Below, in pieces: positions 1 through 64,000 of a DNA stretch of 64,000 nt. Below the pieces are notes generated by a model, which searched no databases, was not told the DNA's origin, and was given only the letters and a program-made list of their open reading frames with translations. Origin of the DNA: Escallonia rubra. Lineage: Eukaryota; Streptophyta; Magnoliopsida; Escalloniales; Escalloniaceae. The position numbers were made by a program, and so were the translations under genes. The DNA lies in contig JAVXUO010002326.1 of assembly GCA_033065855.1 (NCBI GenBank), positions 620,001-684,000 on the forward strand. Direction: 5' to 3'. The stretch's first letter is position 1. Every line of letters starts with the position of its first letter.

Positions 1-985
1 CATTCACAAGATATGTATATATATATAGATATATATGCAATTCTTTGTGTGTAGTTATAATAATATTGTAGCTGTCCATTACCAAATCCTATCTTTCATA
101 AAAGAGGGTGTGGTTAACACTCGTCTGAATTATTGACTTCCGAGGGGGCCCTGCAGTCTCAACCACCGACTGAAAGCAGCTTCTTCATTTTGAATTAGTG
201 TCCAACCTCGAAGTTGAACATTTCTCGGAAGGAGCTCTCCTGTAATTGTGAATGTTTCCCAATCATGACGCAGTCCTATTTTCACACTTTCACCTACTCC
301 TCCTACCTTCTAGGCAGAGTTAATACAGTTTTAGTCTAAGGAACTTCTAGCGGCCGCCTGGATTTTTAAAGAAAAAGGACTCAACTTCTTCTTCTCCCAG
401 TCGAATGGACTTAGAATTCTAGTTGACTTCAAGACACTAATGTTTAGTTTTTACCTTCCTTTTTGTAACCGTGATCTGGTCGTTGAAAAGGAGAAACAAT
501 CTACGACTCTTAATCTAATGGAAAGAAAATGTAAAGATAATGCCTCGAGACCTAGCTCATATAGATTGCGCGATAAGAGGTCAGGATGGATCCATGATGC
601 GAGTAGACTAGTTAAGGCATTGTGAGGGAAATTGGAAATAGGGACTTAGGGTATTTTCTCTTGCCCGTGCTTGTTTTCTTAGAAGTTCTCCTCCGAGAAC
701 TGGTTGATATCAAAAGTCCCCTTTTCAGTAGCCCAAGGGATCTACTTATAAGGTGTGTGGCCTGATAAAGTGGTGAAGCTCACTTTCCGTACATATCTTT
801 CTAAAAAAGGATAATATTCTTATTAGTCAAAAGGTCTAAAAAGTCGGCTTATCGGCCAATTTTATACAACTAAAAATTCTTACTGGCCGGGTTTTACCGA
901 AAACTGACCGTTTTCATTTTTCAACAGATATGATTTTATTCCAAATTTGGGGAATAATTACCCCAAATTTGGTTAAAATCTCCTG
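1..985. other. Intergenic, no recognised feature
   Basis: AT-rich non-coding sequence. Reading frames are short, with no domain, splice pattern or repeat structure I recognise. A small frame at 440-625 is not supported by anything else. Confidence 0.6.
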
Positions 986-989
986 AAAT

Positions 990-1600
990 CATATGTGATA
1001 CAACAAATTTTGGGAAATCAATTCTCACGGTTCTTGTTGTGTTGCGAGTTTATTTGGTCACCAAGTGAATAGTATTCAACAATTCATCAATCTTGGATTG
1101 TTGACATTTGCATGGTTGTTGGCATGGAAATGGATCAACAACGCTACAGCAATTGTCACTTTAAATTTTTGGAGTCAAAATTACTATAGACTTGGTGACA
1201 CGCCTAACAATCATGTGTAATTACAAAGTACCTATAAATAAAGTCTTTCATCCGTTGCCAATTACCATCCCAACGTGAATGAGGAACAGAGAGATAATAT
1301 TGAGTGGAATATACAAGGGGTATCCGGTTGGATAAGGGTCTTGAATTTTTGGGATTAAACTCTTGATCATTTACTTGTACTTATCTCGATATTCTTATAA
1401 TACGAAAAAGTTTGCACGCCCCGTGGAGGTAGGCACGTTGTAGCCGAACCACATTAAATCTTGTGCCCAGATATTTTTGCTTTATCCTTTTATGTTCCAA
1501 TTCTCGTAATTATTCTTTTTCATTACATACTAATGTTTCTGCTGCATCGGCTCTAGAGTGATACTTACAGTTCTATTAAAGGTCAAGCAACTACTCTGCC
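990..1600 (+). mobile_element. Possible solo LTR or LTR remnant, copia-like
   Basis: A TATA-like stretch, CCTATAAATAAAG, lies near 1230-1243. About 180 bp downstream (1417-1465) is a CCCCGTGGAGGTAGGCACG...CCGAACCACATTAAATCTTGTG-like segment, of a kind I associate with the transcribed part of plant Ty1/copia LTRs. A possible TG start lies near 993 (TGTGATACAAC). Neither end nor a target duplication could be fixed, and no coding domain is attached, so this is inferred from promoter-like architecture and motif memory only. Confidence 0.35.
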
Positions 1601-1890
1601 CAAGTCCTTTTTTTATAGTGCTACAAGTGGTCTACTTCTAGCGAGTAACTTGTAAGAGCCAAATACTGTGACTCCGGGTGAATCCGGGCTTTTTGAGAAA
1701 AATCTGTGCACCACAAGCTTGTTAAGCCGAGGCCCAGTTGCAGCGTAACAACTTAGGTAAGTTGATATTAAGCAAGAGCAAATCATTTGCATTAAAATGC
1801 TATGGAACGAGTACATCTTTAACAACTCAAACCATATGGGAAGTTTGAAACAACAGGACCTTAAAGAAAATAGAAAAAATTTGGATGTTA

Positions 1891-2098
1891 TCCCGGTTAG
1901 AAGAATCTTCCTTCTACTCCCTATATAGCGACAATTAATCGCCTCTAAATGTTTCTAGTGACTTTTAGTTAGTGACGTTTAAAAAAAGTGCTGCTAATAA
2001 TTGTCGCTGAAAGTATTAGAAAAAAAATCACTAGAAACATTTAACGACTATTATTTGTCATTATACACGGGGTTGGAGGAAGATTCCGACAACCCGGG
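1891..2098. mobile_element. Short MITE with TA target duplication
   Basis: A 208-bp element whose two ends are inverted copies. The left end reads CCCGGTTAGAAGAATCTTCC and the right end, reversed, reads CCCGGGTTGTCGGAATCTTCC-like. Inside, segments such as TGTTTCTAGTGA and its complement make the whole element a near-complete foldback. TA flanks both ends (1889-1890 and 2099-2100), as expected for Tc1/mariner (Stowaway-type) insertion. It has no coding capacity, and assignment to a superfamily rests on the TA duplication only. Confidence 0.55.
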
Positions 2099-2099
2099 T

Positions 2100-3207
2100 A
2101 AGAGCCAAAATTTGTTCTAAAAAAAATTACTATTACTAAATAGCAAGTGGTGTCGTAATTTTGGGAGGCCTTGGCCATTTAATTAGATTTGAGAATTTCA
2201 CAGGATTAATGTTTAATAAAGGTTTTCTCGGAAGGGACTTTTATATTATCTAGGAGGGAGTGGTTTAAAAAAAATTCACTTTCGTGATAATCTTTCTCAA
2301 ATCATTTAGCATGATTAGGTTGAAAGTCGTCTGCCTAATTTCAAAACTCCTTAGCTTAATTAGTGAAAAAAAAAAAGATGAAAAGAGAGAGAGTTACCAC
2401 CCTCAACTATAACTACAACCACACTTCAAGAATAACAGCCGCCTCTCTTCTGTCATTTTATTGGGTACTTCCATTGTATATACACCCTCCTCTCTAAAAG
2501 TTGCACTAATCTTTTTGGGGTTGATTTTAAAGCAAATTTCAGATAAAATCTTAATTAACCCGTTAAAAAATGTGAACCTTTTTGCCGATGTTCTAAATAT
2601 AGATTTTTAAAGTGCCAATACTGCATTTATACGGTATATAGTACATTAAGTATAAAATTTTAAAACCCTAATGCCAAATTAGGATTTGAAACCCTATTTT
2701 TTAAATTTCCAAACCCTACCATCTCTCTCCTCTCTCTTTCTCTTTTTGCTTTCACCCTTCAACTCCAACCACCAACGACCAACATGGCATCACCATGCAT
2801 TATCCTAACCACCACCAACCACCATCAATCAAAGCATAACAAATGCTCACATTCACAAAAATCGACTCACAAAAACATACACAGCCCTCGCTGCCAATTC
2901 ACGGTGGTGGGAGAGGGAGCAGAGTGGAGGTGGTGAAAACATGGAGAGGGAGATGAAGGATGGCGACATTGGCAATGATAGTGAAAAGGGCTGGGGTAGT
3001 GGCAACTACCGACCTCATCGCTCAATTTGCGTCGCCATAGCCGATACCACCATCGATGCCATTGCTAATAGTGGTTAGTGGATGGGATGCGGTGGTGATT
3101 GCAAGAGAACAGTGGTGGTGTAGGGGTGGGCGGGTCATAGTGGTGGTGCAGGCTGGGTGGGTTATGGTAATGGGTCATGATAGTGGTGCTATGATGGTGG
3201 TTGGCAG
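2100..3207. other. Intergenic, low-complexity stretches
   Basis: Non-coding. It holds a pyrimidine-rich run (about 2720-2760), ACC/CCA-rich sequence (2760-2830) and GGTGGT-rich sequence (2900-3200). No gene or clear repeat boundary is seen. Confidence 0.55.
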
Positions 3208-3209
3208 TA

Positions 3210-3865
3210 GGTGTGAGCACTAAACCATGTCAAACCAATCAAACCTAACTGATCCAATCCAAACTGCCAAAAGATGTTAATGCTTCAATTTCAAATTTCT
3301 CAAACCAAACTCGTTCGGTTCAGTTCACGGATCAATATTTTAAACCGATAATATACAAAACAGATGTATTGTTAAAAACATTTTAAGATGTATTGATTAC
3401 TTTCATGCACATGTGATTAACCAAAGCCAAGCAAACCAGAACCTTTAAAGTAAAAATGAAAAGAAAGGCAATATATATAGAACTCTAATGAGTAGTTCCC
3501 CTTGAATTGTCTGTCTCTTTGGTCTATCGCTGCAAAGGCATTTTTACTTTATTTTTGCTATTGTAATTCTAGAATAACACTCTCTTTTATGTTAGTATTG
3601 GATACATGGATGTTCAACTATAGCACAACATAGGAATGCAATACGTCTAAACTATAACTTTTCATTTTCGTGTAAATATGAGTAGAATAATAGGTGTGGA
3701 AAGGGAAAAATATTTAAATAGGCTCATATCGATCCAAACCAACCGAACAATTCAAAGCGACTAAATCAAACCGTCCAAATTGGATGATGTTTGGTTTGGA
3801 ATTTTCCAACTAATGGGCTACGGTTTAGTTTGCAATTTGCCCCCAAAACTAACTGTGCTAACACC
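3210..3865. mobile_element. Non-autonomous TIR element with TA target duplication
   Basis: The ends are imperfect inverted repeats: left GGTGTGAGCACTAAACC, right (reversed) GGTGTTAGCACAGTTAG. TA flanks both (3208-3209, 3866-3867). The subterminal regions are rich in AACC/AAACC-type motifs and their complements, which pair across the element (3220-3350 against 3730-3840). No coding capacity. The superfamily is uncertain. Confidence 0.45.
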
Positions 3866-3867
3866 TA

Positions 3868-5073
3868 GTTGGCAGTGGTGTAAGACATAGGCAAAGGTTT
3901 CGGAAGAAAGATGAGGGAAAAAAGAAAAGAAGAGATCAGGGGCGGTGCAGGAAGTGGGTCGTAATGGTGGTGCATGGTGGGTTGGTCACAACGGTGTTGC
4001 GCAGAGGGTAGTTGGCTGTGGTGTTTAGCTATGGTGGGAGTTAGCAGTGTAGAAGGTATGGTGGTGGTTTGGGAAGAAAGAGAGGTGGTGGTAGTCAACG
4101 GAACTACCGTGAGAGGCAACATCAAATTGGAGTTTGGCCAACAAATTGCATATTAGGGCTTCCTTTACATTGGAGTTAGATTGGAGATCGGTGGGTTGTG
4201 GCGGGTGCAGAAAATAGGAAAAGGGAGGAGGAGGATGGAGGTGACGCCCCGGCGCCGCGTCAGCAGTGCTATGGCGGCAGGTTCGTAAAGAGTAAGATGA
4301 GAGATAAAAGGATGACATTGAAAAAATAACCTTCCAAGTTACAGGCAATAAATCATTTTGTTAAAACCGTTATGTACTTTATGGTTTCATTTGATCAACG
4401 AATATTACAGCTATTTATCCAAACTAATTGATATACGTGTAATTTTACCCTCACAGGAACCTAGGCATTGTTAACCCTTACAAAGATGTGTTTAATTCAT
4501 AATCCTCATCTTCTTGAATCATAGTTCAGTCATCCTTTTAGTTTTTAAAAGGGGATTAAATCATAGTTTTTTTTTATTTTTTATCAAACACCTAATTTGA
4601 ATTACAACTTAATCAACTTTTTAGTTACCAAAAGTGGATTTAATCAGAGTTTTTTTATGTTTAGCAAACACCTATCAACCCGATGTAATTCTGATTAAAT
4701 CAAGTTTGGCCATTCAAGAATCAACCCCCCATGCAAGCTCTCTGCATTTAGTAACTATTGTTTTCTAGCATTAAAGGAACGGCTAGAAGATTGAGTCCTA
4801 ATAATAATTTCAAATGATTTATAAAAATGACATAAAATAATAGAATTTTGGCAAAAAAATGTTGAAGCCTTCTCCTCTCGCGGTCTGATCTCGACAAGAT
4901 CACCTTTCATGACTAGTCTCTCGATTCAAGGTTGAACTCAGAAATATGATGATTTGGTAATTTCAATAGATCCATGACCGGACACCAGAGTCCAAACACT
5001 GGAGATTTTGTATACATCTATGTCCAGAATTCGATCAAGGAAATGAATTATATCAGATCGCCAACGGCGAGTT
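3868..5073. other. Intergenic, GGTGG-rich then AT-rich
   Basis: The first 400 bases are GGTGGT-rich and produce open frames on both strands with low-complexity translations. The rest is AT-rich. No gene is supported. Confidence 0.55.
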
Positions 5074-5076
5074 TAA

Positions 5077-5748
5077 GGCTAGGTTTGACAAAAAAAATTT
5101 CTTCTTTTTTTTTTCAGTTTTTAAAAACTGAAAAAACAGGAGCGTTTGGTAATCATTTTTTTTTTTCAGTTTAAAAACCAGTTTTTAAACTGAAGAGTAA
5201 AAAAAAAAAAATTCCAGAAACTGATTTTTTTTTTCTTAGACCACCACCACCACCCTCCCACCGCCGGCAGCCACCTCAAGCGACCACCGCCGGCCGCCGG
5301 CGACCACCGCCGGAGACTGCCGGCAGCCACCTCCGGCCGCCGGTGACCACCGCCGGAGACTGCCGGCTGCCACCTCCGGCCGCCGGCGACCACCGGCAGC
5401 CACCTCCGGCCGCCGGCGACCACCGCCGGAGACTGCCGGCTGCCACCTCCGGCCGCCGGCGACTGCCGGCAGCCACCTCCGGCAGCCGGCGACCACCGCC
5501 GGCGACTGCCGGCAGCCACCTCCGGCCACCACCACCACCACCGCTACACCCCACCACCGCCACCGTAAACCACCAAAAAAAAAAAAGTCAAAATAAAAAG
5601 GGTTACCAAACACCAAAAAAAAAACCTCAAAAAAAAAAGGGGTTATCAAACACCCACTTGTTTTTATATAAAAAAAAAAATTAAGCTGCTCTTTAAAAAA
5701 CTGCTCTTTAAAAACTGAAAACCAAAAAAAAAATTGTCAAACGAACCC
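5077..5748. mobile_element. Tourist-like (PIF/Harbinger) MITE with GC-rich repeat core
   Basis: The TIRs are GGCTAGGTTTGACA on the left and GGGTTCGTTTGACA (reversed) on the right, with TAA on both sides (5074-5076, 5749-5751) as the 3-bp target duplication typical of PIF/Harbinger. Subterminal CAGTTTTTAAAAACTG-type inverted repeats sit inside both ends. The core (5243-5560) is a GC-rich tandem array of GCCGGCGACCACCGCCGGAG-like units. The array is open in four frames, but the translations are low-complexity Pro/Arg/Gly and are not genes. Confidence 0.65.
5252..5545. repeat. GC-rich minisatellite CCGCCGGNNACC inside the MITE
   Basis: Variable units built from CCGGCAGCCACCTCCGGC and GCCGGCGACCACCGCC repeat about ten times. 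The composition contrasts sharply with the A/T-rich arms of the element. The units are partly palindromic (GCCGGC), so strong secondary structure is expected. Confidence 0.7.
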
Positions 5749-6607
5749 TAAATCCCCAATGTTCAGTTGGGCAGCAATAAATCTTCTCTTCTCCGCCCAC
5801 TCAAACTTTCTATAGTACGGGTGGTTTGTTTCCTCTTTTTATAGTTGATAATAATTTCTGACCATTTGTAAGTTCTGAGTCTTTGGGGTGTTCTGACAAA
5901 ATAAAATATTATTGTCAAAAAACAAATTTCCGTCGTGCAATTGAATTTTCTTCTTGTTATGAATTTTTTTCTAATTACTAATACATTTGAGCCTTAGATA
6001 CTTAAACAATTTCCATGTAAACTAAAACAATTATGTTCGACTTATGGCGACAATCATTTTTTTTTTGCTAATAAAATAATAGAAACAGATATCTTTTGCT
6101 TCCTTTAATAATAAAAAGTTTGTTGAGAGCTTCGAGCATAAAGTATCATTGACTAACTAATCACCACATTAAAAATTTTGAAAAATCTTCTATGTTGCTT
6201 GAATACCATTTTCCATACATTTATAAACCAAAATGAAATGACATGAATTCCGAATAATGTAATATAGCATATGCATAGAGTTGATGAATAGTGATTGACT
6301 TTGATGCTTTTGAAAACTTTAATCTGAAAATAGTAAGCAAACAGAAAAATTTTAATCCATGAACTTTAAAACAGAGAAAATGGGTAACCAAACATAGCTT
6401 AATGCTTAATCTGCTGTAAGCTTCAACCCAAATCATTGAAATCTAGCAATGAAGAGTTAGATACTTGATACCTATTCCACAAGAAGCAGGGAAATTCCTA
6501 AAAGACGATACACTTGGTTTGCAGAAACAGGAAGAACTGTGACTCAGCGAAAAGAAATACCGACCCCAAAAAGAAGCAAATGCAGCCCCCTCCAATCACG
6601 TCCCTCA
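5749..6607. other. 3' flank of the RSA1-like gene
   Basis: AT-rich sequence downstream of the stop codon of the minus-strand gene at 6608. The 3' UTR must lie here, but no unambiguous polyadenylation site was chosen. No other gene is seen. Confidence 0.5.
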
Positions 6608-9600
6608 TCATATGCCAGTCATTTTAACCAGCTTATTGTAAAGAATTCGGTCGTCTCTTCCCGTATTGCTCTCTAGCAGTGCACTTTGAACAAGTTCCTG
6701 ACAAAAGAAAAACATCAGTTACCAGAGATCAGTATATTGCTAGTTTCAGTCGCAAAAGATAAGATGGGGAAACTCTACTGGGTACAGTAAAGTTATTCTC
6801 ACCTTGACGTCCCTGTGCGACATGAACTTCCCCAAGTTATGAATGATCAACCTCATATCCTCAACCTATACAAGAAACAAAATTACAAGATTGAGCCTAC
6901 AACATCTCAGTCCAGAGGACAAAAAACACAAACTCTACACTTTACACTTTACCCTGATAAAGCCCACTCGATTTCGATCAAAAAACCTGAAAGCCTGGAT
7001 CCAAGAACAAAGCCAATGTCAAGACATGGTTCAGCAGAAAATGCAAAAATAAAACTTATCGAATATAGACAAGGGAAAGCACAACAAACATGCCTGCAAT
7101 AGTTCCTTGTCAATAGCAACCGGAGTTTCTTCCTTCTTTGTCTTTGCCTTCGTTTCCTTTGCTTTGCTATCAGTGTCCGTCTTTGGCTTTACCTCTGAGA
7201 TTTCCTTGGCAGTTTCCTGTGGTTCATCCTTCTCCTTCCCAGCTTCCTTTTCAGACTTATCATCTACATGACTCTTCTCCACATTTTCCTGCATGAAAAT
7301 TAAGCTATTTCATTACAGATACAGAAGCTTACCCACACGAAGTATCTTTTGAGCCAGCAGCAGAAGTCTAAACAATCTTGCACCATCAACCATACAGATG
7401 TACCAACTGGAAAATTTATACTTGCCCAACGTGTTAAGTGAGTGGCCTTTGGTGCCAACAAGTAAATCTCAAGCCTCAAATTCAGCACAGAAAACCTTTT
7501 ACTTTTCAATGCATTTAATATAAGCAGGATGTACTCGCGAGAAAAAGGAGGATGTAGGGACTTTCATCAGCTGATTGTCTGGAATTCCACCAGCATAGTC
7601 GGGACCTTTATACCATATTTGAAGGATGTCATATAATGTACAATCAACACGACCCCTGGTTGGTAAATATTTTTCCGTCGCTGAAGAAGCAAACTACATA
7701 TGCATCTGCTTCTTCGACAATGGAAAAATATTTACCAACCAGGAGTCGTGTTGATTGTACATTATATGACATCCTTCAAATATGGTACAAAGGTCCATAG
7801 TATGCTGGTGGAAGTCCAGACAATCAGCTAATGAAAGTCGTGTACACAATATCCTCCTTTTTTTTCCCACGTACATCCTGCTTATAGTAAATGCATTTTA
7901 AAAAAAAAAGGATTCCCACATGAGACAGGCAAATTTTAGCAGTCCCTCCCATAAATTCCGAGTGGACCAGACCAGACAAGACCAGACTTGCAAACAGGAG
8001 GTATTCTTCGAAACGTCATTCCATCATCAAAAGCTCTACCAAGTTCACGTCATGAACTCTTAAGATACAGCTTGCGAGAGGTTTAAGGAAGAGTAAAACT
8101 AAATTTTCAAGTCACCGCCGCATAGAAAACACCGCACAAACACGCAAGAACCGAAGACAGAATGAAGATTGCTCACACCAAAGCCAGGACAGTCGCTGCT
8201 ACAAGCTAGCCCGTTTTTCCAGGCAGCCAGGCTTTATTTTCATTAGAGCTGTTAATCTTCGTTGTTATCAATAAAATATGTTTAGCGTGAACTGGTTTCC
8301 ATTTGGTTGAGTAGTTTGCCTACTCGTGTAAGTAGAAAGATTGTTAAAAATACAACACTCCAGCTTATTTGGGGAAAAAAAATAAAATCAAAGCAGATGA
8401 AGATGAGGACAGAGATGTGAAATCTTGCCTCATTTGTCAAGTCATGTTGAGGGTTTGCATCTGGCATTTCCTCATCTTCCTCGGGATCTTCCTCTGGATC
8501 TTCATCCTCACCTGATTCATCATCAGGCTTCACCTTCACATCCTCGTCTAGAGGAGCAGTTTCCTCCTTGACAATAGTCTCATGATCATCTTGGACAGCT
8601 TCATCCTGTGTCTCGGTTTTTTCCGACTTGATTTCCACATTGATGTCATCAGTCTTCAATCGCTTGGTTGATGAGATTTTCTCACTTTCCTTCTCAGAAG
8701 CTTCTTCCCTTTCTCTCTTCCGTTGGTTTCTCTTAGCCACAAACTTGATGCGCAATTTCTAAGCAATTTTTAAAGGAGAAAAGGATTAAGGAAAGACAAA
8801 GGGCTCGGCTTGATGGAATCAAACAGACTAACAAATTAAGTCAATAAATATTTGTGGACCGAAAGCCTCAAACCCACCTGTAGAAAAGTTAAGAGACGAC
8901 ACCCCATCTGATACTGAAGCATTTCATAGAGGGTTTCTGCAAATAACGAAAGCTGCAAAAAGGAGGGAAAGGGGAACAATGTAAAAACTTTACATGAAGT
9001 AACCGACCATGGGTCTAATTAAGAGTGGCAAAAACTTAGGGATATATAGAAGGAAAAAGATATATGAACATGATCCTAAAGTAATCCAGGATAAAAATTA
9101 GGGCCAATATAAGGACAGGCAACTACAAAACAGACCTCAAATGTCGATTCCTCGATATCCTTGTCAGTATAATCCAAGAGCGAGTCCAGCGAAAGTGATA
9201 AAGAACGCAGCTGTAGCAAGGAACTAAACAGTTAAACATTTGAGGGATCTAAAGCCCATTGCACAAAAGAAGAGAGTGTCTATGATGTAGATTATGTTAA
9301 TCCTTGTGCTACAGTTTTGCAATTTAGATTGGAAGTACCTTGGAATCCTTTCCTCCTTTTGTCTGCAGAAACAGACCAGGATGCCGAGGAGGCTCTTCAG
9401 GCTTCTTCTTTTCTTTCACCTCTCTGGTCACTTTATTTCTCGGATCATCTTTTCCATCTTTCCCTTTACTCTCTCTCTCATCTTTTGACTTCTCCCTTTC
9501 TTTTAATTTTTCCCTCCCATCATGACTGTTCTTCTGAAGAACTTTTTGCTTGTCATCCTGTGTCTGCATTTTGGAAGCAGAACCGTTTTTATCATCAGCC

Positions 9601-12600
9601 ACCATCTCTTCCTTTTCATGGTCACTGCCAGCTGTGTTCACAGCTTTACTTGCATTACCCACATTGTTTTGCTTCTTGGGGGTCACCGTTTTTGACTTGG
9701 CTTTAGGGATTACCTTCTTTTCTGCCTTCACTTCACTCCCCTGGTTGTCCACACTAGCAGTTTCATCTTTTATCTGCACTGGCTGTTTCTCATCCTTGTC
9801 GCCATCGTTCGCGCACTCAATTGGTCCATCATTGGCTGCCACCTTTGGCACTACCTTCTTCTTCACCTTTTTTACTATTTTCTTCTTTAAAGTTGTCTTG
9901 ACACTAGCACCTTGCACGGCAGCAGTACTGCCAGATTTGCCTTCAACGGATTCAGCATCCTTCTCAGAAGCCACCTCAGCCTGCATTGTTACATCACCTG
10001 TTTGAACAGCTTTCTGCACCTGACCCTTTTTCACAGGCTTCTTTCTCATAAACGTTTTAACAGCAGCAGGATTAGCAGATGGCTCTTCCTGTTGACCAGT
10101 AACTCCTCCACTTGCATTCTTGTCTCCAACATCCTTCTCATCCAGATTATCATTCTGTTTGGCTGAATCTTCCTTAACATCTTTCTTATCAGCAACTTTT
10201 GGTTTGACAGTAGACTTTTTTACAATTTTCTTCTTCCCTGACTGTGCACTACCAGCTGCTGACTGAACACACTCACTTTCTGGCTGACCCTGTTTGTCCA
10301 GATTATTGTCTTTGATACCCTCCACGCCATCTTTTTTCTCAACATGCTCTTCACTTCCATCCCTCTCTTTTTCAGCTGTATTCCCTTTTGGCTTGCTCTC
10401 TTTCTCCTTTTTATTAATGCCTATTGCCATTCCAGACGATTCAGTCTCCTTCTTTGCTAGTTTATCGTCCCTTCTAAGATCTTTCGGAGTCTCAGTTTCC
10501 TTGTCTAATTGGCAAAAATAAGCAATTCCATATTATAAAACCACCGGAGAAAGGAACATAAGAGAAAGTTCGGAACAGTTGGTTACCTTTAAGCACTTCC
10601 TTCTTCTCTTTCAATTTCTAAAATGTTACGAAAAATGAGGAAAACATTAATTTAGTGTCTGAAAAATCAGGTGAGAAGCAAGGAGACATAAAACTACGAA
10701 GAAAGCAGGTTACAATCACAAAAAGCATAGGGATGCAGAATATAAGTTTGAATTTCCAAATAAGGAAAGCAGATTAAAAAACCACCAAACTTCTTTATGA
10801 GAGGATCTAATCTTGCTTCAAAGGGTCAGGCTCTTATGCACCATTGAGAGCTCAGGATTAGCAAATAACAAGAAGAGGAAGAACAATTTTGTTCGCCATC
10901 TTCCACTTGAACAAATGCTCTTATTTCCCAGTCTAGGCCTTCAAGAAGAAACAATATCACTCCACTCCAATTTGATCCTTTAATCTAGCCAATTAATTAT
11001 GAAAGGTAGAAAGGAATAGTGGAACTAATTCTTGATTATCCTCCATACATGAGTTTTTTTCTTCAGTATGTAAAAGATGAATGAGCAAATCAATCAAGTT
11101 CTGGGAGGCTGCATGAGGTGCTTCTTTAGGAGTCAAACTTCCGTTTAGCCATAATTCGAGAAAGAGCCTCTCTTGTTCTCATCCTGATTCCCATTAGAAT
11201 GAATGCTGCGACGCTATCATCTGTGATTACATGACCTCAAAGAAACACTATCTCCATGAGTGGCAATTAAGTGTTGACCACTGTATTTGACTCCTTCAAA
11301 TGACAAGTGGACAAGAGAAAAGAGTGAATGAAAAACTATCCCCCATTTTCTTCTTTTGCAAAATGATGATGAGGTTTCATTGTTTCAAATAAGTTTATAA
11401 AAGTCGTCTACTATGCAATGTGAGAATGGAAACTACTGCCTCAGTAGCACATACTTGTGAAATGTGTTCTTAATGCTCATTGCTTAATTTTTGCAACATA
11501 TGCTTCACTATCTAATTTAGAGGAAAAACAAAAACATACCAACACACAATTAAATGTGTAAGATCAGATATTGTATCAAGTGAGTTTAAGTCATTGCATG
11601 ACCATAGCGATACCTTTTCGTACGTTATATATAACTCTATAGTTTCTAAAAGGAGAAAATGTAATAACTGCTACTCGGTAATGAAGCTCGTCATAACATG
11701 CAACTAGATCATTTTTATGCTAATAACAGACCTCCTTTAGAGCATCCTGCTGTCTCTCCCCAAGAGCCTTCTTGTGCGCAAACCACTGATCTCTCCATGT
11801 ATCCAATGAAGGTAGACAGTCTGACAAATCCGGAACATAGATAACAGTAACCTCCTTATGGCTAAACAGCCCATCCTTACCAAGCCTATCATAGTGAATC
11901 TGCAGAGGTAGGAGAATTAGTTTTGAAAATATCTGAAACTTTGAAGTAACAAAAGGAAGAAATTATCGTCCTACTTAACAAAACAACATATAATTTTCAG
12001 TTATCAATTTTTTTCAATTCAATGTTGCAACTGATAGGCTATTTTTTGAAATATGCTGTCATAAAATTTAGAATTCAGGTGTAGTTCAGTTTCATGGTAA
12101 ACCATTGAAATAACAAGGAACAAGGTTTCAATTAGGCAAAGAAAGGAACTTCAAGGGCTGTTCTCACTGATGTTACAGGTTCAGACAGTAATTGAGATAC
12201 TTAGAACCGCTCACTAACCTAATAGGACTTTCAAAAAGCCATTCCAACTTATATAGACGTTAAGACTTCATAATAAGACCCAATAACTTATCTAGCATCA
12301 ATAATAGTGGCAAAATATATGCTAAGGACTTCACAACAAAACCCTATAAGAAGTAGCGGCACAACCAACCATAAAGCTAAGAGAGAAGTAAACCAAGTTA
12401 ATGGTATGAAACCACATCTCCCTGACATCTCAGCTCTACAAGGCTGCATTTCTTGCGTAATAGGATATGATAGAGTCCTACGCGTTTTCCACAGAAGAAA
12501 AGGAGAAGATGGTGATTTTTCAGAAGGAGGTACCATAGAGGAACGAAAAGAAAAAGTGAACTGAAGAATTGAATCAAGGGAATGGTATGAAACCGCATCT

Positions 12601-15600
12601 CCATAATATCTAGGCTTTACAAGGCTGCATTACTTGTGTGATATGGATAAGACACTTAAAGAGTCTTGCACATTATCTGCACAAGAAAGGAAGAAAATGG
12701 TAATCCTCGAAGGTGAACTCTGGCCCTATTGGCAGATTAAGGGCATTTCGGTAACTCACAAAAGAATAAGTTTGTGCCTAGTAATAAGAGGGTGAATACA
12801 ATTCGGTGCAGTTTTGCTCTCTTCTAATTATGGGGCTCAATTAGACTCTTCTAGGTAAGAGTCATTGTCTCACTTTTAGATTCATATCCGATTTATCAAC
12901 TTCTAACCCTTGTGCTTAAATCTAACAAGCCCAAACCAAGCAAACCTGAAACCCTAGAAGAAGAAAAAAAAAGAAAAAGAAAAGAAAATCTTCCTGAGAA
13001 CTGTTCATGCACCATAGCTTGCTTTTTACCCAGAGTCAAAAGAACAAAATAAATAAGCCACCCACCACGTTTTAATTTCTTGTTAAGGATTCCTGCATTA
13101 TTTTGTCTATAATTCCACAATATATAATGTACGTCTTCTAGGTTCCCCTTAAGATTGGGCTATAGGTTTGCGAACCCTTTTTCATACAGACAAAACAAAC
13201 GGCATTTGCGTCTACCGTTTTATGTTGGGTTAGGACACCGGGTTATATGAGTAGTTTCTTACATCGACTTGGTATCGGATCGGACACCAGCTTATATGAT
13301 TAGTTATGTTACACTGCATCAGATTGAAGATATGCTTCTCCATCCGACCGAAATTGACGCCGTGTTTGGCATGGATCACGTAACATAGATGATTAGATAC
13401 CTCTATAGAAAAAACTAATTACCAAACCAAGAAAAAACAGAGTGCCAAACCAAGGACAGAAAATTAGTCACGACTGCGCATTCTCCTGCACCACAATATC
13501 CTTTTAGCCAAAATGCTTAGGATGTCTAGCGTCATAAGCATTCAACAGCACATTTTAGTAAATTCATCAAGCAGATTGCATGAAAAACAGTTCCAGCTAC
13601 ACTAAAATACTATAAGCATCCAAAGTATAGTAAATTATCAAAGCATCATCGCAATCACCCTGACTTAAACAAATCTTCAACGCTAATATCAGGACAAGAA
13701 GAGTCTTAGCACCAAAAGAGGAGGTTACCTCAAGGAAACGGTTCCAGTGCCGACAGTTCTTCAAATCAAGCTGAGTTACATCATTTGCATATCTAAACAG
13801 CAAAGTTAGTCAATGAAGTTATATAATTTATGAAATGTCTATCAGGGAAGAAGTCATCGTGAAGCTCACGAACCTAACAACGGTTTGAACCAGAGAGGAC
13901 TCATCGACTGATGGATCTCCCCCATCAACAGCATCCCATGGACCTCCGATTGCCAGGAAACGATTGTCCCTTTTAAGAATAGCAAACCTCAGCATGTTGC
14001 AAAAATGAGGTATGCGATCATCATAGCTTCTATCAGATGAAAGCTCATCCAGGGAGTTTTGGCTAAGTCCACTCATCAAGATCATCTGATTCAAAAGGAA
14101 GAAAAAAATGCAAATAAAGCGCATAAACTTTCATACACTTCATAACAATAATTGAACAAAAGAACAATGAATGACAACAGTAGAAAAGACTGCTTAACAC
14201 GTTATGTGCATATGGTACCACGCCTAAATAATGCATAAATATGCAACATTTCTAACTATATTCGAGTAGCCTAGCATGACAGAGTGCAACATGTGTGGCT
14301 TCAACTTTGGTCATATCAACAATCCCAAAACAACTAAGAATGAGCAAATGCTACATGCTTAAACATGTCTATGATTAAAACAACTCTAAGATAAAAAGCT
14401 TAGCGCATTAGAATGACCAAATACTACATGCTTAAGCATGTCTACGATTAAAACAACTCTAAGATAAAAAGCTTAGCGCATTGGATAGGGTAGACACTTT
14501 TCACATGCTGAAACTAGCAAGAAAACCTGAAGTTTGTCTTAATGACTTTGGTTCGTATAGCCCCAGTAGAAGTAAAAATCAATATGATACTACGTCGTCC
14601 TACATCTGATTAGTACTGATCATCAAACCATAAAGAAGTCAAAGGAATAATGTTTCATTCTGTGCACATGCCAGCTTCATCCAATAGATGTATACAACAT
14701 GATCCAACCTTGGCATTCCACACAGTAGAACCACATTCTGGTTTTACAGGCTCAACAGCAGATGATTTGTTGGATGACACTTTCTCCTGGGCCGCATACT
14801 CTTCTTCAGCAAAATCATGTTCAAAACTGCTCATAAACACGGCAGCAAACCAATACTTAGTTTCAATTTTTCAAACTTGATAGAACTTCATAGAGATGTA
14901 GTCTCAAAATGACAATAAAACTCCCGGAACTGCAAAATATATACCTAGACAATGCATATAGGACTAACATCGAAGCAGAGATCAAGTAAGCGTGCAATTT
15001 AGACTTGAAACTAATTTTGGTAAAGGAAGGCAGTATTAACTCTTTAGGTGAAGTTGAAGCACTAAGTAAACAGAAGCGAGTCATGGATAATGTACCTGAC
15101 GGGAGTATGGATAGAAAGTTTAAGATTCTTCCTTGGCCAATTCACAACTACCTACAGCCAGTTTAATGTCGATAACAACGGGAGTTGGAATGTCAAAAAC
15201 AAAGCAAATATTTGAAAATGTAAATATGAATAAAACAGAATACCTTGGAGCATTCTGGAGATATAAAAAGTCTTGGATATCGCTTGTCTATCGACAAATA
15301 GTCCCTCTCAACATCTACCAAAGTGGAGGAGTAGACCTGCAGAGAAACAACAATTACCACAAAGTTTTTTATCTGTGCAAGATATTTGAAGAAGCAGACC
15401 ATCTGTGCTGACTAAATAAACGTTAGTGATTAAGCATTCATAAGTAGCAAAGAGATGATATTAAATGAAGAAAACTATGTCCTGAGGGTAATATCCAAAT
15501 GAATGAAAACCTTGGGATAAAAGTAAAAGCAACAACCATCAAACACATATAACCTGGCTAATGATCCCATATATGCCTAGAGAAGTGAAAGAGGGCAACA

Positions 15601-18600
15601 AACCTCTCTCAGCAAAGAGCAGAAAAAAAGGAAGTAAGTGAAAAAGAAGAAAATAATCACTGAAGCGAAAAGAATGACAAGAGAAACAAGTTCTGAAGAC
15701 ATAAAGAGCGGTGAAGGAACCCCACCATCTACGCAGGACAAGAGCGCACAGAAGCCCTAAATTCAAAGAGAGAATCATCGGAATCGACAAAGATCGGGTC
15801 AATAGAAACCGTCAAGATACAAAACCAGGAAAAGGCAGACCCTAGCAAGAGGAAGGTGTAGTACAATCATTCAATGACTAAGCTCTTGTGCAGCTTTTTT
15901 ACCTTGCAGACATATTCTCTCCGTTTTTCTTTAACAGGTGAATGACGCCTTCAGCATGATAGAACACCAAGTTAGAAACGCGAACAGTTTTGCATACAGA
16001 ACTAGAGCATGACTCAAAATTAAACAACAAGTTCCACCTATGCGAAGCTTCATGACGTGGGGATTCTCGTCTTGAAAATTTCCCATCCTTTGTTGCTGAG
16101 GAACCACGGCGGTCCCTGGAGATTCTGAGTGGAGTTCGATCACGCTTAATTTCAGGTCCACGTTTGTGCTCTCGATCTTTATCTTTTTCCCGCCGCTCCA
16201 AAGTGCGTTCCCTCTTACGTAATCTCTCTCTTTCACGTTCTCGATCTCGTTCCCGTTCCCGTTCTCGTTCCCGTTCGCGCTCCTTCTCTCTTTCTCTGTC
16301 TTTCTCTCGATCACGCAGACGATCCCTATGGCGCTCCTCTTCCCTTCGCTCAAGTTCCCGAGCATACACCCTGTCATCTTTGCGCTCATCAATCCTTGAA
16401 TAGTCTGATTCGTGAGACGTTCCATGAAGCCCTTTCCCTGTAGCATAGTCTCTACCAGGAGGCAGACTCACTCCATAACCAGGATTTGAAGAACTTTGAG
16501 CATACGCAAGATCATCAATGGCTCCCCGTGGAGCTGCCCCTAAGATTGATGGAGCATGTTGTCCACCATATGCTGTACTATTTAGCATCGATAAAGTGCG
16601 AGCATCAGCTTCCATTCTCCCACCGTAAGACATAAGCTCCTGGGCAGGATGACGTATAGTTGCCCCCCTTGTTGCAAGATAATCACCTTGTCTGCCAGAA
16701 ACGTGTTGCTACTCAGTGCAATAAGGTGTATGTATGGACATATATACATGTACTGACGTAATAAAAATGCCCCAAAAGAATTATACTATGCACAAGTAGT
16801 ACAATATAGCCATCAAGAATATTCCTTAAATCGACTTCATTAGCAAAGATAACACAAAATGGTCATGATGAATGAAACGGGAAAAAAGAAAATGTAGTCA
16901 CTGCGGCTGAATACCAGACGAAATATACCTAGAACCCCCATCAAGAGAGGCAGCTTGCAGTGACTGAGCCTTTAATAGCTGTTCTTGACGAAGCACTGAT
17001 GCCTGATCAATGCGATCATATATGTCAGCCTGTCTCGGCAGTAAGATGGAAAGATATACACATTATAACTTGTTATACATCGCAAACAAACATAGACTGG
17101 ATCAACAAATTCATTAAAGCCAGCAGAAAATAACATCATGATTTAAACCTGATGTTGACCAAAACCAACTGGTTCACTTTGCAAATCCCTCCCCATGTAT
17201 AACCCTGACCGCTCAGCATATTGGCGCCTGTCGATCGATGGGTAATCAGAAATCTTATCGGAGAATAACTGATCAGCTTTCTGAGCATATCCATGGCTTG
17301 ATGATGACACATAGTCACCCGATGTGAACTTAGGTGAATCTGGCATAGCAGAGCCATAACCACTTCGACCTTGCAAAGCAGATTGTCCTGCTCCTTTGGC
17401 ACTCACTGGGGGAACCTGCAGTTGAAAGAGAGTAATGAAATATTTATAACATCTTCTATAGGCACAGATAAAACAAGAACAACAGATAAATTCAATGCGT
17501 GTAAGAGCTGTGAGGCATTGCGCGTGTAAAAGACTGGAGGTAACACATTAGAAGGAGCAAAAAGGAAGCAGAATCCACGAGGGGCCGGTAAAATACTTAA
17601 ATGTTGCAGCGGAAAGTTTGTAAGCCTGTTGCGTTTATTTATTACCCAAAAGAAACTTAAAGCAGTTTTTCAGGTCTTCCTCAAACAACAATCACCTTTT
17701 GCAACACCATCATCGTTCTCTACCCAGTACAGGAAGCAAAAGATAATGATGACATTCTCAAAGTAAAGTATGGCAACAGACTTAAAGTACAGGGCGGAGT
17801 GGCAGGACAGAGAGAGACATAGTTATATTTTTCTAATACATGCATGAACCCTGTATGGTATGGCTTGATAGCGTACCAATTTTACAGACCATAGTAACAT
17901 AGTCGGATGGTGTTTCCCAAGGAAAGATAACACGACCCAACAGGAAACCAGATTACAAAAGATATCTAGCTGTAAAAGATTCATAAGACAATAAACCTGA
18001 CAATTATCGGCCAATGTTAAACCTTGATCATTCTTTAGACTTCTTTATTGACAACCAATAATGAAATGCAAATAAAATCATAATAGATGTACCCAAAAAA
18101 AGCCAAGCCTAGCAAAACCAAACTTCACCACTCAAACCACAAAGAGAGCCCCAGTGATAGGCTCAGACCTCGAGAAATAGCAAATTCATGAAAAAGAAGA
18201 AAAAGAGAGTACCAATATGGACATGATATACAAGCTTAAATAAACATATTCTGGCATTAATGGTAACAATCAGTGTAAGTAGTTTAAAAGGTTCCTAGCA
18301 ATCAAGTCTTTTCTCACTACCTCTCCCCAAGATATCCTTGGTCGGCCCTACCTTGTCTTACCCCCATCAACTAGAGTAGGACCAAACATTGAGTTATGGA
18401 GAAGTACCTCATCTTATCATATTATGGATGTTTAAGTAATTTGTTGCAGATAAGAAACTTCTAGTAATTATCATCGTTTTAAGGAACAGGCTTTATCTAG
18501 CAGTCATGATGTATTTAATATTGGTTTAGCTTTAGTTCATAGGAATCTCTTAGTAGGATAACATCTCTATTATTTCTCTATATAAGCAAGTGTTTGTATG

Positions 18601-19809
18601 AACAATTCATACCGCCTGCTTAATAGTTGTTCAGCAGCTTTCATTTTTTTTTTTTCTTCCATTCAGACATATGTCATTCAACAAGGCCAACTGGTTTCAA
18701 AAAACTTTGATTTCTAGCAGGACAATAAAGAGCACAAGCTCCACTACAGTCCTCCCTTTGGGATTTCCTATTGGAGATGAAAAACAGAACCCTTCATCAA
18801 TAGTTCAGAACAGGCAAGGCATCACAGTAAACAAACTCCAACAAGCATTTGAATTCATCAAAAAGTGAAAAACAAATTAAATGAGCTCAATTATACCCAA
18901 GTCAATCTCAGGTAACGAGAAATAACTAAAGAAAGATGAAGTTACCTGTTGAGCACTACTCAAAGCAGCCGAACCATATACAGAACTGTATTGCCCACCA
19001 TAATGAGCTCCGCCTAACATCGAAGAATGCCGAGAAGCAATAGCTAGTTGAGAGGCAGCATCAGCACCTAACTACATAAACGAACAAAAAGGCAAAAGAA
19101 GTAACATAAGAAATCACGACTTATGATGAACATTGAGAAACTACGAACAATCAGAGACAAAGGCCAAAAGAAGTTGACATATTTTCGGAAGGGTTTTTGA
19201 TTGAAAAAAGAAAAGGACTGCCCAAAGAAACAAAGGATACTGCCGTTTGTAGGAAGTCTCTCGAATAATAAAAGCTTAAATTAGACATTCACCAAAACCC
19301 TAAGCTGCACACTTAGCAGAAATAGTTCTCCACAACAATAGTGCTTTGAAATCGATAAGCTTCCAAGAAAGCAAATTATCAATTCCAATAGTAATAGTTA
19401 ACTTGCATGCAAGTTTCTAGAAGCAGAAATGAAAAGTGAAAAGTACCTTTTGCAAATTCCCACAATATATTTAGTACCATGTGAACATCAAATTGAACTC
19501 AAATCACTGTAATACATTCAATAAGTAACGTTGACGAAGGAAGCCAGGGTAGAAACAACGACCAAAGTCAACTTTTACGTGCACTAAATCCATACTAGGA
19601 TTTTGCAAAATGTCAAAGGTGAAAAATCGCATGCAAATGAAAAAGCCCTAAATTAAAATTAAAAAAAAAATGGCAGCCGAGGTTTTAGAAGCCTATACGT
19701 TCTGGGCGTAGGCGGATTGAGCAGAGAACTGCTGTTGCTGCTGTTGTTGCGGCTGCTGCTGCTGCTGCTGCTGCTGGCCATAAGGGTTATTCCCACGGGA
19801 GGAGTACAT
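6608..19809 (-). CDS. RSA1: RSA1/CCAR1-like nuclear protein, 21 exons, about 1360 aa
   Basis: Homologue of Arabidopsis SHORT ROOT IN SALT MEDIUM 1, a nuclear Ca-binding regulator acting with the bHLH factor RITF1 in salt and oxidative stress responses; also related to animal CCAR1/DBC1. Exons, minus-strand order: 19809-19699, 19071-18946, 17415-17149, 17029-16929, 16691-16038, 15948-15903, 15336-15244, 15151-15096, 14826-14709, 14085-13874, 13792-13729, 11899-11732, 10617-10587, 10504-9339, 9210-9136, 8952-8878, 8758-8429, 7288-7094, 6994-6953, 6865-6803, 6697-6608. Lengths sum to 4083 nt and every join keeps frame. Domains: Gln-rich N-terminus (residues 12-26); Arg/Glu/Asp dipeptide tract (about 313-378); S1-like region (about 420-485, YVCK, VVVNWP); DBC1 region (about 486-672, [22 protein letters not shown]); Lys/Glu-rich low complexity (673-1071); acidic stretch (about 1205-1225); EF-hand-like C-terminus (about 1297-1330, [11 protein letters not shown]). 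The start is the ATG at 19809, followed by [12 protein letters not shown] as in the family. Length matches Arabidopsis (about 1336 aa). Function is inferred from homology. Confidence 0.93.
7095..7287 (-). other. RSA1: RSA1 exon 18, between two GC-donor introns
   Basis: This exon (full span 7288-7094) encodes a Lys/Glu-rich, strongly charged stretch ending in KELLQ. It joins in phase 0 to exon 19 at 6994 (AFRFFDRN), which fits the family sequence. The donor reads CAG|GCATGT, a GC instead of GT. The GT four bases further on would break the frame. Confidence 0.75.
7289..8428 (-). other. RSA1 intron 17: GC-AG splice sites, contains long hairpin
   Basis: The donor at 8428 reads AATGAG|GCAAGA, a GC donor with otherwise ideal consensus. 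The acceptor is ATGCAG before exon 18 at 7288. With these sites both neighbours join in phase 0. No nearby GT donor preserves frame. The intron is about 1.14 kb and holds the inverted repeat at 7508-7898. Confidence 0.75.
7508..7898. repeat. Long inverted repeat with ~190-bp arms in an RSA1 intron
   Basis: The left arm (7508-7696) and right arm (7700-7898) are reverse complements with roughly 85-90% identity by eye. A long near-identical block around GGATGTCATATAATGTACAA occurs in both. The loop is only a few bases. The transcript would fold into one long duplex. It could be a foldback MITE, or an inverted duplication of the kind proposed as ancestors of young plant MIRNA or siRNA loci. No flanking target duplication was found. 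Confidence 0.85.
11900..13728 (-). other. RSA1 intron 11 (1.83 kb), with an imperfect duplication
   Basis: A large intron between the DBC1-region exons. Around 12395-12500 and 12575-12680 an imperfect direct repeat of about 185-bp spacing shares GGTATGAAACC...CATCTCC and CTACAAGGCTGCATT-like blocks. No exon was needed here to keep frame. The rest is AT-rich with no recognised element. Confidence 0.55.
14345..14483. repeat. 73-bp tandem duplication in an RSA1 intron
   Basis: CTACATGCTTAA begins at 14351 and recurs at 14424. Both units run through AACATGTCT..GATTAAAACAACTC to AAAAAGCTTAGCGCATT. The copies are nearly identical, so the duplication is recent. It lies between exons 9 and 10. Confidence 0.85.
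17416..18945 (-). other. RSA1 intron 2 (1.53 kb), possible LTR fragment inside
   Basis: Non-coding. Between about 18400 and 18660 a segment carries a CTATATAAGCAAG TATA-like motif followed by a T-rich run, resembling a small LTR or promoter fragment read on the plus strand. I could not define ends. The remainder shows nothing further. Confidence 0.4.
19699..19809 (-). other. RSA1: RSA1 exon 1, polyglutamine start
   Basis: Encodes the first 37 residues. A Gln run broken by one Pro is written with mixed CAG and CAA codons (seven CAG, one CCG, then CAA/CAG). The exon ends at a phase-0 GTATAG donor, and exon 2 resumes at 19071 with [10 protein letters not shown]. The run is a likely length polymorphism. 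Confidence 0.9.
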
Positions 19810-20159
19810 TTCCGTGTATCCAAACACCACCTGGATAGCAAAATGTCAATTCGAAGGGTATTGGCTGTGATACAGCAAATACGGCTGAGAGAGGGATCAG
19901 TTTTGACCAGTGCCGACGGCGTCGCAAGGGTTTCGCAGTGAACGGCGACGACGGAGGCAAGAGAGTATTTGGGACGACTGAAAGACGAAGCTATAGAGCC
20001 CTAATTTGGCTTTGGTTTTATATATATATATATACACACACACACACTTATATATCAAGACCATTCCTTATGAGCGGGTCCGGACGGGTCAGGGTATGGA
20101 TCGGGTGGGTGTGGGTTTTCCTCTTCTCTTTTCCGCACTCTTTTCTTTCTTCTAAGCTC
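19810..20159 (-). promoter_or_regulatory. RSA1 5' UTR and promoter region, with TA/CA microsatellite
   Basis: This is the sequence immediately upstream of the RSA1 start codon. A (TA)n(CA)n microsatellite at about 20017-20048 lies some 210-240 bases upstream and could supply a TATA-like element on the minus strand. The transcription start cannot be assigned from sequence. Confidence 0.4.
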
Positions 20160-20162
20160 TTA

Positions 20163-20898
20163 CGGCTTGTTTGCGAGTTTTTTTTTAGAAGAGAAAGGGA
20201 AGGAAAAGAACGGAAAATAACTTATTTCTTCCCTTTTCTCTAATTTGTGAGTTTTTTTATGAAGAGAAAAGAAGAGAAAGGAGAGGAAAGTTTGGGCTCC
20301 TTTTGTCTCTAAATCGTTCCTCTCGAAATTGGGAAGAAATGGAGAAAAAAGAAACTCTCATAACTAACATTTTAATAATACTCATATTACCCTTGAGACA
20401 ATGAAGACTAAATTTTTAATATTTTTAAGCTTTAGGGTTTCTTACATGAACTTACCACTTTACTTATAAACAAATGATTGTTTTAGATGTCATAGCTAAC
20501 TCATGATTTATTATTTTGCTTTTGGCGTACATATAATTAGATTTGGATGTTAGGATACTTGTAGTCAAGTCATGGCTATTTTTATTTTTTACATTATGAT
20601 ATTAATCGGCGATGCAAGACTTATTACATTAATATGAGATTGATGTACTTTGTATCATGTTATTGATAACTAATTTGTTTTCCCATCAAAATCATCTTCT
20701 ATTTTAGAATCGTACATAAGGGTATATGCGTAATCGGATGTCTTTTCTTTTTCGTTTTTGCTGAACTAACGAACAAGAGAAAGAAATGATACTTTTTTTT
20801 TCTCTCTTAAACTTACAGACAAGAAGAAGGAAAATTGTAATCATTTCCCTTCTCTTCCCTTCTTTTCTTTTCTCATCTCAAAACTCACAAACAGGCTA
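20163..20898. mobile_element. Tourist-like MITE upstream of RSA1
   Basis: Imperfect terminal inverted repeats: left CGGCTTGTTTGCGAG, right (reversed) TAGCCTGTTTGTGAG, each followed by purine-rich AGAAGAGAAAGG-like runs that pair across the element. TTA flanks both sides (20160-20162, 20899-20901). Length 736 bp, no coding capacity. It lies about 350 bp upstream of the RSA1 start, so it may be part of the promoter. Confidence 0.5.
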
Positions 20899-20901
20899 TT
20901 A

Positions 20902-22849
20902 ATCTGGATTGAGATGATTCAAGTTGCTTTGGATTTCTATAGTTAAACTCTTCGATTTCAAGCAATTTTTCAAGAAATTTTTAATACGTTTGTTGTTCTT
21001 TTCCTTTCAATTGCAACAATTGTGAGTGTTACATCCCTTTGTCCTTTTAAAAGATCATCCTCAAACTTGTAATAGAAAAGGTTTTCTCATGCGGATCATA
21101 TAAGCTTTCATACTAATTTTGATAACCCAAAAAAACTCAAGCCTTCGAGGAGTAAATTAAGAATAAACAAACTTTAAAACAAGTATAATCGGAATAAGGC
21201 TACTAATCCTTTAATTCCATTCCAATTCCAAGGAAACAACCTTACGAAATTTCACAAATCATTATATTTTCCCTTCTAACCCGGTATTCTCTTTCCTTCC
21301 TATAAACACGTCTTACAAAGATCCTGAAGGGGTGAAAAATAACAAGGAGCGCAAAAAAATTGCCCAGTAAAGATAACAACTACGAATAAATATCATTTTG
21401 AAAACACCATGAAATGAGCTTTTCGAAATAACAAACAAATATGTAATTCAACTGCAAAAAATTGTTGAAAGGGAAGAATTGAGCAACGTTTGGTCATCTC
21501 AACCGACTATAACATCTAATATTGTATGTGTTTATAGACCGGCCATGCCTACGTGCCACAACACAAATGCCTCCAAGTGGCCCAAGGGATTCAACCCGGT
21601 CGTCAAAAATATACTTTCAAAGAGCAATTTATTGACATGTTTTTAAAATGGAATGTAACTCAAAATCAAATAATCAAAACACTAAATTAATTTTTCACAT
21701 TCAAATGATCATGAACTTTTTCTTTTACAGAACAGTTCTGCAATCGGGAATCTTTGAAGGCTAATAAAGTTGCTTAAATGAAAGGTTTTTTTTTATTAAA
21801 AAACACGTGTGGAGAAAACTTTTTTCAGGTAAAATTGTTTGAAAATGAAAAGTCACGGCCCTTCAAATTGATCCAAGTCTAACTTGCTCTGAAAAGAAAG
21901 GTGCGCCTAAAGCGCCACTGCGCCTTATGTCAGTGCCAGCCTTGGCCCAAGCCCAGGTATGCATGCGTGCATCAGTGTGTGATGCACTATACATACGAGC
22001 GCATGTCCAAACCTACGATGCACTATATATACGAGTGCATGTCCAAACCTGATTTGTTTTACTACAACAATAAAGTCTATCCCATGTTTATATGAAATTT
22101 TTATTTAGCTTTTCTCCCCTGAACAATGTTTGATTGCTTGTTTTTTATGGTAGTTAGGATTAAGCACGTACAAATTGCACCAAAGCAATTTTTATTAGTA
22201 AGGGCACAACTTTATTTTCTTGTACTCCTGACACAATAGCCATCGCACACGGTTAGACAAATATTTATTTTTCAAGAAATTCAAAAGTCAGAATGTAACT
22301 CACTTTTTGATGAGACAACTTGATTTTTTGAGGTCCTTACACCATGCAGAGTGATCTATGATACCCAAGTTCTAAAATTTAAAGAAAAATTCCAACAACT
22401 TCCTCTAATTTCCAAAACAAATTAAAATTTCAGGTTATCAACTTAGAAATTACCTCTGACCATACCTTTGGTTGATCATATATGAGTAGGAGTAGTCTTT
22501 CAACTTGAACATTTACAATCTTAGTATATGAGTTTATTAACATCCAAAAGTAACGGTAGCCTTAGCTAAGAGTCCTTAGTGACCAACAGTGTATACCATA
22601 CCTACAACCTCTCAACCAAAATTTTTAAATATTCATGTGTTTATGGCTTTGTGCTCTATCTTAGGATTTCATAAATGCCTCAAAGACAAGCTTTAGATCA
22701 TGAAGGAACAACTCCACTTCTTGCGCTCATGTAATTAAACTAAATAGGTGCACTGACTTGCACCCTCCTTAATTATAGAAGAAATACTTTTCACCCTCAT
22801 TTTGTTCTCCATATAGACATGCACTCTCTTGAGATGGCATGGATATTCA
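20902..22849. other. Intergenic, AT-rich; weak LTR-like signal and a short tandem repeat
   Basis: Near 21349-21385, GAGCGCAAAAAAATTGCCCAGTAAAGATAAC resembles part of the LTR family described at 28895-37504, so an old related LTR fragment may lie at about 21020-21420. A ~39-bp direct repeat (CGATGCACTATAxATACGAG type) occupies about 21980-22055. No gene is seen. Confidence 0.4.
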
Positions 22850-22949
22850 AATCTTCGTTCCTTTGTTTTGTTGATTATTATTTGAAGTGTTTTCCATTAA
22901 AGAAGAGTGCCGAGCATTACTCAAGTGTCTATTAATTTTTACTTGTAAA

Positions 22950-23200
22950 TCACCTTTCATTTCAAAGACATTAATCTCATGTCTCAAATCCCTACCTAGG
23001 CCTTTTTGTAAAGGGATCAACGAAAACTCCCTTGGACTTTGATAAAATGAGTAGTAACTACTCATTTGATAAGTTGTTCTCTAACATTATATGTCTTGAA
23101 TTGAAATGTCTTGACTCTTATTTGATACTTTGTTTATCGTAAGCCCGTGATAATGTTGTCTCATCATCACTGAAAATAGAAGTGGCAGTCATCAACTTAG
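22950..23200 (-). pseudogene. Ty1/copia RNase H C-terminal fossil
   Basis: On the minus strand the three frames together show TTLSRAYDK, then SRHFNSRH, then a DPFTK-like and KGLGRDL segment. These follow the order of the copia RNase H end (ATLSRA, KSRHI.LRH, ADPLTK). Frame changes and stops interrupt it. No LTRs or other pol domains are attached, so it is an isolated decayed piece. Confidence 0.55.
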
Positions 23201-23661
23201 GTTATAGATGAATCTCTATTAGAAGATTTCTAAATCATTTTACTTTTTCATATTGTTAATGTTAATGCAATAATCCTCGTAGAATATGAATTCAAAGTTT
23301 GTTTCTTCAAAACCAGAGAAATGGTTCCTCTATCTATAACAAATATTTAACCACTTGTGTATTACGTTTTTTGTTGTGAATCAAAATGAGATGGGATCGA
23401 TCGAGTGCATGAACTCATCTGTAAAGCACAACACAAGTAAACAGTGGCTCGCCTGACTGGTACCCAACGGATTTTCAATGCCCTAAGTCAAAACCTATAT
23501 AAGGAGAACTTTGACTTATTGAATTGTGTCTCTTCCGGTCGACGGGATCGAGCTCCCATGTCTGATTGGGACGCGTTCCCATGGAGTTCCTATCATGGGA
23601 TTGTAAAACTGCAGTTCTAAAAGAGAACCGTCGATAGATACGGCATTTCCTGCAACTAAGG

Positions 23662-24622
23662 TGCATGGTGTGGTGAAGGGATAGACCAACGTTGGGAGCA
23701 TAGTGGTGTGACATGGTGTCAGAGGGCACGCCAGTATAAGGGGCACGATGCATGGGCATAGTGAGATTTGTGCGGTATCGGGGGCACGCTTAATGGAGAT
23801 GGCGCGAAGGCTCGGATTCAGCATCTGGAGATGGCGAAAGGGCTGGGCTCCTGGTATCATGGAGACGGATGTTGCGCCGAGGGGTAGGTGGCTTAGAGAT
23901 GATGCTCAAGTGTCCGGACAAGTGTCACGAGATGGCACTAGGGCACTATGACGAGTGTCACGGAGATGGGCGTCGTGTCGGGGGCACGTGATGCGGAGAT
24001 AGCGCTCAAGTGCAGTGACGGGTGTCACAGAGATGGGCACCGAGTCAGGAGGACGTGACACGGTAAAGGTGCTCGAACGCTGTGATGGATGTCACAGAGA
24101 TGGGCATCATGTCAGTGGCAAGTGATGCAGAGACGGCACATTCAGCCAGGCATCATTGTTTGACGGGCACGGCGATAGGCGTCATGGATGATGTAATTCC
24201 CAAGGAGAGGAGATAGCAAGGGTTTGGGTAAGGGATCCCCCAAGGGGTGAAATAAGGAAGCCCCTTAAGAGCAGGAATGCCCAAGAGAATGGAGTTGGGG
24301 TGACCATTTAAGGAAAGGTTAAAGTCCAACCTCTTCGGGGGGAGCGAGGTCCAACCCATTTGGGGGAAGGCACATCATCGCTTTCAATAATTGGAATAAT
24401 TTCATGCCGGAGGCGCGACACATGACGACGATTCTGATACGTGACATTGATTCCAACACTTAGAATAATTTTGCTTCAGAGGCGTGACACGTGACTTAAG
24501 CATCAGCCTTGATTTGACCGGTTTGGTAGCGTTGAACTTTAATCATTGAACGCTTGTTGACATGTCGCGAGAGTAGGACCTTAGAGCTGTCAAAAATGTA
24601 TGGCCAGGATGTGCTAGCAACA
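23662..24622 (+). repeat. Left direct repeat (LTR) of the LARD-like element
   Basis: It matches the split right copy in order: GTGAAGGGATxGACCAA, a TGTGCGGT block, CAATGGAGATGxxGCGA, the GATTCCAACACTT blocks, and the GTTGAACTTT...CATGTCGCGAGAG terminal part ending GCTAGCAACA. Its first half contains ~70-bp sub-repeats of the type GTGTCACAGAGATGGGC. Confidence 0.65.
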
Positions 24623-24749
24623 TAAGCCCCCTACATGCAATAAATGCGGAGGGGTAACTCGGGTGTGTAGCCATGCATAACCACTAGTCCATCTCTAGAA
24701 AAAAATTTGGTGTGTGTTGGCATAGTTGTCGTGGGCGTTGTCACTGAAT

Positions 24750-26055
24750 CAAGAAAGTGATGAGTAGGTGGCTCGAGCCATCTTGCACACCATCTACTAA
24801 TGCCCAAGTGGGGGCACGACAATGTATGCAGAATAATGAAAGTGATGAGTAGGTGGCTCGAGCCACCTTGCTTACCACCTACTAAGTTGTTGGGAGTTTG
24901 GATGTCGCTAGGTGTCGCGACAACCCTTGCGTGACGATTGATGCAGAATAACGAAAGTGATAAGTAGGTGGCTCAAGCCACCTTGCACACCACCTACTGA
25001 TTACTTGGGATGTTTGGGCGTTCTCGACCTCACGGAGCGAGGGCACGATGACATTTAGAGGTTGTGACACCAGGGCGTGAATACGGATACAGAACAACAA
25101 AAATGATGAGTTTGTGGCTCGAGCCACCTCGCGCACTACCTATTGAGTACTTGGGACATTTAGGCACGTCGGGCATCCTAACATGGGGGCATGTCAACAT
25201 CACAGGGGCACGGTTGGGGGGTTGTGATGCCAGGGCACGTGATGCGAAAATGGCAGAAGAGGGGGATGGCGGCGGCTTCGTTGCAGGTTGGGTGCTGCGG
25301 GGAAGAGATGGGTCACTAGCGGTGAATTGAGGCATCACCGATGGGGAGTTTAAATGCGAAAAGTGGCGTCGGGGATCCTTAGCAATGCGGAGAAAGTGGG
25401 AATCAGGGTTTGAAAGATGGTGGGCCGGATTATGGGCAAGGGGCATGTTAGGCTGTGGGTTTTAGGTAGAGGGATTTGGGGGTGAAAGGGGTTGGGGTGA
25501 GTGGGTGAAAGAAAAAAGAAAAAAAGAAAGCTTAAGTGTGGGATGGGGGTGGGTTTGGGCTTTGGAATTCACAAGGGGGGTTGGCCCGTAGGTGGTCGGC
25601 CAGAGGGTATTTTTCTCTTTTTGAATTCTTCCTCTTTTTTCTGATCTTATTGTATGACCCCCCCATATAGGTAGGAGGGGGGGTGAAAGAAATTTTTGTA
25701 AAAAAAGTCTACGTCCCAGAAAAGGGATAAGAGAACTTGGGCATGGTTGTTGAGGGAAGACCCCAGTTTTGGTGACGCAAACGCGAGGGCTCAAGGTGAG
25801 GGGAAAAGAGACTTATGGGTCGACCCAAGGTGACGACAAGGGTGACTTTGGCATGGTGAGGTCGAGGGGGATAGTACCTGGGGCGATGAGACAATGCCGA
25901 TGAAATTAAATTAAGACACATAGGCGAAGGAGGTTGGGTAAGACATGATGATGCGTGCATGCCTAATAAGGGTGTCAGGAGGTCGGGTAGATATTGGTGA
26001 ATGGAGTCGAGACCTAGTAGCGTGGCTCGAGCCACCTCGCGCACCACCTACCAAG
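24750..26055. repeat. Dispersed repeats with palindrome GGTGGCTCGAGCCACC
   Basis: The core GTAGGTGGCTCGAGCCACC followed by TTGC..ACCACCTACT recurs near 24761, 24849, 24965, 25110 and 26021, with some copies variant. The 16-bp GGTGGCTCGAGCCACC is self-complementary and is nested in a longer inverted repeat (GTAGGTGG...CCACCTAC), so each copy can form a hairpin. The first three are spaced roughly 90-115 bp. Confidence 0.75.
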
Positions 26056-28039
26056 TAGCTATTCAAAGTCAAGTAGAGGGCGAGGTACCTAGCTTGTTTG
26101 GGAATGAGGATGAGGTAAAGCCCTCAATGGAGCAAGCTATGCACTAGAGGTGGTGCTACTAGACTTGTGAAAGAACAACTGTAGCTTGAAAAATTGTCTA
26201 AGTCTATATCAACTTCAGATTGATAACATTAGAAGGCAACATGCCTTTGTACAGGGAGAATGAGGATATTGAAACTTACAAAATGACATAAAAATTACAA
26301 GTGTGAAAAAATACACTAGAGCAAGGCAGGGCTTCGGTGGGTGGGGTATAGGTGTCAGCACTTAGGTGAGGCCAGTCAGGGACTTGTGAAATTCCCGAAA
26401 CTTCAAAGTGTCATCCTCCCCGTAGTGCTCTAGGAGCCAACAAAATGGGTAAGGTGTTCGCTATGATTGCTCTATTTGCTGTTAAGAAATGTGAAGGCTT
26501 GTTGCTTGTACTTCATAGGGGAGGGTTTGGTGAAAAGGTTGCTAGAGTAGGGAGCATGGCCGGATAGCTCAGAGGAAGAGTGATTTAAGAATGATTCCTT
26601 GAGATGATGGATGATGTCAAGGTCATGTTGGGTGACCTATGAAGCATGCGAGGGTTTGGGCCCGATTAAGATGATCCTAGCACCTGAGCCTCTGAACGGG
26701 GCTACCTAAGGCATATAGAATAAGGGTCAGTGGTGGGGAGCAGTTTATTATGTATGGTTTACATAGAAGTTGTGCCAACGGCAGAAGGCCTGCAGTCAAG
26801 GTAGGCCACTTAGAGAAAGTTAGGAGCATGGTTGGGACTCAGGGGGCTGTTAGTCATATTAGGATTGGGTTCCATCTCAATTGAGTCGTGACTAAGAACT
26901 CCGAACAAGGGTTAAGCAGATACATCGGGCATACGTGCCACGAGTTCTACTGTCGAGGGCCCGGAAGACCGAGGCAATGATGATCGCAACATTGGGACAT
27001 GTGTAGTGTCTAGAACTAGCCCAGGCCCTGAAGGCTGCACCTCAGCAGCATGGGCAAACCCTAAAGCTTGGGATGGTAAGGAATGAATAACAGGCACAGG
27101 TTGGAGAGCTCTAAGGCCTTAAGAGAGGGGAAACTGTGAAGATAAGACTTGGATTCAGTTTTTTTGCATCTCTAAGATTGCGACCATGAGAGAAGATTGG
27201 GAGTCATGGAGCTCGATGATGGTGGGAGTGAGGCTTTGGGCTACGACATTGATGACAATGACCACATCAGGTTCGTCCATTCTGGGGAAAGCCTGGAGTT
27301 GAACGACACTGGTCTCTTCTTGGTCCTCAAGGTGATGCTCCCCTTGAAGGCTGTGTGAAGGCTATGGCTGGTAGTCCTGGTAGCCCTGCATTGCTGAGGC
27401 ATGGGGGCTTAGGTGTATCAAAAGAGGGAGGAATTGCACTACGATGCTCACCTCCCTAGATGGAGTCACCAGAATGATGCCAAGGAAGTAGGTTTGCAAT
27501 ATACGGGGAGGATCCACAAGGAATGCAATTTGAGTCAAATGCCAAATATGGTGATGTGGGACACAGGGAGGACGGAACAATGGCAGACACCATGGCTTTT
27601 TAGACAAAGCTTGAGGAATGGCATGGAGATGTCATCAAAAGACACATGGCGCATACTGGGAGCGATACCTCACCAAGAGGCCACAAATGTTGGCGTTCCA
27701 AAGACTGTCGGATCTCATATTCACCCATCCTACCTTACATGACTTCACTTTGTCTGTCTGGAAAGACTGGCTTACACAGAGCCGGTGTGGTCAGAGAACC
27801 CCTTGATCTAGCCATAAGTCTAAAGCCCTTGTTGAGTCCTATAAGGGCGTGGAAAGACGTTGAGAACCTCAGAGTGGTGGGAAAAGGGTCTTACGCCCGA
27901 CTGCTAGAGGGATTAGGCGTGATGCCTTCTAGAGACATGTCATGTCTAGGAGTGACATAAGAGTCACACTCATAGGGGTGCCGATGAAAAGGCCCTACTG
28001 CTAGAGCAAGTTTACTAATCATGCAGACACACTAACAGA

Positions 28040-28740
28040 GATAGTGTCCCGAATGAGTCGTCTATCCTGCACGGGAGTCATTGTGTCAGAGTACTCGGAG
28101 CTCGCCAAGGGAGTGTCCTAGAGAAGTCGCCTACCCGATGGACCGAGGTAATGTTCGGAAGGAGTCACCTGCCCGAAATGCCAAGATAGTGCCCCAAAGG
28201 AGACGCCTATCTGAAGGGCCGAGGTAGTACTCTGAAGAAGTCGCCTACCTGGTGAAAAGGGAGTCTTCATGCTGGAGCACTCGAAGCTACCTGATGGTGA
28301 TAGTGTTTCAGATGAGTCGTCTATCCTCATGACAAGTCCTTGTGCCGAAGCACTCAGAACACGCTAAGGTAGTGTCTCGGAGGAGTTGCCTATCTTACGG
28401 GCTGAGGTAGTGTCTGAAAGGAGTCACCTGCTCGACATGTCGAGTTAGTTTTCCCGAGGAGTCGCCTAGCGGCCCGAGGTAGTGTCCCAAAGGAGTCGCC
28501 TACCTGGCTGAAGAAAAGTCTTCATATGGGAGCACTCGGAGCTCCCTGACGAAGATAGTTTCCCAGAGGAGTTGCATATCCTCATGACGAGTCCGTGTGG
28601 TGGAGTACTCAGAGCGTGACAAGGTAGTGTCCCGAAGGAGTCGCCTACCTGGCGGGAAGATAGTCCTTATGCTAAAGCACTTGGAGGCCCTGAGGTAGTG
28701 TCTCGGAGGAGTCGCCTACCATGAATGATGATGCACACTC
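28040..28740 (+). repeat. Tandem repeats GGTAGTGTCxCGxAGGAGTCGCCTAC
   Basis: About ten imperfect copies of a GAGGTAGTGTCCCGAAGGAG TCGCCTAC-type unit, some alternating with a GAGCACTCGGAGCT-type unit, at roughly 50-75-bp spacing. They end just before the right LTR at 28760. Non-coding. Confidence 0.75.
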
Positions 28741-28759
28741 CGCAAAGTGGTTCGAAGCA

Positions 28760-28894
28760 TGTTCCATGATGTAGTGAAGGGATGGACCAATGTCAGGGGC
28801 GTGGTAGTGTGAAAATGTGTCGGGAGGGGAGGGGGGAGGGACTATATAAGTGGTGCACTGCATGGGCTCAGTGGGATGTGTGCGGTGCTGGGGC
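28760..28894 (+). repeat. Right LTR of the LARD-like element, first part
   Basis: It matches the beginning of the left copy (GTGAAGGGATGGACCAA, GGATGTGTGCGGTGCTGGGG). It is cut at 28894 by solo LTR A and resumes at 37510. The 5-bp GGGGC at 28890-28894 is repeated at 37505-37509. Confidence 0.75.
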
Positions 28895-31861
28895 TGTGAC
28901 ACCCTCAACCCAGGTGACATCACCGGGCTGAGTTATCGATCATAATCACATTCAAAACCATGTGCTGAATACAGAGCAACTACATCCTCATACTCATACA
29001 TCATTAATATACGTTCCAAAATGCGTCCTTCCAAAAAAATTTCTTACAAACATACATCATACTGCAGCGGAAGACTTTCAGGTCTTTAAACAACATGAAT
29101 GTTTACAACCTAATATACGACTGTAGTCGTAGGACTCTTAACAACCTATCTCGTAACTCAATCTTTATCCCACCATTCCTAGCTGGTCTTACCTCACACA
29201 ACTGATCCCCTTGCTCAACTTTCCTAGATTGTTTCTTTTTCCTTTCTAGAAGGTTCTCCTTGATCAACCTTATAGCCTGCACAATACAACATAAGGAATG
29301 AGCGCAAATCGCCCAGTAAAGACAACACGAGGAGTATCGTGTACAAATGATTCAAGAAACGCGGAGGAATAATAATCTTCTCAACGATAACAATGAATCA
29401 AGAGTTCCAATAATTTTCGACATCAGCATAATTGTCAAACGATACTTTCTTTCATTAGACTGAGCCGCTTCAAGGCCCAACAGAACATCATCATTTCAGC
29501 TTGGATAGGGACACGACAACCCTTGACTATGCAAATGTAATGCAAAAGAAAAACAATAAAGCAGACATTAATCATAGTCAACGTACAGAGTAAAAACCAA
29601 CAACATCAATAAAAATCAATTACAAATGCAGACTCGACTTGACTCTATTGACAGACTCTAGCGCGCTTCATCCTCCTTGTCAGTTACTTAATTTTACACT
29701 GACTACCAGTTACTTTATTTTCACTGGTATTCAACTCATTGATGCCCCATTGCATGGGGTGTTCATCTCAGTCTTAAATAATTTAAGAGAAACACTGTCA
29801 ACAAGAGGGGACTTACCATGAGTGTTTGTCCCTAACCGCGTTACAACTAAACAACGGTGCTTCATCAACGGGGCGGACAAAGGAAAAATTATTCTACCTT
29901 ATGTCCTCAATAACACAACTCAACAAGGAATACCAGAATTAAAAGATCAACCGGTGTTCCAACCTAACAACAAGAGTTCAACGTGACACCATAGATAGGG
30001 CGGACTTGGGAGAAGTATGCAGCAAGCCCTCAACAATGTTCTTACATAAGAGAAATGTTGGTTATGAATAAGTGCCGACATTTCACAACAACAACGCAAC
30101 GATTTCTACAACATCATCATCAGGGCGAACTCAGGAGAAATATGTCCCAAGTCCTCAAAGGTGTTTTCAAACAGGAGAGACATCGTCTATCAATAATCGC
30201 CGACTTCTCACAACAACCACATAACAACCTCTAGTATGCAATATCACCACCAACGTCAGGTATGCTAATCGAATTAAACCATAGCATACTAGAGCACGAA
30301 TTATTCTTACCAAACTTCATTAACGGGGCGGACTAAGGGAACTTATTCTACCTTAAGTCCTCAACAGCATAAGTCAATAAATGAATATCGGTCACAATGA
30401 CTACCGGTGTCCAATCATAACCACAAAAGGTCAACAAAACGTCATCAACATGGCATGCTAATTGAAACAATAAATTAGCATAATCGAATCGTATTGTCCT
30501 TACCTGATTGGCTTATAGCCGAAGCAACTCGCAATCTCTGATCGCAACAAGCTATATCACCTAGTCAAAATAATATCCTGCTCGTTAGACATCATTCAAC
30601 ATATACGCACTCCATATTCTACCCCTTCCCCTTTAATCGCTTGTAGCGTTTTATGACAGCTAGTTAACCCGATCCAATAACTGGATCCTTAACCTAGCCT
30701 TATCGAAGCATTAGCGATAACAACCTCCCCTCATTTTAGACGTATTAACATCATTCCTCACCTTCCACCATTCTGAACGTTTAATAACGCGCGTTCCTAA
30801 AAATTTAGCGTTAACATGGCAAATTACCAAAATACCCCCTAATGGCTGCTACGCCACCAACACCCCAAATCTGCTTCAAAACAACATTTTAGGTGTTTTA
30901 CATCCCTTCTTGGACTAACAAGTCATTCGAAGAACTTTACCTGGAGAATTACCAAAATACCCTCTCCGGATAGCAAATTACCGAAATGCCCTCTGAGGGT
31001 TCCCGGCACTAGATAAATCTCAAAAGCACTTAAAAATGTTATTGTTATCATCCCGAAGTCAATCTTAAGTTAAAAATTATTTTAGAAAATTTTCGCCCGA
31101 AAATCCTGAACCGGTGTCCGGACCGAATGCTTAAAAGCCCGTTCGGCAAAAAAATAGCAAACGACTTTGGAATGGCCCAAAATCTTGGGAAAAGAAACTT
31201 CTTAACATCCTAGGATTCCCATGAAAGTTTCACGCGAAATCGTGCTAATTTGGTATTTTAAATTACACTGTAAAGTTTCAAGGTTCCCCATATCGGTTAA
31301 CCCTTTTCCAGTCTTCGGAAAAATCTGAAAATTTTCCCTGATGTAGATCTCCTAAAAATACCTAGGGTCTTTTTTTTGCACTTTGGCTAAATCTGGCCCT
31401 AACTCTCTTTTTAAAATTCGAGTTTTAACCTGATTAATTAATTTTGGTCTTTAGCGACACTAACAAGCACTATTCAGATTTTTACACCTATTATTTCACC
31501 CCAAACACACACATGCCTTCATCTTCAACCTTCGGCCACAGCACCTGGGCACACACCATGCACACACACCCTCACTAATTCACATTAAACCTACTTTAAA
31601 TAATTTAAACCCATTAGAACTCACACCTTAACACCTTATACACACCTGAAACCCATAATCTCACACACTCGAAACACCCATAGCCAAGAACACGCAAGAA
31701 CACATACTTTCACACACAGAACACACACACCATTCACGAACCCACACTGCCTTGCTCTTCCTTCCACTAACACCATTTAATTTCACACACCAACATTCCC
31801 ATTAACTCACTAATGAATACATATTACACACATTAACTCACCCTCCAAGAACACACATAGT

Positions 31862-34800
31862 CAGGGGCGGAACCAGAAATTTTTTTCAGGGGGTGCAAAA
31901 ATTCTATCAAGTGCACCAAAAAAAAAAATTATAGTAAAATAATATTATATAGAGATTTTTTAAAATCTCTATATAATCACTGAATTAAACGCAATATAAG
32001 AACTTTACTAAATCTCTACATAATCACTGAAATTAAACTATACCAATGTTTCTGTGATACCCCGAAAAATACCAAAAATTAATCTAACCGTAAGTTTGAT
32101 TAATTAAGGGGTGCTATTTTTATTAAGTAGCAATATGTTGGTGATGATTAAGTGTTAGGGAGCTAAATAATGGGGTTAGTGTGGCCGTGGGGGTTGAAAT
32201 GTAATTTTGGAAAGTTAAGGGGCAAAAATGTAATTTTGGAAAATATGATGAACGGGGATGCATATCTTTATTAAGTAGCATCCTTTTGATGATAATGAGG
32301 TGTTAGGGGGCTAAAGGAGGGGTTAGGGTGATTTTGGGGTTAAATTGTAATTTTCAAAAGTTGAGGGGTCAAAATATAATTTTAGAAACTTGAGGGGCCA
32401 AAGTGCAAATTTTGAAACTTTGCAAAATGTGGCATAACCTGAGGAAAACAGGCCATGCACGATGGCCACCTCCTGCTTGCCATAACCTGAGTCATTGTGG
32501 AAAATTATAAAATATTGATGGATGGAGATTAATGAGGAAAATATAAAAGGAAAGTTTGGGGAGGAAAACAGAAATAAGAAGAAGTGAAGAACAGCTGAAA
32601 ACGTGCACAGTAGCAGCCACGGGAAGGAAGGAAAAAGAGAAGGAAAGAAAGGAAAAAAAGAGGGGAAGGAAAGAAAGAGCATAAAAGTTGAATTCGAACC
32701 CCAACGGGGTATGATCTTGAACCAAAAAGTGTGGAAATTGATTGAATTCGTTTGAGAATATGGTACATATAGATGTATATATCTCTCTATATATTCGGTT
32801 ATGTACGAATTGATTGGAAATGGAGAATTTGGGATGAATTCTTGTTGGAATTATGAATATAAGACCCTAATCCAACAAGAAAAGAGAAAACGAACTAGGG
32901 TCTTGGATTGGGTTTGATTTTAGGGTGCATGGTTGGGTATTTCAGTGGGTGTTATTCATCCATGGTGGGTTTGATTTGAATTGCGGGTGTTTAATTAAGT
33001 GTAATTGTGTTAACCGAATGGAATTAGGGTTTTAAAGTGTAGTGTAATGAAAATTTAGTGGTTTAGGTGTATAAAACATGGTGGAACCATGCGAGATTGG
33101 GGATAAAAATACCCACGTGTGTCACGGCTGAAGGAGGAAGAAGATAAGTGTGTGTGCGTGAAGGTGACCTAGTGTGTGTGTTGATGTGAATAGTGACTGT
33201 TTTTGTCACTAAAGGTGGGAATTAAGTAATCAGTATGGAATTAGAATTTTTAAAAATAGTTAGGATCTGATTTAGCCAAAGTGCAAAAAATAAACCCCAG
33301 TTTTTTTTAGGAGACCTATGTCGTGGAAACATTTCAGATTTTTCCGAGGTCGAGAAGGGGGTGAACGGACGCGGGAAGTTTGGAACTTTGTGGTGAAATT
33401 TAAAATACCAAACGAGCGCAATTTTGCGCAAAACGTTTATGAGGACTCTATGATGCTGAGAAGTTCCACAACACTTTTATGAGGACTCTATGATGCTGAG
33501 AAGTTCCATTTCCCAAGAGTTCGGGTCATTCCAAAGTCGTTAGCCATTTTTGGCCGAACGGGCTTTTAAGCGCTCGGTCCGGACGCCGGTTCGGGATTTT
33601 TGGGTGAAAAATTTGTAAAATACTTTTTAGCTCAAGAATGAATTCAGGAGGCTTAAAATAGCGTTTAAAGCACTTTTGAGATTTTTCTGATGCCGAGAAC
33701 CCTCAGGGGCATTTTGGTAATTTGCCACCCGAAAAGGGGTATTTTGGTAATTTTCCTGGTAAAAGTTTTTCAAAAAACTTTTTAGTCCGAAAAGAGTTGT
33801 ACAACACCTGAAAGGTTGTTTTGAAGCAGATTTGAGGTGTTGGAGTGGTAGTGAACCGTCATAGGGTATTTTGGTAATTTTCATAATTTGCCGTGTTGAC
33901 GCCAAATTTTAGGGAACGCGTGTAATTCAGCGTTCAAAATTGTGGGAAGTGAGGAATGATGATAATACGTTGAAATAATGAGATAGTGGCTACTGCTAGT
34001 GCGTTGGTAAGCTAGGTTAATGATCCAATTATTGGATCTGATTAGCAAGCTGTCATAAGACGCTATAAATGATTAAATGGGAAGGGGTAGTATTGGGAGT
34101 GCGTATATGTGGAATGATTTCTAACGAGCAGAGTATTATTTGACTAGGTGATGCAGCTCGTTGCGATCAGAGATTGCGAGTTGCTTCGGCTATAAGCCAA
34201 TCAGGTAAGGACAATGCGGTTCTAATATGCTAATTCATTGTTTCGATTAGCATGCCATGTTGACGACGTATGGTTGAATTCTTGTTGTTATGATTGGACA
34301 CCGGTAGTCATTGTGACCGGTATATGCATATTTGAATTATGCTGTTGATGACTTATGGTAGAATAAATTACCTTAGTCCGCTCTGTCGATAGAATTTAGT
34401 GAGGATGATGGGTGTCCCAGTATGATATGATTCGATTCGATTAGCATACTTGAAGTTGATGATGGTGTTGTGAAGGGGTTATTGTGTGGTTGTGAGATGC
34501 TGGTAATTACTGTGACCGGTATATGCATATTTGAATTATGCTGTTGAGGACTTATGATAGAATAAATTACCTTAGTCCGCCCTGTTGATAAAATTTAGTG
34601 AGGATGATGGGTGTCCCAGTATGCTATGATTCGATTCGATTAGCATACTTGAAGTTGATGATGGTGTTGTGAAGGGGTTATCGTGTGGTTGTTGTGAGAT
34701 GCCGACAATTATTGATAGCCGATATCTCTTCTCTTTGAGAACACTGTTGAGGACTTGTGGCAAACTTCTCCCGAGTCCGCCCTATCGTTGATGATGATGA

Positions 34801-36772
34801 TGCTGTAGAGATCGTTGCGTTGTTGTTGTGAAATGTCGGCACTTATTGATAACCGACATGCCTCTTATGTAAGAATGTTGTTGAGGGCTTGTGGTAATCT
34901 TCTCCCAAGTCCGCCCTGTTGATGATGTCACGTTGAACTCTTGTTGTTATGTCTGAACACCGGTTGATTTGTTGATCCGTGAGCTGTATTGTTGAGGACG
35001 TAAGGTGAAATAAATTTTCCCTTAGTCCGCCCCGTTGAAGAAGTCCTGCTGCTTGGTTGTAAGGCAGTTAGGGAAAGCACTCTAAATGAGTTCCCTTCAT
35101 GTTGACAATGTCTCTTATGTTTATTTGAGACTGAGATGAACATCCCGTAAAATGGGACATCAATATGAGGAGGATGGCCCGTGAAACATGATCACTGGCA
35201 AAGAGGATGTAGGGCGCGCGAGTCGAGTCTGTCATGTCTGGTCAAGTCTAGTCTGTCGTGTCTGAGTTGCATTGCATTTGATTTTCTTTTGATGTTAATG
35301 ATTTTAATGACTTGTATTTCGTTGATGTTTATCTTTTCAATTTCCTATTTTAGTGTTCACTTGCATAGTTAGTCTGTCTGTCGGTCAGTCAGTCTTGTCC
35401 ATGAGGAGGTGACAGTAATGCTGTTCTATTGGGCCTTAAAGCCGCTCAATCTAACGAAAGAAAAATTATCGTTTGACAATTATGCTGATGTCAAAATTTT
35501 ATTGGAACTCTTGATTCATTTCTATCGTTGAGATGGTTATTATTCCTCTGAGTCTCTTGAATCATTTGTACACAATACTCCTCGTGTTGTCTTTACTGGG
35601 CGATTTGCGCTCATTCCTTATGTTGTATTGTGCAGGCTATGAGGTTGATCAAGGAGAACCTTCTAGAAAGGAAAAAGACACAAGCTAGAAAAGTTGAGTA
35701 AGGGGATCAGTTGTGTGAGGTAAGAACAACTAGGAATGGTGGAATGAAGAATGTGTTGCGAGATAGGTTGATAAGAGTCCTACTACTACAGTCGTATATT
35801 AGGTTGTATACTTTCATGTTGTTTAAAGACTTGAAAGTCTTCCACTGTAGTATGATGTATGTTTGTAAGAAAATTTTTGTAAGGACGCAATTTGGAGCGT
35901 CTATTAGTGATGTATGAGTATGAGGATGTACTTGCTCTGTATTCAGCACAGGGTTTTTGAAAGTGATTATGGTTGATAACTCAGCTCGGTGATGTCACTT
36001 GGGTTGAGGGTGTCACAGTTTCGATACCCAAAATTTTAGAATTAAACTCTAGGTTTATGATACTTTTAATGTACAAATATATTTGTATTGACATCTATAT
36101 ACATGCAAAATAACCTAAGTCTATAGCATAAGCATCGACATACAAATATAAAATAAATAATAACAATAAATTAACGATAATTTACCAAAACAGTGGGCCA
36201 CTCCGTCAAGCACTCAAGTCTCAAGTAGACAACACTCAACAGACAACAGACAACAGAAAAATTTACCACGGCTGGATGAAGCTCCACCACGAATTGGGAT
36301 GAAGCAACATACATCAGACAAATTCCCAGCAGCAAATCCCAGCAATCGTTCGTGCAGCAGCTCGCAGTAGCCGACAGCCGGCAGGGTGACTGGGTGAGGC
36401 ACTCCCTCAAGCAGATCTGGTCGCGTGGTCGGACGGCGTCAAGCAGTGGCACTCCGTCAAGCAGATCTGGTGACTGGTCGCGTGGTCAGACGCCGAACAA
36501 AGACTCAAAGATCTGGTCGCCGGTCAAAGATCTACAAGGTGGGTTCAGACCGTTCAGTCGCGTGGCGTCGCCGTCAATATGCCAGATCTAATCGCCGGTC
36601 GTTACGTCCACTGTCCACCGATGAGAGAGAGAGAGAGCGCCGAGTTGTGGTCTCGGGGAACGAGGTATCGGGGATAGGGAACGGGGTGGTGTGATTCCCG
36701 AAAACCAATTTTTTTTTTCAGAAGTAAGGGGGTGCTTCAGCCCCCCCTTGCCACAACATAGGTCCGCCCCTG
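31862..36772. mobile_element. Non-autonomous hAT element (~0.95 kb), split by solo LTR B
   Basis: The termini are CAGGGGCGGAACCAG (left) and, reversed on the right, CAGGGGCGGACCTATG, a hAT-type end. The 8-bp target duplication CACATAGT is perfect (31854-31861 and 36773-36780). The hAT sequence itself is 31862-32052 plus 36023-36772, and has no transposase. Everything between is solo LTR B with its duplicated target. Confidence 0.9.
32053..36017 (-). mobile_element. Solo LTR B (3.97 kb), opposite orientation to A, inside the hAT
   Basis: Read on the minus strand it starts TGTGACACCCTCAACCC and ends CGGGGTATCACA. The 5-bp GTTTC duplication flanks it (32048-32052, 36018-36022). It belongs to the same family as solo LTR A: for example the AGATTGCGAGTTGCTTCGGC block at 34173-34192 is the complement of the A copy near 30520. 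No coding region. Together with A it produces an apparent inverted repeat with roughly 3-kb arms. Confidence 0.9.
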
Positions 36773-37509
36773 CACATAGTTTCACAGTTACCTCGCACAC
36801 CAAAACCCATTGCACAGCTCACCCACTTCCCCCTAAGCACACACTGATTCACATGTATACATGCTAAAATGCATGTTTTTATTCCCCATATCCCATTGCC
36901 CCGAACCCATTTTCACACACAAACTCACACCTGCACACACCCAAATGCATACACGCACTCTTGCTACACATTCATAGCACACACTGATGTCACACAACAC
37001 ACCAAAATTAAAGGGAAAAGATTACCTTAAATTTCCTCCGAATCTCTCTTCTACCCCGAGCCCCAATCCTTCCTTCTTTCTCTACTCTGTATTCCTCCTC
37101 TATTTCTTCTCTGTTTCTCTTCCTTGTGTTATGTTTCTTTGTTCCAGCTTCTCCTGTTCCTTTCCCGAAGTGGAAAGGCTTCTTTTTTTCTCTCCTGATT
37201 TTGTACCGTTTACCCGAATCCCCTCTTATCCATCTAACCTTACTAAATAATTTAAATAGCTTAGTCATGTTAGATTAAGTAGGAGGTGGCACTCCCAGAA
37301 TTTTCCTCAAAATTACAAATTAACCCCCAAGATTTCCAAAATCTACAAAATGCCCCAAAGTTGTCCGAAATTGCATTTTGACCCCGCAGGCCAAACCAAC
37401 CTCCCATATTCTAATTAGCCGATTATCGATAAAAATAATAATAGCAATGGAAATAATGCCCTCGATTAATCTAATTCTCGGTTAGATTAAATCAGGGTAT
37501 TACAGGGGC

Positions 37510-38250
37510 CACACTCAATGGAGATGATGCGAGGGCGCGATGACGGGTGTGGCAGAGAAAGGCATCATACCGAGGGCACATGATGTGAGGATGGCGCTTG
37601 GGCATGGTAGTAGATGTTGTGGAGACAGGCGTCGTATGAGGGGGGGAGAAGACGTCACTCAGGAGTGCCCAGGGGTGTCCCGGAGATGAGCGTCGTGCTA
37701 AGGGCACGTGACGCGGAGACGGTGCTCAGGCCAGGTGACGGTGTCACTTAGATGGACGTCTTGTTTGGGGGCACATGACGCAGAGACCGTGCTCGGGCGC
37801 ATCAACGGGCATCGTGGAGCATGGAGCTCCCAAGGGGAAGAGATAACAAGAGGTGAGGCAAGGGAGCCCTAAGGGGTGAAACAAGGTCGCCCCAAAGAAA
37901 AAGAGCCCCCAAGAGGGGAAGCTTGGGCTGAGCCTTTTGGGGGAAGGCGCAGGCCGACCCCTTTTTGAGAAGGCAAATCGTCGTTTCCAACACTTATAGC
38001 AAGTTGGCGCTGGAGGTGCGGCACATGACGTCGATTCCAACACTTAGATTATTTGTGAGGCGTAACACGTATCGTTGATTCCAACACTTGAATAATATTA
38101 TGTCTCAGGTGCGACACTTGACTTGAGCGTGCCCATTAGGATAAACGGGTTGGTAACGTTGAATTTTGACTTTTGAATACTTGTAGGCATGTCGCGAGAG
38201 CGAGACCCAAGAGTCAAAAGTGTGTAGCCAGGATGGGCTGGCTAGCAACA
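37510..38250 (+). repeat. Right LTR of the LARD-like element, second part
   Basis: Continues the LTR interrupted at 28894 (CACACTCAATGGAGATGATGCGAGG matches the left copy near 23785-23810). It ends GCTAGCAACA at 38250, like the left copy at 24622. Confidence 0.75.
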
Positions 38251-39050
38251 ATTATTACTCTACCTTTACGTGCATCTGTTATAGTGGCCAATTAGAGAGA
38301 GATTACTTATTATACCTTATTACTCGATTATAGTGTGTTTGCTTTCCATTTTTTTTCCTTTCCAACTTTCATAAACGCGATTGCTCGACTGGCCGAACAG
38401 ACTAGTATGTGAGCCATTTGAGTTAGTCTTTTGCCTGGTGGAGCAAATATCATTTCTGAGCCACTTAAACTAGTCTGTAAGCTTGTCTCCTCAGTTGCGG
38501 GGCATGCAATTTGTGAGCTACTTGAGTTCATCTACCGTGGTGGTCAAGCAAACTCTTATAAAATTCACTTGAGCTCGTCTCCTCGACTGGCTAAACTGAC
38601 TATAATTCGAGTCACTTAAGATTATCTACTCGGCTGGCCAAGTAGAAAAATTTGTCCGCTACATGAGCTCACTTTTCTCGGTTAGCCAAGATGTCTTCAC
38701 CTGCTTTTAACTTGATAGAAATGGATGTATGGGTTCTCATGCTTTAATTTCTTTTAAGTTTTTTTTAACAAAATAAGATTATGTTTAATAATACAATCCA
38801 ACAATAATGAGCGCACATTTTCAATATCTCCACAATTTTAATTTTCATATACAATTAGATGGTAAGTAGAATGAAGCCGGTTTGTCTTAGGTATGCAATG
38901 ACTTGCACTTGAACAATCTGTTGATATAGTTAGAACGTGTACAAATCTTGACCAAGTACAATGTGTGCCCGCACTTACTTAGAGACAGTGAGTGCTTGAA
39001 CAATTTGAACTACTAGCTATAACAAAGCTGAGAGAAAGACGTCACCTCTT

Positions 39051-39055
<5 letters not shown>
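38251..39055. repeat. Degenerate repeats of GAGCCACTTGAG..CTCGACTGGCC type
   Basis: From about 38380 to 38690 a ~60-70-bp unit recurs five or six times with strong divergence (TGAGCCAxTTGAGxTxxTCT...CTCGxCTGGCCAA). The rest to 39055 is AT-rich. No gene. Confidence 0.5.

Positions 39056-39085
<30 letters not shown>
39056..39085. repeat. (TA)n microsatellite
   Basis: A run of about 15 TA units directly before the small element that starts near 39086. A shorter TA run (40032-40044) lies on its other side. Confidence 0.9.
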
Positions 39086-39089
<4 letters not shown>

Positions 39090-40027
39090 AAATCCAATAT
39101 GTGTGTCACCACAGGCGTGATGCCTGTGGCGCACAGCAGAACGACACCGTTTCTTTTGAAAATTAGAAGGCCTCTCCCATTTAACACATCTTTCTTTGCT
39201 TCAGTCTTCTTCTTCAATTTCTGTCCATGGCCCTCACCTTCCCATCTCTCAATCCATCCATCTTCTCTCGCTTACTGAATCGCCAAGTTTCATAAAACTG
39301 TCAATACCCTGTTTCGCAACAGATGGAAGGAACTAACACTTCTGGATATTATGGCGGTGCTTGAAGGCACAAATTAAGAGGGATGAAGCAGCACTTCCGA
39401 ACTGGTGCCATAACGAAAAAAAGAGTCGTAAATTTTGATGGTGTGCGAACTTCATCTTCCTTAATCACTGATGGCTCATTTTATTTTCTTTTAGTTAAAC
39501 ATATCGCAACAAAAACCATTAGCCAAGCTCATCAACCACCGCCACACATTGTTCGGCAAATATGTGATCAACGAATCCAAATTTTTCGAACAAAAGAACA
39601 ATATCCCCATTGACGTAACTGGATTGCACCATTAACTAAAGTTTCTTCACCTGATTTTGAAGGAGGAGGAGAAGAAGGGAAGTGATAGGGAAACCACGAC
39701 CGCACATGAGATCGGCCAAAGGTGCTCCAGACATCGGTGATGGTGGTCAGATTAGACGAATTTGCAGTCAAAACCGTGCAAAGTCATGCTCTTCACCGGA
39801 ATTTGAAGAACAAGACCCTGCACAGTCAAGCTGGGCACTGGCAAATGCTACCGTCCAAATGATGTGAGGCTGAGGCCGGAAGAAAGTGCAAATTTAGATT
39901 AGGAACTTTATTTCCGTAATTGCCCTTTTCTCTAAACCATGGCAACTTACAAAGTAAGGGCATGTTTGTCATACTACCATGCACCACAGACAAATTAGTT
40001 GCGGTGACACACAGATTCACTTTGCCC
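39086..40027. mobile_element. Small non-autonomous TIR element in a TA-rich target
   Basis: The ends are imperfect inverted repeats over about 50 bp. The left contains ATGTGTGTCACCACAGGC..TGCCTGTGGCGCAC; the right, reversed, contains CTGTGTGTCACCGCAACTA..TGTCTGTGGTGCA. TA-repeat lies on both sides, which hides any target duplication. It has no recognisable coding region. It sits at the outer edge of the large long-TIR element and may have removed or displaced that element's left terminus. Confidence 0.45.
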
Positions 40028-40045
40028 TAATAATATATATATATA

Positions 40046-40912
40046 GAAAAGCCCAACCGCAACAAAGAGTTGCGGTTGGCATCATGAAGGACAAAAGCCC
40101 AACCGCAACTCTTTGTTGCGGTTGTTCTTGTTGCCCAAGGAGTCAACAATTGTGGCTGCACTTGTCCTTCCCCCCCCCCCGTGGCCCCCACCCCTCCTTT
40201 CCCTCCCCCCGGTCGCCCCCACCCCATTATAAAGGTGAAAACTTAATTAGACAGTTTTTCACGAATTTATAAAAAATAGGTAGAGCTAAATTTTGCCAAA
40301 GTACAAAAAAGGGACCCTATTTATTTTTAAAATATCTATTTGAGGGAACAAATTCAAATTTTTCCAAAGACTAGAAAGGGGTTAACTGATACGGGAAACC
40401 TTGTAACTTTACAGTGTAATTTAAAATATCAAGCTAGCGTGATTTCCCTCGAAACTTTTATGAGAACCCTAGGATGTTGGGAAGTTCCATTCCCCAGGAA
40501 TTCGGGCCATTCCGAATTCGTTAGCTATTTTTTTGGCCGATCTGGGTTTTATGCGCTCGGGCCGGACACTGGTTCGGAATTTTTGGGCGAAAAGTACGTA
40601 AAATACTTTTTAGATCANGAATGAATTCAGGAAGTCTAAAATAGCATTTCAAAGCACTTTTGGGATTTTCTGATGCTAGGGGGCATTTTGGTAATTTGCC
40701 ACCCCGAAAGGGGTATTTTGGTAATTTTACGGTATTAAGTTTTTCAAAGGGCTTTTTAGTCCAGAAATGTAAGCAAAACACCTGAAAGGTTGTTTTGAAG
40801 CTGATTTGGGGCTGATTTGGGGGCGTTAGGGTGATAATGAACACACGGGGGCATTTCAGTAATTTACTGCCATCGGGGCTATTTTCGTAATTGAACATTG
40901 TCAAAATTTTCT
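40046..40912 (+). repeat. Left terminal inverted repeat of the MULE-like element
   Basis: Matches the complement of 58703-59522 with about 90% identity by eye, apart from small indels, for example a GGGGCTGATTT duplication near 40810. The outer part holds short palindromes CCGCAACAAAGAGTTGCGG and CCGCAACTCTTTGTTGCGG. The inner part from about 40265 resembles the solo LTR family. One ambiguous base (N) occurs at 40618. Confidence 0.85.
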
Positions 40913-40953
40913 GAATTTGGAGGAAATACTTTTTATTTTTCATTTATTTAATT

Positions 40954-41712
40954 CTATGACTTGTTGAGAATGATATAATTTTTATTTTTGTCAATCCGTG
41001 CTCTTCGTCGGCTCCGAAGAACATAAGACATTTTACCGTAGCAGTGTGCATGGAGACTGAGTTTGTTAATTGCAACTGTCAACTGTTTGAGCATAAAGGT
41101 ATACTTTGTCGACACGCGTTGAGGTTTTTTAGCGCCAAGAATGCTCGTGAAATCCCTCCAGAGTATATCTTGGATCGGTGGACGAAGGAAGCCAATAGAG
41201 TCCACGGTCATATTCCTTACGTGCCCAATGTTTCAGTTGATTTCGAGCAATCTGAGACGCTGCGATATAATCACCTTTGTAACATCATGCACGGTTTATC
41301 ATTGGATGCAGCGTCAACATTTGATGGGTACATGTATCAAGTTGAAGCAGCCGCACGGGATAAGGCTAACCTTGCACAGTATAGGATGGCATTACCAGAA
41401 AGACGGGACACTCCAACATCTCGGGCGACTCCAGCCGGTAGATTCAATCGAGCTTCACAGCCAGTCATTGACAGCACTAGCCTGCAAGGTGAGGAGGACG
41501 ATATTTTTGATCCAATTCTGTCTCAAACAAAAGGGCGAAAATGAGCACTACGTATGAAGGGTCCGATTGAAGAATCAACGGGTTAAAAAAAATTGCGGAA
41601 GTGTGCGTTATGTAATAAAATGACTGATCATGATAAGAGAAACCATTATAAAGTTCTAGGTATCGAACCTGGCAACATCATCGAGGATGATGATGATGAG
41701 GAAGAATTTTAG
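40954..41712 (+). pseudogene. FAR1/MURA-type transposase C-terminus with SWIM zinc finger, broken
   Basis: The frame shows HFTVAVCMETEFVNCNCQLF, then FEHKGILCRHALRFF: the CxC...CxH SWIM zinc finger of FAR1/FHY3 and MULE transposases. RWTKEANR follows, and after two in-frame stops (41542-41544 and 41587-41589 region) a CALCNKMTDHDKRNH motif and an acidic tail end at 41712. Everything N-terminal (DNA-binding and DDE catalytic domains) is missing, since the preceding sequence is the left TIR. So this is a non-functional fragment, either internally deleted or a captured FAR1-related piece. Confidence 0.8.
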
Positions 41713-41799
41713 GGTCAATGTTTCAGTTGTTTAAATTGAACTTTTATAATGTTTAAATTTGTGGAATCTTTAATTTGTGATTAGGTTTGTGGAATCTTT

Positions 41800-42638
41800 A
41801 ATTTGTCACTTTTTCTTTCGCTCATTGCACCTTAGGCACGCTAGGTAGCCCAATTCTATGAATTTCGGCGAAAATCGAGACAAATAATTTTTTTGATTTT
41901 CCTATGAAAGACCTATTTACGCACACTTTATCGCTCAATTCATAGCTTCCGAAAAATGTTATAATTTTTTTTGTCATTTCTTTTTTGCTCATTGCCCCTT
42001 GGGCACGCTAATTAGTCAATTTCTATGAATTTCGGCAAAAATCGAGACAAATAATTTTTTTGGTTTTCCTATGAAAGGCCTATTCGCGCACACTTTATCG
42101 CCCAATTCATAGCTTCCGAAAAATGTTGTAATTTTTTTTTTGTCATTTCTTTTTTGCTCATTGCCCCTTAGGCACGCTAATTAGCCAATTTCTATGAATT
42201 TCGGCGAAAATTGAGACAAATAATTTTTTTTGATTTTCCTATGAAAGGCCTATTCGCGCACACTTTATCGCCCAATTCATAGCTTCCGAAAAATGTTGTA
42301 ATTTTTTTTGTCATTTCTTTTTTGCTCATTGCCCCTTAGGCACGCTAATTAGCCCATTTCTATGAATTTCGGCAAAAATCGAGACAAATAATTTTTTTGG
42401 TTTTCCTATGAAAGGCCTATTCGCACACACTTTATCGCCCAATTCATAACTTCCGAAAAATGTTGTAATTTTTTTGTCACTTCTTTTTTGCTCAATATAC
42501 CTTAGGCACGCTAATTAGCCAATTTCTATGAATTTTGGCAAAAATTGAGACTTAATTTTTTTTGGGTTTTCCTACGACGCGCCTATTCGCGTACACTTTA
42601 GCGCCCAATTCATAACTTCTGAAAAATATTGTAATTTT
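41800..42638 (+). repeat. ~168-bp tandem array, left part (about 5 copies)
   Basis: The GAATTTCGGC landmark recurs near 41860, 42027, 42196, 42364 and 42530, so spacing is 166-169 bp. Each unit contains TTTTTTGCTCATTGC, CTTAGGCACGCTA, TTCGGCxAAAATxGAGAC, CCTATGAAAGGCCTATTCGC and TAGCTTCCGAAAAATG. The array is split by the gypsy insertion and continues at 55993. It lies between the convergent FAR1-type and Ulp1/PMD fragments. Confidence 0.92.
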
Positions 42639-42922
42639 TGTTCACAACCTATCCGGACCGTATCCCAGGGCCCGCTAAAAGGCTCCAGTGGCACGACACG
42701 TCACACGCTCGGTAGTCGAACTTGCTCGACATCATTCCTCGGTGAAAACGCTCCGATGCTCGAACATCATCATCGCTCGGTCAAAGCGCTCCGCGCCGCA
42801 AGCATTCAGACGACGATCGAAGGTGCGCTCCCCCCCCGAGGGGTCGGCCACCCCTTTGGTGAGGGGGTCGGCCACCACCTTGTAAGGGGGTCGGCCACCC
42901 CTTTGCTTAGGGAGTCGGCCAC
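42639..42922 (+). repeat. Truncated 5' LTR
   Basis: Matches the first ~290 bases of the 3' LTR (from TGTTCACAACCTATCCGGAC through the CGCAAGCATTCAGACGACG block), then about four units of the GGGGGTCGGCCACC minisatellite. It stops there and passes straight into gag. The remaining ~1.4 kb of LTR, including the TATA region, and the primer-binding site are missing. Confidence 0.88.
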
Positions 42923-42928
42923 CAAACT

Positions 42929-44104
42929 TTGATCAGCCAGGAGGAGCCACCTTCCAACTATGTTTCAAAGGCTGACTTTGACGCGCTTCTTCGCCGGCTG
43001 TCACAGCAGTCCGCACCCGACTCATCGAGTCGATTGACAAGCCACGCGCCATATGCTGACGAGATAGCCATCACTCCCTATCCGTTCAAGTACAAACAAC
43101 CAGCCTTTGTGCTCTTCAACGGGCGCGAGGGCAACGCCCGTGAGCATTTGACGAGATTTGCAGGCTCATTAGAGCAGTATGGACCGGGAGACAGCTTGAA
43201 GTTGAGAGAATTCCACAAGTCCCTTACAGGCTTGGCCTACACTTGGTACCACCAGATCCCTGCGGGGACAGTCCATTCATGGCATGAAATGGTCCAACTC
43301 TTCATGGACAAATTCCACTACGAAGCTGAGCGTGTCACCGTAGTGGACATCGCCGGCATTCGCCAAGCCCCCGGCGAAGACTTGACCAAATATGTACATC
43401 GCTTTCATCTTAAGTGCCTCGAGTGCACGGATTTCAGTAAGGATGAGACGCTGGTACCCATATGCATCAAGAATATGAACGAAGTGCACCGGGGGCAACT
43501 CGAGAACTTACAATTGAGATCATGGGGACATCTCAAAGAGACGGCAAGACGTACTTACGAGACGGTCGGGCCTGTCAAGCCGTGGAGGTCTCGGCCACAG
43601 AATGCACTGGTAGCCTCAGCAGCCCCACCCGGTACCCAGCGCGGCGGCACCAGCACCGGCAGCAACAACAGTAACATCAGTAATTACACTGGCTTTAAAC
43701 GCCAGCTCCCGGACAGGGACCAACAACCAGACAAGCGGCAACAACAGGAGACTCCACCTGCCTTTCCATGCGATTTAAATACGGTGAAGGATCTATTGAC
43801 AGAATGGGTTGTCAACGACAACAACTTCCACTTACCACCTGTGCGGGTCCCCATCACGGACGAGGAAAGAACCAGGCCCAACTACTGTCCCTTCCACCAG
43901 GCCCTCGGTCATCCTCTCAAGAATTGCAATGCGTTGCGGGCCATCTTTGTAAGAAAAGTCGCATCAGGCGAGCTACAACTGCGGAAGAACAATGATGTGA
44001 GGAAAGAACCATACCCAAACCATGGCAACGACAACCGCGAGCACCAGGTGCTCATGGTTACTACCGACCACGTCGAGCCGCTCGCCCACGAAGCTTATAC
44101 GTAA
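42929..44104 (+). pseudogene. gag region, N-terminally truncated
   Basis: An open frame of about 390 codons without a convincing ATG; the frame opens at 42911 in the minisatellite, so the true N-terminus is probably lost with the LTR deletion. It contains a retrotransposon gag domain (TWYHQIPAGTVHSWHEM, then LTKYVHRFHLKCLEC) and near the end a zinc-finger-like CPFHQALGHPLKNC of the Tat gag type. A TAA at 44102 separates it from the protease frame, which lies in the same frame. Confidence 0.85.
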
Positions 44105-44149
44105 CTCTCGCCTTAGAACACAGCCCACATACCTCCTACCCCCCAGCCA

Positions 44150-45061
44150 GTGTCCTCGGCTGGCCAAATGACGAAGATCAAAGGCTTCTTTGATGAAATG
44201 GGGTTTTCACCCACGACACGGACTTATCTCTCAGACTGCTTGATCGAGGTCACCACAGGCCTCGGCCCCGAGTGCTTTGCCGCCCAGGCCGAGCTCAGAC
44301 ATGTCCCTGCCACCGCTTTTATGGTTTCAGATGAAGACTCACCAACCGTCGAGCACCATAACTGGCCACTATATCTTGAATGCACTGTCAACGGCACCGG
44401 CTTCCGCCGAGCCTTGGTAGATTGCGGCGCCTCAATCAACATCATCCCCCTCATTACTTTGCAGCGGGCCGGTATACCGCCAAGAAAGATCATTCGGGAC
44501 CCCATCAAAATCACTGGCTTTGGGCAGGGCCCCCAGTCCACTCTCGGCCTCATCACTGTCGCCCTAATGGTCGGAGCTGTCCGGCGTGACACCACTTTCC
44601 ATGTGATAGATAGAGAGTCTTCCTTCCACCTCCTACTTGGGCGACCTTGGATCCATGTCAACAAGGCTGTTCCCTCGACGTACCACCAGTGTGTGAAACT
44701 GGTGGCCGGTCCTGCGGGACATGAGGTAGCAGTAACCATCCCTACAACCAAGGCCCCTTTCGAGTGCGCCGAGTCTTATTTTGCCGAGGCCTCTTTCTTC
44801 ACCGAACTCGCTGCAGATAATGAGAATGCCACTCACATCCACTCCACCAAGCTGCCAGATTGGGATGAGCTGTGTGGGAATAAGCCACCCAAATCCAAGT
44901 TCAAGTCCAAGAAAAGCAACAAGAGCAAGGCATCAACCTCCACATCGCCATCTGATGCCACTACCATTTCCCCGCCTTCATCCCCCAAGTCCAAGAAGCA
45001 CAAGTTTGAGACCACCTTCCACCGCGTCATCCAGGACGGAAGGGTCATCTACCAGTTATGA
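44150..45061 (+). pseudogene. Retroelement aspartic protease region
   Basis: About 300 codons in the same frame as gag. It holds the aspartic protease active-site motif LVDCGASINIIP, followed by ITGFGQ and LLLGRPWIH as in plant gypsy proteases. The C-terminal part is Lys/Ser-rich linker. A TGA at 45059 ends the frame; the linker to reverse transcriptase continues at 45131 in the same frame. Confidence 0.87.
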
Positions 45062-45130
45062 CGGTGTCCGGGGGGGCCGCGGCCCGACTGCCTCGACCAC
45101 TACCCGCCTACGGAGACAGAATGGTGTTGC

Positions 45131-46486
45131 ATGGCCGAGCATTGTCCGCCAGATCACGAGCTTACACCGGGCGCTGCGCCCCCCTGCTATGAAGACAACC
45201 CTCGACCGCAGGCTGAAGATCTTGAAGAAATTAACCTGGCTGACCCGGGCGAGGAACCTCGACTGACATACATTGGCACGAAACTCGCCCTGGGCCGAAG
45301 AGAGGAATTGGTTACCCTCCTCTGCGAATATCGCGACGTATTGGCATGGAGTTACAATGAGATGCCTGGATTGGATCCTGCCTTGGTGACACACCATCTC
45401 AACATTACCACCGGGTTCATCCCAGTTTGACAGCATACACGATCCTTCCGTCCCGAACTAGAATTGAAAATCAAACAAGAGATTGAACGAATTCTACAAG
45501 TTGGCTTTATCGAGCCCATCACCCATCCCATCTGGCTTGCTATTGTTGTCCCTGTACAAAAGAAGAATGGACAAGTCCACGTTAGGAATGCCTTCCACGA
45601 TTTGAATAAGGCAGTGCCTAAAGATGAGTTCCCACTGCCCAATATTGATATGCTCACGGAGGCTGCCGCCGGACACGAGACCCTGTCCTTCATGGATGGC
45701 TTCACCGGCTACAACCAAATTCGAATAAACCCAGATGACTGTGCCAAGACAGCTTTTCGGACCCCGATGGGTAACTTTTGTTGGAAGGTCATGCCTTTTG
45801 GTCTCAAGAATGCGGGTGCCACCTATCAGAGAGCTATGACAGCTATTTTCCACGACATGATACACCGCACAGTGGAAGACTATGTTGACGACCTCATTAT
45901 TAAATCCAAAAAGGTAAGTAAGCATCCTGCGGACCTTCAGGCAGTTTTTGATCGATGTCGTCAATACAACATGCGGATGAACCCGCTCAAATGTGCCTTT
46001 GGGGTCTCCTCCGGCAAATTCCTTGGCTTCCTGGTCAGTCGACAGGGTATCGACGTTGACCCCTCCAAGGTCGCCTCTATCCGAGAGATTCCACCACCCA
46101 AGAACACCAAGCAGTTAAAAAGTTTCCTTGGCAAGGTTTCTTATCTTCGCAGGTTCATCCCCGCCTTGGCCGAACTCATCACGCCCTTCCAGCACTTGAC
46201 GTGCAAGAGCGCACCATGGAGTTGGGGTGCTCCCCAACAACAAGCATTCGAACGAATCAAGGCGGTCCTCATGTCACCGCAGACCATGGCTGTCCCGCAG
46301 CGAGGCCTACCCCTCTTGCTTTACCTAACCTCCACGCCCAGGTCTATAAGGGCGTTACTTGCTCAAGAAGTGAACGGAGTGGAACGCCCGGTTTATTATC
46401 TCAGTCGGTCAATTAGAGGACCCGAGGCCAATTATTCTGAACTCGAAAAGCATTTTCGCCTTGGTCTACGCATCGCAAAAATTTAG
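45131..46486 (+). pseudogene. Reverse transcriptase and first (gypsy) RNase H, with stops
   Basis: 45131-45430 carries the Tat linker (LAWSYNEMPGLDPALVTHHL) and ends at a TGA (45428). From 45464, in the same frame, follow RT motifs FIEPITHPIW, FMDGFTGYNQIRINP, FGLKNAGATYQRAM and the catalytic YVDD (YVDDLIIKS). The first RNase H follows (QQQAFERIKAVL, RPVYYLSRS), with its catalytic residues apparently lost, as is usual in Tat elements. A frame change near 46460-46480 moves the rest of pol to another frame. Confidence 0.9.
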
Positions 46487-47240
46487 ACACTACTTCTTGT
46501 CGCACCAGATTGTGCTCGTCACCAAGGCTGACCCATTACGATACATGCTCACCCGTCCCGCCCTGTCTGGACGACTTACTCGTTGGTTACTACTACTGGC
46601 CGAATTTGGCCTATCCATCAAGAATCCTACGGCTTTGCGAAGCCAAGCACTCGCAGACCTCTTGGCCTTCTTCCCACGTCAACAGTATGAACCGACTTCA
46701 GATCAATTGCCTGGGGAAGAGACGGCCCTGGCCTCTGATGTTGATGAATTATGGACTCTTGAGTTCGACGGCTCAGCCACTAGTAAAGACCCTAAGGGAG
46801 TTCCCGTCCGGTAAGGTGGTGCCGGCATTGTCCTTCGGAACCCATAAGGTGTTACCACCTCCCTATCTTTCAAACTCGTATTCCCGGTATCTAACAATGA
46901 AGCCGAGTACGCGGCCGTCGTCATTAGCCTCATGCTAGCCATCAGCATGGGGGCTAAATCATTGCGTGTAAATGGGGACTCGAATCTAATCATGAAGCAG
47001 GCCGATGGGGAGTTTGCAGTCAGGGAGCCAGCCTTAGCACCTTATCGTGCCTTAGTACAGCACTTGGAGGGACAGCTGGGTCATATCCAATATGAACATC
47101 ACAGCAGGTGCCACAACCGACATGCGGACAGCTTAGCCACGATCGCGTCAAAGATAGACATTGACGGCGAACAACGGGTGCTAACCATTATCAAAAGGAC
47201 GGCCCCTTGCACGACGATGGACTTGGTACCGACGGACACT
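46487..47240 (+). pseudogene. RNase H C-terminus plus second, archaeal-type RNase H
   Basis: After the frame change, LRYMLTRPALSGRLTRW and the TALRSQALADLLA tail finish the first RNase H. The second RNase H begins LEFDGSATS and continues past stops (46812 and shortly after) with NNEAEYAAVV, NGDSNLIMKQ and RHADSLATIA, the acidic D-E-D-D set of the extra RNase H in the Tat lineage. Confidence 0.85.
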
Positions 47241-48803
47241 ACGACCGATGATTGGAGGCAGCCGATCGTCGACCAGCTTAGAGCACCATCGCTCGCTTCC
47301 GTCTCCACTCGCACAGAATTCTTTATGTTGGGAGACATCATGTACAAGCGATGTCCCGGGGGCACTCTGGCACGATGCTTGGCCCCGGCAGAAGCAAAGC
47401 ACAAGTTACAATATGGACATCAAAAGTGATGCGGCCTCAGCGGACCACCACTGTACCGTCGTCTCCAGCGCATGGGTCTCTTTTGGCCATCCATGGCTAA
47501 GGATGCTTCGGATGTGCAGCAGGCTTGTTCAGAATGCCTATATGCCCCAGACCGTATGGAAGCTCTTGTCGTCAACATTGAGGGTGACTGGCGCCAGCCC
47601 TTCCTGCAATATCTGTCCCACGGACTGCTACCCTCTGACCACAGCTCGGCACGATCTATCAAACGCAAGTCGGTCAAGTACTTCGAGACGGAAGGTGAAT
47701 TATTTCGCAAGGGATTTTCGGGACGCACCCTACGATGCTTGCAGGGTGCCCAAGCAGTCGAGGTGATCAACGAAGTGCACAATGGTGCTTGTGGCGAACA
47801 TCAAGGTTCTCAGAAATTGTACGCAGAACTACTTAGGCTGGGGTACTACTGGCCGACTATGGAATCCGACGCAATCTCCCATGTACGACACTGTCAACCC
47901 TGCCAGAGACACGTAGATAGAATGCACATGCCGGCATCCGACTTACGCATGATCACGGCCCCCTGGCCATTCCACTCTTGGGCTCTCGACCTCATTGGCC
48001 CCATACATCCACCATCAAAAGGACACATTTGGATCATGGTCGCAACTGAGCGTTTCACGAAGTGGGTCGAAGCCATACCTCTGCGAAGAGCCACGGGGGG
48101 CGCCATCGCCAACTTTTTGCGCGACCACATCGTCTGTCGCTTCGGCATCCCACGATGTATTATCTCCGACAACGGCACACCATTCATCAATCGAGATGTT
48201 CGGACTCTCATGGAAGCAGACGATATCAATCATGCCACGTCGACTCCTTATTATCCGCAAGGCAACGGTCAGGCTGAAGCCTCTAACAAAACTCTGTTGC
48301 GCGTTTTGTCACGCATGGTCCATGACGCGAGTAACTCCTGGTCCGAAAAGCTAAGTCATGCCCTCTGGGCCTACAGAACTTCCAGACACACAGCTACAAA
48401 GGCCACACCTTTCTCCCTCGTCTACGTGGATGAATGTGTGGTGCCGGCCGAGATCGCAGTCGCCTCGACGCGTCTATCCCTCAGCAGTGGTCTCGGGGAG
48501 GAGGAAACTAGAATGATGGCATTTGAAAGACTTGACGAAAGGAGAGCTAATGCCATGCGACGAATGAAAGCATATCATGAGAAGCTTGTCAAAGCCTACG
48601 GGAAAACCGTCAAACCTCGCTCCTTCGCAGCAGGCGACCTTGTCCTCCAAGCCGCCAAGCACGTACGGGCCAATTTGTCAGCTCCTAAGTTTACACCTAA
48701 ATGGGAAGGGCCATTCGAAGTACATACTGCCAGGAGCAACGGCTCGTACCTCCGGCTAAATCCAGACGACGGGCAACTTACCGCCCCTGTCAATGGTCGC
48801 TAG
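47241..48803 (+). pseudogene. Integrase, with duplicated pre-integrase/HHCC module
   Basis: A first DDWRQP block (47247) leads to a stop at 47427 and to LFWPSMAKDASDV..CSEC. A second, better preserved copy begins GDWRQP near 47587 and runs to the HHCC zinc finger (HNGACGEH, CQPC). The DDE core follows: WALDLIGPI, ISDNGTPF and YPQGNGQAEASNK. The C-terminus has a FTPKWEGPFEV motif typical of Ty3/gypsy integrases; no chromodomain is seen. Confidence 0.88.
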
Positions 48804-49294
48804 CTGAAGAAGTACTATGCATGACCAGCTCGCGGCATGTCCCCGCCCCCCCCCCCACAACCTGACATTTTGTGTATATGCACACATGTACTAGCTTGTA
48901 CTTTTGTTTCTTGTTACGAGTTCCTTTTGTGTAAAGACATTTCCTTGATCCACGCATTATCAATATACGATCTTTTTACTCTATACCGCTGTACTTTGTC
49001 TCTACTTCTGTTTTCATTTCTAGTTATCATGATTGTCCTCAAAAAAAAAAAAGAGAAGAAGAAGAGAAGCAGAACAAGGAAAAGGACGGGGGGGGGGGGG
49101 AGGGACACAGACAGACATCCAACAGACACAACAAACAATCGTCACACGCGACGCTTATACCATACATCAACGACAGGTGTTAACAAAGCAGCATGCAGTT
49201 ACATTTCATATACCAACAAGATCAGTGTTTATACATACATAAAATGTCTTTGGCCACTACCGGGCACTCCCTAGACAGCGAATCTATGCTAAAC
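48804..49294. other. Spacer between pol and the antisense gene
   Basis: Contains homopolymer runs (C at 48846-48857, A at 49040-49051, G at 49088-49100) and otherwise simple non-coding sequence. This would be the 3' flank of the minus-strand PMD gene and the 3' flank of pol. Confidence 0.5.
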
Positions 49295-50446
49295 CTATCG
49301 GAAGCTAGATAACAAAACAGCTACCGGGTGAGCGCTAAACGCCTGCAATGCCTGACGCTGAACCTGCAGCGCCGACCGCTCTGCCTCGAACTCAGCCTGC
49401 CGCCTCAAACGCTCAGCCTCTCGCACTTCCACATCCGTCCGCCGCCTCTGGAGATCACTCAGGCGTCTCTGCAAGTCCGACAGCTGCCTCTCTATCTCCG
49501 CCACCTCTCTGTCAATCACGACCAACTCTCCGTTGATCTCTGATCGTTCCACCTCTAACCCTTGGTGGCGCCTCTCGAGCAGCATCTCCTCCATGCGTAC
49601 CAAGGTCATCCTCTCGCCCACACCACCACCCTCGCTCCTCAACCTAAAGAACTCGGCCAACCAATCTAGCTGCACACCTAAAGAGGTGAACGTCGCGAAC
49701 TCTCTCAGCAACCGCTCAATGAACCCCGTCGTCCAGCCCGCCGCAGGAACACTCGCAAACGGAAGCAGCCACTCCACAAAACCCGAGTACACCCATCTCT
49801 GCAGCACCGGGTTCTCCAAGCCCACCCCCGCAAACGTCTGCGGATACGCCGCCTTCACCATCTCTAACCGGCGCACTGTCTCTGAAGGTAGCTGAAGGTT
49901 CTCCCACAGTACCACGTCAGCCTGACCGCTCGACGACCCCCTACTCGCATCTCCGGCCGCCGTGCCACTCGACGCCATCACAGGCCTCTCACGTACCTCT
50001 CCGGCTGCCTGCGCACCAACGGTCATCGAGTGCATCGCCATCAACGTCGCACTCGCCTCAACGGCCGACCCTGACGGCGCCACCACAAGAGCCTGTACCG
50101 GCTGCGTCGGGATCTTCACCTCCTGAATCGGGACCGCCCCTGTAGGCTCCAACTCTATCAAATCCCCCTGCTCAACCGCGGCGGCCTCCGTCGCCGCGCC
50201 TGTCCACCAATAGCCACTGGCGTCGAACATCAACGACTCGTCGACCAAGCCATCATACACATCATCCGCCCCCTCCTCGACATCTGGTGGTGGACTCACC
50301 CCGCCACTGGCCCCGGCCACCGACACGCCAACCGCTACCGGCTCATCCCTGCCTACTGGCTCGTCAACCTCGGCTGCTCTCGCCGCCTCCGTCTCGACCG
50401 CTACATTCGCATCACTGCCGCTCTCCACCGCATGTCCCACGTACCC

Positions 50447-50541
50447 CTGTCCAAAACCAACCATTAGTATATTTCATATAATAACCACATCAAAAGAAAA
50501 CAAGACATGGCTTAATCACAAGCGACCACAATGCGGCCTAC
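50447..50541 (-). other. Second intron of the antisense PMD gene
   Basis: 95 bp. Donor GATTGAG|GTAGGC, acceptor TTGGACAG|GGGTAC. The join is at a codon boundary and links EEPVIE to GYVGHAVES in the same frame. Confidence 0.7.
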
Positions 50542-51752
50542 CTCAATCACTGGCTCCTCCGACGCATCTCGCGGCCTCTTCGATTCTGTCAGCCGCAAGT
50601 CTGAAGAACATGCGCTCGCCTGACGAGCCCTCTCCATCATACCGACTCGCAATAACGACAGCGGCCCCTTGCCGGCCCTGGGCACCCGCGGTACCGCCAC
50701 CACTGGCTCTTCCCATTGGTCCTCCTCTCGAGCCTCCTCCTCGGACCCCTCACCCTCCTCGTCGGGATCCTTCTCTGAACTCACAACCGCACTCCCCGTC
50801 ACTAACACCAGAATGCCGGCCTGCCTCGCCGCTGTCATCGATACCAAGCTCAACGCCCGGTCGCAGGCGAACACATCAACCACTCGTCGTGTCCCCGATG
50901 GCTGTGCCAACCACTCCCCCAGCCCGACCGCAGACGCTCCCACCACTGTGCGTACTCCACCGTCACCGTCCCCACTGATGCTCTCCCCGGCCTCCTCCAC
51001 GTTACCACCGGTACCGGCCACTCACGAGCTCTGTCATACCGCGTGTATCCGAATGCGGTCGTCACACTCCATGGGCTACGATACCCGCACGGCGGCTCCA
51101 AGTCATAACCAAATGTCCGCGACAACCGATCCGGGCAATACCGAGCCACGTAATACAGGTTCTCTGCAGGCTTCCCGCCATCATCAGTCATCACTGGCAG
51201 CCAACCTGGAAAGTAAGCCACCAGGAGCATAACGTCTGCCGGCGGCAACCCCCCATCGTGGTCAAATCTATCGTCATCTCCTGTCCGTGCAACCAGGGGG
51301 GTACTCCGTATGACGCATGCATCTCTCTATACGGCCATACTACGCATGCCTCCCTCGCATCTATCAACCGCGATAGCGGGCACTCCGGCCTCTTGATGCC
51401 CACCCATGCAAATGCCCGCGCCCCGCTGCACCATAGTGCCACTTCCCGCAATCTACCGCTGTGCATCACTGTCCTCGTCCTCGGTGATGGATGCTCAAGC
51501 GGATATCCTGCCGGACGATAGTCTGGAAAACACTCATACAGGTACCGCTGAAGAAACATCCAATCCACGTAGGTCGCCACTTGGTACCGCCCATGCGACC
51601 TCTTCACGTCGTTCACAAACTGATCCAACCGCGAATACATGGTGCCCAGATATACGGCAGCTAGCCCAACACGCTTCCCCCTCGCCATCCGAATCGCCAG
51701 GGGAATCACCTTCGCGGATATGCCGTCCTCCGGCGTCCCTTCAAACACGAAC

Positions 51753-51844
51753 CTGCAAAACAAAACAACACGCCAACGCATTATATACAACCTCAACTCA
51801 CATCGCATCTACGAACATACGAACAACGAACGCATCATACTTAC
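51753..51844 (-). other. Intron of the antisense PMD gene
   Basis: 92 bp. The donor GTCGAG|GTAAGT and acceptor TTTTGCAG|GTTCG join MYLSR to FVFEG in frame, which restores the usual PMD order. This supports a spliced minus-strand transcript rather than a chance antisense frame. Confidence 0.8.
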
Positions 51845-52849
51845 CTCGACAAGTACATCGTCAGAAAGGCCGCCATCTCGTACCGCTCGTCCTTGTGATA
51901 CGGCCCCATCACGAAATGAGCTGCATTGCCCAATTTCTGCCCCGCCCTCACCTGCGGCGTCCCGTAGAACAATCGAAGCCACCCGCTATATGTCACCTTC
52001 CGATGCTGCTTCGTCTCCGCCAAAATATCAATCAGCTGCGTCTGTAACACCCGCTCATCATTAGTCAGCCGCGTCACGCGTGCGTCCAACTCTCCATCCA
52101 TCGGCAACCCCGTCAACATCATCACATCTAGCAGCGTCGGCCCGATCTCTCCGAACTCCGTCACAAAAGTATGTGTCTGAGTGCTCCATCGCGACAACAG
52201 CAAGGTCATCCCAGGCGTGTCTCTGTACAGCTCCACTCCCCTCGCCGTGATGTCAATCGCCGGCACCAACCCCAGCACATCCAATAATGCCGCCCACCTC
52301 GGCACCTCCATCATGGCTCACACCAGAAGTCCCACCCGATCGGCATCGCACCGTGACCCTTGAACACCACGGGTGCCCAGGGTATATCCGCACGCTCCAC
52401 CAACAGCCCAGCCACATACCTCGGCGACGGCACAGGCGCATCCTCCCAGCTAGGAGCCCGCACATATGGTGACGGTGCCCGTGGCTCTTCCCCCATCGAC
52501 GCACCACTCCAAGGCACTGTGAACGCACCGTCTGCTACCCGGATGGCCAGCTCCCTCCACAACTCCCGGCCAGGCACGGCTGGTACTACCCCTTTTACCC
52601 TCAACGGCGTCACCGTCTTATCCGGGTCCGGATCATACGTCCTCACAGACGCATCATCGAATGAAAGCGGCACTCCCGTCTCCTCACCTCCCGCAACTTC
52701 GGCATCATCTATCGGCGGGGGCGGCACTGGTTCCGTCGTCACATGTCGCGGTGGCCGCGCCGTACTCGCCGCACCACCTCGTGGTTTCGCCCACATCTGC
52801 TGCTTCAACTTTTTCAGCACGGGCACTGGCTCAGCGGGCATCACCTTGC

Positions 52850-53345
52850 CCAAACCCCCCGCCGCCGTCGACTTCCCCCCAGCTCCCGACCCCCCCGCCG
52901 CCGCCGACTTCCCACCAGCTCCCGACCCCCCCGCCGCCGACTTCCCACCAGCTCCCGACCCCCCCGCCGCCGATGACTTCCCCCAGCTTCCGACCCCCCC
53001 CCCCCGCCGCCGACGATCTCCCTCCAGGTCCCGAGGCCTTCGGCGCCGACGACCCACCTCCTGCTCCCGACCCCCTTTCTTCTCTCCTCCCTTCTCTTCC
53101 TCTTCCCCCCGCAGTAGCATCCCCCGACCCTCCTCTCCCGGCCGACGACCCTTGCGTGGCCGACCCCCCTCCCCTCTCCCCCTTTTCCCTCCATTCTCTC
53201 CTCTCTCCCGTGTTGGCCGACCCCCCCGGGGTGGCCGACCCCCCTCGACTGGCCGACCCCCCTCCCCTTTCCCCTCTATCCTCCCTCCTTCCCCCATCCC
53301 CTCTTCTTTCCTTCTCTCCACCGCCGCCGACCCCTTGGCCACGAC
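52850..53345 (-). repeat. Low-complexity 5' coding region of the antisense PMD gene, with LTR-like minisatellite units
   Basis: At 53150-53290 the plus strand shows repeated GGCCGACCCCCCTC, the complement of the GGGGGTCGGCC unit in the LTR minisatellite. At 52855-52985 a CCCCCCGCCGCCGACTTCCC unit repeats about four times (GAGGKSAA on the minus strand). Translation here is Gly/Arg/Ser-rich and without domain structure. Confidence 0.75.
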
Positions 53346-53477
53346 AACCCCCATCTGCGGCCGACCCCTCGGCCAATTGTTTCCCCTCTCTTACCATTTC
53401 TTCTCTCTTCTTCTCTCTGTCAATTTTTTTTCCCAAATATGGAATGACTCTTTACAAACCACTCTCCCCCCTTTCCC

Positions 53478-53487
53478 TATTTATAGA
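53478..53487 (-). promoter_or_regulatory. TATA box of the antisense PMD gene
   Basis: CTATAAATAG on the minus strand, about 125 bases upstream of the ATG at 53354. A TGGGCC-type site lies just upstream (GTGGCCCACTTC on the minus strand). Spacing and sequence fit a plant core promoter, so the gene probably does not depend on the LTR for transcription. Confidence 0.6.
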
Positions 53488-53639
53488 AGTGGGCCACACC
53501 AAAACAAAAAAACGGGCACCATCCCGCGGGAATCGACACCTCCTCCGGGACACATTTTTTTCAAACTTCCTTCCTGTCGGGTAGACGGCTCCTCCGGGAT
53601 ACGACTTTGACGCGCTACGAGTGCTCCGGCACTACGACC

Positions 53640-54215
53640 CCCCATGGCGGGACGGGCTCACAACCTTAAAGCCCTCGCCGGCACAATCCACCGGGGGCTC
53701 CGGCCCTTACCCGTCTCAATCAAAATGGGGGCTCCGGCCCTCGCATCCGGGATGGGCTCTCAACCTTATAGCCATCCCCGTCTCAATCAAAATGGGGGCT
53801 TCGGCCTCGAACCAGGATGGGCTCTCACGCTTATAGCCATCGCCGTCTCAATCCAGCGACGGGGCTCCGGCCCTCGCATCCGGGATGGGCTCTCAACCTT
53901 ATAGCCATCCCCGTCTCAATCAAAATGGGGGCTTCGGCCTCGAACCAGGATGGGCTCTCACGCTTATAGCCATCGCCGTCTCAATCCAGCGACGGGGCTC
54001 CGGCCCTCGCATCCGGGATGGGCTCTCAAGCTTATAGCCATCGCCGTCTCAATCAAGCGACGGGGCTCCGGCCCTCGCATCCGGGATGGGCTCTCAAGCT
54101 TATAGCCATCGCCGTCTCAATCCAGCGACGGGGCTCCGGCCCTCGCATCCGGGATGGGCTCTCAAGCTTATAGCCATCGCCGACACACTCAACAGGGGGC
54201 TCCGGCCCTCGCAGC
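53640..54215 (+). repeat. Tandem repeats of 65-68 bp before the 3' LTR
   Basis: GATGGGCTCT recurs at about 53751, 53816, 53884, 53949, 54017, 54085 and 54153, giving spacings of 65 or 68. The unit contains GGGGCTCCGGCCCTCGCATC and CTTATAGCCATCGCCGTCTC. Two unit variants alternate at the left and become uniform at the right. Shorter relatives (GGGGCTCCGGCCCTCG) recur inside the 3' LTR at 54985-55160. Non-coding. Confidence 0.92.
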
Positions 54216-54524
54216 GGGCCCTCGCACTGAGCGACGACCATGCCCAATACATCCAACACCGTTTATGCGTGCGGCACCCGCTCGGGTTACCCCTCCGCGC
54301 CCCCCGCACGCAGGGGGCTTATGTTCACAACCTATCCGGACCGTATCCCGGGGCCCGCTAAAAAGGCTCCAGTGGCACGACACGTCACGCGCTCGGTAGT
54401 CGAACTTACTCGACATCATTCCTCGATGAAAACGCTCTGATGCTCGAACATCATCATCGCTCGGTCAAAACGCTCCGCGCCGCAAGCATTCAGACGACGA
54501 TCGAAGGTTCGCTCCCCCCCCCCG

Positions 54525-54880
54525 AGGGGTCGGCCACCCCTTTGGTGAGGGGGTCGGCCACCCCTTTGCTGAGGGGGTCGGCCACCCCTTTGCTGAGGGG
54601 GTCGGCCACCCCTTTGCTGAGGGGGTCGGCCACCACCTTGTGAGGGGGTCGGCCACCCCTTTGGTGAGGGGGTCGGCCACCCCTTTGAAGAGGGGGTCGG
54701 CCACCCCTTTGCTGAGGGGGTCGGCCACCCCTTTGCTGAGGGGGTCGGCCACCACCTTGTGAGGGGGTCGGCCACCCATTTGCTGAGGGGGTCGGCCACC
54801 CATTTGCTGAGGGGGTCGGCCACCCATTTGCTGAGGGAGTCAGCCACCCCTTTGGTGAGGGGGTCGGCCTCCCTTGTCCT
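54525..54880 (+). repeat. LTR minisatellite, 24-bp unit, about 14 copies
   Basis: The unit GGGGGTCGGCCACCCCTTTG followed by CTGA or GTGA repeats head to tail. A few copies replace CCCCTTTGCTGA with ACCTTGTGA, which gives a higher-order pattern. The 5' LTR remnant keeps only about four units. Confidence 0.95.
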
Positions 54881-55639
54881 TGAGGGGGGGAGGGGACCTG
54901 CTTACCACTGCCATCACCCCGCTCAACTCATTCAGCAACGCTCATTCATCGCTAGTAGGCGCGTGACGCCCATTAGCGCCGACACAATCAGCCGGGGGCT
55001 CCGGCCCTCGCCCGCACAACCAACCGGAGGCTCCGGCCTTCGCCAGCACAATCGATCGACGAGCTCCGGCCCTCCCAGACACAATCAACCAGAGGCTCCG
55101 GCCTTCACAACAGGGATGGGCTCACGACCCTAAAGCCCTCGCTGGCACAATCAACCAACGGGCTTAAAGGGACTCCATTCGCAATACCCCGGTCCAAGGA
55201 CCATTCGCCACAGACTCCGGATGTCAAGTTGCGAGCATGTGCATTCGTATTACCATCGATCATCGACACCGCCAGGGCAATGAACCGCGAGTCACTCCGG
55301 GACGGGAGCAGGTCTTCGGAGGGCATCGCGTCCGGCACACCTAGCAGTTGGCTGCAGGGGCAACCCTCACCGCTGCCAGGGTCTCGACGCGTCTCTAGAC
55401 GCATCTCGTGGGATTCAGTAAGGGCTTGGACTGGAGGCTGGGGCAACGGGCTACTCTGACCATGCTACCGCAGTGTGGTCAGTCTTCTCAGACAGGCAGA
55501 GGGACGCTGCAAGGGCAGGACGACACGAACTCGGGGACCGGCAATTCGACGGACAATCAAGACTGCGAGACCCCCTACGGCGACGTGTCACTCCCAAAGG
55601 ACGACACGTGTCGGCTGATGACACGCGCATATCTGTGCC

Positions 55640-55648
55640 TATATATAG
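55640..55648 (+). promoter_or_regulatory. TATA box of the 3' LTR
   Basis: TATATATAG in a CCTATATATAGTGGATTC context. This is the probable core promoter of the LTR. The truncated 5' LTR lacks it, so genomic transcription of the retroelement from its own 5' end is unlikely. Confidence 0.6.
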
Positions 55649-55992
55649 TGGATTCTGGAGCTTATTCAGGGGCTCTGCCTCATTTGCCATTTTTACTTTC
55701 TCTCTCTAAAACTTATTCTCTCCTGATTTCTAGTCAGAGAAAGGCACTAGAGCTTACGACTTCGAGCTCTCGACGTGGCACTCTTGACACAGACTGTCGA
55801 CTGCTGACCCTGTTCGTTGTCACCCTGCTTGCGCGACACTGCCAGCCCTCGTGACCTGCCTGAGGAGCCTTGCTCTCAGCCCTTACGTCATCCCTGTTGT
55901 CTCCCACTCTGCCTACTTGGAAGCCAACTCAGACTGCATCCCTTGTGGCACCTCGACGTGGCAAAGGACCCTCTTTCGGCATCAACAATTTT

Positions 55993-56560
55993 TTTTGTCA
56001 CTTCTTTTTTGCTCAATATACCTTAGGCACGCTAATTAGCCACTTTTTATGAATTTCGGCGAAAATCGAGACTTAATTTTTTTTTTGTTTTCTTACGACG
56101 CGTCTATTCGCGTACACTTTAACGCTTATTCGCGTACACTTTAGCGCCCAATTCATAACTTCCGAAAAATGCGACGTTTTTTTTTGTCACTTCTTTTTTG
56201 CTCAATATACCTTGGGCACGCTAATTAGCCAATTTCTATGAATTTCGGCGAAAATCAAGACTTAATTTTTTTTTTGGTTTTCTTACGACGCGCCTATTCG
56301 CGCACACTTTAGCGCCCAGTTCATAACTTCCGAAAAATGTTGTAATGTTTTTTGTCACTTCTTTTTGGCTCATTGCACCTTAGGCACGCTAGTTAGCCCA
56401 TTTGTATGAATTTTGGCGAAAATCGAGCCACGTAATTTTTTTGAATTTTCCTATGAAAGGCCTGAGACGCACACTTTATCGCCAAATTTATAGCTTGCGA
56501 AAAATTATGTACTTTTTTTTAAGGGGTTCTTTGCTCATTGCACCTTAGCCACGCTAGTTA
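55993..56560 (+). repeat. ~168-bp tandem array, right part (about 3.5 copies)
   Basis: Continues the array interrupted at 42638: the GAATTTxGGCG landmark occurs near 56051, 56240 and 56408. The first spacing is longer (189) because TATTCGCGTACACTTTA is duplicated at 56105-56145. It ends at the 3' end of the Ulp1-type fragment. Confidence 0.9.
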
Positions 56561-56949
56561 GGATAATGGTAATGAAGGCATCTAGCTTCATTCTTTTTCA
56601 GCTCCCAGGCTATCCTATACCTAAACGTCAAGGCATCCTTCCTAGTCCACGACGTATATTTGAGCACCTCCGAGCGAGCAATGTAGTCCATGTACTTGAG
56701 GACGTAAATCCCGCAATCGTGACTGTTATCTTGGTTTGGTCGGTCCTGTATCATCACGACCGTCCAAGGCTCTACCGTCGAATTCCTGGTGATGGATTCC
56801 CCCGAATAATCTCGGCACGCTAGCGAGAGGATAGTAGTCTGCATCCAACAATAAAAAAGGTCATCAAGCCTATGTAACAAGAAGAATATACTATGAGCCA
56901 AGGTCAACAGATAAAAACTAACCACTGCAGTGATGTACTCGCTGTACAT
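56554..56949 (-). pseudogene. Ulp1-type protease C-terminal fragment (MULE-carried)
   Basis: The translation contains WTVVMIQDRPNQDNSHDCGI, followed by YVLKYMDYIA. The Q...DCG signature gives the catalytic Gln and Cys of Ulp1/SENP SUMO proteases (C48). The His and Asp of the triad would lie N-terminal and are not present in frame. Ulp1-like genes are well known cargo of Mutator-like elements in plants. It ends shortly after MDYIARSEVLKY with a 131-codon frame. Confidence 0.8.
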
Positions 56950-57026
56950 CTATGCCATCGACCGCCCATGTCCGTCCTTCCTTAGGCTATCGTATATGTG
57001 GACCACTCTGTTCGCTGGATGGAGAA

Positions 57027-58278
57027 CTAATAGGAACAAGTGGTTTTCATGATGACAAGGTATTTGAAACTGAAATTAATAGGACCAGCTTGCCTCATAG
57101 CTCGATCGGGCATATGAAACTCACATTCTTCGAAGTGAATAAGCGGCACCCGAACCAAACCTGCCAGCACGTACGACACCGGAAGTTGCCAACACCACTC
57201 ATCCAACCGATGCATCACCTTGCCATATGGCTGCCACGTCACCTGGGATGCATCCAGTATCTCTAGTTCCCCCCGATAGAACTCTAGATGGTGGTGAGGG
57301 TCTACCCGTCTCCTCCTCCGGTTGGTCGTAGGCCCCCAGGCCCACACCCTAGGCCACGTGTCATCAGAATATTCCCGCGGTTGTGGACGACCCGTGGTTA
57401 GCCTCTCGTAAGAACCAAACCTGTGAATGCAAACATTATATGGAATTAGTAATTAATCACGAATATATTGACACGTCAAAACAAGAATATAAATGCTCAT
57501 ACCTGTAATAGAGTCAGGCAGGCGGCAATGGACTTGGCACCCTTTCTCGTAGCCTTATGCAGTGCTCGATATAGGTGCGCGAGGACAGCTGAACCCCACG
57601 AATACGAGTATACCTCCTCAAGATCCTCCAAGAACACCATATACTTCGGATGCACCGTGTTTTTCGAATGCGTCGGAAGTAATATAGCTCCAATAATATA
57701 CAGAAGGAATGCCTTCGTATAGGTCACGAAATCATGAGGAGTGTATTCATCCGGTAGCACGCCGTACTGCTCTCTCAGTCATTTAAGTTTGATGCCATTT
57801 GTTGTAAGAGCTTCCCTCGGAATTCTCAAAAATACTGCCTAGCCATATTCGCTATGGATGCAGACATTTTGCTCAAAGTAATGGGTCTACCGTGACATGG
57901 GATTCCAAGTATAAATCCGACGTCCTCTAATGTAATAGTCATTTCACCAAACCGGAAGTGAAATGAGTTCGTTTCGCTCCTCCATCGTTCAACTAGAGCG
58001 GATATAAGGCAATCGTTGTGCCGAGACCAAATCCCGTAATCGGTGAACATAGATAAATTTTGACGGTGTAATAGTTGTATTTGTTCCTCGTTTAGTACCC
58101 ACTCTTCGAGGTGACTTGTGCTTTGAATTGTTTCCAAAACACCCCTATCGACATCGTCAAATACCACCCTAGGCCACATGGTCATCGTCATCGTATATGA
58201 TTGATGTATCATGAGGTCCGGGGTTGAAATACATATCTCTAAGAACAAAATATAATCGTAAACCAACTTAGCGTCCAT
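57027..58278 (-). pseudogene. Plant-mobile-domain gene of the MULE-like element, broken
   Basis: On the minus strand: EEWVLNEEQIQLLHRQNL, then LISALVERWRSETNSFHFRF and FGEMTITLEDVGFILGIP (58278-57826); after frame changes, VLPDEYTPHDFVTYTKAFLL and EDLEEVYSYSWGSAVLAHLY (57760-57503); an intron at 57502-57421 (CAG|GTATGAG, TTCACAG); then RVWAWGPTTN, HLEFYRGELEILD and HMPDRAMRQAG (57347-57027). This is the full order of a PMD (MAIN/MAIL-type) protein. Stops and at least two frame changes (around 57830-57760 and just after the intron) break it. It may originally have been joined to the downstream Ulp1 domain. Confidence 0.82.
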
Positions 58279-58299
58279 AATATTAACATTCCAAAACTA

Positions 58300-59365
58300 T
58301 AACTGGATATTTAACCTAGCTTACCAACGCATTAGCAATAGTCATTATCTCATTATTTCAATGTATTAACACAATTCCTCACTTCCCACCACTCCAAACG
58401 CTTAATTACACCAGTTCCCTAAAATTTAGAGCCAACGTGGCAATTTACCAATATACCCCCGATGGCCGCTACACCACCAACACCTCAAAACCGCTATAAA
58501 ACTACTTTTTAAATGTATTACATCAATTATATACCAAATATTTCTTCAGAAAATTTTAAAAGGAAAAGTTACCAAAACACCCCCAACTTATGCAAAATAT
58601 CCCCTAGTAGCCATCGCCCCAACAAAAATCTCAGAACAACTTTAAAATAACTTTTCGTGTGTCTTACACCCCTTTCCGAACTAAAGACCTTTCGGAAATT
58701 TTTGACAATGTTCAATTACGAAAATACCCCCGATTGGGTGGAAAATTACCGAAATGCCCCCGGGGGTTCATTATCACCCTAACGCCCCCAAATCAGCTTC
58801 AAAACAACCTTTCAGGTGTTTTGCTTACATTTTTGGACTAAAAAGCCCTTTGAAAAACTTAACACAATAATATTACCAAAATACCCCTCTCGGGGTGGCA
58901 AAGTACCAAAATGCCCCCTGGTATAAAAAAATCTCAAAAGTGCTTTGAAATGCTATTTTAGGCTTCCTGAATTCATTCTTGATCTAAAAAGTATTTTACG
59001 GACTTTTCGCCCAAAAATCCCGAACCGGTGTCCGGATCGAGCCCTTAAAAGCCCGTTCGGCCAAAAAAATAGCTAACGAATTCGGAATGGCCTGAATTCC
59101 TGGGGAATGGAACTTCCCAACATCCTAGGGTTCTCATAAAAGTTTTGCGGGAAATCGCCCTAGCTTGATATTTTAAATTACACTGCAAAGTTACAAGGTT
59201 TCCCGTATCAGTTAACCCCTTTCTAGTATTTGGAAAAATCTGAATTTGTTCCCTCAAATAGATCTTTTAAAAATAACTAGGGTCTCTTTTTTGCACGTTG
59301 GCAAAATATAGCTCTACCTATTTTTTATAAATTCGTGAAAAACTGTCTAATTAAGTTTTCACCTG
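58300..59365 (+). repeat. LTR-derived segment inside the MULE right end
   Basis: Collinear and in the same orientation as solo LTR A at about 30680-31455: shared blocks include ATAACTGGAT..TTAACCTAGC, CAAAACAACxTTTxAGGTGTTTTxC, CCGAACCGGTGTCCGGA, AAAAGCCCGTTCGGCxAAAAA, GGTATTTTAAATTACACTG-like and TTAACCCxTTTC. The part from about 58703 outward is also present, inverted, in the left TIR; the part 58300-58700 is not. Confidence 0.8.
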
Positions 59366-59649
59366 GGTGGGGGCCACGGGGGGTGGGGTGGGGGGGGGAA
59401 GGACAAGTGCAGCCACAATTGTTGACTTCTTGGGCAACAAGAACAACCGCAACAAAGAGTTGCGGTTGGGCTTTTGTCCTTCATGATGCCAACTGCAACT
59501 CTTTGTTGCAGTTGGGCTTTTCTCCGCTATAATTCCTTTCGCAACACTTTGTTGCGGTTGAGTTTTTTCCTCTTTTCTTCAACCGCTGCTCTTTGCAGCG
59601 GTTCAGTGGAGAAATAACAATTTCTCCACCGGTGGGTGTGGATCGACCC

Positions 59650-59651
<2 letters not shown>
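58703..59651 (-). repeat. Right terminal inverted repeat of the MULE-like element
   Basis: 58703-59522 pairs with 40046-40912. The outer 59523-59651 is found only here and carries further short palindromes (CCGCTGCTCTTTGCAGCGG, CGCAACACTTTGTTGCGG). The end is ...GGTGTGGATCGACCCCC, followed directly by a (TA)n run. Confidence 0.8.

Positions 59652-59696
<45 letters not shown>
59652..59696. repeat. (TA)n microsatellite
   Basis: About 22 TA units immediately outside the right TIR. Similar TA-rich sequence adjoins the left TIR, suggesting a TA-rich target or that the microsatellite grew from the target site. Confidence 0.9.
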
Positions 59697-59700
<4 letters not shown>

Positions 59701-60895
59701 CCAAAATTGAGAGAAAGTGACTACATCAGATCTTACATAGACACTCTCTCCTTCTACCACGTGGATTAGAAAAATATTTAATTTATTACCAATTATTTTT
59801 ATCCTTTTTGTCACATGTTTTAAGCCTTTATCATTTTCCAATCTCTCTCACAAACTCCCACTCGTTCACATCTCTATTTATATGTAGCTTCCCAATTTGA
59901 GATTTTCTTCCCTAAATTATCTCCTTACTTAGACTTCAATTTTTTCTCATCACCCTAATTTTATCATAATTTTCTCCTTAAATCTCTCTCTTTCTTTATT
60001 TAAAACTCTCTTTTCTATCATCATTGGTGGATATTATAGCTAATTTATTACATGTTTGCTTTAATTTCAAGTACTTTTAATATTAATCATTTTTTTGTTC
60101 CTTTTAATTCGTTAATTTTTTTTATCCTTTTTGATATATAATATGATTAGATTCCAATTTGAGATTAAATCTCTCTCCTTTTAAACCCCATTGATTACAT
60201 ATTTCTAAAATAACAGTCTAAAAGTTTACACTAAAAAAAACTCTCCAATCATCCATGGTAATTACCACTTGCCAGCATAGATTACCAACATTTGAGATAG
60301 CATAAAAATCTCTCCTCCTTTTTTTCTTCTTGATATATATGTATATACATGTTCTTTTTGAACCTTCACATTTTCGTTATTGTATTTCACCATTTATTGA
60401 GTATATGCAAAGAGAGGGATTGATTCATCCTAATATGAAAAAGAGGAGGTTGTTTTGTTGAAAAATTTATAAGCTGGATAGTCAATCATATATAACAATT
60501 TCTTATATTTTTTTAATACCATATGCTTCAAAAAATGAAAGTGGTTTCTGTTGCCGGTTGCTAATAGTTTTCATCAAAATGTGGGAGCATTGGTCCTATT
60601 TTGAAATTTCTTTGACCTTTCAATATTTTCATATTATATTTGGTTTTATACGTTTGGTTGGTTCTCTTTGTTATTTTTCATCATTTTGACAACTTAGGTG
60701 ATTTTATATGCTTACAATAGTATGCTTAATTTAGTTTTCTATGCTAGCACTTTTTTGAAAAAAATCCCTATTTGTCTCGCTCAATGTGATTTTACATTAT
60801 TTTGATGATCCAAAGTTTTCAAAGTACTATTCCCATGTGCAACGCACGCACAAAATCAAAACTAGTTATCGTTGAAAATGTGAAAAGAGAGAGGA
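59697..60895. other. Intergenic, AT-rich, 3' flank of the WRKY gene
   Basis: T-rich non-coding sequence with no gene, TIR or LTR that I recognise. Confidence 0.55.
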
Positions 60896-61200
60896 TCAGT
60901 TACAGACATTTCTTACCAATTGTAATGAAAGGTTTGTAAACCACTTTGCAAAGTAAAGAATAGAGAAGAAACCACCGAAACTGGCACCTTTTGGTCTGTC
61001 TCTGGGGACAAGCAGAGTACCGTGATTCTTGACTCTACTTGAAAAGAACTGGAAAAGATTAGTTTGGCAAACTTCCAACAACCCTTCAAGACACAGGCGT
61101 TGATGAGGATGCATTTTCATGATCCGATATGCGTGGGCAGTTGTCATATAGATTGTCCTCCTGCTTCAGTTTAGGCTTAAGGACCTTACATCATTCTCTC

Positions 61201-62176
61201 TCAACTGCGCCCTCCAAGAAAAGACCGGATCGGACCAATTGAATTTCCATGATTATCATAGCCACCCAGAGCCATATTGGAAGAACCTTGGACACTCGTT
61301 GGTATAGGGATCGGGAAATCTGGCAAAACTGGAGCCATGGAACAGGCTGGATGTGTTTCGTTGTGGTTTGTATTCATTCCAAAAGAAGCGTAAGGCATCG
61401 AACTTTGCAGGGGAGGAAATTGCATCTGGTAAATGGAGGAAGGTCTGAATTTTGCATCACTTCCAAAATTCCCAAGCAAACCAGGTTTCATATAGTCACT
61501 ACCCAATGCAGGTTTTCTTTCAAAATGAATTGCGTGATCTTGAACACGTGGTTCAGGCTTGTGGACATTAGCAATCTTGGGTAGGGGAATGTTGGATGTG
61601 GCAGGCGGATTACCAACGTTTGAGTTTGCCTGACTGCTGTTTTTGGCTGCAGGAACTTCATGGATGTGCTTCCCCTCGTAAGTTGTGATTACATATTTCA
61701 GATTATCGGCTGCTCTTTCCACATGCTTCCTTACTGGGCATCCAGCACTTGTGCATTTGTAGTAGCTCCTGATGTGAACCAAAATTGTCAAAACTTAAGA
61801 GTATGAAATATGATGAAGTACTGTATCTTGGAATGCAGTATTAAGCTTCAGGAGTCATTAAAATGCGCATTCCGCATTCCACATCTTTTAAGTTAGCTTT
61901 TTTTGTTGTTGGATATTTATCTTATATGTTTAGCGTGTGGAAGAACAATTCGAAAGATCAGATACCTAGGATTTGGATTTCCTTTGACAACTTTTTGGCC
62001 ATACTTCCGCCATCGGTAGCCATCGTCAAGTATATCCACTTCACTCTCTATTTGGACCACCACTCTAGGTTCACGCATATTCCTTGATGCGACATTAATT
62101 TCAGCTGACTTCCTGGAATAGGAAAATTTGTTGAAGATGATAAGCATATTTGTTTTTCGTGTCTAGCTACCATATA

Positions 62177-62210
<34 letters not shown>

Positions 62211-63062
62211 CCTCTTTGGCTCAGATTCTTCATCACCAGCGTCACCTCCTGGGGATATGCATCCCTGAGTGGCCCCATCTTCATCATCACCATCATGACT
62301 AGCAAGTGTAGACGAAAGCTCTGGTGTTCCTGCTGATTCAAGCATACCCTTGGTTTTCTCGTGCATGGTTGATAATGGATCAGATGTTTCGGTCACGATA
62401 GATGTTGAAGATGTCCTCTCCAAATCATCCACTGTCCAATCTGCATCAAATTTGATATCCTTGCACCCCAGCTGGATGCTTCTCCAAACCGCCCCATCTT
62501 CAGCTTTAACAGAAGAACTGCTACCATCAACACTATCCGGTACTTCATTCTGTGAAAATGGAGATGCAAGTAGAGATGGCCGACTAGCGTGATGATTATG
62601 AGCACCCTTATAGACAATTTCGGTTATTTGGCCATCGTGGGAACGTTCTACCTTTTTCTTCACCAGACAATCCGGATGAGTACATTTGTAATAGCTGCGA
62701 GGAAATTCACTGCCTTTTACATGTTTCTGACCATACTTTCTCCAATTGTATCCATCTTCTGCATTCTTTGATATTCCCATTAGTGGAAATGCCCCTTTCT
62801 GGATTCCTTCCAAAAGATGCTGAGCCCCTCGATCACCTCCATTGATAGGTTCTCCAATAGGAGCGATTTGATTACTGCCTGAATCCGCATTACATGATTG
62901 CAAAGCAGCGCAGCTTGCACTCAGAATCATATTTGTGGAATCTTTCACTTCAGCAGGTGAGCGTGTAGCGCAGTTCCTTAAGGCCGTGTCCTTTGGAAAC
63001 TGAACTGGAAATTCAAAATCCACTGGTGACTGCATGGAAGCAAGAGTTTGGTAGCTTAGTAT
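61201..63062 (-). CDS. Group I WRKY transcription factor (WRKY1/ZAP1-like), 5' incomplete
   Basis: Exons on the minus strand: 63062-62209, 62112-61966 and 61768-61201, all joining in frame and ending at TGA (61201-61203). It has two WRKY domains. The N-terminal one is [18 protein letters not shown] with zinc ligands CTHPDC and HNH; the C-terminal one is [20 protein letters not shown] with CTSAGC and HIH (CX4CX23HXH). The intron after NPNPR, inside the C-terminal domain, is the conserved WRKY intron. An acidic/Ser-rich linker and a KRR basic motif lie between the domains. Group I WRKY proteins bind W-boxes (TTGAC) in the nucleus; in this group the C-terminal domain is mainly responsible for DNA binding. 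The AG acceptor before 63062 shows that at least one upstream exon exists; an in-frame ATG at 63035 is probably not the true start. Of the Arabidopsis members, WRKY1/ZAP1 seems nearest, but from memory only. Confidence 0.93.
62178..62208 (-). repeat. (GA/TC)n microsatellite at a WRKY splice donor
   Basis: The plus strand has about 14 AG units. On the minus strand the donor reads AGGAG|GTCTCTCTC, so the intron begins GT and runs straight into the (CT)n repeat. Confidence 0.9.
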
Positions 63063-64000
63063 CTGTAGCAGAGTTTCAAAAGGAAATCATTCAAGTAAAC
63101 AAAAGGTAAAAACCACATAGGTGGACTTGTTTTCCTGGTATCCCTGATAATCAAGTGTCTGAATGGACCTAGTTCATAACTTCTTTTATTGTTTTATGAT
63201 GTATAAACTAGTTCATAACCGACTCTTAGCACCAATATTTTCGACAATTTTCTTGAGAAATTACGTAAACATCCATCAAAACTCTGTTATCTTCTTGTTA
63301 GCTGAGCGATGTTTTGCTTTGCATGCCAGACATTTAGTTGGTCATCATTGGCAAACGCACTCTAAAGCAGTTATATAGATTGGAATTGATTGCTACAGGA
63401 AAAGGCAAGAACACTAGCAACTGCCGACTACTGGAAAGCGTGATGATAGACTTCCACTGAACATGCTGCCAGATCTATGAGCCCCAATGTGCCATCCCTC
63501 CTTTCCTTTTGGATGGTACACGATATAGGAAGCTACTGTATTCTAAAAAAAAAAACTCCTCAATGACATTTTTAGTGTATGTAAACATATAGAATGATAC
63601 TACCAGGCAAAAAAAAAAAAACACAGGTCAAGCAATGAACTTTGTTTTAGACCAAGCCACTGTGTGTATAATTCAAGCAACAAACTTGGTCCTTCTATCT
63701 TTCTCTCTAACTGACAGCCTGGATGTTTCTATAGTCTTGTGCAACATATAGTCATCTCTCTCACCTTTCTCTCAAGTGCAACTACTATCCATAATGCCTA
63801 AAGATCAAATAGGTGCGGTATTGACAAGATCTTAATACATCTCAGACAATACTTCACTGTTATTTCTAAAAGACCAACTACTTTTCAGCATAGCGTATGG
63901 TAACCTGATGATGTATACACTAATTATTCAGTTATCTATCTAAAATTCGAGTCGAAATTTAAATGTATACACCAATATATGAACTCCATATACAAAAGTC
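63063..64000. other. Upstream intron or flank of the WRKY gene
   Basis: Starts with a CTGCTACAG acceptor (minus strand), so at least the first part is intron. I found no convincing upstream coding exon up to the window edge; group I members usually have a short first exon encoding a Ser/Pro-rich N-terminus, which may lie beyond 64000. Confidence 0.5.

Follow-up and report, generated by a model that had tools for sequence, protein, structure and literature searches.

An Antisense Plant Mobile Domain Gene with a Predicted C-Terminal Coiled Coil in a Damaged Tat-Type Retrotransposon of Escallonia rubra

We describe a gene for a plant mobile domain (PMD) protein that lies antisense within a Tat-type Ty3/gypsy retrotransposon of Escallonia rubra, in a window of 64,000 nucleotides—the whole stretch of DNA that was analysed. 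We are highly confident of the anatomy: an accessory gene on the minus strand, set between the integrase, whose ORF ends at 48803, and the 3' LTR, which starts at 54322, and encoding a PMD protein with a predicted C-terminal coiled coil. An initial annotation of the same DNA had put a gene on the minus strand between pol and the 3' LTR, and these two limits agree with it. On the best reading, the gene is a decayed representative of a class of antisense accessory genes that is already known, and its role was probably regulatory. The best explanation overall, which we put forward tentatively, is that it was an antisense accessory gene for a nuclear regulatory PMD/coiled-coil protein and is now a relic.

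The Host Element and Its Surroundings

The retrotransposon is a damaged copy that occupies positions 42639-55987 of the plus strand. It is delimited by its TG...CA ends, by its Pfam domains, and by the flanking sequence ATTTT at 42634-42638 and 55988-55992—a 5-bp repeat that is weak by itself because the site is T-rich. The broken gag-pol region (42911-48803, plus strand) carries Pfam matches in six of the seven ORFs tested, in the order gag, protease, RT, RNase H, RVT_3 (a second RNase H-like domain), and integrase. The seventh ORF, at 45062-45430 between protease and RT, has no match; judged by eye, the same frame continues through this segment with stops at both ends. Seven internal stops were counted in the two frames of gag-pol that were scanned, together with at least one frame change. 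Beyond the integrase, a plus-strand ORF at 48825-49274 has a weak Pfam match that falls below the cut-off and was set aside. Rfam gave no match on 42600-56000, and there are no tRNAs in the window.

Both RT_RNaseH and RVT_3 were matched by Pfam, with RVT_3 lying between RNase H and integrase. Among angiosperm Tat elements, the groups Ogre and Retand are reported to have a second RNase H in this position (PMC6317226), and by that layout, as read from profile matches, the element belongs to the Tat-type Ty3/gypsy retrotransposons.

The two LTRs are very unequally preserved. The 3' LTR is 1666 bp long (54322-55987, plus strand) and contains a 24-bp array at 54526-54888 and a TATA-like site at 55640. 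About 285 of the 1666 bp are left of the 5' LTR (42639-42923, plus strand), which aligns with 54319-54610 at 94.2% over 292 columns; the match then stops, and the remnant runs into gag sequence. The 5' LTR breaks off short of its end, which would remove the primer-binding site, and none was seen; the remnant also lacks the part that would hold the counterpart of the TATA-like site of the 3' LTR. This loss may be an assembly collapse in the repeat. Outside the array, the LTR pair diverges by a K2P of 0.036 over 201 sites, which at rates of 1.3e-8 and 7e-9 would correspond to an age of 1.4-2.6 million years.

The retrotransposon in turn sits inside a MULE whose terminal inverted repeats are 93-94% complementary over 579 and 145 nt. 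Pfam identifies a SWIM domain (40960-41544), an Ulp1-like C48 domain (56554-56949, minus strand), and a PMD of the MULE's own, spread over three ORFs (57027-58296, minus strand). An intron in this second PMD, near 57421-57502, seemed likely by eye, but was dropped as a candidate since the phase differs between its two sides. The enclosing MULE, the loss from the 5' LTR, the seven gag-pol stops, and the frame changes of the PMD gene (at least three, see below) had all been omitted from the initial annotation.

The Antisense Gene

Six minus-strand ORFs make up the antisense gene, and three of the six match the PMD profile PF10536 in profile order, as expected from the earlier claim of a minus-strand PMD. 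The best match comes from the ORF at 51841-52317, which covers profile positions 7-119 with an E value of 4.6e-16 and scores 59.4 bits against a cut-off of 34.9, and so falls within the PMD family. The ORFs at 51191-51808 (profile 114-195, E 3.7e-7) and 50850-51326 (profile 272-347, E 0.0015) are below the cut-off when taken alone. The remaining three, at 52311-53390, 50512-51021, and 49295-50473, have no Pfam match above the cut-off, and a search by sequence in a set of solved structures found none for the first PMD piece.

Read along the minus strand, the gene opens with a GC-rich N-terminal reading frame (52311-53390) whose start codon and frame are uncertain. The end of exon 1 (51845-52317) encodes the first part of the PMD; exon 2 (50542-51752) holds the remaining PMD and then an acidic stretch, and contains two frame changes; exon 3 (49295-50446) is predicted to encode a mostly disordered region, a helical stretch, and the C-terminal coiled coil. 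The gene had also been credited with its own TATA box, and a motif match supports this: TATAAATA lies at 53485-53478 on the minus strand (feature 53478-53485) and is the sole exact copy in the element, both strands counted. A bacterial-type promoter scan is unsuited to a plant gene and was left out of the evidence.

The coiled coil, which was likewise part of the initial annotation, holds up as a prediction. The last exon together with the final 27 nt of intron 2 forms a stop-free minus-strand run of 392 codons, longer than any run in all 300 dinucleotide shuffles, where the maximum was 185 for 49200-50560 and 322 for 49200-52400. AlphaFold2, run on the ORF at 49295-50473 as one sequence, predicts a long helix over residues 286-391 (49301-49618, minus strand), with a block pLDDT of 74-98 for residues 291-380 and of 63 for residues 381-390; the model as a whole has a mean pLDDT of 53.4 and a pTM of 0.29, and about half of it is unfolded. 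NCBIfam gives a weak SMC match at the C-terminal helix (E 7.4e-4, far below the cut-off), which we read as coiled coil.

This copy lacks the intact frame of a working protein-coding gene. The two introns leave at least three frame changes unaccounted for, which lie near 52311-52317, inside 51191-51326, and inside 50850-51021. Runs of six or five G occur in the stretch for two of the three, and these two may be sequencing errors. Additional introns are disfavoured as an explanation of the three changes, because the flanking protein text looks continuous by eye and two of the changes are at the five- or six-G runs. The PMD pieces contain no in-frame stops in the frames scanned; set against the seven of gag-pol, this difference has a chance of 0.05, or 0.11 when close stop pairs are counted once, which is too weak to claim that the PMD frame is better kept than gag-pol. 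Since no single protein can be read through the gene and the greater part of the 5' LTR is absent, we regard this copy as a relic.

Introns

Two putative introns interrupt the gene; judged by splice consensus and base composition, support is strong for intron 1 and moderate for intron 2. Intron 1 (51753-51844, minus strand) is 92 nt long and runs GTAAGT...TTGCAG. By a simple consensus score, which allows ties, its donor ranked first of the 331 GTs and its acceptor first of the 365 AGs on the strand. Intron 2 (50447-50541, minus strand) is 95 nt long and runs GTAGGC...GGACAG; on the same score, ties again included and with counting from 0, the rank index is 15 for its donor and 10 for its acceptor. 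The GC content of the introns is 0.41 and 0.38, against 0.60-0.62 in the exons. A hand count from the ORF ends has the frame kept at both junctions, with intron 1 in phase 2 and intron 2 in phase 0. Intron 1 also has Pfam continuity on its side: it would cut a codon at PF10536 position 119, a position that both flanking ORFs reach (by hand, assuming no gap in five residues).

The initial annotation had proposed these two introns, with the order of the PMD preserved on their removal, and the GT...AG ends, the in-frame junctions, and the ordered PF10536 pieces all agree with it. Its general argument, that introns in a retroelement survive only if they are antisense, stands in part. When an intron lies on the strand opposite the genomic RNA, it is still in place at reverse transcription and is inherited; however, Ogre elements are reported to keep a sense intron that is spliced from only a subset of transcripts (PMC6317226), so being antisense is not the only way.

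Relation to Known Systems

Each part of this anatomy is already in print separately: PMD in gypsy elements, antisense 3' genes, an antisense promoter, and coiled-coil matches. Steinbauerova 2011 is reportedly another source on the PMD proteins of gypsy retrotransposons. The PMD-A1/A2 proteins that gypsy retrotransposons encode (Ikeda 2017, PMC5418596) are likewise PMDs inside a plant gypsy element, but the excerpted parts of that account do not describe introns, an antisense strand, or a coiled coil. Ogre elements with PMD (Neumann 2019, PMC6317226) share the Tat clade, the second RNase H, a large LTR, and a PMD in an extra ORF; the last of these, recognized here through PF10536, is given as common to 57% of Ogre elements. 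The same source describes gag-prot and pol of Ogre as two ORFs about 274 bp apart, with the sense intron, whereas here the segment at 45062-45430 appears, by eye, to stay in frame, with interrupting stops.

Retand elements (Vicient 2025, PMC11963269) likewise carry an antisense gene in the interval from pol to the 3' LTR, along with tandem arrays in that region, and their antisense TRP28 genes confirm the earlier remark that extra antisense ORFs are known in Tat elements. Smc-like coiled-coil matches are given for several Retand clusters (Table 1 of PMC11963269), like the SMC match here. Differences are also apparent—Retand LTRs are reported at 315-1194 bp versus 1666 bp here, and the available text of the same account is without mention of PMD or introns. 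TRP28 (PF04195) is absent from the six antisense-gene ORFs, in contrast to the 97% of recent Retand clusters with antisense TRP28. Gene23 of the maize element Grande (PMC7264820) is described as, likewise, an antisense 3' gene with its own promoter. The host proteins MAIN and MAIL1 (PMC5418596, PMC7156037, PMC9899485) share the plant mobile domain, but are the products of host genes.

Within the open-licence literature, as far as its texts were available, we found no intron-bearing antisense PMD gene. The suggestion that the architecture may be undescribed can be kept for the combination in that literature, and not for its separate parts. Relatives were also sought by peptide pattern in viral contigs (first PMD piece, INT, and RT) and in prokaryote genomes (RT), and by a tblastn search of plasmids with the first PMD piece, with none found; these sets are non-plant, so their null results say nothing about rarity. 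Surveys restricted to long unspliced ORFs would split or miss genes of this kind.

Words Shared Between the LTR and the Antisense Control Region

Sequence words of the LTR recur at the leader of the antisense gene and in the array upstream of it, which is a new observation here. The window holds 23 copies of the word GGGGTCGGCC: 14 are in the 3' LTR, three in the 5' LTR remnant, five in the PMD gene's leader and N-terminus (53158-53368, minus strand), where they are inverted relative to the LTR, and one at 37952. One of the five inverted copies is the full near-palindromic 15-mer GGGGTCGGCCACCCC, at 53228; this 15-mer has 11 copies, the other ten being divided between the 3' LTR (eight) and the 5' LTR remnant (two). 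In the LTR, the GGGGTCGGCCACCCC repeats lie upstream of the sense TATA-like site, and the inverted recurrence of the LTR repeat words falls 0.1-0.35 kb downstream of the antisense TATA box. A further word, GGCTCCGGCC, has ten copies, seven of them upstream of the PMD gene and three in the LTR. Upstream of the antisense gene, a repeat search also found a 68/133-bp tandem array (53710-54213); one 68-bp unit of this array is identical to the LTR at 55094 in 53 of 68 positions, against at most 38 in 100 single-base shuffles.

When 10-mers shared with the 3' LTR are counted, two of five regions lie above all of their 200 dinucleotide shuffles. The leader has 30 such words against at most 24 in the shuffles (0 of 200 reach the observed value), some of the shared words being plain C runs, and the upstream region has 75 against at most 14 (again 0 of 200). 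There is no excess in the PMD exons, gag-pol, or the C-terminal exon, where 176, 103, and 161 of 200 shuffles, respectively, reach the observed value. The words were picked after the repeats had been seen and the array is counted many times, so these figures are an excess to explain rather than a blind test. On these counts, the sharing could come from regulation in common or simply from duplication between adjacent parts.

Possible Roles of the Antisense Gene

To our knowledge, no molecular role has been established for the plant mobile domain. In the explanation that we prefer, the antisense gene would have its own promoter and be transcribed against the direction of the genomic RNA, which would hold the introns as their reverse complement, leaving them unspliced and passing them on by reverse transcription. 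We are less sure of the steps that follow, in which the PMD protein, probably a dimer through its coiled coil, may have acted in the nucleus on the transcription or silencing of the element. Its most likely role would be that of an element-made counterpart of host MAIN/MAIL-type PMD proteins, blunting silencing; we consider a counter-silencing role possible, if somewhat doubtful.

Host MAIN and MAIL1 are reported to be required for TE silencing (PMC5418596, PMC7156037), which bears out the earlier statement that these relatives affect silencing, and TE-made PMDs have already been proposed as counter-silencers (PMC8616336; for MULEs, PMC5418596). The DOWN motif, which has been linked to MAIN/MAIL1 (PMC9899485), counts against a MAIN/MAIL-type role: it has no exact match in the window, and with one mismatch it occurs four times in the window, twice in the element (45938 and 49192), and at no point in the LTR or the antisense promoter.

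Other readings of the gene deserve weighing. It seems unlikely that it is a passenger, a functionless antisense copy of a PMD gene that is now decaying. This copy is indeed broken, and a screen reportedly found several such domains in gypsy elements, with discussion of a flow of acquisitions, most of them rejected (PMC9289625); however, PMD is recurrent in many gypsy elements, with PMD-A clades that are gypsy-only (PMC5418596, PMC6317226), and the stop-free PMD pieces point weakly in the same direction. Less likely again is that the antisense RNA, and not the protein, matters, by pairing with the genomic RNA or feeding small RNAs. Antisense transcripts have been proposed as a source of dsRNA (PMC7264820), and 175 phased-small-RNA loci at PMD genes are reported in tea (PMC10673657), but neither a PMD nor in-frame introns would be needed for a non-coding role. 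We place just as little weight on a protein that works at some other step, for example in bringing the pre-integration complex into the nucleus or in selecting the target; this has been suggested for antisense proteins generally (PMC7264820), but the present sequence gives no specific hint of it.

That MULEs carry PMD, and that the surrounding one has its own, raises the question of a nested insertion, in which the PMD gene would be a piece of a different transposon that had inserted into the retrotransposon. We find this very improbable, given that no inverted-repeat pair of at least 60 nt brackets 48.8-54.3 kb (shorter pairs are possible) and that similarity to the MULE PMD is low. In a tblastn search of the rest of the window, the first PMD piece matches the MULE PMD at 38% over 39 residues (E 3.3e-5), and two PMD pieces and the C-terminal ORF have nothing below E 1. 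The MULE ORF at 57497-57778 runs through profile positions 108-181, so an intron at position 119 is absent from the MULE PMD, and the control region of the antisense gene shares words with the LTR.

The shared words also permit an extension of the preferred reading, in which the PMD gene is regulatory. A coiled-coil PMD dimer might bind sites in the LTR and at its own gene and control both as a two-way switch, which would make gypsy PMDs sequence-specific self-regulators and the ancestors or mimics of MAIN/MAIL1; we regard this as a long shot. Element-borne PMD genes with their own promoters and introns would make it possible to ask whether the domain's first role was anti-silencing or self-regulatory, and, if the LTR and the antisense gene do share sites for the element's protein, those sites would provide a target sequence for a PMD protein.

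Nested transposons and their PMD genes

The damaged Tat-type Ty3/gypsy retrotransposon, with its antisense plant mobile domain (PMD) gene, sits inside a MULE whose long terminal inverted repeats lie at 40045-40811 and 58786-59523; the MULE's left end includes a single N base, at 40620-40624. Within the window, the site of insertion is the 167-bp tandem repeats of the MULE, and thus two PMD genes—unrelated-looking ones—are held in one nest. The MULE interior (40960-41544 and 56554-58296) carries PMD ORFs and a Ulp1-like C48 ORF on the minus strand, with a SWIM-domain remnant on the plus strand. A GT...AG stretch in the MULE's PMD (57421-57502) resembles an intron; by coordinate count its flanks are out of phase, and therefore either it is no intron with these boundaries, or this gene too is broken.

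Related sequence elsewhere in the window

Across 82 bp, 26363-26444 (minus strand) shares 73% identity (E 2e-6) with a portion of the gag end of the retrotransposon (query 519-601, window 43157-43239), and may be a further gypsy fragment. GGGGTCGGCC, a short word repeated in the retrotransposon's LTR and recurring inverted at the leader/N-terminus of its antisense PMD gene, has its sole copy in the window beyond this element at 37952 (minus strand).
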